DNA from: Antedon bifida
Lineage: Eukaryota > Echinodermata > Crinoidea > Comatulida > Antedonidae
Reading direction: 5' to 3'
DNA length: 64,000 nucleotides
Assembly: GCA_963402885.1 (NCBI GenBank)
Contig: OY727095.1
Location: 8,933,001-8,997,000, forward strand
Under the pieces are notes generated by a model that worked only from the letters and a program-made list of their open reading frames with translations, was not told the origin of the DNA and made no database searches. Shown here in pieces: positions 1-64,000 of this stretch. Every line of letters starts with the position of its first letter. Position 1 is the stretch's first letter. The translations under genes were made by a program, and so were the position numbers.

Positions 1-21
1 TTACATGATTAAATTTGGTAG

Positions 22-212
22 ACAGTTTCTACAAAATAGTGCTGAAGAAACAGTGTAAATTAGGGAAACGGTCGAATTTCGATTCTGATATCTCTTATAA
101 ACTGCCACCCTCGAATTCCCAAAGCATGTTGCTTAACACAACAATAGTCGAAGACCAAAATACACATGAGCGATATTCTTGGATAATATTTCAATTTGAA
201 CTCTCCGAATAA
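22..212 (+). CDS. Possible 3'-terminal exon of an unknown gene
   Basis: An open frame follows a possible acceptor (GGTAG at 17-21) and ends at a TAA at 210-212. The conceptual peptide of about 62 residues is basic at its start (KIVLKKQCKLGKR), then Ser/Asn/Thr-rich, with pieces such as FDSDISYKLPPSNSQSMLL. This composition would suit the cytoplasmic tail of a membrane receptor, but I recognise no family. Any upstream exons would lie outside the window. It may equally be a chance open frame; the call is weak. Confidence 0.22.
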
Positions 213-3200
213 TATGTATTTTATTTTTAGTAATCTATCTGGTAGCTTACGGTGCCTAGACTTATTTTCGGTAATACGATGTATTTATAAATGTGTCCAC
301 ACAAACAGAGTGGTTATTACGGAAGCTCAAAACAGTTAATTGGCCCGCTGGCGAAATGGAGCGAATAGCTGGAAACGAATGGGAAATTATAAAATAAGAT
401 TATTATTTCCCTTTCAATTTTATGAAATAACAAACAGAACTAACAATAAAGAACAAGTAGTTATATTACCAGTAACCTAATCAACAAACAAACAAATACC
501 CGTACCACACAGGGTCTATCCATCCTATTGCATAGTATCTAAAACTCAGGCTTATAATTATTACTACTTTTATTATTAATATCATTTCATTTCATTTTTT
601 TATTTATTCGACATCATGGCCTGGGACCCCAAAAGCAACAGAGTCACCATAACATGAAATGTCTGTGGTCTCAGAAGAACTTAACTATACATAAAATTAA
701 AAATCAATATACAGTTCAAAAGACATTTGAACAGGTACATTATCAATATTAAATTTGATTTTTAAAACTAGGTCATACAATAAATCAATGAATTTGTAGC
801 CTACTGTCGGTACCGTAGAAGTTATTAATTATTATTATTATTATTATTATAAATTAATATTATGTTTTACATAGTCTACTAGTATTTTTATGTATTGAGT
901 TTAAAATTATCAGACTAGCTTTCCAATTATAACATAATTTAGATGTAACCAAATTATTAATGGTATCAGACTATGCAAAACAGATTACAAAAGTATTTAG
1001 GTCTATTACTATTAAATTACCAATTTTAGCTTTCAAATTTACTATCAAAACTAATATTTTTAGGCTTAAGTCTTCCGAAATCAATTACCTGTTTATTTTC
1101 AATCATAATCCCATGGGACATTTGTAAACTGATCAACGAATCTAAAATTAAAATCTAAGGGAGCAAAACATTGTTACCACTGAGCAAACACAATTCGTTA
1201 ATTCGTAGCACTATTTTGATTCGCAGTGGACCAATTATACAGACATGCAGTACAGAACTCTTGTACTACAGTTTTACCAAAAGTCACGGATCATTGCAAA
1301 TACGTCCTACGTTTGGCCTATACTTTACCGTTCTAAATATACCTACTATTGTCGGTGAATTTACCACATTGGTCTTCCGTTCTACTTTATTATTAGAAAC
1401 TTATGTTTTCAATATTGGAACTTTATTGATGTTCTGTAATGATGACGTTTAAAGTACAGTCGAACAAAACGTTTCATTTGTATTTACAAAAGAGAAAATA
1501 ACTTAACCCAAAAAAGAAAAAGAATTAGCAATTAAGTCTAACGAACATTGCTTAATTGCACACATTCTCAGGTTACAAATTACATTATTTTTGTTAATAT
1601 AATTTCTTTCTGCGAGAACATATTATTGCTGTGAAAGCTGTCATTGCAGTTATTAATCATAAACATTATACTATGATAATTTCAAATGTGTTTATTAATT
1701 CATAATATTAAAATCATAATATAATTAAATTCACTTATTAAGTCTATGCTCATTAAAAAGAGAGGTGCAATTTTATTTATTAGCAGTGCTGTCAAATTAT
1801 TATAGGCCTATTTGTTTATTTTACTCAATACTAGACAGAGGTAATTGCAACATTTATTTATGTATTATCCGACCACAAATACATACACACAATGTAGGCC
1901 TGTTGAGAGGCTTACGTGTTTTTTTATAGGACAGAGGGGTGCCATTTATTTTCAATCTTAATTTTTAAGAGAAAATACGTTGAGCCTGAAACATAACTTG
2001 TTGAAAGAATACGTCACAGTTAATATTTACTACGCTGTGTTTAAGTATCCGTTGCACCATTGATAAAATATCACAATAAACAAAAACAAATTAGGCAGAC
2101 AAGAGTCACCAAATAGCTGTAAAGAGTGAGTTTGTTTTATTATTGTTGTGAGCTATGGTTTGATTTACAACCTGATTGGTAACACGTGTGTTGTAGTTGA
2201 ACCTAAGCACTTTGGGAGCTTAATAGTTACTTGAGAAGTTCAGAGGTGAATATACATTTACCATATTTGGTGGTTACATTGCCCTTGGCAATAATTTGTA
2301 TTCATTGTAAGAAGAGTCGAGTTGTGTAGTTTCGCCGAAAGCCCGATGAAACGTCAACCGAGCTATACTTCCGAGGATTACCCGAGCTCGATAACGAAGA
2401 TAACCGAATCAACCCACCTGTCCCGACAAATCTTTTTTCTGGCTAGACTCTTCGTTGGTGATTAAACATTTATAATACATTTTATTTTTATGTAATAGGT
2501 AAATCATAATTTTTATTCCGACCGGAAGTGATTTTGTTTTCAGATGGTGGTGTGGTTGTATGTCCTTCCTTATCACGCCCCCTTAGTTCTTGACAAGACT
2601 TAAATTACCAGGTCAAGGTAGATAATGATGAATCATATGAAACAAAAATAATGATTAATTAAAAGTATTTTACCTTTTTGTCTGAACCGTCTCTTTTGTC
2701 TTTCTTTCGTTACATAATTTACTGGGGATGAAAGTTCAGCACAGTCACCATCAAGTCACCATCAATAGGCCTTGTATTATTACTGAAAAAAAAATCATAA
2801 AATGCTATGATTAAATTATTTTTGGGTAACAAAAAGTTAATGACCGGTGCACAACAATATTATGCGCATTCTGAATGTGGGTAACAAGAACCGTGACTAA
2901 AATTAAAATCGTACACTTTTCGTTATAAACAACAGCAAATTTTTCTTCCTCGGATTTTGATAATTCCTATATTTTCATAACACATTTAGGCCTATTTCAT
3001 ACTGATAAAAAAAACACGATACATTAACATATGAACATTGATGTCAGGATCATACTATAAGTGTGAAAGGATCCTTATGTTTTATGATAAATATAAATAT
3101 TAAGTTTCTTATAATTATTGTTATGCTTTTTCAATCATAAACAAATAACCGTTACCATGTGAAAATAATTGAAGCTAATTAAATAATAAAACGGGTTTGT

Positions 3201-6200
3201 TTGTTTTTGTTTTTAAAATCTGAATCTGTTGCAAACCTCTTTTTTTGTAAATTTTGTTCTTTTATTTATTGGTGATATAATGTATAAATTAAAATAACAA
3301 ATATTTGAAAAAAACCCCAATTTTTTCAAAATTCATAAAGAAATCTCAGCATTAATAAACATTTTACTATTTATCATAAATAAAGCTATTGAATTTATAA
3401 TTGTCCAATTATCTTTATTTTTCAAAGAACAGACATCTTTGTTGTAGTAAATTCATTTTTAAATGCCACTTTACAAATCCCGTCATTACCGTCGCCTACT
3501 GAATAAAACACGAACGTGTTTTCTGTTTAGAAAATAGGGATTGGTCTATGGAGCCGCAAATCTTCTATCTCATCAGACAGGGTATGGCAGAAACATGCAA
3601 TTAGACACCATCATCTCGACTGGCTTACATATACGTGCCTAAAATCAACCAATAAAACTAACGGTTTTTAAAGGAAGTTGTTAATTTAGAAGTTTTCTTG
3701 GGAGATTAATAACTTGGTGAAAACATGGTAGAGCGTAATAACCTCTAGGCCGCATAAAAGACCAACATGCCGGGCCTAAAGTATGACAAGTAGATCGGAA
3801 GTATTAGATAAGAAGCTACAGAAAGACCGAATCACACCTGCATTGTTAAGTAGGATGGGAACTACCTTTCGCTACGATTAAACCCCCATGACTAATACAC
3901 TCACACAATCGGTAGACTTGCTTGACAATTCTACATAACTATAATTATCTTACTAATTGTCCTTTAGGTTTAATTAGAGTTTTCCGACAAGGTCATTATC
4001 CCTATGGAATTCCGATTGCGCAACAGAATTCTACAATGTATAAATTAAAAGATCATCGATTTAGTTTAAGCCTATTTAACGGTATTTCTTGAAATTCCGT
4101 AAACTCTGATAATTACGATGGACTAAACAAAAACTTTAGTTCTAATTACTTAAAGTTAAGTCTCTACTTAAACTTTTTTGTCTTTGGTAAAATAAATGCA
4201 ATTGTTTTTCAAAGGGCCCGCAATAGGATTGACATAAAATGTATACACAACAGTGTTTATACCATGCGGTAAAACCCTTTTGGTCGGACGGATTTCGGTT
4301 CCTTTTTCGGCATCGACAAAATAATAGGCCTAGCTACTTGAAACTTATGTTATACAGTTGATGTATAGGGTATTACGTTCTTATATTAAATTAACAAAAC
4401 ACTATACATATCAACATACTATGTTTGTATGCCTGTAAATCAGTCGTGATGTTTGGGCGATATTATCAATTCTAACATTCTGTGTCTGACAATCAAACAA
4501 TGTAATTCTAGTTCAGCTCACATAGCTGGGATTTTTATAATAGGCCTATTAATGAGTCTAAATAATCGTTTTTAAATATTCACACATTTAGTAATGTATC
4601 ATCAATATAAATAGGCAATTTTAACGAAAATAACGTCTACTGCATATCATGAATACTGAAAAACACGATTAAAGTAATTTAAAGATACATCTCTTTTTAC
4701 GGTTATAGGCCTTTGTAAAAGTTGACTGCCAACTATTCAAAATATGGTTATTTAACGTTAAAAGAAAATGGAAACCAGATTGTTTTGGTAATGTAACAGA
4801 AAAATTGAAAAAAAATAAAATCACCAAAATTAAATTAAAAAAATTATTTCTCAAGAAAATACAAAATAATAATAATTGTTATTCTGTCAAAAAGATCGTA
4901 TTATAAGTAAATCTTTGATTTTGGAGTACTAAAAACGGATATATTTCGACATCCCCGTGTATTTAATTCATTTTTTGCTGTTGATAATCTACGTTGTGTT
5001 GCAAGTGTCAAATAGTATTTAAAATTCAAATTATCGGATTTTAGGAGCACATCTTATAACTATACGATTTTATATATAGGCCTAATAGCAAATGAATGAA
5101 TTTCAACGATTTTGAATATTTACCACTTAAGTTCCGAGTAAAGACAATCCTGATAAGCTTAATTATGATAATCACAATATAATTGAGTACTTAAGTTGCA
5201 TCCCTCATAAATTTACATTTCTGATTGTATTATTTAAATATAATACGTCACATTGCTTAATAATACACCCTATTAACACATTTAACATATTTGGTTTATA
5301 GGCCCCTATAATGATGTGATGTATTTTTATAATGGACAACATTTTTTCTATGAAATGCCAGAGAATTATCATTTTATGTTGGTTTGTGACGTCACATATT
5401 TATTTTCATCGGGTGTTGATAGCATAGTTTATTTGTACTGATCGATTTATACATTAATTTGTATTTATTATTAGCATTTTTTAACATGTGGTTACCGGTA
5501 ACTATAGGTTTAATAATTCACAGTTATCTCAAGATTTACAGCGGAGATTATATTTTTAACACGTTTAAAACATATGTAGTATTATTACATTATATAAATG
5601 GGGATTACTGGAATTAATATTGGTCACACTATTTTTATAATTCAATAACTCTTTCAATCATATAATTCAGCCTTTATTTTAACAAACTGCTTCCTAATAA
5701 ACAAATCAATAATTTAGGCTACCGCACGCAACAACAAAACCCATTTAGACTAGTCCAGACAAATTACAACACAAGTACATACAATGGAATAGGGCAAACG
5801 TAACTTAACACACTACGAACATAGGCCTAGGGAACCAACAACTTACAGCTTGTAGCTTAAAAGACGTGCGGATTTAATTTACAAGACATTCGTATCTGTT
5901 TTTTTTAAGGTAAGACCTCTGTTGTTCAAATAATTCATGAAAATGTAAATTATTGATAGGCCTAATAATTATCCATCCATATTAAGAAACAAAATTAACC
6001 TTTGAGTTTAAAATCTAATTTTTTAAATGGTTTCATCGAAAGGGTAATAAAAATACGACATAGGCTTAATGCGTGATCTAATTAAACGCCTTCAATGTAA
6101 TGACATTCATTAACCAATTTTCATAATTTGATCGTCGTTATGTCACTGAAGAATTATAGAATATTACCTCAAGTAGGTTGGTATGCCTTAGAACAAATTT

Positions 6201-6667
6201 CAGGTATCCATTTTTGTTATTGGTTTGATAATTTATAGAAATATGTAACGAGCGTATTTCTGGTCCTGCCCTAGTGCGTCGTAAAAGTAATCTATCGACT
6301 CAAGCTATAATCGTACTAATAACTTAGGACTAGTATTGCAATAAAACCTGATTCGTTTAACTTGGAACTTGGCGTTGTGTTTCATACATGGGAATTAAAT
6401 GGAACGAGAACATCAAATCAAATTATAAGGTGCTCTAACTATCTTGCTCCGTGACCTCGTTAATGTTATATCAATAGGACAAAAAACTTGATTCCAATGG
6501 AAAACCATACGGCCATATTGTTTGTTTTATTTTATTTATGTATCTTATTGGCCTAAATATTATGTTATAATAACAATAACAGTCACACAAACTAACCATA
6601 GGCCTATGTATTTTGTAAGTACGCCGTTTGAAAAATGAATTTCCAACATATTCTATGATGGACCAGA

Positions 6668-6966
6668 AGTCACACTAATAAGCATAAGTCACACTAACAA
6701 ACATAAGTCATATTAACAAGCATAATTAACACCAAGAGACAGAAGTCACACCAAGAGACAGAAGTCACACTGAGAGACAGAAGTCACACTAACAGACATA
6801 AGTCACACTAGCAAACAGAAGTCACACTAACAGAAGTCACACTAACAAACAGAAGTCATACTAACAAACAGAAGTCATACTAACAAGCATAATTCACACT
6901 AAGAGACAGAAGTCACACTAACAAACAGAAGTCACTTAACAGACAGGTCACACTAACAGACAGACT
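6668..6966. repeat. 19-bp tandem repeat (minisatellite)
   Basis: About 15 imperfect copies of a 19-bp unit close to AAGTCACACTAACAAACAG lie head to tail, with variants (GAGACAG, AAGCAT) and two shortened units. It ends about 0.8 kb upstream of the putative cytokine promoter. The copies touch one another without spacers, so it is not a CRISPR array. Confidence 0.9.
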
Positions 6967-7685
6967 AAAAGATATAAATAAATAAACTATACCAATAATA
7001 ATTCTCACATGATCTAATTAATTAAATTAATTATTCCCGACTGCTAGTGCATTGGAATAAGGGCTTTCAGTAAACACTATTTTTTAATTGAAACTGTTAT
7101 ATTTTTTATATAATCACTGAGCCAGTCAACTATTCGTAACATAAACCCACATAAAACATAGCAATTTCCATTTTCTCCTATCTTCAGCGTAAAAACCCCA
7201 AACACGTACTAATTATAAAGACATTATAATTAACATAGATGAATGACATTACGATGTAAAATTAACATCAATAATCCGAATACTTTATTTTCAAAGACTT
7301 CCTGTGCTTAGAAACAAATGAACAGAGGACATATTCTAATGAAATGGCTATAAATTTCATGTTCACACCTTTTCTTGTATGATGTGGTACTAATTGCAAT
7401 AACCTATCAGAGCGATTAGTGGGCGGAGGGATTATCCAGAGATACACCATAAGCGTCAGTAGAAATCAGGCCTTAACCATTATCATTATTATTTAATAAA
7501 CGTGTTTTATTGACCTTTAATGTTAGAAATTATTTTGTATTGCATATTCTTAACTAACCAGAATAACCGCTTATTGTTTTTCAAACACATTTGTAAATGA
7601 AATTCATAATTGATTGAATATGTATCTTTCTGTCTTGCCAGTCAATCAAAACGTTCGATCACAGCAATGAAGTTTCTGGAGGAGG

Positions 7686-7757
7686 TGACGTTTACAGGGA
7701 ACTGGCCAATCACGACGCTCGGATCGTTGACCAATGATTTTTGCCGACGTATATAAA
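7686..7757 (+). promoter_or_regulatory. Putative core promoter of the cytokine-like gene (TATA, two CCAAT boxes)
   Basis: A TATATAAA box is at 7750-7757. Two CCAAT pentamers are at 7706-7710 and 7731-7735, and a CRE-like TGACGTTT is at 7686-7693. Transcription would be expected to start near 7780, giving a 5' leader of about 120 nt before the ATG at 7902. A focused TATA promoter suits an inducible gene. Transcription-factor use is inferred from motifs only. Confidence 0.7.
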
Positions 7758-7901
7758 TGGTTTTAAAACCATAGCTGCTGAGTTAACTCATACAAGCAGA
7801 ATCAGAAGCGTGTATATCATACGGATATCATTTTCGGCAAATAAAAGAGTAATTAAGGACAAGGAATATACGACAGTCGGAAACACTTGAAATTACTGGT
7901 T

Positions 7902-10900
7902 ATGGCTCTGATATTAAGTAGTATTCGACGTTTTATTTGTAAGTAGCAATATAACATTGTTTCGTATTATTGTTTGCTTATTTATTTTCTTATGACATCT
8001 TTGATATGTTAGGTTAAGTACCTGGTTGATCTCGTAATCTCACAGACTAAATTTAACAGCGCATGCTGTGAATTGTGCCATATATAACTTTTCTCCTTTT
8101 ATACAAGAAATTAACTTTTTTCCCAAGATTCACTAACATTTCTAATTTTCTTTGCATTTTTGTATATATTATAGCGCATTTTTACTTTTATCTTTCTATT
8201 TTCTTTTTCTTTGTCTATATAGTTATGATATTGTTTAGTATAGTTATACAATTGGCAAAGTCTGCTCCAACGTTAACTGTGTCCCATTTATATTCGGCGA
8301 TGCGGGAAGAGACAATGCACATGTTTCGGGAGACATTTTCGACATATAGTCAGTTTGTAAGTTCAAATCCATGTATCTTCAAATCCATGTATCTATATGT
8401 AAATGTATCTGTTTTGTTGCATAAAATATTGTTGTCATTGTCAAATTTTGCATGCATAACGTAACACATAATGAGCGTATATTTACCAGGAGGTCTAACG
8501 TTAATATTGCAACTACTTAAAAGTTTGGAAGTTTGGTAGCCAAATTCAACAGACATAGAATTTGGGAAAGAAAGGCACTGCAATTATTGAATTATTCAAC
8601 TTGTAAAAACAAATTGGTGTCCTTATGGTTGGGCTTTAAAATTAATCTTAGAATGAAGGCTAGGGAGTGTCAGAAATGAGGTACACGAGAATTTTGTAAA
8701 AGATCGAAGCAAAACTACTGTAGTCCAGGCTCATCTGATAGTAAAGTTGTAGGCCTGGTAATATTATTTACTACATACTATTATGCATATATCTATACTA
8801 TAAGTATATGTTAAAAATAATTCCAAGGTTGATGTTTGTAAACAGTAGAAATTTTAAAAGGGGTTATTTTTGTTTTGATTACTTCATACCCATAAAATTG
8901 TTATAAAATCCAATGGATTATGTGTGAACCCGAATTACCTTTGCAAACTATTCAACGGGTAGCAGAAATTCATTCAATTGATTGTTCACTAGTTATCCGT
9001 AGTAATAAAAATTTGGGACACATGAATGACTGGCTTTAAATGTTAACTAGATTTCATTGTAATCTTGTATTTGGCAGTATTATCATTTTGTATTGCCGGA
9101 TGTCCTTTCCTATCCAACCGACAAGTTTAGAAAAAAAAAGATCAGTCCGGATAATAGAAATATCATCATTGTTAGTATTCAAGCAATTATTTCCCGTAAT
9201 CAAAGTGATTTTTTTGTATGTATGTGTCATATATACTCGTCAAGTTTCTTGGCTTGTTTCCAGAATTGCGGGTAAAAATGTACGAAGACCACGCTTATGA
9301 TAGTAGACAGGTCGGGACTCTCCCGCGGTTCTTCTCCACTGGGCTAGGTTGAAGGCGCACCGGTGCGTTAGGCTGTCGGATGCTCGACATTAATTCAACA
9401 CGTTTTATGTTATTTTAACAGATAGTACTTAATAAGCTGTTGTCTGATTCGAATTTTCAACAGCCTAATCATTTATGACCTAGACTTTCCCATCAGACGG
9501 CTAACTGGTCTGTTTTATCTATCCGTTGACCTTAACAGTGCAACAAATATTATATATTTTATGGAATAATTGTATTAAGCACTCGATAACAGTGTTATAT
9601 TTTATTTATAGGAAACGTTACGGGTTGGCCATACCATGAGTTCCAATTGGTATTTGACTGGTCTTCCGAATCATTTAAGTTGGACATACGCACAAAGGCA
9701 CGCTGCAAGTGTAAGTAGACAAATCGATATTATGATACTTTAAATCTGTCTAGATATACGCTAGTACTAAGTCGCCATAGTATTTAGTAATTGGTCATTA
9801 CTGTAAAGGGATGAAGGAGGGAAGAGGAGAGAAGAAGGTGAGAAAGGGAGAAGAATGAGGGAAGAGGAGAAGAAGAAGGAAAGGGCAGGGAGGATGAAGG
9901 AGGGTAGGTGAGAGAGGATAAAAAGGGAAGGGGAGGGAGGATGAAAAAGGGAAGGGGAAGGAGGATGAAGGAGGGAAGGTGAGAGAGAAAGGAGGGAAAG
10001 GGAGGGAGGATGAAGGAGTAGAGAAGTGAGGGAGGTAAGGAGAAGGGAAATTAGGGAAGGTGGGGATCCTATTTGCGGCAAAATATATTCACCAGTTATT
10101 GAGAATATAATGCTTATATTTTTTTTAATACATAATGTAATGATAGGTCTAATAGTAATTACGGACTTATTATATAGATTAATTCTTAACTATATAGCAC
10201 AACTTTCAGTCATTGAATGCAGACAAACAAGACAATACATATAGAAATGACGTAATGTACGAGCCATGTCTTATTACAAGGGAAATGATTTCAGTACGAG
10301 CATGTCCACTGTCTCTGCACTAATGTGAAATCATTTATGTATTGTTATTAAATACATTTGGGAATTACCAAATTACTGACGAGTAGAAGTAAACATCAAA
10401 CAATGTAACATATCTTTAATCTTTACAAACAGTAAATTTCTGTTCAGCAGTTCAAATTAGAGGCATATTATTGCACTATTCCTTTTAATGGTTTTCCCAC
10501 GACCTAACAGTTTTTCAATCCGGTACTTTTGTTAAAAATATATCAGTATACTACTTGACAAGATTGTTATGATTTTGGTTGATTATCATTAACAATTATT
10601 TAAATTACAGGTCTTATACCAAGAAGGGAAAATAATAAATTTGTCATGTTCCCTAAATTATATTGTGTTATTAAACAACAAGTAATTAATTCTTGAATAA
10701 ATACTATTAAGTATTAATCTGTCAAAATTACTCCTTAAAAAAAAAGACTTTTTAGGCCTGTTTAGAATTTCCAGAACGGCAAGTTATTTCATCTTCACAT
10801 GCAGTGTTTACTACACTTGCATGAAAACAGGGTATTAAATCTTATCCCAAATTCTAAAAAAAGACTTACGAATTTTCTAAAATAACTTTTTACCTATTTC

Positions 10901-13900
10901 TGGTACCATTTGCTGCAAAATAACTTACGTCACTTATAGTTAATTGACTATGGAACGCATCCGATGACATAATAAAGAAGCTTAAAATAATTGTTTTTTA
11001 TACACCGCTCCATTTATAATGAATTTGTTTTTCTTGCTTTGTTACCAGGAAGCAGATGTCCTTGAAACTCATGTTTCAAATCTATTAATATTTGAACGTG
11101 CATTAAGATATATGGAAGCCGATGAACAAACGTACTCTGGTTCACATAGTTTTAGAACAAACTTTCGAGCAATTCGATCAAAACTAAACACCTTGATAGC
11201 AGGATTGCAACATATAGTGAGTACACAATCATTTCATTTTAATGTATAATTAGTTAAACCATGGAGAAATAAGTTAACTTATTTCTCCATGAAAATTTGA
11301 AAATTTCTCTTCCTAATTTGGAATAATCCTATTAAGGGGACACTTACCATGAACCGAACGAGGAGCAAAGATGTTTAACAATATACGACCAACCCCTATC
11401 AAGAGACACGTCCTATTAAGGGGACACTTTTGGTCTCAAATGCGTCTTCTTAAGGGTTCTACAGTATCATCATATGACTATATTATTAATATGCATCAAT
11501 ATCACAATTTGAACGCGCGCGTTGATAGTCTCTGACGTATGATTATTTATAATCTGACGTATGACTTCATAACCTTCCTCAACACCGATTGGTTAAATCC
11601 ACTACTGCGGCACTGCCTAACAGGTTGAAGTATTACGACTAATAATCATAGACTGAACAATTAAACGTCCAATAAAAATAGAGAAAAGAGTGAAATATTT
11701 CACTCTATGGTCAATAATTAATTAGTCCCCATCTTTAAAACAAATCGTAGTATCTTAGCGTTAGCATATCCCACTCTATGAATACACACGGGCGCTAACT
11801 AGTCAACACGTCGTCACAAAGCCGTGATTTAGTCCAGTTTTTGTATTTATAGTACGAAAAGGATATCAAATTAATGGAGTAAAGATCCGTGCGTAATCTT
11901 AATGTCTTAGATGTATCATGGCTTAATTATAGAAATATCTTAAGTGGTATTTGATTAAATCGTCCAAATGAAACTACTACAGTAAATTCGGATTGAATTT
12001 CTCATCCAGATCCGTATCACGATTAGTACGCGACGTCAAACAACCAAAATTCATAATATCACTGACCACCTATCATGCAATTCAGGATGAACTCAATAGT
12101 TCGTTTATTCTAGTTCTAATAACAATAGTTGTATTGTATGCACTGTCGCTCAGTAAAACGCAATAAAATACTTGTATAGTTCGGTGATGTTTAATATTGT
12201 CGAACATAAATAATAAAAAAAGAAGCCAATATAAACGTCGATTGTAGCAGCCACACTTTTTATATCAACATTTCTGTAATGTAAACCAAATCATTTTTTT
12301 TTTAAATAATAAAGATACATAAATGATTGATTGAATTAAAAACCCATGGAGATTTTCCTCCAAAATACAATACTCGACATTCAATTCAATTCAATTAAAA
12401 ATTCTTTAATCATCCCACACGGGGCAATTCACCGGGTGGTTTAGAGGTTGTTATTTTCCGTTAAATTCATATAATAAATTGCTATAATAAAACATAAACA
12501 TGATTTATATAAATAATTTTGCCCACGCTTTTCATTCCTTTCTTTCCATCAAAGGGTGTAACGTTTTACTTCCACTTTTGACACCCCATGCAGGGTATAT
12601 AAAAACTTTCTATAACGCCTAATTAATAACAAAAATACAACACAATACAAACATTTCCGTTCTACCCCTACAATTTTAGCAATTTAAAATATGCACTCAG
12701 CGTAATAATAAATTCCATAAAACTAGTAACAACAAGTATATTAACTAGTCTCTGGAAGAGGTCATCCATATAAAATCAAAACAATAAAAATGTTAGTATA
12801 ATGAGTCAGCAATTGTGAAATAGAATTCAAGCCGATTACGACAACTCTGTCAGTTTGCAGCATCGGTCGTCGAATTAGCTACAATGACATCATCGCAAAA
12901 AACACCAGGCCTCTAAATAGAACCCCACATCACTCAGTAAACGGAAGTGGAACGCCGAGCCCAGCGCCGAGTTCTTGTTATAATCACGTAACGTTTCTGC
13001 CACACCGGCCTAGAGAGTATTAGGTCTATGTCACTGGTCACTGGGCTTATACTAGATCAATTATCCGTTAGTTTATTAAACTAATAATTTTAATATTTTC
13101 ATACATGTATATATTATTGTTATCTATAGCGTTTATTAAAGGTTATGTTCGTTATGCAATATACGTGGGATAACAAGGTCCATCTTCAACGTAATAATAA
13201 TTTGCTTTTCACACGTGCTCTCTCGGTTGACTAATAGATCAACCCACCAACCGTTCAAAAACAAAAAAATTATCTAAAAATCCTAGATTATAGAAAACAA
13301 TGATTGCAAAATGTCTTTATAAATTATACCTTATTAAATAACACTGACTCAAAGGTAATTATTCTGATGGTGGTATTTGAGTCGGATTAGCCAAGTATTA
13401 TAAGCAGTGTCGTGTTTCTTGGGCAAATTAGTGGAATGCGGATCTGTCGTCATTTTGACGGAATTTTGTTTGTCAACGAGGGTTCCCACCCTGCCATGGC
13501 ATTTCCGATTAAGCAATATCTGACATTGACTATATATTCCTCCATGAAAAGATGCAAGAGTTGCTCTAGGCTAAATGAACGGGATGGCTTTGATTTTCAC
13601 CTATTAAAAACATTTTGAAATTGCATTAAATTGTATACATAGTAACGCACAAATTAGCAGGCCTTAGAATGTGATAAAATTCCCACTCCAGGAAAACATC
13701 AGGGATGGCGATTACAAATGATAACCTACGCTTATGCAATAAGCCACTATTTCCTTTTGTGGTAGACGTAGATATCTATAATTAGGCCTAATTGTTGGTA
13801 ATACATGTGGTTGAAGAAGAAGCGTTTAAAAAACAAACAGATTACGGTAAATAAACCGCAGGTTATGTACCGAACATGGATGGATAAAAACTGGAATGCT

Positions 13901-15058
13901 GACATAGTTTCGATACTATAGGGGACGTCCTACAGATAAATCGCAACCCTTTTCATTTATTCATTGGCCCCATGGTCTCGTCACTCACTTTAAACGAAAG
14001 ATTGTCAATAACAAATATTAATAATAATAACAATAGGCCTATATTAAAATAAATATATAAATAATGACAACTTTTAACATTTTAAAGCGCGAATTAAAAT
14101 GAATGTTAATTAATGATTCATAATTTGATTCATTCATTTGCACAAAACAATGGTACCTTCTCCCGTGAATATGGGTTGAACGTGTTAAAATAAAATACAT
14201 TGCTCCTTAGTCGTTTCACGAAAAACTCAGTGTCCTCTTAAATAGGAGTGCCCTCTAAATAGGCGTGTCCACTGATCAGGGGTATCCTCTGAACAAGGGG
14301 TGTCCCAAAATAATTAGAGCCTAATTGTTTAAACCCAGTTACAAGATGATGTAATCAATATACATGATGATGAGATACGATTCTTGACGCCTGTATGGAA
14401 ACTGTATCTGCACAAAGCCCTCGCTTTATTAAATTTCATCTTTAAATCTATTTATCGCGTGAAGGAATAACGACCGAGAGGATTACTTTTAATATTATTA
14501 AGCTTCATTAACACCTCATTTTAATGAGTATGCATTATTCATATTGTTAAAGTATACCTTAATTTCAATAACCCGGATTTTATGTTATTAGTTTTTTCCC
14601 AATATGACTGTTAGTAATATTGAATTACATCATTAGGTAGGTCATAATTATTTCCGGTGCAGTACTTAATAAAATAGATTTTTTTTTTAAATAGTGCATT
14701 TAACAATAGTCAGGTGCGGGTAAAATGAGTTCATTCGCATTGAATTTGCATATTTACACAAGTAATTATCAAAATGTATGATGTATACTTGTTGATTTAT
14801 ATTGTATTCATTATTTAATTAAAGAAATTATCATTATTATATTATCTTATTTGTCACTTACATCATATTTTTCAGATGGATATAGAAAATTTGGTCGGCA
14901 TCAACCAAACACCAGTGACGTCAACTCTGATATTTAGCCCGAATGCTGATGACGAGGAAATCAACAGACGAGACCTTATTGTTTTACGGGAGCTTGCGCA
15001 TTACTCTCCCGTTCTATCAAGCGATATCAACAGGCTCTCACGCGCACGCAGTGGTTAA
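7902..15058 (+). CDS. Putative secreted long-chain helical cytokine (IL-6/CNTF/CLCF1-like), five exons
   Basis: Exons 7902-7938, 8223-8356, 9612-9710, 11049-11216 and 14876-15058 join in frame to 206 residues; every junction has GT/AG and intron phases are 1-0-0-0. Residues 1-27 form a signal peptide (RR followed by the hydrophobic FIFMILFSIVIQL, then AKSA). The mature part (about 180 residues) has no cysteine and shows four helix-like stretches: A about 32-57, B 91-116, C 123-152 and D 171-200. Helix D carries D-x-x-V-L-R-E-L, then S-x-D-x-N-R-L, resembling helix D of vertebrate CLCF1/CNTF. One sequon, NQT, is at 156-158. The role (extracellular ligand of a gp130/domeless-type receptor) is inferred. 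Cautions: the FxxK receptor motif of the LIF/CNTF group is not preserved, and Pro191 lies inside helix D. Size and exon plan match IL-6, G-CSF and growth hormone. The gene model is firmer than the family call. Confidence 0.75.
9790..10060. repeat. Purine (GA/GGA) tract in cytokine intron 3
   Basis: About 270 bases of almost pure purine on the plus strand, built from GGGAAGG, GGAGGATGAAG and GAGAGA words. It begins about 80 bases after the exon 3 donor. Open frames across it are low-complexity Ser/Pro/Leu artefacts. Such tracts can form triplex (H-DNA) structures; that is general knowledge and is not shown here. Confidence 0.85.
11217..14875. other. Long intron 4 of the cytokine-like gene
   Basis: About 3.7 kb between exons 4 and 5, with a GTGAGT donor at 11217 and a TTTTTCAG acceptor ending at 14875. 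It contains short repeats built on AAGGGGACAC near 11330-11450 and a related stretch near 14235-14310, plus AT-rich sequence. I see no additional exon that keeps the frame. Confidence 0.6.
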
Positions 15059-15217
15059 CGTCACATCCTGTGAACGGTAGGCCCCCTCTACAGTTCGGCG
15101 CTATTGCAATAGAAATGATCTATGAGGAAAGGGGTAAAGTTTGAAACTTTAGAACGAATGAAAAAAGTTAAAAAGAACAATATTGTTTAATTCATCTCAG
15201 CTGAATACCAAAGATCT

Positions 15218-15262
15218 ATTTAAAATGTTATTTAATATTTATGGTAATTTATTAACTATTTA
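15218..15262 (+). promoter_or_regulatory. AU-rich cluster in the cytokine 3' region
   Basis: Five ATTTA pentamers occur within 45 nt (starting at 15218, 15230, 15237, 15247 and 15258), about 160 nt after the stop codon. Clustered ATTTA motifs destabilise many cytokine mRNAs, so this fits a tightly controlled transcript. The region is AT-rich, so some copies are expected by chance. No clear AATAAA was found soon after it. Confidence 0.5.
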
Positions 15263-15299
15263 TTATTGGATTCATAAGCTTGCCTTAAGTGGTCAGAGG

Positions 15300-18200
15300 C
15301 AATGACGTCATGAGAACAAATTTTATTCTAAATATTAGTCCATCCAAATGTTTTTGAATGTATTTATCATATTTATATTATTTATTTTAAGATATTTATT
15401 GTTCTGCCTGTTATATTCAAGTTGTGAACATATTATTCATTCCAAAAAGCACGCACTCGATTTTTTGCAGGGTAAATACAAGTCGGTTGTAGCGCTAAGC
15501 GAGCTCAAACAGGGTTTTAGTGTTCAAGACAGGGTCAGGCCTTTGATATTTATCGTCTTTGATTTAGTGCGCGCAAAGCCACAGCAACCAATGACAATCA
15601 CCTATTTCTAATTCGCAAATTATTGCGTAGCCGGTTAGAAAATAATTACTTTTGAGATACACAAAAAAAAAAAACAATATCCAAATTTACGCAGGTATAC
15701 GCGTTTATTTCGGATTAGGAGGCCAAGTTTAATAACTCGTATAAAAACAAAATGCAAAATAATAATTAAGAATTATCTTAACAGTTCGCAATGCAAAAGA
15801 TTAAAAAGTTAGGTTTAACACTTTACAATTATTAGGCCCTCTGCCCCCACCACCTTATTTACAAAAATCCTGGATGTGACACTGACGAGTTATGATATAG
15901 CGCGAAAGTGTTCGTACACGGTCAGTATCTATAATTATAGCATTAACATTACCACCGTCGCTACCTCGTATTAGACTATAAGCGTATAATACAATATTTG
16001 TACCTTGATGAACAGTAATATTGTTGTACGCACGCCAGTCATATCGGATATCGTTTGACAGTATAATCTCCAGACATTCATTGATTTATAACATTATAAT
16101 ATATATAGTTATATTTACGTGGTAAACGGAAATAATCAGGCAAGACTTCCATATTTATGATTTTTTATTGTTATAATTTATGTTTTTTTATATCAAGCTA
16201 CATTCGTCTAATCCAGGTTATATAATGTTGTTTTTCCAGTATGGGAAGCGCTTGATATCTTAATGCATCTTATAATATTTATTATGTAATTTATAATGTA
16301 ATTTTATTTTTTATTAGTGGACGCTTTGTGCCTGTGTATGGTTAATGCTTGAAATGTTATAGTATTTGAACTATAGATTTCAATGTTATTATCAATGGTG
16401 ATAATTTACAAAAACAAGATATAAATGAAAAGAGCGAATATCGCATTATACAGCATACATTTAAATGTCCACATGTATGTAAATCTTGTCTATTTTTGCC
16501 ATATCCTGAATAATTAATTCCGAAAATGTATCTCATTTAAAATGCATAATTTATGACGTCATGCCAGTAATTATTCCAATAAGACCAAATGTTCGCTTTA
16601 TTTTGGCAAAATATAGAAAATATTAGCTTTAATGAATGAAATATAGTAGTTTATTGTCTTTAGCTTGGCCTATATTATAAAGGTGCTATTAGTAGAAATT
16701 CGAGCTTATTTATTATTTAGATATGTTAAGCGTTGTTATGGACGCCCACCTATAATTCATAAAGCCACTTTCAGGCGGTAAATTAAGTATATCTTAAATG
16801 TGTGTTGTTTACACGTAAGGTTAAGATCGCATACAAGATGATATAGTGCAATATGTTATTCTTCTTTTATTATATAAGTTATTTATACCTTGTTAAATAT
16901 ATATATTAAGTTCTGCAATGGCTAGCAGTGCTGATTATTTCAAAACGCTTATTGTTTTTGTCTCAGCCATTTCGTAATAAAAAAGGCAAAAAACTAAAAA
17001 AAAAAAAAATTTCTATGTCAAATATTTTAACACTGCTTTTTTTAATAAAATAAATGAAAAAATATATATAATGTGTGATTATAGTTCTGTAATTTAAAAA
17101 AAATAGTAATTCGTGATATTTAAAGATGACTTGAGAAAACACTTTCCACTCTTGTGAATTTAACATCATGGGCTTATTAAAGTATGAGTTGTTTTGGAAT
17201 TGGGACCGAAACATAACCCAATCATTAGCAGCGTAATATGACAAAAATAAAATCAGTGACAAGGACAAGGATGTTGTACAAGGCATAGACTGGCTTAAAG
17301 AGGTGGAACTAACGTTTTACAAAAACCGGAACAGATATTGTAGGCCTACGACATACTGAAATACCCCTTTCACATCACGCCTAGCAAAAGTCTGTGGAGT
17401 TGGCACAAGCCGTACAAAACGCCAGGGTGAGCATGTCTATATGCGATGTGAATGGTGTATGACTGCTAAACGAGATATTGATATTATTTTATAGATCAAA
17501 GCAACATTAATACACTAAACTACCCCTTTCACATCACGCCTGGAAAAATCTGCTGTACAAAAGTGACGCTAGTACGTGTGAGCATTTCTAAGCGATGTGA
17601 ATGCGTATAGCAAATCTGGAGTTGGCACAAAGCTGTACAAAATGCCAATTTAGGCGACGTGAATGGTGTATGGACTGCTAAACGAGATGTCGATATGCTC
17701 TTATGTTATCCTGCTGTTGGAAACACAACAAACTGCAGTACTTTTTGTATTTTTAGAGGAACTCTGGAACTGGAGCTCTTCTTTGCACCCCCTTCTTCCA
17801 CCTACACCTTACCTTTGCCTCAATGCTGCACATATTGTTGAACATTATTGTATGATGATGATGACGACGATGATAAATGATAATGACGTTGAGATGATGA
17901 TGTCGACAACGACGAGGATGATAATTAATATAGATCAAGGCAACATTAATGGTGACTGTGATACTACTTTCTTCAGTTCGTTCAAAATTACAATAAGCTT
18001 ACTGTTAGGTCTTTTAACATTTTTTGAAAATAATAACTTTATTAGGTCTAGTTGTTAGCAATCATTAGCCTACTCTTACTGCCGACTTAACTCCTATGTA
18101 ACCTATAATTCGCCCACCTAAAACAACACATTGTTCTCTTGTTGATTATATACTATTGATGTTATATATTTAGACATAATTAAGAGATAAAAGAGTAAAA
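15300..18200. other. Intergenic repeats, no supported gene
   Basis: AT-rich spacer. A degenerate duplicated segment occurs at about 17365-17680: phrases such as CCTTTCACATCACGCCT and the block around GATGTGAATG recur about 130-200 bases apart. Trinucleotide ATG/ACG runs follow near 17850-17930. Open frames over these stretches are short and low-complexity. Confidence 0.5.
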
Positions 18201-18213
18201 CATATTCTAAGAA

Positions 18214-18345
18214 AAACACCGCAATGATGTACCCAAATGTGGTAGTAATATGCCCAAATATGGTAGTGATATGATGTCATCGTGTCCATATATGGGCACA
18301 TCACATGTTGTTGTCACATACATTTGATAGTGTAGACAGAGCTGA
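18214..18345. repeat. MITE-like element, CTGTCTACACTATCAAA family
   Basis: This carries the internal words CCCAAATATGGTAGT, GATATGATGTCATC and CATATATGGGCACATCACA, and the terminal TTTGATAGTGTAGACAGA. The same words are at 48767-48917 and 54038-54276. The left terminus is degraded here. Confidence 0.7.
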
Positions 18346-18540
18346 AGAACCTCTCCTTAGTTTCACGGGAAGGTGTCCGCATGGTCGTCGACTAAATAGT
18401 GGTTCTACGCATGTGCAAATATTATATAATATTGTAAAAATTATGCACCGTAAAACGCATTTTTAATTAAATTCCATTGTAACGCTTTTTTAATTACCCT
18501 AGAATTTCATATAAACAAATTAATAAACATCTTCTTCCAG

Positions 18541-18864
18541 TTGACATCACGGCCGTTAACATATGGTACACTGACGTTATGATGTCAGTAAGTGTATTAA
18601 CATTTAAATTATTCATTCTTAAAATCTACTTATTCCTCCGGAGGAATCATATAATACATGATTTATCATAGTTTTAATAAATATTCGATAATAAATACGA
18701 GGAGATAAACACGTTTGTGGCAAGTAGATTATCTGTTGTGCTCCAGACATTAATCTTCAGTCCCAAAGGATGTCTTATAAACACTAGCGGGACTACTGAA
18801 CCAGCGCCGTCATTAACAACCGGTAGATATAGATTACAACAATGTACAATAATAATTCCACAAG
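18541..18864 (+). CDS. Two orphan candidate exons (possibly CUB-like)
   Basis: 18541-18587 follows a strong acceptor (CTTCTTCCAG) and ends at a perfect GTAAGT donor. 18747-18864 follows GTGCTCCAG and ends before GTGATC. They join in phase to a peptide starting DITAVNIWYTDVMM and later reading GRYRLQQC followed by TIIIPQGDLKMIYN if read through the donor. Cysteine spacing and the C-x-I-x-x-P-x-G pattern recall part of a CUB domain. No start, stop or further exon was found on the plus strand, so this could be a gene fragment or chance. Confidence 0.3.
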
Positions 18865-19647
18865 GTGATCTAAAAATGATATACAATATAACCTTGCTTA
18901 GTAGATTGAAAATTATTAAAATATTATTATTAATACTTATAATTATTAATAAGTATAATTATATACATCAGCGTCGACTGATCAATGGTATAGTGTTTTA
19001 TTTACACATGGTAGTCGGGTTTAATTAAAAATTGTTTATTTTTTATTTTAAATACTTTTATAACCAGGGAAGAGTGTGAATTTCGTTCTTCCCTGATGTA
19101 ACTGTACATTAACGATTACATAACTGTGATAACGCAAAGTATGTGTGACGTCACACGGGCTTAATGCAAGTTTACATGTTAAGAAACCATCTGAATCGAT
19201 TGTGATTCTGCTACGTGTATTTCTCATGTGACTTTGTGGTTTCCATTCCTAAAAATCAGTCTGGACTTTTAAATAGAATATAATGAACACAAACAGATTT
19301 AAAATGTGTAAATAACGCATTTTTCTACTTACAAAAGCCAGTTTTGTAGGTGGTTGCTTCGCTCTCCTTCCTTGCTATGTATTTTTTGAATAATTGAACT
19401 GTTCGCGGTATTCCTTTGGTTCGATCCAGCCGTCATGCACCTGATTAAAAAATCGTCACTTCCGTTCAAGAAACGCGAGGAAGGAGGGAGTTACTGGTGC
19501 CAATTATTGTACTATACACATGTTTGAATTAAAGGCCCTCCACCTCGAAAAACGTAGTAGAATACATTGACCGTCTGCCATGATTTACAATTCACAAAGC
19601 ATTTTGATACAATACTTTTTAGGTTTACTGTATTCTACTTCTTGCTA

Positions 19648-19999
19648 AAGCTTGGTTCCCACTAGCGACGCAACGTAACGCAACCTACGCAACGTAAGAA
19701 AATGCCCTTCCAATAATTGTATTTGCCCCTGCCTGCGTGAAATCAAACCTGCGATGTTTGCAGCACTGTTGCGTCGTCGGTTCCCACTTGTGATTACGCA
19801 ATACAGCACTTTGCGTCAATACGTCGTTGCGTTGCGTCGCTAGTGGGAACCACGCTTAAAGCGTGGTTCCCACTAGAACAGTGCTGCAAAAATCGCAGGT
19901 TTGATTTCACGCAGGCGGGGGCAAACACAGTTATTGGAAGGGCATTTTCTTACGTTGCGTAGATTGCGTTACGTTGCGTCGCTAGTGGAAACCACGCTT
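19648..19999. repeat. Two adjacent GGTTCCCACTAG inverted-repeat elements
   Basis: A full-length copy at 19648-19857 begins AAGCTTGGTTCCCACTAG and ends CTAGTGGGAACCACGCTT. A shortened copy in inverted relation follows directly at 19859-19999. The termini are inverted repeats and the interior holds paired GCGTTGCGTTACG-type words, so either strand can fold into a long hairpin. No coding capacity. The flanks are TA or TTA. Confidence 0.9.
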
Positions 20000-20961
20000 A
20001 ATTGTGTTGTATTTTGTCATCTAGGCCTAAGATAAATTTTATTATAACATGTTACCATTACCACCAAACAACTAAAACAGGGCGTGGTACATGAATAAAT
20101 ACAAATAATAATACGGTGGTAACTAAATGCAATGAAATTACCGAATTTAGGCATTTAATTTAATAATTATGCTACTTTATTATTCTGATCAAATTCATCG
20201 GAGGATAAGCTCGTAAGAGATAATACCATACGTTCTCATTTTTCCTCATTGCTTTTTGAAAATTAAGTTTCCTTTGAAAGAAGGAAATGAGATTTTAGCC
20301 GCATAACAAGCAATAGTAATAATGTTTTTGTAGTGTGTATGGGTGTCGTACAGTATGATACTGTATAATTATTTTTAAATAAATAAATTCTCAGAAAGCA
20401 AACATTTTATTCTGCTTCCCTCTATAATAAAAGTGTAACATAACCATCAATAGAGGGAGTTTTTTATGCAAAATAAATAGGCCTTTTAAAATTCACACGA
20501 GATAACTGGCGAATTCAGATTAAATGATACAGATGTTTTACTGTATATCTACATGTTTAGCAGGGGTGTACAATGAGACATCTAAGAGCGACTGTACCGT
20601 TAATATTTTATCAGATGAAAACTGCAAAAAGTTCATATTTATTCTAAAAAGGGAAACCAAACATGTTTTAGGACATTTATTTTGAACATTTCCACCTATC
20701 GTTCTTATATGGGTATAATGCAGACATAGACAGTTGTACTTATTAGTCACGTGGATTAACATAGTGAGAAAAAAAACCAGAAAAAATCATCAACTTTACA
20801 CACTATTATATTTATTTATTGTATCTTTGAACATGAAAAATAAAAACTTTAAATAGGCCATTTTGTAGTTTATATAGTTATTCACTTCTTCAGACAAAAA
20901 AAAACCAAATTAATGAATGAAAGATGAAATAAACTGTCAACTTTAATCATACCCATCCTTT

Positions 20962-21162
20962 AAGCTTGGTTCCCACTAGAACGCAACGCAGCGACGTATG
21001 TGATGTATTGCGTAATCACAAGTGGGACCCGACGACGCAATAGTGCTGCAAACATCGTAGGTTTGATTTCACGCAGGCGGGGGAAAACACATTGATTGGA
21101 AGGGCATTTTCTTACGTTGCGTAGATTGCGTTACGTTGCGTCGCTAGTGGGAACCAAGCTTT
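20962..21162. repeat. GGTTCCCACTAG inverted-repeat element
   Basis: A 201-bp copy with termini AAGCTTGGTTCCCACTAG and CTAGTGGGAACCAAGCTT. The interior is the longer subtype, containing GGTTTGATTTCACGCAGGCG and GGAAGGGCATTTTCTTACG. It sits about 170 bases beyond the stop codon of the minus-strand lectin/kringle gene. Confidence 0.9.
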
Positions 21163-21327
21163 AGAGGTGTATTAAGTGGTTTCTAATTGTCAAAACTGTA
21201 AGACTTATGTAAAGATAATATTCTTGAATGATAACATCATCGTCGTCGCATTCAAAACCAGACTGTTTCTCCTGAACTTAAAACAACTAAAACAAGAAAG
21301 CTGCATAATCGTTAATCTAATAAATAC

Positions 21328-23268
21328 TTATACACATGGTTGTGTATAGTTGGTAGTCGATTGCAAACAACATTGTTTCCAATTTAGTAATCTTTGCCAG
21401 TCGCCGTTCACATTTGTATATATCCCGTCATAGGATGCTATAGAGTGAAAATAGAAAAATATGTTTATGTATAAACGTAAATGTAGAACATGCAGATCAA
21501 AGTAGAGCAACTTGGCGGTTAACGTGCTTGCCTTCTTCCAATCCTAAGGTCCGGGGTTCAATCCTGACCTAGTGCCAGGGTTATAACTCACGACTCTTTC
21601 AACTCCACTAAGACTTAGTTTATAAGCACGATAAAATATTAAATAGTTTATCCATCCTGTAATTGGCGAGTCACTCGCTGTTGGATGCGTATAAAAATAA
21701 AAAAAGAAAGAAAAAAAAGATATTATTTAAGCTAATATGCAACCTTAGAAAACACAAATACGATAATAAATAAACACCGTCTCACCTCCTATATTTCCAA
21801 TGATATAATTATTAAGAATATTTGACTGATTCAACCAATTAAAATCATCTTCTGCCTTTACTGGCACGTTTGTTATGGATACAAACGTAGAAGAGTCCCT
21901 TATTTCGGCATACATCCATGACATTATCACATGCCAGCTACGTCCATTATCAATGCTGCGCACTGCCGTGGCAATTGTATCAGAGATCTTTGTGCCGTAT
22001 AAATGGAACGACTCCGAATCGTAACCTAGAAGCATGCTGACGTCTGATGGCAGGCCTTCAAAAGTGGAAAAGTGCAATTCTGGTCAGTTTTCTGAATTGA
22101 TCGATCAGCTCAGGAAAGAGAATGTATACTACATTTATTTGCAACATATCTGACTTGTTACAATAGCATAACGCATACCATACTCCCAGTGACGCCAGAT
22201 TACAAATCCTTCTCCCTATTTATGACGTTTATGCATTACGTCATCCATTAATCAATCAATCACGCATAACGACTTGTAACTAGCGCCATCACACTTTATT
22301 TTAAATATTATATCTTGTGGAAAGGTTAAATCGGATTTCAATCAAGATAATTAGGTCTATTAAGGAATCGTACCATCCATCCACACTTTACAATAACCTG
22401 GTGACACCCGGGTGTTGCAAAAAACAACAAACGTCTGTTACACATCCAAATGGCGGCGTAATTCCTGACGAAGTTTTATTTATAAGAGATTCTTACAAAC
22501 GCATTTCCTCAGCAATTGTTTTTATAGGTGCCTTTAACGTAGACGTAAATAATACTTACGTGACCAAGTTTGTTCGTCAAATCGTTTCTTCATACAATAT
22601 GATCCCAACATATTATTTCTACGGGAAGAACAATAATATATAATAATATACATTGTATTTCGAGAACCCCTACTAAGGGGACACGTTCGGTACAGACCCA
22701 AAAAATTCCCTTTCATAAAAGTGTCCACTGAATAATAAGGGGTTGATACTCGTATTAAAACTTATTGTGCCTATTTCGTTTCAGAGGGAGAGAGAGAATT
22801 CGATGTTTTTGTTTGTTATACAACTTTTGTCACTACCTGTAGGTTTGTAGTCATTAATATAGGTAAAAAATTGACCAGAATAGTACTAGGAAGGTTTAAA
22901 ACTACATTTTAATTTTGTTATTTAACAATTTATTTTTTATTTATTTATTCTGATTTTATTCAAATTGCCAAGGATAACCACAAATGAATTCATTCACTAT
23001 TATTCTGACATATGACAGGACTTGAACCCAGGACCCTTGGATTGGTAGCCAAGCATCATAACCACCAAGCCACAACTCCACTCCACAATAAAAACGTTAA
23101 TAACCACGCACCGTGTAAAGTTATAATAAAGTCTATTTCCGAATGCATCGTCACTGTATTCTAATGTAGACGGTAAAGAATCGCAAACAAATAGTTGATC
23201 ATCAACTACCATGAATCCTCGTGATTGTTCACCCAGGCCTGACCGGAATGAATTGGACACAGTACAAG
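21328..23268 (-). CDS. Exons 21-24: unrecognised C-terminal module
   Basis: Residues 1433-1638 are spread over 23268-23112, a 59-nt microexon at 22618-22560, 22079-21786 and 21437-21328. Visible pieces are GFMVVDDQLFVCDSL, FGNRLYYNFTR, GSYCMKKRFDEQTWSQ, VRSIDNGRSWHVI (similar to the S-x-D-x-G-x-x-W of BNR repeats) and a terminal NWKQCCLQSTTNYTQPCV. The microexon is required to keep the frame between its neighbours. I do not recognise the family. Confidence 0.7.
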
Positions 23269-26200
23269 CTGAAAATAATATGAATAAATATATCGTATTA
23301 ATTATGGAAAGGTGATCTCACCAATATAGCATACATTAATAAAGACACAATTTATAATACGTCCCTGTTAATAGGAGACTTTTCCCTAAAACGAGCCAGA
23401 GGAAATAGTTATTTTAGCACTACGGCTAACTCCTACATAAAGCTTGGTTCCGACAACAAGGACGTAAGCTCAACGCAAGTGTGTTGACCAATCACAAGGG
23501 GCAGTTCGGATGATCCATCGCGTTATCATTGGTCAAATTGCTTGCGGCGCGCTTAAGTGGGAACCAATCATCAAGGGGACACGTTGTGTTCCCTTAACAG
23601 GGTTCTAGTATTATACTGTACATTATATTCTTGCGTACGTCGAAGCTTATTGATCACAGCGCTGAGAAGCTGTTGTTTTCAGAACTTCGTACGTATCATG
23701 TGCAAACGTTATAATATCAACAGTCTAAATACTACATATAAACCAAAATCTATGTTATTATACAATACAAATGTGGTGTTAAAACTATTATAGTGCGATA
23801 AAACATAAATCTGATAGAATGCTAAGCCGCCAGATCCGAATCATCTATTCTTTTGCCTGCGAAACGAACGGCATTGCCACTTGGCGGGACAGAGACGAGT
23901 TTACTCATTACATAAAAGCACTGCACTGTGAATGTATTGCTGTTAGCTTATGTATCTCTCAAAATATAAAACGTACATAAAACACTGTCGTCTGTAAAAG
24001 AACAGGTATCAGGCAGACATACATAAAGACAAATAAACAGACCAATATTGCCTTGTGTGGTGATAACTATAATGGCATGCTAGTGAGGTAGACTATTTTG
24101 CTACGTTGAAGAACTATACTTATACCGTAACAATTTTCTCCAGGGCTGCCAATATCACATAATTCAAACCTAGAGGTCGGATCTGTTGTATAACACCAGG
24201 CGGATGGTTCGTTATCGGGGTTACGGCAGTGGTTGTGACTGCCTAAACCCGTATCAGGATAATTGTTAGGAGTTCTCGTATGCCTATGGGGTGACTGTGA
24301 TGTCCAAAGTTGGCACGTTTTCCCAGTTACGGTGATATTGACTGAGCCTCGATAATCAACAGCATCTGTCATTCTATAGCATTCTGGAAATACGGCCACA
24401 TAATATGTTATTGCGTTGGCAGGTAGTGAGGGGCGGATTCAATGCGGGGCCCAAACATTTCACAAATTGTAATGCAAAAGATAGGACATCAAAATATGTT
24501 CAGCAATTCATTTCACTACTTTTAGGCCCTGCCTCCTCCCCCTATTTCAAAATCCTGGATCCGCTACTGGTAGTTAATAATGGCGTGTTCATAGCGAAGA
24601 AGTACACACTTGTTTGGTGAAATGAACGGAAAATTACCATGGCAGTTTTCTCCAGATCACATAATTAAAATCTATCACCAGAGGCAGAGGGATCGTTATC
24701 AGCGTTACGGCAGTGGTTGTGATGGCCTTCTAGATGACATGTTGGAATATGTTGTATTCATTAAAAAATGATGTTCTTGATTTTTACACGTTTAATATTT
24801 CTTGCTTGAAAAAACCCCCGAAAAAAACAACGGTGCTTTGATTTACCTGTATCATTGAAGTTGTCGTAATAACAACCGAACAACTCCACTCTCATGCTTG
24901 CAAAATGATGCAGACAGTAACGTTCTAACTTGAACATAACATACCGAGCATCGACGGCTGGTAAAAGGCTGTGGTGCTTTACAATACTCGGGTCAAGTAT
25001 ACCATGTTCAAAATAAGTTTTGTTGTTTGGATCACTCTAGAAATTATTTAAAAATGCAGAAAACAATTACAATCTTCAACAATACTTTAGTAAAAATAGA
25101 CAAACAGACACAAGCGATCGACTATCCTTGGCGGAGGTAAATTATGAGTTTGAAGCACCAGGGTGCATTGACAAAGAGTTTTTGACAAAAAATTATCCTA
25201 CAGGGTACCCTACCAGGAGGGAGAAGGACACGCAGACAGAGAAAGAGGTGGGGAGACAACATCAATGAATGGACAGGTTTGACCTTTGTTAACTCACAAC
25301 GAACTACAGAGGACAGAGATCGATGGAGGAGCATTGTCCAAAAGTCAGCAGTGGTGCTTCAACAACCCTATCAGGGTTAGGAGACTGAACTGAACTGACC
25401 ACGTAGGCTAATAGGATCCGTTCAGGCTTATTTATTTACATGGGTAAGCTGGTTACGTAGGTACATTTATCGCCATCGGTGTCGGTATAAAAACCAACTT
25501 AACCGTGTCGATAACTAAGTACCGGTAACGGACTCATAGGTCTACAGTAGATATCACATTTACCTGTATTCTGGGTAAAGCCACCTTGTAGACACCTTTC
25601 TTTGTACCATAAAGTAACTGAAAACTTCCAATCGAACCCTGAAAATCATGCAACGTTCCAACCCGCAAGCCGCCTTGTGTAGCTATGCTCGTTATAGTTG
25701 CTTTATAGAGTAGATCAATCGCTAGCCAACTATCGTGGTTATCCAGCTCATGTTTTCGGTATATTTTCCAGGCTGTAAATGTATAGATGAAGTATTATAT
25801 ACAGTAAAACTTCTATTAAGGGGGGACCTTATTTACATAACAAAGAGTTACAGGACATCAAAACTTTCGGCAAGGGACATGTTACTGGATTCTGGATTCT
25901 CTGGTAATATGTCTCTGGTACCAACGGATGGGTTCTACTGTATATTGCATAGGACAATAGGATATTGAAGACCTTTCATATGTCATTGGGCTGGGTGGGG
26001 TCGTGGGGGTATGGGGGAGGCTTTTGCAGCAGTTGTGTTTAAAAACCCTGCCAAAAGATTATAATAAAATAGCATCTATAATCAAGTTCAACAGATGCAC
26101 AAAGTACCCGTATTTGTCATGTTCAACCTGGCATTATGCGCAGGCGCGTCTTCATCTGGGGCTTCTGATGACGTAATCTGGCAGTCTTTTATGCGGCCAC

Positions 26201-29200
26201 TTTCCATACCAAGTGCCACAGGTGACGTACAGCGCGGAACCAATCCTGTATGGTTAGAAATCAATGTACAGTATTATACTAAAAATAAGACAATACAGTA
26301 TAATAATCAATATATAAAACTATAAAACCTTTTCGAGTTAGAAGGCAATGTTTTATTATGAATATTCATTAGCAAACAAAATATATTTAAGAGATATTAT
26401 AATTTAATATATTCTCATCAAAAGCATCGTCATCACTAAAATGGTAAATATTCCTCGTTAGTAACTGGAAACTGAGGAAAATTGGAGTAGCCAGTACCGG
26501 AAGATTATCCCATGCCACTCTGTTCGAATAATGTGCATCCATGTTATTTATCACACACATTGATTGTTTTATATTCATGGTACCAACGGCTTAACGTCCA
26601 TCAGATCATCATCATTAAAACAAAAGCATTGTGTGTTAATACTGTTACTTACACACAGTATATCAAACCTACGTACCTAAGTCAGGATGAGTAACGTCAA
26701 TCGTGATCAAATTTTTGATTTCAAATAAATGATTCTCTGCGTAGTCACTTCCTTCAAAATACGTTTGGTTGTAAACAGTACTGACAAATATTGTTCCTTT
26801 GCATATATTTTTCTCTTTAAATAGGCTTACGTCCGATGAAACAGAAAACTTTACTTTAAACTGAAGAGGTTCTTCTCCTGGACGTATATTGGACGTCTAG
26901 AAAAGGAAAGGACAGCTCACATAATTATTATTAGAAGTGGATACAGTTCACATTAGGTATACTTTAGCAAAAAAATAAATAAATACTGAAACGCAAACTT
27001 CAATTTTGTTTGCTATAATAGTGTTGCATACATAGTTGGTATGGTCTCACAACTTTGTAAGTTATACATATTATATAACACCTAAATAAATTCTTGTCAT
27101 TTGATTAGACGATTGTGGGTCACATGGCGTGCAATAGTACGCAGTATATTGAACGGTCGTTCAATAGTACTTTCACAAATGTTTCGTGTACGAAAAAAAA
27201 TCGAGTGTTCGTTTATTCATCCGTGTTCGTCCATTCATTCGTGTTCGTCCATTTATTCGAGTGTTCATCTATTCATCATTCAGTGTTCGTTCACTCATTC
27301 GTGTTCGTCCATTCATTCGTGTTCGTCCATTTATTCGAGTGTTCATCTATTCATCATTCGGTGTTCGTTCACTCATTCGTGTTCGTCCATTCATTCGTGT
27401 GTTTTTTCATTCATTCGTGTGTTCGTCCATTTATTCGTTTGTTCGTCTATTCATTCGTGTATTCGTTCATTCATTGTGTTGGTCCATTATATTACGTTAA
27501 TTTAAGGGGATATTTTATTGTTTAATGAAGCAATCCAATCAGTAAATGTCGCATTCTATTAAAAAACTCACCAATATTTTAACACCATAGTTTGTTGGGA
27601 TGACAGTTTCTGAGCAGTTAGCGGACACATAATTAAATAACTTCGGAAGATAAAACATTATGTAGACGTTGGCGGCCGTAATAGCCGATTGCATGGTTGG
27701 TTTCAGAGTAAAGTGTATTTCAATCAAAGATCTGCAAAAGATATTGACAATTATAATAAAACAAATTCGCAGTAATTTTGCTCACAAGCAATTCGCTCAG
27801 TGGTCTAGGTCTAGAGGTTGTAGTTAATTGCAATTATCTTCTAGATAATAGGTAGACACGGTTTATGTTATTATAATATTATTATTATACTAATTTGAGC
27901 AGTGTTTCCCAGCAAAAATATACATACGATAGTAATGTATTATGATATCTACAATTTATAAAGTTGTACATATAAATATTTTATGTTCACACATAAAAGA
28001 GAACCCTCACTATAACGTTTGTTTACATCTTTGTTATGTTTATTCGACAGCAAAGATTAATTTAAAACCTGGTGTTTATTAGGCCTTGGGAAAATCGAGC
28101 TATACCGGTAACACTGCACTCGATCAAGAAAGGAATACTGCATGACTGTGTGATAATAATAAAGATATATATACATTAATGTTATACCAGGGTTATACTT
28201 ACTCTACAGTATATGATAGGGAAGAATCTAAGTCATAGGTTAGCATTAATTCAGCCCTAGCTGCTTCTGGGCGGAATACGGTGATTTCTGCTGCATCGGT
28301 ATTTTCAAGAATACCGTCTTGGTCCACCGTAGCTTCTACAATGAAGTCTCCGATTGAATAAGGCGTAAATGAGAAGTTTAAGCTCATTTGAAACCGCTCA
28401 CTGCTTGCAAGCATTGCTCCTACATAAGAAATGAATTTGTTATTACGTAATATGCCTAATTCTTAGGTGGTATTCTTTAGTGTCTTATAATAGTCCTGTC
28501 CTCTTCTTAATGAAATTATTAGAAAATAGTAGTAAGTAAACAACTAAATATTCGGGTTTACCAATTGGAACCTTTGGAATTTTTGATTGTCTTTTTTGTG
28601 TAAAGAACACATCAATTCGGCACATGTGCTGCCTTTGTTTTTTATATGTCATTGTTTTTTTAAATAAAGATACCGAGATATATTTTGGTTATGATAATTA
28701 TGGCCCGTTATCAGGATTGTAAACATGATTTTCGAAAAGTGGTCTATGATGATTGCCCAGTTGTGAACAAAATTCAAGATTCATGAAAATTGATTGGTCC
28801 ACGTAAGTAAGTTGACACGTGTTCTTTTAACCATCATATACCTTGTTCACACACAACATTCATAGTTGAACCTTCATCACAGGATCTGGATATCCATGTT
28901 CCATTTATATCCATAAACGCGCAGTTCTTTGTAGAATCACATGTCTTAATTGATTTCCAGTCTAAATTTGATAAGATTATTAGAATGTTAATAATGTTGA
29001 AAAAATATAAGAAAAAAGGAGGTAATATGGAATAGTGAATTTAAACAATTTAAACATGTTATAGGCCTACCAATTAATTATCTTATTCAAATCAGATAAT
29101 TATCGGATAAATGCGATAATTTTAACCTTTGACCTGAAGGAAAATTCTTTGCGGTGTGATTGGCTACTTGATTGGTCGGTAATGTCTGCAGATGAGCATT

Positions 29201-32200
29201 TTATTTTTTAAATAATTATCTGATTAGTTAACAAATTAACCGATAATGTTTGTATGGCTGCGGAAACACGGCATTCAATGTAAGAATTATAAACAACATA
29301 TCGTTCTAATATTAAAGATGAAGATTAATTTAATCATACTTTGAATAGGTTATTTTGTAGTTTTAATAAAGTTAACCATTTCCATAGAAAAAAAACGGAA
29401 AAAATAATGTTTTCCCTTATAAAATAACAAAACAAATGGTTAAATTCAACAAAAAATCCATTGGCTGAAAGCCATTTTGCTTTAAATTACAGTTTTTTCA
29501 GGTAGGCCTAAACACATTTTTTTAATCTAATTTTTGGTCAAAGTGGATAACTATTATATGACATTAAAATGGCATATTCAACAAAAAAATTGTAATAATA
29601 ATTTTTTCAGGGAGACAATACATCTTTAATGGTCTTACTTGAATATATAGAATCATCTTTTGCGGAAATCCAACGCCATTCTCCTTCTACCGATGAATCA
29701 GACAACCCCAGCCATAGGCCTACAAACTCAATGTAAAATACATTGTCAGTTCCATTCACTAACTGTTCAGTTCCATTCACTAACTGTTCAGTTTCATTCA
29801 CTAACTGTTCAGTTCCATTCACTAACTGAACAAACACGTTTTCTTCATACGATTCAACAATTACCAACGTGCTGCTATATTGCTCACACATGCCAACGGC
29901 ATCAGAATATACACTGCTCTCGCCCACGTAAGCGTAACATTTGCTGCCGCCGAGTAGCCAATTCTCTGGACATGTTGGTGTAACTATAAAACAAGCAAAC
30001 AGACAGACTAATAATATTATTGTTTAATCTTCAAAATTACGATCTATGCGGGAAAAAATTAACAGTAAACACACGATGTTGTCACTTTAACTTCGCGTGA
30101 TGATACTGGACGGAAGTTGGCAATACTAATATAGGTTAACATAAATAATGTGGGCGTCCTCATTCGACCAGATGTATCCAGGATGAAAAATGAATATACA
30201 ATAAACAATGCAATAGTTAACGTGATTTTAAAGTTACGTACATTCAAGTTTGTTGACTGGGCCAATTTCGACAACAAGTTTTTTGTTAGCAGACCCTTCT
30301 TCATCGGGATCGACGTTAAATGAAATGGTGTTATTTATATCTAAACCGTCACCAATTGTATGGACATCGAACGTTTCTTGTACAAAATGGAATAGAATAG
30401 GTTCTGAAGCGGACTCTCTAAGACGAACTTCGACTGATACAGACGTTCGTGATTCCCGTAACAATAAAATGATTCGGCATGTGACGTTTGAAAACATTAA
30501 AACGTCTGGAGTCGGTGAACATTCCAAAGGGTATGGATCCGGTGTAGGTATTTCGGGGATCTGAAAAATGGAGTAAGATCAGCAAGTATATCAAGGAGAA
30601 AAGGTAAATTTATAATAATTATTGTTAACATGTTAAGTTTGCATTTCATTGGATGCAACACGACGAGGTAGGCTTAGACGCAAGTGAGTTGACCAATCAC
30701 AAGCGACAGTTTTGGTGATCCACGCGTCGTAATTGGTCAAACCACTTGCGGCGCGTTTAACGTCGTTGTGTTGCGTCCAATTTGTATTTATACATTTGTT
30801 TATAGATTATTTAGAGGGTTGTTAGGTTTAGTTAGTCCCCAACGTATTGAACGTATTCAAAAATCGGTCCCCGGTCGTTCTCTACATGGACGCCACAAAT
30901 GTGCATACAGGTTATCAAAACAAAATTAAGCTTACCTCGGGTGATGGGTCCGGAACATAAGTAAAAGATGACTGAGCGTTTACAGACTGAGTGGGTGAAT
31001 AATGGGCGTATATATAGAATGCATTTGAGCCCGACGGATGCAGATTGCACATATTATGCGTTACAGTCACGCTAATTCTTATTCTGTTATAATTCTCATT
31101 GTTGGTAACATATCCTATTAAATAAACATATAAATGTGAAATAGTATAGAATGTTCGATACATGACACATTTATGGGGCATGAGTTATATTGGCGAAAGG
31201 AATAGAATTGATTGATTTTTTCAAATTAATAAACCGAATTATTCTGATAAGCAAAATGTTCTAAAACACTTTTGTATGTTTTTATTAGAAATGTTACAAC
31301 GCGATTTTACAACAATATTGCTTATTTATATAGGCCTATGCAGTATCTAATTGAAACAGTTTAACTTTCTTTCATATGACCTACAGTTTTGAAACAAATG
31401 TAATTAATGTCAATTATATAAAAAAAATCTACATTACATTTACTTTTATTCGTAGGCCTATGTGAACGAATAAATCTAAATTATTGTGTTTTAGTTGTCT
31501 TTGAATTATTTGTATAACATTTCGAGGAAGACCGAGAACCACCCTACCAATAGCTCTCAGCAACGACCTACTCACCCTTTATAAGCATAACACAGACATT
31601 ATGTATCCCAGACAATTGAAAACAAAGAAAGACATGAAACAACTTAAAGAACTAGCCAATGAAAGATCAGACTGGAAGAAACTGGTAAAAGAGATTTACG
31701 GAGCAGCCCAAGCGGAAATGTCGGCAGACTTTTCAGCGGAAAGGCAGTAATATAGTAATATAATAATATATTGTTAATGTTCTCTACTGAACCACTTTGG
31801 AAATCATTGCTTCAGCACTGAAAGTTTCATTCAGTATAAAGACAGAATAAATAAATAGTAGTAGTGGAGCTGTAGCTTGATGGTTTACGTTCTTGCCTTC
31901 CAATCCCAGGGTCCAATCCTGACCTAGTGCCAGGGTTGTAACTCACGACTCTTTCAACTCCACTCCCTAAGCCTCAAATGAGACTTCATAAGCATGATAA
32001 ACTACAGAATAGTTTATCTTATCCTGTAATTGCTGTTGGATGAGTATGAAATAAATTTTAAAAAAATAAATAAATGGCCCCAAGCGAAAAGAAAAACACA
32101 AAATGATAAAAAAAAACTTACCAGAGTTGATCATTCTACCCATCATTACGCTTCTGCCTGGAATTCCTTCAGTTATTTCCCTATCTACACATGGGATATT

Positions 32201-35200
32201 TTGTCCATAGTTACTATGTTTACTTATTGATGTTATTCTTAAGTTACTGCTGTCAAGATCGGGTGAATTCCATTCCGGAACTAGTGTGTATGAGCGGTTT
32301 TGATATGCAGGTATAGAGAGAGAGAAATGAACAGTTCTCCGATCACCAGATATCGAGCTTGGTGACACGGAAGACACGACTGGTTCTTCAATGTCAGGGC
32401 CATACTGTTGATAGAAGTAATAATAATAATTATAATTTATATAGCGCACATATCCACTAAAAGTGCTGAAGGCGCTAGCAACCACATACTGTAGATGATT
32501 AAGTATATGATTTCTTTATTTATTAATATATTTTTCTAAATTTTTTATTTACGCGTACGCGGGGTGAACCAGGTCAAAGTCTACGTACGCTGGCACGCTA
32601 ACGTTGACGCGCAACAAGCACACACCATTATTGGAAGGGCATTTGCTTTTGTTGCGTAGCTTGCGTTACGTTGCGTCGCTAGTGGAAACCAAGCTTATCT
32701 TACAGATTCCAATTGGTAAGCATTTTCTTCTTCCAAGCTGACGACTAGTATTTCTCTGTCTACTCGGTCCGATGCTAATGGCTCTCCGTTTATATGTATA
32801 CTAACGTTGATGTTTGTTACGTTGGTCACTCTATTTTGTAATGCAAGTCCAAGAAAGAGAACCAGTTCCGTTTCATCAGAATCAGTTTCTGAAATATAAA
32901 AATAAACTCAGATCTAAAAACACATAACTATCAATGCCTTATACAAGAATCCCTGTTTGTTGACACCCTTATTTAGGGGAGGGGAACACTAACGGCTAAC
33001 ACATGTTCAGGGATACTTTAGTGGGCTCAGATATTATCCCTTTAATTCTACTGAATTACACAAACATTTTCTACTAAAACAAGATAGAATACCAATAGTC
33101 AAATCTCCCAATATTATAGCAATACTGGGTTGACCTAATATGTCTGGTTTTCTGGAAATTCTGGTATTTGAAATGTGTTTTTAGTCGCGTGGACGCGACT
33201 CTATAGTTCACTATGTCGGTCGGTCGGTCGGTCGGTCTGTCTGTCGGTCCGGTATCACTATGCATTGTAGCACGCGACTTAATGGCTGTTGGCCTTGTTA
33301 ATAGTAACAAATTAGTGTTTGAGTCTTTGGACCTCTAGAAAAGTCTGTATTGGAAGATTTTACAGTTTTCAGAGAGTTAGTGTTTGTAGAGTTGATTGTA
33401 TTACAGTTTAAACCGTAAAGAGCAAATTAACAATACACTAAAGAAATATTGAAACTTTAAACTTTTTGGTAATATAGGCTAATTTTCCCCCTGATAGCCC
33501 AGAATGATATTAAAGTCCTTATTTGACCAATACTTGTTCAATTTTGTTTCAAACACTCACACAGATGTTGAAGTATGAATGAAATATTTTATTTATACTG
33601 GGCGACCTCTTCGGTCAAAGACTGGTCTCTCAGAGGGCCCAGTTATGATCAATGGCTGTGATGTACTAATACACCGGGGTAACCCCTTACTCGTCTCGAA
33701 AGATGTACTAGGTTCTTTAAAGTGCACACGAGCTAAATGTGTACACTGGACCTACGGTTTATAGTACTTATCCGAGAAGACTCATAGACCATGGAGTGAG
33801 TGAGCCTCGAATCCTTGGCTGCGTAATTACGGTTCCACTGTCTTAACCGCTCGGCCACTCACTCACTTGTTCAGGGATACTTTATTGTTGCGTTTACTAA
33901 ACAAATCATATGGCAATGCGTTCCAATGATTGACCTCACCTTCTTCCTTGCAGGCTTATAATATTATTGGGACATAGTTTAAAATTCAAACGAGATGAAT
34001 TAAATTAAGTTTGAATAGCAATAAAGAAGAAATAAAATTAAAACTTACCACAGTTTATTAATGCCCCGAAGTCGTACTTCTTACCGCCCGACGCTGTTGA
34101 ATCAATATCTATATATCTAGAATCTGCACAGAAGGTTCCCATATTGTAAAATTTTTTCTGGCATATAACAATGTCATTTAGTCCATTAAAGTCAACATAG
34201 GCTGTAATCCAGTGCGCTGACTTTCCTTTAACCTTTATATTTATTAACATCGCTTCAGGTTGGTTAAAGTAGAGAACAGACGGGAAGTCTACTGTAGCAT
34301 TAATAAAAGGCTCCTAAAGGCAAATGAAAAATTAAAATAATATAATATAAATTCGTTTATTTATTATTTATTTCAGATAAATATCCATAAATAATTACAC
34401 TCCTTGCTAAAAAAAAACTATGCTTGAACTAACCTTCCAAGGCAATATCAATAGACCTTCGATACATAATATATTCACAAGAAAAAATAAATATATATAT
34501 ATGAAATTATTAATGATTTTACCCCATTATGGTACAATGTTGACTCTTCAAAAACACTTACTATATAACACCTAAATAAATTCCTGTCAATTATGGTCAC
34601 ATAGCGTGCAATAGTACGCACTATTAAACGATCTTTTAATAGTACTTTTTTTCGTTTTTTTATACTATTGCTTTTTAAATACAACAGCGCCACCTATTTT
34701 ATACTTTCGCCGCGAATGTTATTGTTATGACTGGTTTCGCGATGGTTGTACATGTTTGGAGAGATATAATTTAGATCAAAAAGGAATTTAAATTATGGGT
34801 CAGGGTTAATAATATTTAATATAATTATTAAAACCAAATGTTTTTGTTTTAATCAATGTGAATCAAATGTAGACTTTGGCTCATAAACATTCATTATTTG
34901 TATACAATTATTGATTGTTCTAATTAAGAACTAGAATTGATTCGTTTTAAGAAACTATGCACGGAGTTTCCCCAATATTCATAACAAAAAAGACACTCCT
35001 TGCTAACAAAAACCATGATTGTACTATTCTTCAGGCAATAATAATAGCAATTAGACACATGATACATACTTTAATAATTACTTATATTAAAGATGTATTG
35101 TCCCCCTAAAAAAATAATTGTTTAATTTTTTTTTTTAAATATTCCATTTTAATATTACATAATAGTGATTCACTTTGACCAAAGAAAACGTTTTCCCCCA

Positions 35201-38200
35201 AAAAAATGTAATTTAAAGCAAAATATACCTAAATTGTCTGGAAGACAATGGTTTTTGGTTGAAATTAACCATTTCTTTTGTCTTTTTATAAGTGAAATAT
35301 TTATTTTTGATGATTTTTTTTCTACAGAAGTGAATAACTTGATTAAAACTGTGAAATTGCCTATTCAAAATCTGATTTTATTAAATTTTATTTGTCATGT
35401 TTTTGGGGGACAATACATCTTTAAATGCATAATGTTAATATCACTGAAGTAAAATATTGGATATTGGTTTTCAAATGTAGTTTAAAACCTTCCCAGTAAA
35501 TGTCGGTCATGGAATGTTGACAAAGGGTTAGAGAAGTGAATGAGAATTTTACAACAAAAGAAATCCTTTTATGACAGTGTTATTAGTATACCAGGGTAAG
35601 ATATATAGAGTAGGCCTATACCTTGTAAGAGAAAAATAAACATAATATCTCATACCTCAGTAGTAAGATTCGTAATGAAGCTAAGTTGACCAATTGTTAG
35701 AATTTCGTCATCTTGTGTTAATGTAGCATTCATAGTATAATTCGTATTGTCAAGTATATCTTCCATGTTAGTCAAAATGAAAGTTAACTCTATTTTAACC
35801 ATTCGTTCTTCAGCGAGGCTTCCAGAAAAATCCGCTTCATCTCGAGTATAAGCAGTATATTTATATCGCTAGAAGAAAAGACAAATATATAGGCGAAACG
35901 AATGTGATGATGGGGATTCCTTGGATCTGCGATAAGGAATTTCAGTTGGGATGGAAACACCATAAAACAAAAATAAAAGCTTTTAACTTTTACCTTGCAA
36001 CAAGTTTAAACAATAACATGGAATTATTTAAAAATGTTTTCTGTGTGCATATTGTGTGCATACATCCGTGGGATGCGCATTCAAAATCAAAATATATTTT
36101 GTAAGGTTGCGTTTTAATTCACACATTCTTACCGTAGACGCAATATAACTGTGTGTACCCCGCATATCTGCACCACTTTTTTCCTGTAGTTGGGGCTCTT
36201 GTGTGAAATATCCAAATGTTCGTGGCTCGGGATCAGTTTCATACTCCGTTGACACTTTTAGTTGAAAACTTCCGAAAAAATATTGAGGAAAGGTGGCGGT
36301 GACTAAAACAGACATTTTATCACCGGGATGCATCACATGATCTCCCTCTGTACGTTCCAAGTCTAGTTTAATATCATTATCTATCTAATTAAACACAAAA
36401 GAACGGTCAATTTCAGAACAGTTAGCTCAAACACAAACTCGACTTTGAAGTAACCTTTGAAAGGTGGTATTATAGAAAGTTGTCATTTTTAATGAAAAGA
36501 AAAGAATTTGTAGGCCAATTTCTATTAATAATGTTTTAACGGCAAAGGTGAACCAATGGTATTGTTTTTTTTGTTACTTGATTAATTCTACTAAGGTGCT
36601 TCAAAATATACCACAACTCGCTTGATCATGCCTCCATAGGCACTGCTATCTAACAATTCAGTTTTACGTTGGGGATAATACAAAAACATACTCTCGATAA
36701 CCGACAAGTAGAAATTACAAAGGACAACTTGACCGAAGACCATATTTTAACAACGTGTTAGGGATGTTCATAATTTCAGAACCATCGCGAGATTAATAGG
36801 ATATCGCCGCACGCGCTCGCCGTACAACAGTCGCCGTAAATTGCTGTGACGTCACAGGTGCATCGCGATATCCTCAATCTCGCGATTGTTCTGAAATCAT
36901 ATGTACATCCCTAATACGTTGTAAAAATATGGTCCTCGGTCAAGTTGTCCTTTAAAACGATTACAATTTATTTATAATAAAATAACTTACTATTACAGAA
37001 AAATTTGCAGTCAAAGTTATAGAATCTGTAATTTCATTGCCGCTATACGTGTAAGAAGCGTACCAAGTGTAGTTTTGGCCGTCATTGAGCTCTGAAATAT
37101 CGTCTACCGTAGCCATTGCAAACGATACTACAATCTTTGAATCTACATAAACCTCAACTGACGATCCACTCATATGATAAATACCCATCTGAAATTACAG
37201 ATAGATATTTAGAAGCATAAGAACGTATTGGATGCATTTGTAATGCGCTTTATACCAAAGACTCTCTTCGTGTTCAAGCGGCGGCGCTCATTCCACTACC
37301 CACGACGATAAGGGCTAATTATAGACCAGTACACCGGACGGCATGCAAACTAGATTTACACCGGACCTCCAGTTTAAAGTCCTTATCCGACAGATGCTTG
37401 AACTTGCGCAATGCTATGGCCATGGTTTTGCAGCGCCCTGCCTTAAAGTACGATTGAATACAAAATTAAAATAATAATAATAATGAAACTATAAATTAAA
37501 TGTTGTCCTATACATTATAAACAAATATCTCTCCTTTTGTCACTCGCTCACTGACTAATACCATAAATACTAATCAGTTAACTACTACACAATAATACCA
37601 CAAAATACTGAATTTAGGCCTATAATACGTTAAGTATAGAGGATTTAGTGACTTTCTATATAAATGATTTTGTTTTTAATGGCTTGAACTAAAACTGATT
37701 TGTACACATACGTATACAGGTTCATTACGCATGCGTCGACGTATAAACCGTATCAGTCCCAATTGACAAATGACCTAAAATTCGGATTTTCCCTTTTTAG
37801 GCCTAAACCTTGTTTTGCAACTTCAGGTTGGTTCTTCCCACTAGCGACGCAACGTAACGCAGCCTACGCAACGTAAAGCGTGGTTCCCACTAGAACGCAG
37901 CGCAGCGACGTATCGACGCAAAGTGCTGTATTGCGTATTCACAACTGGGAACCGATGACAAAACAGTCTGTAAAATCATCAATTTATTTAAAGAAGTTAT
38001 TGTTATTTTATTGATTCTTCTTCATCTAATTCTAAGGTGTGGTATTCAGGATAAAGTTGGTCAACAAATTTAGAGTTAAAATACAAGGCAGGTGCGAAAG
38101 AGAACTATTGGTAATCTTAGGTCTTGGGTCTTAGGTTTCGTGATCTTAGGTCTTAGGGGATCTAAAGCTTGGTTCCCACTAGCGACGCAACGTAACGCAA

Positions 38201-40497
38201 TTTACGCAACGTAAGAAAATGCCCTTCTAATAATTGTGTTTGCCCCCGCCTGCGTGAAATCAAACCTGCGATATTTGCAGCACTATTGCGTCGTCGGTTC
38301 CCACTTGTTATTACGCAATACAGCACTTTGCGTCAATACGTCGCTGCGTTGCGTTCTAGTGAGAACCACGCTTTAGCTTTCGTGATCTTAGCTTTCGTGA
38401 CACCATGCTGCAAACATGGGAGGTTTGATTTCACGCAGGCGGGGGAAGACACAATGAGTGGAAGGGCATTTTCTTACGTAAGCTTGGTTCCCACTAGAAC
38501 GTAACGCAAGGACGTAAACGCAACGCAAGCGTTTTAACCAATGACAAGCGAAGTTATAGACAGTTAGCAATCACAAGCGAATAAGCCATCGCTTGTGATT
38601 GGTCAATTCACTTGCGTTGCGTTACGTCCTTGCGTTGCGTCGCTAGTGGGAACCACGCTTTAGCGTAGATTGCGTTACGTTGCGTCGCTAGTGAGAACCA
38701 AGCTGTAATCACAAGTGGGAACGACGACGAAACAGTGCTGCAAACATCGCAGGTTTGATTTCACGCAGGAGGCACGGGGGTAAACACAATTATTGGAAAG
38801 GCATTTTCTTACGTTGCGTAGATTGCGTTACGTTGCGTTCTAGTGGGAACCACCTTTAAAATACAAACACAATAAATTAATAAAGAATACTTACGTCGGA
38901 AACGCCGTAATGACGGCTTGTAATTCCAAGACTCTTGGTTGTATAGACAGGTGAAGTAACTGCTCCGAATTGTACCCCCTCTTCAGTTGAAGCAAATATA
39001 TACAAGCTAAACGAAGAACTTGTGTGTCCAGCGGGAAATGTAACCTTAACTTTACCTCGAAGAACACCACCGACGTAAAGTTCGTCAATATATTGGGATC
39101 CGTAAGTTTTTGTAAAAGTAATAGTTGGATCCTAGAGCAGTAAACCAGTAAAATAATACAATAATAGTAAATAATAAACAAAATATAAAATAGTTATATT
39201 ATGGTGATATACCATGACCTGTAGTATCATACATATTGGTAAGTATAGAACGAAGGATTACTATCATGATGGTATGTCTTTCCATTAACATTTACAAGCG
39301 TACAGTAAATATCCAACATAGACCTCTTAACTAAGCCCCACCACACTGCTCCACCACTTCGGTGGTTCAAAATGTTACAAGTTACGGTACCATTTCAATT
39401 ACAATGTATGTCCATTTGTCCAAATGCATGTGTATACGCCAGTAGGCCTATACTTTAGATCACAGGCGGAGACAGCAATAATTTGAGATGTACCTGGCCT
39501 TAAACACTTAAGTGTGGTTCCCACTAGAACGCAACGCAGTGACGTATTGACGCAAAGTGATGTATTGCGTAATCACAAATGGGAACCGACGACGCAACAG
39601 TGCTTCAAAAATCGCAGGTTTGATTTCACGCAGGCGGGGGTAAACACAATTATTGGAAGGGCATTTGCTTATGTTGCGTAGGTTGCGTTACGTTACCTCG
39701 CAAGTGGGAATCGAGCTTTACACAAATTAAACTACATCTTCCTACAAATACTAGGCCTCGGTACTTACAGTACTTGCCGTTGTTACGTCTGTCACGTTTG
39801 GTTCCTCAGTTACGACTGACCCCTCTGTTATGATTGACCCCTCTGTTCCGACTGTTCCCCCTGTTACGACTGACCCCTCTGTTATGATTGACCCCTCTGT
39901 TCCGACTGTTCCCCCTGGTACGACTGAGTCCTCTGTTACGACTGACCCCTCTGTTCCGACTGTTCCCCCGGTTACGACTGAGTCCTCTGTTACGACTGAC
40001 CCCTCTGTTGTGACTGAGGCTTTCATCATCGGAATTACGCCTTAAAACGGTTGGTTATAAAACAAAATAAAACGCAAACTTCAATGAACTTCAAACTTAA
40101 CATCCATTTTTTATCATTAAATTAGATGCAATTTGGGTGCGGTTCCAAATATAGATAGGCCTAAGTTTCTGTAGGCCTACTTCATAACTATTAATAATAA
40201 TTTTATTTCAACGTATTCTCTAGACCCTATACAAGAAAGTATTTGTCTTCGTAAAAATACAAAGAAAATGTAGTTTATCTGCAATTCTGTTTAAAACGAT
40301 ACATAAACTGAAAAAGTATATATATTTAGGCCTATAGTAGGCAACATTTTAAAAAATACTAAGATAATTAAGTAGTCAGGTTAATTCTACATTGTCTTCA
40401 TTTTCCTTTTTATCAAAGCTACGGACTTAATAATACCAAATACAACATTGATATACTTACATGTACAAAATAACACGGTTAAAATATACGACGCCAT
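21328..40497 (-). CDS. Secreted mosaic protein: mucin repeats, beta-rich region, C-type lectin, discoidin, kringle (24 exons)
   Basis: Exons in transcription order: 40497-40461, 40040-39769, 39131-38895, 37188-36991, 36384-36133, 35868-35656, 34313-34049, 32888-32704, 32404-32122, 31114-30936, 30560-30242, 29983-29639, 28961-28842, 28419-28203, 27731-27572, 26896-26677, 26245-26108, 25772-25564, 25036-24847, 24383-24126, 23268-23112, 22618-22560, 22079-21786, 21437-21328. All phases match and the sum is 4917 nt, giving 1638 residues plus TAA. Order: signal peptide (1-12 and on), Thr/Ser-rich repeats 13-103, beta-rich segments 104-813 with many N-glycosylation sequons, C-type lectin 814-968, beta-rich 969-1167, discoidin 1168-1346, kringle 1347-1432, C-terminal module 1433-1638. 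No membrane segment after the signal was seen, so it is likely extracellular. I do not recognise the whole architecture as a named protein. The role (adhesion, recognition or matrix) is inferred from its modules. Confidence 0.8.
21503..21718 (+). mobile_element. tRNA-derived SINE
   Basis: A tRNA-like head with a box-A-like GGCGGTTAACG and the box B GGTTCAATCC is followed by a shared body (ACTCACGACTCTTTCAACTCC) and an A-rich tail. A second copy with the same body is at 31861-32075. It lies in the last intron of the mosaic gene, in the opposite orientation. Confidence 0.85.
22925..23090 (-). mobile_element. tRNA-derived SINE
   Basis: The minus strand has the tRNA-like head GTGGCTTGGTGGTTATGATG and box B GGGTTCAAGTCC, followed by a short body and a tail of AATAAATAAATAAA type. 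It sits just past the exon 21 donor of the mosaic gene. Confidence 0.8.
24126..24383 (-). CDS. Exon 20: kringle domain
   Basis: The exon encodes ECYRMTDAVDYRGSV, TCQLWTSQSPHRHTRTP, NYPD, HCRNPDNEPSAWCYTTDP and ELCDI followed by ENC. The kringle landmarks YRG, CQxW, PHxHxxTP, NYPD, CRNPD and WCYTTDP are all present, as are six cysteines, so it looks intact. Kringles mediate protein or ligand binding. It follows the discoidin exons directly. Confidence 0.95.
24637..24735 (-). pseudogene. Decayed duplicate of the kringle exon
   Basis: On the minus strand this reads HHNHCRNADNDPSA, then a broken stretch with a stop in place of the WCYT region, then LCD. The nucleotides parallel 24128-24245 (for example GTTACGGCAGTGGTTGTGA in both). 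It lies in the intron between the discoidin and the functional kringle exon and lacks the first half, so it is a relic of an exon duplication. Confidence 0.8.
24847..26245 (-). CDS. Exons 17-19: discoidin (F5/8 type C) domain
   Basis: Exon 17 (26245-26108) encodes CTSPVALGMESGRIKDCQIT, ending HNARLN. Exon 18 (25772-25564) encodes AW, SWLAIDLL, ITSIATQGG and FQLLYG. Exon 19 (25036-24847) encodes NNKTYFE, ARYVMFKL and MRVELFGC. These are the signature blocks of the domain in order, from the first Cys to the final E-L-x-G-C, over 179 residues. The family binds lipids, collagen or glycans at the cell surface. The exon 17 donor is the weak GTACTT. Confidence 0.92.
25222..25380 (+). mobile_element. 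Non-LTR retrotransposon ORF2 C-terminal fragment
   Basis: An open frame to TAG at 25380 encodes RRTRRQRKRWGDNINEWTGL, then RDRWRSIV near the end. The G-R/R-x-x-K-R-W-x-D-N and D-R-x-x-W-R pattern is typical of LINE reverse-transcriptase tails. Only the last 52 codons remain. It is plus-oriented inside the minus-strand gene's intron. Confidence 0.75.
27200..27480. repeat. Minisatellite (GTGTTCGTCCATTCATTC family)
   Basis: Tandem 18-22-bp units ending CATTCATTC or TTTATTCGA are arranged in a higher-order block of about 78 bp present twice. All frames are open across it, producing misleading low-complexity peptides. It lies in an intron of the mosaic gene. Confidence 0.9.
28842..29983 (-). CDS. 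Exons 12-13: C-type lectin domain
   Basis: Exon 12 (29983-29639) starts TPTCPENW and shows GSKCYAYV, A-x-x-x-C, LVIVESYEENVFV, WLGLSD and GEWRW. Exon 13 (28961-28842) supplies NCAFMDINGTWISRSC and VVCEQ. These match the conserved cysteines and core of the C-type lectin fold. No EPN, QPD or WND calcium/sugar triplet is visible, so classical calcium-dependent sugar binding is doubtful. Four 21-bp repeats lengthen the loop before WLGL. Confidence 0.88.
29311..29630. repeat. MITE-like element, TTAAAGATGTATTGTCCCCC family
   Basis: The right terminus is GGGAGACAATACATCTTTAA; the left terminus is partly deleted. The interior contains TTCAACAAAAAATCCATTGGCTG and GGCATATTCAACA, shared with copies at 35087, 42934, 47822, 55285 (fragment) and 58981. 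Its edge lies about 8 bases inside the intron after the lectin exon donor (GTAAGA at 29638-29633). Confidence 0.85.
29747..29830 (-). repeat. Coding 21-bp repeat (QLVNGTE x4) inside the lectin domain
   Basis: Four tandem 21-bp units at 29747-29767, 29768-29788, 29789-29809 and 29810-29830 encode QLVNGTE, QLVNETE or QLVNGTD. Each unit carries an N-x-T sequon. The repeat lies between ENVFV and WLGLSD, adding about three units compared with a normal lectin loop. Confidence 0.92.
31523..31750 (+). mobile_element. Non-LTR retrotransposon C-terminal fragment
   Basis: A 75-codon open frame to TAA at 31748-31750 begins RGRPRTTLPIALSNDL and contains LANERSDWKKLV. This resembles the end of a LINE reverse-transcriptase ORF. 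It is intronic to the mosaic gene, in the opposite orientation, and is followed directly by a SINE. Confidence 0.7.
31861..32075 (+). mobile_element. tRNA-derived SINE
   Basis: The same family as 21503-21718: box-A-like TAGCTTGATGG, box B region GGGTCCAATCC, shared body CTAGTGCCAGGGTTGTAACT, and an AAATAAATAAATGG-type tail ending close to exon 9 of the mosaic gene. Confidence 0.85.
32600..32696. repeat. Truncated GGTTCCCACTAG element
   Basis: Only the right part is intact (GGAAGGGCATTTGCTTTTG through CTAGTGGAAACCAAGCTT). It ends about 8 bases from the end of exon 8 of the mosaic gene (exon end 32704), so the element lies against the splice donor. Confidence 0.8.
33213..33252. repeat. CGGT/CTGT microsatellite
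   Basis: A run of GGTC units (CGGTCGGTCGGTCGGTCGGT, then CTGTCTGTCGGTCC). The flanking words CGCGTGGACGCGACT and GTAGCACGCGACTT suggest it lies within an older repeat. Confidence 0.9.
33575..33870 (-). mobile_element. tRNA-derived SINE, full length
   Basis: On the minus strand the head reads GGCCGAGCGGTTAAGAC, with box B GGATTCGAGGC (tRNA-Ser/Leu-like). A long body follows, and the 3' end CTGGGCCCTCTGAGAGACC recurs at 61534-61585, 61655-61705, 62041-62100 and near 45880. Related copies lie at about 37280-37440 and 52500-52745. Confidence 0.8.
35087..35424. repeat. MITE-like element, TTAAAGATGTATTGTCCCCC family (best copy)
   Basis: Both termini are intact: TTAAAGATGTATTGTCCCCC on the left and GGGGGACAATACATCTTTAA on the right, 338 bp apart. 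No transposase coding is present; the plus-strand open frame across it is non-functional low-complexity sequence. It is intronic to the mosaic gene. Confidence 0.9.
36719..36957. repeat. Near-complete palindromic element (about 239 bp)
   Basis: The left arm starts AAGGACAACTTGACCGAAGA and runs through AACGTGTTAGGGATGT and CATCGCGAGATTAATAGGAT. The right arm mirrors it (ATATCCTCAATCTCGCGATT, CATCCCTAATACGTTGT, TCGGTCAAGTTGTCCTTT). Only the centre, around GCGCTCGCCGTACAAC, differs. It would fold into a hairpin with arms near 100 bp. It is intronic (between exons 4 and 5 of the mosaic gene) and non-coding. Confidence 0.9.
39769..40040 (-). CDS. Exon 2: mucin-like Thr/Ser/Gly/Val/Glu repeats (coding VNTR)
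   Basis: Residues 13-103 of the mosaic protein are built of recurring SVVTGGTVGTEG and SIITEG blocks, forming an 18-residue (54-bp) higher-order repeat. Thr and Ser density suggests O-glycosylation, a stalk-like stretch after the signal peptide. The exon starts in phase 1 and ends before GTAAGT at 39768. Confidence 0.8.
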
Positions 40498-40640
40498 AAC
40501 AAAAAGGTTTCTACGATACAAAATAACGGTTAGTACCGCATTCACGTGAACAATGTCTAAGTATTAATGATTTTTGTCCAATCGTTGTAAACTATTCCGA
40601 CTGATTAATTTTGATATTATATTTCGATCGAAAAAAAATA
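40498..40640 (-). promoter_or_regulatory. Likely 5' region of the mosaic gene
   Basis: Reading the minus strand, an ATATAATA stretch near 40615 and a GATTGG (inverted CCAAT) near 40577 precede the ATG at 40497. Placement of the start codon is supported by the hydrophobic YILTVLFCTC that follows and by the GTAAGT donor at 40460. The promoter itself is a guess from motifs. Confidence 0.35.
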
Positions 40641-41337
40641 CTATGTCACGCCAATGTCGAATATTATTATAAGAACAGTGCTGGAGTTTTACATTCGATT
40701 AGTCTACATTCGAGTTATTTCAACGATAGTTCTTCACGTCCCTAATTATAATAAATTGCAGTACGCAGGAATTAAAAAAGTAAAGTACTTAGTTAATAGT
40801 TATTGTAATACAGTACTAATGCTCAGTAAATTGAAAAATATGAAACGCCAACGTGTTATAGTATTTTTTAACAGATACAAACAAATTCCGATCCTAAATA
40901 ACTCCTTTAAGATGTGATTAAAGTCACCACACTGCGTTTGATCATATTTTTGGTACCTTTTTGTTGATAGCCCGATAATGGCACTGGTGATTAGCAATGG
41001 TTATTTGGGTTCAAATCCAATCAGTGAACCAGGAATTGCCTGGTCAAGTAGTAGCATTTTATTCACACGAGACTAAAGCGTGGTTCCCACTAGCGACGCA
41101 ACGCAAGGACGTAACGCAACGCAAGTGATTTGACCAATCACAAGCGATGGCTTATTCGCTTGTGATTGCTAACTGTCTATAACTTCGCTTGTCATTGGTT
41201 AAAACGCTTGCGTTGCGTTTACGTCCTTGCGTTACGTTCTAGTGGGAACCAAGCTTTAAGCCATCGCTTGTGATTGGTCAGTTCACTTGCGTTGCGTTAC
41301 GTCCTTGCGTTGCGTCGCTAGTGGGAACCACGCTTTA

Positions 41338-41815
41338 GGCTGTGTTCGGACGTAAAATCAGTTACACAGTAATTGTGGAATACTCCCGAGAGGCAAATCA
41401 GTGATCGTTCGACGATTACAAATTTACACGTAAACTAAACAATTTTACCCAGCAAGGAAATAAAAGGTACACCACACGCGACCAAAACACGTGTACATTG
41501 TTAGGTCCGAACGGGCTCATTGAAAAATCCATCTCTTAAGCGTGGTTCCCACTAGCGACGCAACGCAAGGACGTAACGCAACGCAAGTGAATTGACCAAT
41601 CACACGCGATGGCTTATTCGCTTGTGATTGCTAACTGTCTATAACTTCGCTTGTCATTGGTTAAAACGCTTGCGTTGCGTTTACGTCCTTGCGTTACGTT
41701 CTAGTGGGAACCAAGCTTTAAGGTGGGTTTTTGAAACAGCTAGTTTATTTCAAAATTTATACCACACGCGACCATTACACGTGTAAATTGTTACGTCCGA
41801 ACGGGCTCTTAGTTA
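41338..41815. repeat. Second element family (GTTCGGACGTAA) interrupted by a GGTTCCCACTAG copy
   Basis: 41338-41520 starts TGTTCGGACGTAAAATCAG and ends TAGGTCCGAACGGGCTC. A partial copy at about 41755-41815 repeats ACCACACGCGACC and TTACGTCCGAACGGGCTC. The GGTTCCCACTAG copy at 41538-41718 lies between them, suggesting nested or adjacent insertion. Confidence 0.65.
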
Positions 41816-42933
41816 TTTACCCATGTATGTCGGTTACAACCCAGCAAAGTTAAACCAACTTACCCTGGTAACTAAAGCGTGGTTCCCACTAGAACGCAAC
41901 GCAACGTAACGCAGCGACGTATCGACGCGAAGTGCTGTATTGCGTAATCACAAGTGGGAACCGACGACGCAACAATGCTGCAAACATCGCAGGTTTGATT
42001 TCACGCAGGCGGGGGCAAACACAATTATTGGAAGGGTATTTTCTTACGTTGCGTAGGTTGCGTTACGTTGCGTCGCTAGTGGAAACCAAGCTTAAAGCTT
42101 TGTTCCCACTAGAACGTAACGCAAGGACGTAAACGCAACGCAAGCGTTTTAACCAATGACAAACGGAGTTATAGACAGCAATCACAAGCGAATAAGCCAT
42201 CGCTTGTGATTGGTCAATTCACTTGCGTTGCGTTACGTCCTTGCGTTGCGTCGCTAGTGGGAACCACGCTTTATTGAACAAATCACGGGCGTTGCGCGTA
42301 CGTCCTTGCGTTGCGACCTAGTTGGGGCAAACTTTAAAGCTAGGAGTTTCGATCGGAAGCAGAAAACATATTTATTGAAAATGATGGTAATTAACGCAAA
42401 CAAATCTTTTATCTATATTCTCTCTTGCGTAATGGAGGCATCGGCATTTACCAAGTTCCAAATTACTTAATTGATTAGCAATTACAAGAATGCTACCACA
42501 CACAGCTCTACTTCACAGTAATTAATTATGCATTTCAATACTAAATTGTTCGATTTGTTTTTAAATACAGTAATGCACGCAATTATTTTTTAGTACCGTA
42601 ATTGAGTGATAGCGAAGCATTTTAAACAAAGTAGGCCTATTTCAATTGAAATACGCCCGATATTGAATGTTTCTCACAAAATAATATCTAATTATTACAC
42701 AGTGTAAACAGACGGCGTACACTGAACTTTGTAAGAAACACGGTCATAAATTCGTTTGTAATTTCATCTTGCCCTGGCGCCTTATTATTTTTGGCATGTG
42801 CACCAGAGACAGTATTTATATTTAATTCAATATTATGCAGAAATGATTCCGAATGTTCATTATTATATGTATTATTATCATAATAGTATTAGTAGGAATT
42901 TTAGGTGAGAACCTTAGGCATAAACATGACGTG

Positions 42934-43223
42934 TTAAAGATGTATTGTCCCCCAAAAACATGAAAAATGAAGATTAAGTAAATCAGACTATGAATAGGTT
43001 AAATAAAGTTAATCACTTTCGTACCAAAAAAAATGTTGTTACTTAAATAAATGGTTAAATTCAACCAAAAACCCATTGGCTGGCAGGCAATTATGACTAT
43101 TTTTTGCTTCCAATTACATTTTTTTTTTCAGGTAAATAATTGTTTTTTTTATGTGACATTAACATGGCATATTCAACAACAAAAATTAAGAATTATTTTT
43201 TCAGGGGGACAATATATCTTTAA
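42934..43223. repeat. MITE-like element, TTAAAGATGTATTGTCCCCC family
   Basis: Left terminus TTAAAGATGTATTGTCCCCC, right terminus GGGGGACAATATATCTTTAA. The interior CAACCAAAAACCCATTGGCTG matches sister copies. It lies between genes. Confidence 0.9.
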
Positions 43224-43439
43224 GTGAGATGCAATCAGAAATATTCATATGCATTTTTCTTACCAACGTTTCCCAATATTATTTTACTGTTTGATTTATT
43301 TTAACCTTTTCTGTAATAATATCACAATTTAAAACAACTGACCACTTTCTGTTTATGTGTTGAACCCATCTTGCTCCACCTTTATTTCTTTATAAATCAT
43401 ATTTATTTTAATTTTATTTTATTGTTACATGTTTATGTC

Positions 43440-43550
43440 TCGTCATGTTCTATTTTTGTGAGGGTCCCTAATGATCAGCTTCGGCTGGACGGACCACCCT
43501 CGTAAAATATTGTTGAAATAAAATAAATAAATAAAATAACATTAGCAATT
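43440..43550 (+). mobile_element. LINE 3' end
   Basis: A stem-loop-like GAGGGTCCCTAATGATCAGC and GGACGGACCACCCTC are followed by TAAAATATTG and an AAATAAATAAATAAA tail. This arrangement is typical of the 3' end of a non-LTR element. No ORF remains. Confidence 0.5.
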
Positions 43551-44883
43551 GTAATTGAATTATCAACTCTTTTCTTATTTATCTTTTGTTTAATTAGAGC
43601 TTTAGTATAGGCACGTTTTTCTAGATAAATATTCCATAGAAATTCTGAAGTAGCATTATCTATTCTTTTAATGTAGTTGTACTGTGCGTAATTCGTGCAG
43701 CATTTTTTCTAATTGTTTTTTTGCAATACCAGCTTCTTTATCAAACCATAATTTATGCATGGAGGTATATACATACCTCCATGGTTTATGTTTTGCATTG
43801 ATCAATCTCTCCAATTCCATTGCTGAAGAGAGAAGATTTCATAGCTTATAATTAACACTTTAATGGTAGAAGACGGTCAAATTATTTATTCATCGATCAC
43901 GTAATCGGAAAAGCTTAAAATTTAATTATTGTTTATTCTATTATACTTTTTGCTATATAAATTGATTCTGTTATCACTTTAATAATAATGCAAAATATCT
44001 TGGAAAAAAATTAAAACGGTATACTTCAAGAAATGAAGTCTACTAAGATTCGATATTTCAACATTAAACGACATTTTCTGATATTTTTCTATAACATTCA
44101 AGTTTATTTATAGCCAATATCAAAAGCGTTCATCAATTATCATTAATGTTATATATCATCAGTTGTTCATTTTCTAGCTAAAGATCAAAGGAACAGTTAC
44201 CCAAGAAGCGGTATAATAGCTGCTTTGGCATTTCGCTTATTGTTAAGCAATGATGTACGATAGTTATCAATATATTAGAACACTTAACATAATTGATATA
44301 AAAAAAGAGGAGAATGAAGAGAGAATAATATAATTAGGCCTAAGCGTACGGTATCAAAAGAGCTACAACGTGGAAGTAGGCTATTCATAAAACTCATAAA
44401 CTGAAGCATGTTCTACAAAAGGGCACCTTTATTTTCTATCTTTAACGTTTAAATTCATCTATGAATAGTATCGTACTACCTATAATACAATAATAATAAT
44501 AATTATTGTACATACATATTAATTAACCACATAATTAAATTAAGCATGGGCGTTGCTGATTTAATATTCAGTTGTTATCAAAATAACCTCACTTTATCAA
44601 ATTATATAAGCATACAGTTATTAGATAACAGCCTAATTTTGACTCAGACACAGGCAGACATATATGTGACCTGTGTGACCAAGATTAAATGAAGCCTGAA
44701 CGATGCATATGTACATTGCATTGCCATACACAATTAAAGCAAGGCTGCTAAACATAGCCTGACATTGCTGTGACATCAGCTAAATGTTGGCTTTAGTGTT
44801 GCAAATATTATGAATTATTAATTGAAGAAAAAAAATGGTATAGCAGTCATATAATTTCTGGTATAAGCTTGGGAAATGTTGAG

Positions 44884-44889
44884 TTTATT
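44884..44889 (-). terminator. Candidate NOP14 polyadenylation signal
   Basis: TTTATT on the plus strand gives AATAAA on the transcript strand, about 270 nt after the NOP14 stop codon. No nearer AATAAA was seen in the 3' flank. Confidence 0.4.
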
Positions 44890-45155
44890 TATTTTTCTAT
44901 AGATCGATAATTATTCTCAATCAATAAAAATGTTTTGCCCGCACCTAACCTTTAAATATTGCTAGCAAGACCATCTTCAAGAGAACACAAAAATGTGGTT
45001 TTCTGCTCACTTCGTAGGATGCTGTTTTCATTCCTCTTCTTTATCCAACAATTGTGAATACTTGTGTTTGTTTAAAAGATTAAATATCTACACACAAGCG
45101 TTTAATTTTTAAAATAACTTTTTGTTTAAATCCTTAAATAAATTATCAATAATGT

Positions 45156-48100
45156 TTACTTGTTTTTCTTTCTTTGCATTTCATTGAACTCTCCTTCTTG
45201 ACTTGACAGCATATGGTAAATTTCTTTTACCTTCTGTTTTCGTTCTGCATCTCTGTAACAAAGAAAGTAATATAACATTATAAAATGATATTAAAGATTA
45301 AACACACATTTAAATAAATACATTTTAGTGTATTTAAAAAGGTCATGGTATATCGAAATCATTTTTACGAAATTAGTTCATAAAGACAATAAATAATAAG
45401 AAAATATGAAGTTAATAAATGTCTCTTAAATAATAATTACAAAATGAAATAAAATAGATGGATTACACAGTGATGGAATGATTAAATAAAATGAAAATCA
45501 GTGCGAGTATATTAATAATATAATAATATATAAATAATCTCACCTTTCCATCTGTTCTTTGAGTTTTTGACGGGAGAGGAACTGGGCATCTTTTCTGACT
45601 TCTCTAATAGCAGATTTCATTTCCTTTTTGTGTTTGTTCATCAGTTTCTTTTTCTCATTCATTTCTTTATTATCAGAATCATTATATTTGCGAGTTGGAT
45701 CGTACCTACAAAATAACAAATTGCAATGACAAATTATGAGTCAAGTATCCTAAAAAACATGGACATTCTGTTGATAAAGCCATGAAAATCAATAATTATT
45801 ATTAAAATATATGAAAACAATTTTTCTATTTCTTCTTTATATCTGGATGATTTATTCAATACCAGGTTTTTTTTCCAGAGGGCCCAGTACACACCATCAT
45901 CAGCACATCATGAAAATAGTGGATCAACACCTTTACCATGTACAATGTTAAATGTATGTACACAGGATCAACGGCTCTACATTCCATCTGAAGGGCAATG
46001 AGAGTATCTTGGATAGAGGATACAGCAATATTACGGACTGGTCTTGAGCCCATGCCTTTCATTTATGGCATGAACTATGTATCCTATGAGTCTGCTCTTA
46101 AATTGTCAGACCTTCCATCGCTAGTTAACAGAAGAGTCCAACTCTTACTGAAATTTGGTAACGGATTAATAAAGTTTGATACATTTAGAAGCATTTTTCC
46201 CCCTGATCGTGACATTAGCAGAACCCGCAGGTCTGCGTGTAAGCCTAGACTCGAAATGTCGTTTGGTCACCAGTCCCTTTCTTAGCCCGACTCATTAATG
46301 ATGATGTTTCAATGAATATTGAATAGGCTGGCACTATTTAACTTACCGGTGGACAAATTTTAATGTGTTAATTTTTTTTTTTTAAACTAGTTTTACTATT
46401 TATACATATTTTATATATTCTTTTTATCAAAATTGTAAAATACTACTTTTCAGCCTTTTGGCTGCCGTTGTATTATACTTTTTTTATGAATAAATATACC
46501 TGAATATATATATCCCTAACCATTACAACAAACAACTCTCAAATCAGATGGAATGATGACTGGAGAAAGGTAGCCCACATTAGCATTGTGGAGAGGTAGT
46601 AAAGCTAGATACCAAAATCTATAACATTTTAAATCAACTATTGATACACAAACCTTTCGTCAATCTTTGGTTCAAACATTTTCAACATTGGAATAGTTTT
46701 CTCTACTGAGGTCAAAGGTCGCCTTAATTGACCATCTTGTTTTGAGAGCTGATTGATCACTTGGTCTCTTAACTCCTACAAATATAAAATAAATAAAATC
46801 GATTAGTGAAGATGATGTTGATAATGAAGTTGATAATTATATTGATAATATTAATAATATAATAATTAATGTGAAAACATGACAAAAAATGAAAATACAA
46901 TGTTCAGTAAATGCCTAAAAAAATTGCGATGTTGCAGATTTTTAATTTCTTTTTTAGATTTGTGTTTTTTGACATAAATAATTATGTAGTCATGCTAAAA
47001 AATTAAGCTATAGAAAATTCACTCAATTGAACCAACTAAAAACTTAAGCTTAATTATAAAAAGCCAACCCTAGATAGAATTTTGGGATCAGCAGCGTAAC
47101 GCAGAGGCCAGAACCCTAAGCGGCCCCCAACACTGGAAGCCTTGGGTGTTTTTAGCCCTTTTCGACATAGTCCGTTTTTTTCTCTTGGCCTGCTCAGGGG
47201 CCCCGGAGCTCAAGGGGCCCCTTTAGCTAGTGAGTGCTCGAAGGCGTTGTGTCACTGTTTGGGATAGTCTGACTACATAACAACTTCTTTTAGGCCTAAT
47301 GATAGTTTATCAATAAAAAGTGCATTTCAATATTTATTTTGATGTTCTGCCGTCCATGTCCATAAATAATACAAAGACAGATATTAAACATAAATGTACC
47401 TTAATTTCTATAGGATATAAACCCCATGGGATATCCTGTGAACAACATGATTCTTTTATCGTCTGAAATATTTCCCGGTAACTTTCCAGATGTTCGTAAA
47501 GAACTGCAAAACTTTGGATTAACTCTAGACACAGAGCGACAGCACTGACTTTAAACGTATCAGTTTCTAGTGCATCAGGTTGATCACAAGACAGTACGTC
47601 AGACAGACGGAAGGGCTCTAGTGATCTTTAGGTAGAAAAGACAAAAATATATTATAAATGTATGATTAATTTAATTGTCTATACTGTAGATTAATGTAAC
47701 TTTTTAGGTTTCAGGAACAATACAATAATTCAATTGTAAAAATTGCATATTTTATTAATCTAAATAAATACTTAAAACTACAACCGAAGATTTTGATGAA
47801 ATAGAAGGAAGAGATATCTCTAATAAAGATGTATTGTCTGCCAAAAACATGAAAATTGAAGATTAATTAAATCAGATCATTTTGCCATTTTGAAATTTTA
47901 ATAAATTACTTCCTTAGAAAAAAAAAAACAAAAAAGAATATTTTCACTTATAAAATGACAAAATAAATGATTAAATTCAACCAAAACACATTGGCAGCCA
48001 ATTTGATTATTTTTTGCTTTAAATTACAGGTAATTAATTTAATTTTCGATCCTATTATGTGAGATATTAAAATGGCATATTCAACAAAAATGTTTTAAAA

Positions 48101-51100
48101 ATTATTTTTTCACTGTGAAAAGAAGGGGCAATTAATATATTTGGCACTACGACCAACCCCTACTAAAAAAGGTAAAAGAAGGTACTCTACTGTATAAAAA
48201 TATGTCCAAATACTGATATGATTGTTATATATTCTAATTAATAACATAATTATATTGGCTAAATTATTTCGACAATTGATACACGTAAAATGGGTTAATC
48301 CTTAAAATGATATAACAAAACTTACTTTTTACCACTAGCCTTTTTATCGATAAGAAGCAAGTCGGTGAATTTTCCGACAGGTTTGAATGGTGGAACCACA
48401 TTGCGGCATATTTTAGTAGGATCTTTCTTTTTGGCAAGGAATAAAATACCATGTAAATAATTGATCACTTCTGGAATAAAGCGCTTGGACAGAGAAACAT
48501 ACTGCAAAAATAAAGGGAAATAAATTTTAAAACACTTGTTTGGTAACTAACGTATAAAGGCAAGAAAAGGGTAGACAGAACAGTGGTGCATTGAGCACCT
48601 GTGTAGGTGATTCTCCCCTAGTATTATGTCTAGTGGCGTTAAAAGGGTTTTCTTTCAGAGTTTATTTACCCAGTCATAAGCAATAAACACAATTCATATA
48701 ATACAGTAAAAACATCTCCTATGGGACACTCCCATTAATGGGACACAAGAGGCAATACACGTTCTAAAGTTCTGTCTACACTATCAAACTTTATGTGACA
48801 AAAAATGTGGACATAATGATGTCATATTACTACCATATTTAAGCATATCACTACCATACTTGGGCACATCACACTTTTTTTTGTCAAACTAGTTTGATAG
48901 TGTAGACAGAACTTAAAACACAGCCAACTATAAAGGGGACACTTTATTGGGTCCTCTTTCTTAAAAGGGGTTCTACTGTATTATAGATGATCACAAGTGA
49001 TATGAACAATTTCAAAGAAATGTTTTTGTAATCTCACCTGTAAAAACAAATTGCACATAAATAATCCAACAACCACATCATGACAGTCACGAACAGAACA
49101 CCTTGACAAAATGTGACCCATAAATAAAAGTGTTGGCGTGACAACAGGATGCTTAAAATCCGATGTCGGGAATATTACCGATATTAACTTGAAACAAAAT
49201 AGCTGAAATACAATTACACATTATTCATCAGTGGCAACATTTCATTTCCATTTATTATTATCATATTATAAAAATAATGAATGTGTATGAGTGCAATGGT
49301 ACAAATAAATTCATGAGGTATAGAAGAAAATAGAACAAATTTTCATCTTTCACTACATGAAATTATTGGTTTCATTGCACGAATATAAAACATTCATTAT
49401 TTGTTTTATAACACATCTACTTTAACAAGATGCGAAACCAAGGCCTAAACTAATCGAAAAGACAGTGCTTAAATTTTGGAAGCAGAGTACAACAATTATA
49501 GACAGTGCACACTACATAAACATGATCAGTCAACAACAGCCTAGCATCATGTTGCAGATGTGTTATAAAGATATACATAGACAATTATGTGACTCTGAGA
49601 TACAATATAAAAAGACAAAACAAAACAAAGTCGCATTGATCCCTGTACATTGTAATATATAAGACTTTTAACAGAAGATACTAACCACATCTGATGGGGG
49701 GTATGGTACCCGCCCCTTGCTCTCTGTTGTGGTCTTAAATTGTTCTTGTCTGTTTTGAATAAGACTATGAACGCATCTACCAGCGTTACCAGGTGACATT
49801 TGAGCAAGTTCATACAGATGTCTAGACAAAAAAAAAAGAATTTTACAACTTACAGAAAGTTGTTAATCATTTTCTTTATTTTTGTTCTTTTTGTGCCTGC
49901 CACTGCACTACCAATTGTTTTCTTTTTAAGTGAAATTTAAAAAAAACACCTTGTGCTAAGTAAAAATATCTTGTTTACAGAAAGTCTGCTTTTCAAAATG
50001 AATATAAATTATGGATTTCTTGGTCCTTAGGAAATTTTTAAATTTGGTTTTCCAAAAAAATGTAAGATTTGACTGTAGTATGTGCAAAGTTTCATAAAAT
50101 ACAAGTGTTCTTACGTGGTTAAAATATCTATGAGAATAAAATCAAGCTGCTCCTCACATGCAACTTCACAAAAGTGTACCAGCAGATGGCCGAAAAGCTG
50201 TTCAAGTTTTTGCTTGTTACCCTCGCCAAGACTAGGGTGGTTGGTGGCTCTGATACGCTGAATAATGGTATCAATATCAGGTGTGGTGTGTCCTTCAACC
50301 ATTTGTTCAAATTCATCATAGCTGTCAGGAGCTTGAAACAACATATGCAAAGAATGGATTCAGGAGGAGTAAAGTAAAAGATACAAGTTAATTGGTCAAA
50401 AGTTTTGCCGATTCATACATAATTTTTCCACAAATAGGTCAATTTACACAGACTAGCGGTAACAGTAATAAAAATATATAATCTATATCATTCCTAATGA
50501 CCATTTACACACAACGGCAAGTGGACAGTCGGTTTCCACTCAGAATAGATACAGATTCTACGTGGGACAATCTACGTGGTTTTCCGCTTACCGTTGGCCT
50601 TTAGTGTTCTCCATGTACAATTACGTCAGAGCAGGGCAAAACATAAATTGAGCAATTAACTTAGCTCCCTTATGCAAAGATACCTGGAAATTTCATCATC
50701 ATGTTGGTGCAGTACCTGCTGCTTCCCTGGGCTTGAATAATCTAACCCTAGGCATCAGCTGGTGGTCTGAATATGGCCTGGTATGAATGCCATGGTTCGA
50801 ATTAACTCACAAATTACTGTTTTCAATGTACTGAGTATTACCTCAGAGTAGGGCAAAACATCTGATAAACTGACTTAGTTAACTGACACAAGTTACTTTT
50901 TAGTAGTGGACAATTATCGTCAAAGACACAACAGCTATGGGTTTGTTCTCCAGTTGTTTTTATAGGTAACTTATAAGAAAGTGCATTAAACAATAAAGAC
51001 AATAGTAGTGAATGAAAGTGAAACTGGACCCACCTTTAAAAGTAAATGGCAATTCTTTTTTTGCCTTTTCAATAACTTCTTTACGTTTCTGAACAAAAAA

Positions 51101-54100
51101 AAACATAAAAAAAGATACTTATGTTGATATATGTCACAAAACAACCTCTCTTGTTGCTTAAAAACATTTATTAAACATACTATAAATTTTAAATCTATGA
51201 TTAATATTATTGGTAACTAATACTGAATTTAATCCAAACAAAAACCAAATAAACTTATTCAGACAATCAAAAGTTCCTTATTTTAACATGCAATAAAGGC
51301 CATGTCTAATCATACATATTTATGTATTGCTAGAAAAAAAACACCAATATGACAATTATGAAAGCATGGCCAACAGGCCAACACACTGAATACAGACACA
51401 CAGAGAATATACAGATTTTATAAACTTGATAAACATGTGTTTGATACTGTTGGATGGTAATTCAGAAAAACCAGTGTGTTAACGCTACCTTTGCTAATTC
51501 TTTCCTTTTTTGTAATATCTCTTCTACTTTCTTTGCCTTTGTTTCTTCATCTTCTGATTCATCCTCTTCTTCCAAATCCTCCATGTCATCATCTGTTTCA
51601 TCTTCTTCATCCTCATCCGCTTCATTGTCTTCAGTGGCATCTTCATCATTCTCCTCTTCCTCCATATCTTCATCATCTTCACTTTCACTTTCTCCTAGAC
51701 ATAAGACAAAATAGTTTTCATTATAACGACCCAACAAAGCCTACAGTTTATTAGCAATTATCCACTTGTGGTGTCATAGCTCTCAACATTTTGAAAGCAC
51801 ATACCACAGTTACACCAATTGTATATAGAATAATTCTCAAAGAAGTAAGTTTGTGAAATATATATTGAAACCAATCATCACTCTACTCATTCAGCTTTTT
51901 GTTCAACATGAAAGCAGCAGAATAAATGAATAAAAAAATAGGCGATATAAAAAAAATTAATGAATAGTTTGTTGAACATTAACAAGGTGGAGCCATCAAT
52001 ATTTCAACTCATGAAAATATTCACCCCATTCAACTCATAAACATTCAATATTTTGTATAATATAACATAGTTTCGTATCATGCAGGACGGTCCCGCATTT
52101 CAAAGTTATTTTTAATGAAACTCGCCCAAATACTTTGTGTCCGAACTACTCCACAAAAATGGTGTAGTCTGTCATGCATTTCAAATCTCTCAGGTTGGTA
52201 ACTATGATGTAATACCTTGTCCACGTGAACTAGGGTCCACCAATTTTCCATCTTTGTAACTTATCATTGCAGCAGACTTTTTACTGCTTGACAAGTCATA
52301 GCTGAAATCAAATTAAAAGACAGACATTAATTAGGGTCAAACATAACTATAATGAAATCATTTAAAACAATTAGATTGATCAAAGTGGCGTGTTACAATG
52401 TAAGTAAATGTAAATATAAGGGAAATCTTGTAGCCTAACTGAGCTGAATTGCCCACAGGTGTGGATGACACATGCAAGAAACTTCTTCTCGTCTAAGAAT
52501 CTCTTTGTGGCGAGTGCTGCCACCAAACGGCGCTAATTCGTCCGTACACAACGACTGGACTAGTACATTGGGATAACCACTACTCTTCCGAAAGAGTTCT
52601 TTAAGGTGCACAAAAGTCAGATTTGTACACTGGACCACTGGTTTTAAGTCTCTATCTGAGAAGACTTGTTCTACCACCAGAACTATGGTCGAGAAGAGCC
52701 TTGGACCTGTGCTAATTGTATGACTATGGTTTGCCACTGCCTTGCTCGACTCAAGAAATTACTTCATTTGTTATTTTAAGACATTTTATACTATAATTAT
52801 GATTCTTATTTGATTTTGCTCTTTAAATATTAAATTTACCCATCAGATAAACTATCGGCTGATATATGCGATGCTCGTTTCCGTTGCTCATCCTCCTCAA
52901 CGATTCCTTTCATTCTCCTCTGACGATCTTCTTCCAACTTTTCCAACCTTTCCTTCTCCACTTTTGCAAGTTCTTCCGGAGTTTTCAATCTATCTGTAGC
53001 CTGCACAGTACATACAATAGCATACAAATAATGAATGATTATGAGTTGAATGGTGAGAATATTTCATGAGTTGAAAGATTCACTTTTCTATTTAATGAGT
53101 CTGTATTCCTTATAGCGATACAAAAAAATTATGAGAAAAAATTATCTATAGACTGATTATGACCATCTCATTGTCTCTACAATGTGAAAAAACCCACTCT
53201 ACAAATTTTGTTTTGTATGCAAGAGAAAATGTTTAGAAAAAGCTGAATGTGCATTAGTACCATTATCATCATTATAGATATAACATTTCTGTTAGTTAGA
53301 GCCAATACCGAACAGCATGTCAAGATAAACCAATCAAATGGTGTGCTATAAATGTAAAATAGCGTATAAAATGACAAACCAGATTTACTTTACTGTTAAT
53401 GTCAAAACTGACATGGTGGTACTTTAGCTCGGTGGCTTGCAAGCTTGCTTATTAATCTTTTAATCTCTGGTTCAAATCCTGTGACTCAAGTACCAGCCTC
53501 ATATGAGATTTACATTTAACTTATTATAAAGTAATTATATGAAATATACAAAAACAACATACTTTGGCTTTCATGTCATATAGAAGACTTCGAACAGCAA
53601 TATCATAATCATCCGATTTCATAACTTCTGTGTTTTTTTGCTTTCTCTAAAGGACCAAAATTTAAAAAAAAAGGAATACAAATTATAAAATGTTTGTATA
53701 TCTTCTCACTTTATGGAAGAATTAATAAATTATATTGTATATAGAGATGCTGACATGTTTAAATGATTATTTATTTATTTATAAATCCAAAGGCAAATTA
53801 CTGGGAAAATTACAATGCTGTGGGTGGTCAATGGAAATAAAATATTAAGCAAATAGCTAAATCAAAACGATAAAGTAAAACAGCCAGAAAGATAGAGAGT
53901 AACAAATTTATTGAATATCACGTTAAAACGTATGGACATTCACGATGAAACTGTGTGTGTGAATGCTGTCCTTAATATATGTTATTTATCTCCAATGTCC
54001 AAATTTCGCAAATCATTTTAATGAATAAAATGAATATTTCTTAAGCTCTGTCTAAAATATCAAATTAGTTTGACAAAAAAAGTGTGATATGCCCAAATAT

Positions 54101-57016
54101 GGTAGTAATATGCCCAAATATGGTAGTAATATGACATCATCATGTCCATATATGGGCACATCACAGTTTTTTGTCACATAAAGTTTGTGATATGCTCAAT
54201 ATGGTAGTGATATGACATCATCACGTCCATATATGGGCACATCACATAAAGTTTGATAGTGTAGACAAGGCTTTATGCATGTTTCGTATTCAAACAGAAA
54301 AACATTCTTGAACATACCTTTGCTTTTGCAAGCAACTGACTAACAGCTTTCCAATCATCATCCAATTTATCCCGCATGTCTGTCACTTCTTCTTTCTCCT
54401 GTTTTCGATCGTACTAGAAATTGTATAATAAAATATAGTATTAAATCTAGTAAAAACATATTTGGTGATAATTTGGGGTGAAATATTGAGTAAATAAACA
54501 TTGTTTTCCGAACAATGTTGGTGCTAATTTGGGGTGAAATATAGAGTAGATAAACAGTGTTTTTGGTTTTTTTATTTTCAAAACAGCCTTGAAATTTAAT
54601 ATCAGTTCCTAAGTTCATAAAAGCATCCCATTAATATATTTTTCACATACAACTTACCTTTTCCTTTTTTGATTTTGCTATAATCTCATCAAATATTTCT
54701 TCTCTTGTTTTTGGTTTATTTCCCTATAGAAACATACAAACAAAATTCAAATAAAAAGAAGATAGAAGAAAATATTCTATATGACAAACTTTAAATTAAA
54801 TAACAATAAATTCTATTTAAATGTGTATACAGTAGACCCTGTAATGACCAAGGAGAAACACTAAAAGCTTACAGAATAAAACCTCCATTAAGGGGACAGT
54901 CTGTGTGGCCACAAAGGTGGCCACACTTAATAGGGAACTGTAGTTTATAAATTGTATTTTTTCCAAAGTACCTGTACTTCTGGTTTCTTTTTTGTAAGCA
55001 GACCTCCAAAATGTTCACTTTCAACATATTCAGCTAAAAAAAAAATTATTTAAAAAAAAACCATTTTAATTTTTCATCATTTACTTTTTATTATTTTGTT
55101 GTTTTTATTTGTATGGACGCACCACCAAAAGGTGTGTGCCACTGATTCTAAAGTGAGTACCAATAAAATACTGAAATACGGTACACAAAGGATTTTTAAT
55201 AATTGTATTTACATTGAAGATGATAAAAGTAAAAGGTGTATGCTCCCCTTTTGATTCAATAGAAATGAAAAATTAACATGAAAGATATCTTGACAAGATA
55301 ATATATTTTTTTTGGTCAAAGTGAATAACTATTATGTGGTATTATTAACATTTTTAACAACTATTTTTTCAGGGTTACAATACATCTTTAAAATGAATTA
55401 TACATCTATTTTACAACAAAACTAAATAAGGAGTACAAAACTGACCATTTAATTTGCCATCATCGTCGTGATCACTGTCTTCTTTGTCATCAAATTTTTC
55501 GATGTCCGCAATCGACTGACCGTAATGCGTCAGATCTTCTTCCTCGTTCAAGTTATAGGCTGCAGATTTTTCATGCGATTTCTGTAATAAACAACATTTT
55601 TACAGGTTTATCATATTATATCAATATATTAACTATCTTGCAACAGTTAATTATCTAAAAAATCATGCCTCATATATTTATTTTACAGTTTATTGTTTTT
55701 CAATATTTAAAAAATCATATAGTTGTAGTAGCAATTCACAAAATTTACAGCATTCATTTTGAAAAGAAACCCCTCTTCAGTTTGCAAAAGTAATCTCGAA
55801 AAGAAGCACAAAAAAGCCCATGGTTTTATGGTACAAGTCCAATAACTTCAATGACTAGAACTAGATACTGTACAAAAAAATAACTATATTTATTTTGTTC
55901 GATCAATTTAACCTTCATCAAGTGTACAGAATGTTGCTAAAATTGGTCCAGATTCTATATATTACAATTAACTTTACCTGTTTTTCAAATGCAAACCTCT
56001 GCATCATCTTATCTTCCACAGACATGCTTGGGTCATTTTCTCCAAGTCTCTTGTCTACAAATAAGTTTGATTTTTTTCTGTTCAAATATTCCTTTAATAA
56101 GGTCTCCTTTCTCTATTGACAAAATAAAGGAAAAAATACAGTAAATGACATTAAATTTTCTTATAATTTGACAATTAACTTGATAACAAGCAGTTAATAT
56201 AAAATAAATTATATTCAGACATTTTTCACTCTGATATTAAATGTGAACACCCAGTCAGATTTAAGTATCTTCACCTTCCAAATCATAAACTAATCATAAA
56301 ATGTTTCTTATATTTTAGGAAATAAATGATTTTCACTCAAAAATGCAAAATGTTAATAATTGTTTTTATAGTTTTGAGTTGTGTGATAAAATGAATATAG
56401 TCAACTCTCCCAATACCAGGCACCTTTAGGCTAGCCTAATATGTCTGGTTTTCAGAATGTGTATTTAATGGTAAAAATGAATTAGTGTTATTGGTTTTAT
56501 TGGTATTGGGAGAGTTTCCAGTTTTCAGAGAGTCCAGAATTGGGAAAGTTTATGTTAAGTGGTTTTGAGGAGGTTATTGCAGGGCAGTGGAGGTTTGCAA
56601 ATAATTTACCAACACCCAATGTTTTTTATACTCTTTGACTAATGTACTATGCATTATCACATTTTTTTTTACATGTACTGACTTAATATACAATCATTAG
56701 TTTAATTTTACAATATGCCAGCAATTACTCTATTAGTTACGATTGATAATGTACGGGGCACATTTTTAGATATTCTTTTTTTTGTTTATGGTATGATACA
56801 GTATTTTAAAATTGTTAAACAAATTATGGACACTACCTTTTTATTTGCCTTAGAACGTGAAATCCCTGGAAATCCTTTGTCATGTTTGGACTTCCTCCCG
56901 AGAATATTATGTTTTTGTCGGTTTATTCGAATTTCAAATGGATTAATCTTCTTCTCGGTTGATTTCTTATCTCTTCTAACTTTGTCAGAAGTAGATTTTC
57001 GATTTTTCTTCCCCAT
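45156..57016 (-). CDS. NOP14: NOP14 nucleolar protein (small-subunit processome factor), complete, 19 exons
   Basis: Exons: 57016-56837, 56112-55978, 55581-55446, 55033-54972, 54723-54658, 54413-54318, 53646-53563, 53000-52840, 52301-52216, 51694-51489, 51088-51034, 50331-50115, 49821-49686, 49202-49038, 48501-48326, 47625-47400, 46775-46654, 45705-45544, 45252-45156. They total 2568 nt, 855 residues plus TAA, about the length of the human protein. Recognition rests on NPFEIRINRQKHNILGRKSK near the N-terminus, LNRKKSNLFVDKRLGENDPS, and a basic C-terminus (YDPTRKYNDSD, REVRKDAQFLSRQK). Residues about 336-380 are a long acidic run. The protein acts in the nucleolus in 18S rRNA maturation and 40S assembly. 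All exons keep phase and nothing is broken. Confidence 0.95.
46080..46500 (+). mobile_element. Non-LTR retrotransposon tail
   Basis: The plus strand encodes YESALKLSDLPSLVNRRVQL, then KFGNGLI and a final SFGHQSLS before a stop near 46285. The L-x-x-L-x-x-R-R pattern followed by a short basic end is common in LINE ORF2 C-termini. An AT-rich 3' tail follows. It is intronic to NOP14, in the opposite orientation. Confidence 0.65.
47822..48118. repeat. MITE-like element, TTAAAGATGTATTGTCCCCC family (degraded)
   Basis: The left end is TAAAGATGTATTGTCTGCC. The interior keeps GGCATATTCAACAAAAATG and CAACCAAAACACATTGGC. The right end is lost. It lies in an intron of NOP14. Confidence 0.75.
48690..48980. 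repeat. Two repeats: CTGTCTACACTATCAAA element inside a GGGGACAC element
   Basis: 48767-48917 has near-perfect inverted termini (AAGTTCTGTCTACACTATCA and TGATAGTGTAGACAGAACTT) and an interior of GGACATAATGATGTCAT. It lies between TACAGTAAAAACATCTCC on the left and AAAGGGGACACTTTATTGGG and GGGGTTCTACTGTA on the right, which are the ends of another inverted-repeat element. Confidence 0.8.
54038..54276. repeat. MITE-like element, CTGTCTACACTATCAAA family (internally duplicated)
   Basis: Termini AAGCTCTGTCTAAAATATCA and TTTGATAGTGTAGACAAGGC. The interior block GATATGACATCATCACGTCC / ATATATGGGCACATCACA is present twice, making it longer than sister copies. It lies in an intron of NOP14. Confidence 0.8.
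54830..54950. repeat. ACAGTAGACCCT/AAGGGGACA inverted-repeat element
   Basis: Starts TACAGTAGACCCTGTAATGA, contains AAAACCTCCATTAAGGGGAC and the palindrome GTGGCCACAAAGGTGGCCAC, and ends near GGGAACTGTAG. Related AAGGGGACAC phrases occur near 11330-11450, 14235-14310, 22665-22745, 25800 and 48690-48980. Confidence 0.6.
55285..55394. repeat. MITE-like fragment, TTAAAGATGTATTGTCCCCC family
   Basis: Only the right end remains: TTTTTGGTCAAAGTGAATAA, then CAGGGTTACAATACATCTTTAA. It is intronic to NOP14. Confidence 0.7.
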
Positions 57017-57934
57017 TCTTAGAATAAAAAAAAGTACTGTATGAGTTATATTTTAAAAAAGCTTTGAGAATAGAATAACTTTAATTTATATAGCGTTAAT
57101 TGCAACTGTTGGTTTAGCCTTGGCCAAAAACAAAATTTTAAAATGTCATAAAGTTTTCTTGGCACAGTAGAAGTATATTTATTATTATTTAACATATTAT
57201 TAATAAGACTTTACTATTAATTATTATATTAATTATTACAAAATTACGTTTTACCCATTACAAAAAATAATAAGTAATGATCATAAATGATATAAATACT
57301 ATAGTTAATTGCACAGCCACAGTCGACCATGCTGATGATAGCCTTTTGCTAGGCTAATTAATGTTGTGTAGGCTAGGCCGAATCTAGACTGAGGTCTGGT
57401 TCCGACATACTGAGAAAAGTCAGTCTAGGCTAGGCCTGTAAGTAACTAGGCCTACTACTACTACACCACATACACTACGCACGATAAAAAGCCTATCCAG
57501 CCTCCTATCTACTCCTCCTCTCCTGCCTTGCCTGCTGGCCTAGCAGCTGAAGCCAGCGAGCTACAGTAACTTAAACATACAGTATTATGTATTATTAGGC
57601 GCCTATTATGCTAGGTCATAAACTTCGCCAGTTGTATATTTAACGAAAATAAGTTTTAAGCTTCATTTTATATTTTATTTGTACCTTATTTAAACGCAAA
57701 AACTACTTGTTTTAGAGCAAAAAACACACATGTGTGGACATTGTCTGTCGCCCTCTAGAGAATTTAAAAAACACAGAGGTCATAGGTTAAAGGTGTTCTT
57801 TGTTGACAAAACAATAAGTGCAGACTTATATAGCCTATTTAGAGAGCAGTGGAAGTTTCCGATCATGTTATTAGGTCACGGGATGGTAATGGAAAGTCAA
57901 ATCTATTGCCACACAATAACCTTGATATTTCAAA
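57017..57934. promoter_or_regulatory. Head-to-head promoter region of NOP14 and the transporter gene
   Basis: 918 bases separate the NOP14 ATG (minus, 57016) from the transporter ATG (plus, 57935). No TATA box in a clear position was found. The stretch 57360-57560 is less AT-rich than its surroundings and rich in GGCC/AGGCCT words. A bidirectional promoter is inferred from the arrangement. The open frame at 57730-57972 is out of frame with the transporter and is not taken as coding. Confidence 0.55.
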
Positions 57935-60900
57935 ATGGCAGGGAAAATTGCAAAACGAATGAAGTAAGTTAATTTAACGTAGCCCTAGGCCTAGCTAGCC
58001 TAGGCCTAGATTCGAATATTTATAATGATACTCCTACTAAACTAGGCCCTAGCCTAGCGAAGCCTAATCAAATATCAACCAACTGATGGTAGGCTATTAT
58101 ATAATATGGTCGTGACGGCGACGGACGGGGTTGGTCGGAGCTTTAGGCCTAGACTCTAGACCATAATGTTAATGGCATGAATGGCCTTTTTGAACAGGTT
58201 AAGGCTCTAAGCTAAGTCTGTTATGCTTACTTTTCATCCCCAGCATAAGGTATAAGTAAGTAGGGCCTAGAGTAATGATGTATATAACCAAACTTAAGAA
58301 CTAAGTGGAGAAGTCCGTATTTAAAGGTTTATTTTTTTATTAAATCAATATTATAATTTATGTTGACAACATACATTCATTATAATTTTAATTTTAACAA
58401 CAGTGTTGTGTCTATTAAACCTGTAGGAACGTATACAGTACTACTAGCCTAAACTAAATAATTGTAAACAGACACACAACACAGGCCTAATTACTAAGAA
58501 TAGATCCATCCAAGCTTATATTTGTATATTTTACCCTATTTATTATTATTTTGTATTTCTTTTATACTATAGCAATAGACTAGTACAAGCTACAGTAGAT
58601 TTTGCTAATGTCTTTAAAGCGTTCATCGGAACAAACTACTTAGCCCTTGCATTTGCCTTCTTGCAAAGTGGCCTTATAGTGAGTATAACCTCCTCAGTAA
58701 GAAAAAAATTAACATACCGTACTCAAATATAAAAGCATACTGTACCCTACTGTTTAAATTATAGTACACAATATGTAACAAAACAAAAAATGCCTTCAAA
58801 GAATTTCATAGTCCCTATAGCTTCTAAGTTTGTCAAATTAACTTATTCATTGAACAAAATTATAATTTCTAGGGTTGTTTATGACTATTTTACTACAGCA
58901 GTTATTATTTTTGCTGGTTTCTTTTAAAATACATTTATAAGTAAATTGCAATACTTGCCCAAACCAAAATTTAGAGCTTTGATATTAAATTGAAACTTTA
59001 TATTGTCCACCTAAAAATAATTTTTACAGTTTTTTTGTGTTGAATATGCCATTTTAATGTCACATAAAAGTTATTCACTTTGACTAAAAATTGGATCGAA
59101 GAAAAAAAATATTTACCTGAAAAACTGTAATTTAATGCTAAAAATAGTCATATAACTTGAAGTCAATGTGTTTTTGGTAAAATATAACTGTTCATTTTGT
59201 CGTTTTATAAGTAAAATCATTATTTTTTTGTTCTCGTTTTTTTTCTATGGAATTGGAAGTGAATAAAATGGGATATTAAATTCTGATTTTATAAATCTTT
59301 ATTTTCATGATTTTACATCTTTAAATGATATTCTAATGTTCTGTATACTTATTGAATATATCTGTACTACTGTACATTCATTATCTGTAAATTGTGAATT
59401 GTATTTATAATGCTCATCTATTGTTGTGCATTACATTTTTCAGCTTGGCCTCATTGGTTTACTTGTAATTACTATCATCACAGATCATTGTTGTCAACTT
59501 ATCGTCAAATGTAAATATTTAGTGGTCGACCAAATCATCAATGAATTTGTCTCAAAGCAAGGAATACACGATGTTGCCTCACCGAAAATTGGAAAGCTAC
59601 GTGAACGATTGGAACGGCATCTTACTTATGGAGACATAGCTCGAAAATCCCTGGGAATATGGGGGCTTTATCTCGTCAACTTTGCCCTTTTTTTCACACA
59701 ATTTTTTTTCTGCATTGCATATATGATTTTTCTAGGAAATACTTTACAAACAAATTTATTTCCATTTGTGAACCAAACTTCGGAAACATCTTTAAATGAA
59801 CTACTAAGTCAGAAGAAAAATAATACAATCGTTGATGTCCAGCCGTATGCGCGAGTGACTACAGCTCCAGCTTTCCCTATTTTAGTGTTATTTCCTTTGC
59901 CGTTGTTTTTATTGTTCGTGTTATTACGGAACGTGAGGAGTATGGGACCAATCAGCGTCGTAGCAAACGTCAGTATCTTTCTAGGATATGGAGTTGTATT
60001 GACGTCACTAATTCAAGGTAATCAATGCAGTAATTATTTTGAAACCAAATAAAAATGATGCTAGTCAAATTAATTAATATTGAAAAATAATTATGTTGAA
60101 ATTTAACCAAAGTGCGTAATATATTTTTTTCTATCAGCACAGTTGACCATGTAATGTAAAGTTGTCTATCGGCGTGATTTACTGTGCACATATTTCTGCC
60201 GATAGATAACAGAATTAAGAAGCGTGGTCAATAGAAAACATTATTTAAAATGCATGGTTGACCTTGTTGATAGGAAACAATGTGTTTTATGTTGCGATCG
60301 ACCAAGATAATAGCAACCACACCAAATATTATCGGCATGGTCAACTGTGAAAACGGTTTACTATGCCAATGGTCTCCACCAAAATGTTTTTCTTTTTAGG
60401 TTTTGCAGTAGACGACAGTGTACAATATTTTAAGTTTGCAACCTTTCCTGTGTTCTTTGGTGCGGTTTCCTGTATGTATGAAGGAATCGGAACTGTAAGT
60501 CATTCAACCATAAAATAATAAACAAACTAAGCAAAAGATTGTTGCAAAGATTGAGAACCATTGTTAAATCTGTATCCAATGAATCAACATTTAGCCTCAG
60601 TAGAATAAACATTATTTAAATATGCCCAAAATATAAAGCATTACACAGTATACTAACTGCATATATACTGTGTATACTGTACTGCATATATACACTGTGT
60701 ACAGTATGTATACTGGATATATACACTGTGTACAGTATGTAAATATACTGTATATTTACTGTGTGGTCCAATGAAGGAAATCATCAAAGGCTCAATCATG
60801 TCTATACAATACATTGTGATTTCAATAACACAACATCATTTAATACAGTAGTACTATCAAGCAAACGGAGCCTTGTATAATGTATGTGCTAAAAATAAAG

Positions 60901-62711
60901 ATCACAATGATATTCTTTATACAATCAGCATGATGAAAGTTGATAATAAATCTTTTATTATTTTTATTAATACAGATAATACCAATTGAATCCAGTATGG
61001 CTGAAAATCGGCCAAAATACCCATCTTTCCTGCACGGATCCCTGATGCTTTTGTTTGTAATGTTAGGCTCACTTGGTGTTCTCGGATACCTGAAGTATGG
61101 AGATGATGTTGAACAGATCCTTATTCAGAATCTCCCAGCAAACACAGTGTTTTCCTACATTGCGAATGTGACAATATGTATTGGTGTGGCGTTTACTTAT
61201 CCTCTTACGGTCTATCCAATTATTGAAATTCTAGAAAATATCCTGTTTACTGAAGGTATGGTTATAGAAAGGTATTCAAGTTGTTAGTGATTAGTATATT
61301 GCCCTGTGTTACATCCCCACTGTTACACCCTTGCTCGACGATGCGTGGCATTAAATGTCACGTGTTGCCATGGATTAGCACACATTTACATATGTAAGAG
61401 ACTTCATATTGTATGTACTGTAGTACTAACTCTCATTGTCTCGCACTTCAGATGAGAAATAAAGTTGTAGGTCCTGTAAACATACAATGGACATACCTGT
61501 ATGCTGATAAAGAAATTGGTACACTATTTGAAATGGGGCCCTCTGGGAGACCAGTCTTTGACTGAAGAGGTCGCCCAGTATAAAAAACAAAATTTAAAAA
61601 AAGCATAAAAATGAGCAAGGGATTGTCTTATGATGTACCGATAATGTTTTTAGACTTGGTCCTCTGGGAGAACAGTCTCATACTGATGAGGTCACCCAGT
61701 TCAATGAAGAAAGAATCAAAGAAATCATTATTAATTATAACATGGTTATCTTTCTTTTCATGTTTTTTTAGGTAGAATATTCGGACCTAATGTAACAAAG
61801 TTACTTGTCAATATCAAAAATGATAATGAGCGTGCTCCATTGTTGTCATCAAACAGTTTTTCAGCCGAGGATATTGATGTTTCAGATTTAATACCTGTAG
61901 CAAAAACCGTTCCAGATTCAGTGAGTACCATTACTAACTATACCTACCATTCAACATCAAATACATGTTGCTAATAATGGTTGGTGGCTTGTTTTATTTT
62001 TGTGTTTTGCCTTTGTATTTTTAATTTCGTTTGTTTGTCTGTATACTGGGCCCCTGGGAGAGCAGTACTTGAATGAAGAGGACCCCCAGTATAGAGAAGA
62101 AATACAAAATAGGGGATTTTGAAACACATGTTTTCTTTACTTTACTTTATTGCCAACAAAAACAACATAAACATAAACAATCTTCATTGACAAAAGATAA
62201 TAAGCAATCAGAAAAATCCTAGAATTGTGAATTGAACCAAGAAACTTGGAATTGATAAGCAAGAATGTCAACCACCAATCCACTGTGCCACTACTAATCT
62301 CATCTGTTTTTATACAGGGAAATTTAACAACAGGACACTGAGCTCGCCTTGCCAAGATAGGAACTCGTAACAGTCCTTTGATCTTATGTCTGGCTGCGAC
62401 AAATACCAACAGTACTGTACTATGTACATATACTCCGCGATATACAGTGTCTGTTAGGGGGCGTGGAACTGATCGTGTCGCAGACACAGATAAACACTTT
62501 GATCTCCAGAACTCAGCTTCCTGTTGTTAGATTGCCTTGTTTTAAATATCTTCAAATAACAGTCAACAGAAATTTGTCTAAAATATGTCTTGCTTTTTAT
62601 TATAGGTTGCTACATGGAAGAGGAATGTTGTTAGGATTTCTATGGTATTAATACAGACTGGGTTTGCAATTATTTTCAAAGATCAGTTTATTTATATTAA
62701 TGCAATTAATG
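57935..62711 (+). CDS. SLC36/AVT-type amino-acid transporter, 5' seven exons (3' end beyond the window)
   Basis: Exons 57935-57963, 58573-58678, 59444-60017, 60400-60494, 60976-61255, 61772-61920 and 62606-62711 join in frame to 446 residues, ending in phase 1. Membrane segments: NVFKAFIGTNYLALAFAFLQ; LGLIGLLVITIITDHCCQ; LYLVNFALFFTQFFFCIAY; FPILVLFPLPLFLLFVLL; ISVVANVSIFLGYGVVLTS; VFFGAVSCMYEGIG; LMLLFVMLGSLGVLGYL; YIANVTICIGVAFTYPLTVY; and the start of a further one in exon 7. The family (Aa_trans) has about 11 segments, so two are missing beyond 64000. The loop after segment 3 carries the sequons NQT and NNT. Exon 6 has E-R-A-P-L-L, a lysosomal sorting-type motif. It probably moves amino acids with protons across lysosomal or plasma membranes. 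Substrate and subgroup are not determined. Confidence 0.85.
58981..59326. repeat. MITE-like element, TTAAAGATGTATTGTCCCCC family (diverged)
   Basis: Left end TTAAATTGAAACTTTATATTGTCCACC, interior GTTGAATATGCCATTTTAAT, right end TTTTACATCTTTAA. It lies in intron 2 of the transporter gene. Confidence 0.7.
60640..60765. repeat. TATACTGTGTACAGTA repeat
   Basis: Recurring ATATATACACTGTGTACAGT and related palindromic words, probably an imperfect minisatellite. It lies in intron 4 of the transporter gene. Confidence 0.75.
61534..62110 (+). mobile_element. Three SINE 3' ends
   Basis: GGCCCTCTGGGAGACCAGTC...GTCGCCCAGTATAAAAAAC occurs at 61534-61585. Versions of it recur at 61655-61705 and 62041-62100. 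They match the 3' part of the SINE at 33575-33870 in opposite orientation. The tRNA heads are absent, so these are 5'-truncated copies. Confidence 0.65.
62130..62310 (-). mobile_element. tRNA-derived SINE
   Basis: On the minus strand, a GTGGCACAGTGGATTGGTGG head, the box-B-like TTGGTTCAATTCAC, a short body and an AATAAAGTAAAGTAAAG tail. It lies in intron 6 of the transporter gene. Confidence 0.75.
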
Positions 62712-62719
62712 GTAAGTAT

Positions 62720-63190
62720 GCTGCTAACAAACTAACAAACCAATCAAACCAATGAGGAACAGCAAGCAATTTAGCAAACCAATCAACAAACCGCCAACAA
62801 ACTAACAGTACACACCAATCATTTAATCAACAAACAGCCAACAAAGAAACACATTAACAGTACAGACCAAACAATTAATCAACAAACAGCCAACAAAGAA
62901 ACAGATTAACAAACCAATCAACAAACTGCAAACAAAGAAACAAATTAACAAACCAGTCAACAGCCTGTAAACAACTAACAAACAAATTAACACACCAATC
63001 AAAAAAACTGTAAGCAACAAATTAACAAACCAATCAACAGCCTGTAAACAACTAACAAACAAATTAACACACCAATCAAAAAAACTGTAAGCAACAAATT
63101 AACAAACCAATCAACAGACTGTAAACAACCAATCAACAAATTAACAAACCAATCAACAATAAGCCAACTAAACACCAACAAACTTCTTGT
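62720..63190. repeat. Minisatellite AACAAACCAATCAACA...
   Basis: Tandem units of about 20 bp (AACAAACCAATCAACAAACT type) form a higher-order block of about 90 bp. The segment containing CAGCCTGTAAACAACTAACA is duplicated almost exactly. Long minus-strand open frames across it are repeat artefacts. It starts a few bases after the exon 7 donor of the transporter. Confidence 0.9.
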
Positions 63191-63360
63191 ACCAACCTGC
63201 AAAACAACAAACATTATATTATTATAAGTTTTGATAATTACAGATTAGCAATAGGGATGTTATGTTGTAATGTAGTTTAATTGTCCTGTCGCTTTGGCTA
63301 TTTTTTTTACCATGAATTCTATGCTTTTTCTGCTGTTGCAGTGTCATTGAGAAATTCATA

Positions 63361-63372
63361 CCCCCCCCCCCC
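63361..63372. repeat. C homopolymer
   Basis: Twelve or so consecutive C bases in otherwise AT-rich sequence. Its length may be unreliable in the assembly. Confidence 0.9.
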
Positions 63373-63535
63373 ATATAGTGGTAAACCCTGGTTGAAAATT
63401 CCAAGCGAAAAAACACATAAAAGTGGCCAACAATTATGCATTTATTCTTACTAAACTTTACAACATTGGGTGAGACATAGACATAGGATGTTGCTGATGT
63501 TTTCAGATAGGGTAGTGTAAATTCGTTTTCCTCTG

Positions 63536-63628
63536 AAGCGTAATTCCCACTAGAACACAACGCAGTGACGTATTGACGCAAAGATTCGTAGGTTGCGTTA
63601 CGTTGCATCGCTAGTGGGAACCAAGCTT
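63536..63628. repeat. Short GGTTCCCACTAG element
   Basis: Termini AAGCGTAATTCCCACTAG and CTAGTGGGAACCAAGCTT only 93 bp apart, so most of the interior is deleted. No transporter exon was identified between here and the window end. Confidence 0.85.
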
Positions 63629-64000
63629 TATTATTAACAATAGAAAATTATAAAAGACAATTTTCAACAATTGTTTTGTTTATTTTTTTCAAACAATGAT
63701 ATAGGTATCTATTTACTTAAAACTTAAAGCATCAAGCTATTGTTGATTCTTCTCCCTTAAGGTTCGTTTAGTGTCTAAATAGATACCGGTAAGTGGGGTA
63801 TAAAGTATGCACTTGTATCCGTTTCTTGTTTAGGTACTCTAAACAAATATTTTGCTAGAGATCTAACATGGAAAATAGTTTAAATGTGTTCCCTTTGACC
63901 CATTTGTAAAGGTGTTCAGTTCTATTGAATAAAAAGTAAAAGTAGTTTTATTCACCAACCAAGTTGGTTTCCTCTAAAAAAAAATAGTTTATTTTACCAT

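Follow-up and report, generated by a model that had tools for sequence, protein, structure and literature searches.

A five-exon gene of the crinoid Antedon bifida probably encodes a secreted long-chain class I helical cytokine

Introduction

Does a crinoid possess a protein messenger of the growth hormone/IL-6/CLCF1 type? In the literature that we examined, no report of a gene for such a messenger in echinoderms was found. Beck and Habicht are said to have described, in 1996, an IL-6-like molecule from an echinoderm, the starfish Asterias forbesi. The similarity of the starfish molecule to IL6 is stated to lie under the BLASTp threshold (PMC8226699). The locus considered here lies in a stretch of 64,000 nucleotides of the Antedon bifida genome (the window), and the original prediction had labelled its product a candidate ligand of the IL-6/CNTF/CLCF1 kind. 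We conclude, with a probability of about three in four, that this crinoid gene encodes a secreted four-helix cytokine of the long-chain class I type, of the superfamily that comprises CLCF1/CNTF/IL-6 and growth hormone/prolactin (GH/PRL).

Results

The forward strand of the window contains an intact five-exon gene at 7902-15058. The coding part of exon 1 (7902..7938) supplies the start codon, the first 12 codons and one nucleotide of the signal-peptide region. Exon 2 (8223..8356) completes this region (to residue 26, 8263) and then encodes helix A (residues 28-57, 8267-8356; from the gene model and the family-assisted structure model). The A-B crossover loop (residues 58-90) is encoded by exon 3 (9612..9710). 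Exon 4 (11049..11216) encodes helix B (residues 91-118, 11049-11132) and the main part of helix C (residues 123-146, 11145-11216), both as placed by the single-sequence and family-assisted models. The end of helix C, the C-D loop, helix D (residues 172-205, 14951-15052) and the stop codon TAA are found in exon 5 (14876..15058). All four introns are of the GT-AG type, with phases 1, 0, 0 and 0 for introns 1 to 4, and they partition the helices as A, AB loop, B plus C, and D.

Joining the five exons reproduced the expected 206-residue, cysteine-free product. Exon 1, as joined, agrees with P0001, an annotated 206-aa protein of Antedon mediterranea. The two proteins share 204 of 206 residues (99% identity over 100% of the length) and differ at two positions: residue 20 is V in the window and F in P0001, and residue 34 is H and R, respectively. 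Because the joined product corresponds to the annotated protein, the exon joins match an independent gene model.

The length of 206 aa and the hydrophobic N-terminal run fit the size of secreted class I cytokines (about 180-220 aa). By inspection, the run resembles a signal peptide, in line with the original prediction, and ends in L-A-K-S followed by A-P-T. Cleavage would occur near residue 26 and would leave a mature protein of about 180 aa, which would fold up-up-down-down. The protein has neither cysteines nor N-glycosylation sites. Two features that had been held against a CNTF-type ligand were borne out: the FxxK motif is absent anywhere across the 206 residues, and the proline inside helix D, counted on the joined product, is P191.

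A consensus match to a TATA box (TATATAAAT, 7750..7758, forward strand), which may have a promoter role, precedes the start codon by about 150 nt. A scan of 1 kb upstream identified one GAS-like site and no NF-kB, AP-1 or CRE match. Directly 3' of the stop codon, in the presumed 3' UTR, lies a putative AU-rich element cluster (15218..15398, forward strand), the densest TATTTAT spot in the window. It comprises 9 ATTTA pentamers, which are all those between the stop codon and 15430, and 6 TATTTAT heptamers. The mRNA would be short-lived and inducible.

Among 5.8 billion proteins, the only relative found was the unnamed crinoid protein P0001, and a second invertebrate homologue was not found in this search, which depends on shared 5-residue words. 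Because of this dependence, distant relatives may be missed. A query with residues 91-206 again returned P0001 alone (47 candidates). A profile built from CLCF1, CNTF and P0001 gave 257 protein matches; among the 120 listed, some of which carry no species name, the rows naming a species contain no invertebrate besides the query member P0001. In Pfam, the whole protein had a single chance match, in which the signal peptide aligned with DUF4389 (E 0.049), and neither an IL-6-family model nor a GH/PRL profile matched. The link to the IL-6, LIF/OSM and CNTF families, for which the original prediction had suggested HMM searches, failed to appear among Pfam family profiles. A phmmer search of the PDB with the whole protein yielded one chance match (Iporin, E 0.56), and searches with exons 2, 4 and 5 separately yielded zero. 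Within the window, tblastn detected no paralogue, with nothing else better than E 0.4.

The product was then compared exon by exon with a panel of 13 human class I cytokines, with pattern-preserving shuffles as the null model; most panel sequences had been entered by hand. CLCF1 ranked first of the 13 (z about 4.2-4.43). Growth hormone reached about 3.7-4.1 (3.8-4.1 for human, cow and chicken), salmon GH 1.9 and PRL 1.2. CNTF was low (1.3-1.4), and EPO (0.2), CTF1 (0.2) and leptin (-0.35) were near zero. After correction for the best of 13, p was 0.0027 for P0001 and 0.0073 for the window allele, and the mean z over the 13 cytokines (1.41) was equalled by 0 of 3000 shuffles. Ten controls, three of them class II cytokines, had mean z values from -0.26 to 0.73; the mean z of apoA-I corresponded to p 0.03, and for the maximum z the best of the 10 controls was ferritin H, with p 0.07. 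The exon-wise method recovered known pairs (GH-PRL 10.8, CNTF-CTF1 6.4, EPO-TPO 5.7), and the Antedon-CLCF1 score of 4.43 exceeded that of CNTF with CLCF1 (3.80). Measured against class I members, the mean z of the Antedon protein (1.36) is exceeded by every human member of the 13 except leptin, hence by 12.

Without splitting into exons, GH (4.3-4.4) scored slightly above CLCF1 (4.0), and the maximum among 11 controls was 2.3. This maximum came from calmodulin (p 0.027) and is comparable to IL-6 (2.35) and CNTF (2.1); PRL had 0.25. When the split points were shifted by 6 residues (27 variants), z ranged from 2.4 to 4.7 for CLCF1 and from 1.8 to 4.0 for GH. By these sequence scores, similarity to accepted class I members exceeds chance, with nothing found at database scale.

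The same scores bear on a class II cytokine of the interferon/IL-10 type, which we regard as very improbable and already disfavoured. Such cytokines are likewise secreted helical proteins, but z was -0.4 for IL-10, -1.5 for IFN-beta and, in the split test, -0.3 for IFN-gamma. Fish type I interferon genes share the number of four introns, but these are all of phase 0, whereas the first intron in Antedon is of phase 1 (PMC4929537).

Assignment to the CNTF/CLCF1/IL-6 (gp130) branch in particular draws on CLCF1 leading the exon-wise panel, and also on helix D. The claimed closeness of this helix to CLCF1 held up: the helix D exon gave p 0.002 against CLCF1, versus 0.63 against human GH. An HMM of CNTF and CLCF1, with no Antedon sequence inside, scored the Antedon protein at 8.6 bits, a value reached by 1 of 500 shuffles of each of two kinds. 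This places it between LIF (9.9) and G-CSF (7.9), with the best of 8 controls at 4.7 and GH at -1.5 bits. The combined HMM was alone among three in standing out, and the CLCF1-only and CNTF-only HMMs gave p 0.02-0.05. With hhalign, an alignment of CLCF1 and CNTF gave a P-value of 0.0014 (probability 6.9%), and CLCF1-only or CNTF-only alignments were uninformative. In a three-way MAFFT alignment, identity did not rise above that of shuffles for CLCF1 (20.7%, p 0.34-0.36) or CNTF (17.0%, p 0.70-0.72). An initial local alignment test gave p 0.06 for CLCF1 and 0.60 for CNTF with BLOSUM62, and 0.018 and 0.06, respectively, with BLOSUM45.

Several features argue against this branch. The FxxK site-III motif is typical of LIFR-using members; the Antedon protein lacks it and has a proline in helix D. 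CNTF and CLCF1 genes have two or three exons, in contrast to five in Antedon. The weak scores of CNTF and CTF1, the Pfam result and a GH-like helix A add to these differences. We retain the gp130 branch as a tentative assignment, and a somewhat doubtful one. Of the original label, the part naming a long-chain class I cytokine with a CLCF1-like helix D is supported by architecture and statistics; the subfamily part is less certain, also in view of the split-free ranking and of helix A and the position of intron 2, which both match GH best.

For helix A, an ungapped comparison of P0001 with human GH residues 1-36 gave 10 identities (p 0.0018 for identities, 0.0002 for score, pattern-preserving null). 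APTLTVSRLY...FSTYSQF/E of P0001 corresponds to FPTIPLSRLF...FDTYQEF/E of GH, and the window allele, with H instead of R at residue 34, has one identity fewer. Intron 2, of phase 0, falls after mature residue 31 in both genes. The phases 1, 0, 0, 0 are those of GH, EPO, IL-6 and G-CSF genes, so that the exon pattern is a further likeness to GH1. The position of intron 2 in GH follows from the exon-3-skipped form, which loses residues 32-71 (PMC11817076). The G-CSF gene likewise has five exons (PMC6389648).

These observations would fit a GH-like hormone of echinoderms that signals via a GHR-like receptor homodimer, as would the GH scores of three tetrapods. GH and PRL have conserved cysteines that form two disulfides, whereas the Antedon protein has zero cysteines. 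Its helix D is unlike that of GH, the PRL and salmon GH scores are low, and the CNTF+CLCF1 HMM separates GH from the Antedon protein. A place specifically in the GH/PRL branch is unlikely in our judgement. An invertebrate precedent exists in the amphioxus GH-like protein GHl, which is described as a 208-aa type-I helical cytokine (PMC9010856). By this description, it resembles the Antedon product in length and in its low identity to vertebrate relatives; its host is a chordate, whereas Antedon is an echinoderm.

The proposed four helices in long-chain order found divided support in structure prediction. The unassisted single-sequence AlphaFold (AF2) model was poor (pLDDT 49, pTM 0.44), with a weak A-B-C-D order. 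Its best structural matches were ferritins, which we rejected because residues 1-26, the signal peptide, serve as a bundle helix in this model. In the family-assisted AF2 model (pLDDT 71.2), which is biased by the CNTF/CLCF1 rows of its alignment, the A-B-C-D order was clear, and the bundle showed the up-up-down-down arrangement with long AB and CD loops that marks long-chain class I cytokines. The model resembles CNTF/CLCF1, and the 50 matches listed are long-chain class I cytokines, a result subject to the same bias.

The poor unassisted model, the single relative among 5.8 billion proteins and the lack of a meaningful Pfam or PDB sequence match would also suit a non-homologous, crinoid-specific secreted helical protein that is cytokine-like by convergence. 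Intron phases and positions, the corrected sequence test against 13 cytokines and the AU-rich elements speak against such convergence, which we consider quite unlikely.

Discussion

Gene architecture, sequence scores and the AU-rich element cluster all suggest a helical cytokine of the long-chain class I type. Such a ligand would bridge class I receptors of the gp130/Domeless or GHR type and would thereby activate JAK/STAT signalling. From description alone, it would share with Drosophila Unpaired the role of ligand for a gp130-like receptor; the Unpaired/Domeless system is described as one of JAK/STAT ligands acting on such an invertebrate receptor (PMC13203501, PMC8226699).

The GH-like helix A and intron 2, combined with a CLCF1-like helix D, may mean that this echinoderm class I cytokine has retained ancestral traits of two branches, a proposal to which we give even odds. 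If it is true, the ligand side of class I signalling, in addition to receptors and JAK/STAT, would be at least as old as the last ancestor that echinoderms and chordates share. A concrete crinoid gene would render the hunt for missing ligands testable: where BLAST fails, ligand genes could be sought with its sequence as a query, its intron phases as a template and its AU-rich elements as a signature.

Gene structure and product

An intact gene with class I cytokine architecture and weak but significant similarity to class I cytokines was demonstrated at 7902..15058 (plus strand). The five-exon joining of the original prediction gave a clean gene: exons 7902-7938, 8223-8356 (ending at the end of helix A), 9612-9710 (A-B loop), 11049-11216 (helix B and most of helix C) and 14876-15058 (helix D), all on the plus strand, are separated by GT-AG introns throughout (phases 1, 0, 0 and 0) and encode a product of 206 amino acids terminated by TAA. 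The same joins are found in an independent annotation, that of P0001, an "uncharacterized protein" of Antedon mediterranea. P0001 was the sole match with E <= 10 among 5.8 billion proteins (146 word-sharing candidates). It also has 206 residues and is 99% identical to the window product over its full length, with F instead of V at residue 20 and R instead of H at residue 34. No paralogue of the gene was found within the window. Intron 3 carries a long purine-rich simple repeat (GAGG/GAAG type, 9810-10065, plus strand).

In five-exon class I genes (GH, EPO, IL-6, G-CSF), the signal-peptide region is interrupted by a phase-1 intron, and the remaining introns, all of phase 0, follow helix A, precede helix B and lie close to where helix C ends. 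With helices placed from AlphaFold models (single-sequence, or CNTF/CLCF1-assisted and biased by those rows), the Antedon gene has the class I order: helix A, A-B loop, helix B with most of helix C, and helix D. With the mature start set by eye at A27, mature residue 31 is the last one before intron 2. Growth hormone with exon 3 skipped is described as missing residues 32-71 (PMC11817076), which puts intron 2 of its gene after residue 31 as well. Type I interferon genes of fish are described with four introns, all of phase 0 (PMC4929537), and the phase-1 first intron of the Antedon gene therefore counts against class II.

Similarity to class I cytokines

Percentage identity of the product to CLCF1 and CNTF was no better than chance, and a phmmer search of the PDB gave nothing above chance. 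The mature protein was aligned exon by exon with class I cytokines, and scores were expressed as z against shuffles in which every exon retained its hydrophobic/polar pattern. CLCF1 reached z 4.2 (0 of 2000 shuffles), and human, bovine and chicken GH 3.8-4.1 (p 0.0005-0.001). Values were lower for salmon GH (1.9), LIF (1.9) and IL-6 (1.7), and below 1.4 for the other 10 of 16 class I rows (EPO and CT-1 0.2, leptin -0.35). The non-class-I proteins IL-10, IFN-beta and ferritin H gave -0.4, -1.5 and -0.2. Alignment free of exon limits gave 4.3 for human GH, 4.4 for bovine GH, 4.0 for CLCF1, 2.35 for IL-6, 2.1 for CNTF and 0.25 for PRL, with a maximum of 2.3 (calmodulin) among 11 non-class-I helical controls. 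When split points were shifted by 6 residues, z ranged from 2.4 to 4.7 for CLCF1 and from 1.8 to 4.0 for GH.

Exon-wise calibration among known cytokines recovered the known pairs GH-PRL (10.8), CNTF-CTF1 (6.4), EPO-TPO (5.7), IL-6-G-CSF (5.1), LIF-OSM (4.6) and CNTF-CLCF1 (3.8); the same run gave 4.43 for Antedon-CLCF1 and 3.66 for Antedon-GH. In this run Antedon averaged z 1.36; of the 13 human members, 12 had higher means and only leptin a lower one. With correction for the choice of the best of 13, the P0001 sequence gave p 0.0027 and the window allele p 0.0073. Averaged over all 13 cytokines, z was 1.41, a value reached by 0 of 3000 shuffles; 10 controls, including three class II cytokines, gave means of -0.26 to 0.73, the nearest being apoA-I (p 0.03, mean) and ferritin H (p 0.07, maximum).

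Of the human cytokines in the calibration, CLCF1 was on average the most similar to the rest of class I (mean z 2.53), followed by CTF1 (2.52). This similarity extends to GH (3.33) and PRL (3.27), as if CLCF1 had diverged less than most of the set.

Pfam yielded nothing above chance. Three HMMs were made from 29 CNTF and/or CLCF1 sequences, none of them from Antedon. The combined HMM gave 8.6 bits, a score that 1 of 500 sequences attained under each of two shuffling schemes; for the separate CNTF and CLCF1 HMMs, p was 0.02-0.05. With the combined HMM, CT-1 scored 34.9, LIF 9.9, G-CSF 7.9, IL-11 7.2, IL-6 3.4, EPO -0.6, PRL -1.1 and GH -1.5 bits, and the best of eight controls 4.7.

Assignment within the superfamily

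The proposed IL-6/CNTF/CLCF1-like label is favored by helix D, which resembles that of CLCF1 (exon p 0.002). Against it, helix A resembles that of GH, with 10 of 36 ungapped identities in the P0001 allele (p 0.0018 for identities and 0.0002 for score under the pattern-preserving null, the likeness having been spotted by eye before the test). A motif check confirmed that the product contains neither an FxxK motif nor any cysteine, as originally described. FxxK is a feature of LIFR-using gp130 cytokines, and cysteines are a feature of GH and PRL. Since the protein lacks both, we assign it to the class I superfamily only.

Promoter and mRNA features

A TATA box consensus match lies at 7750-7758, upstream of the start codon. 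The stretch from the stop codon to 15430 contains 9 ATTTA pentamers (2.2 expected) and 6 TATTTAT heptamers (0.27 expected), each count reached by 0 of 1000 shuffles. AU-rich elements of this kind are a mark of cytokine mRNAs with short lifetimes. In sliding 372-nt windows (step 20, 3182 per strand), at least 6 TATTTAT occurred in 11 plus-strand windows, all at 15041-15612, and in none on the minus strand. By the looser criterion of at least 9 ATTTA, 10 windows qualified on the plus strand and 5 on the minus strand, so that the cluster stands out in its TATTTAT count but is not unique in its ATTTA count. The first polyadenylation-like signal found by the signal scan, ATTAAA, is at 15800.

Other features of the window

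A Kringle domain (Pfam E 4e-23, 24067-24435, minus strand) and a C-type lectin domain (E 1.9e-6, 29607-30020, minus strand) lie in the 21-40 kb region, where the open frames resemble at least one large multi-exon gene for an extracellular protein. An amino-acid transporter (Pfam Aa_trans) is represented by two exons at 59411-61284 (plus strand), and open stretches at 50114-53063 (minus strand) presumably resemble nucleolar protein NOP14. Recurring peptide strings (such as RFDFTQAGxxTxxGRAFSYV and LRQYVxALxSSxN) in open frames at 19741-19959, 38196-38501 and 41893-42129 (plus strand) and 63225-63647 (minus strand) suggest a dispersed repeat or mobile element. A tandem repeat with TEGSVVT-like units occupies a minus-strand frame at 39754-40041.

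Proposed function

In the literature searched, mostly without subscription papers and without bioRxiv preprints, we found no echinoderm class I helical cytokine gene established by sequence, which is not proof of absence. The closest prior cases are amphioxus GHl (PMC9010856) and an IL-6-like molecule of the starfish Asterias forbesi, as stated and cited in PMC8226699. Section 3.1 of PMC13203501 reports IL6R-like receptors for Strongylocentrotus, a sea urchin. The Antedon mRNA may be quickly induced and quickly decayed, and the protein would be secreted, bind class I receptor chains and then activate JAK/STAT.
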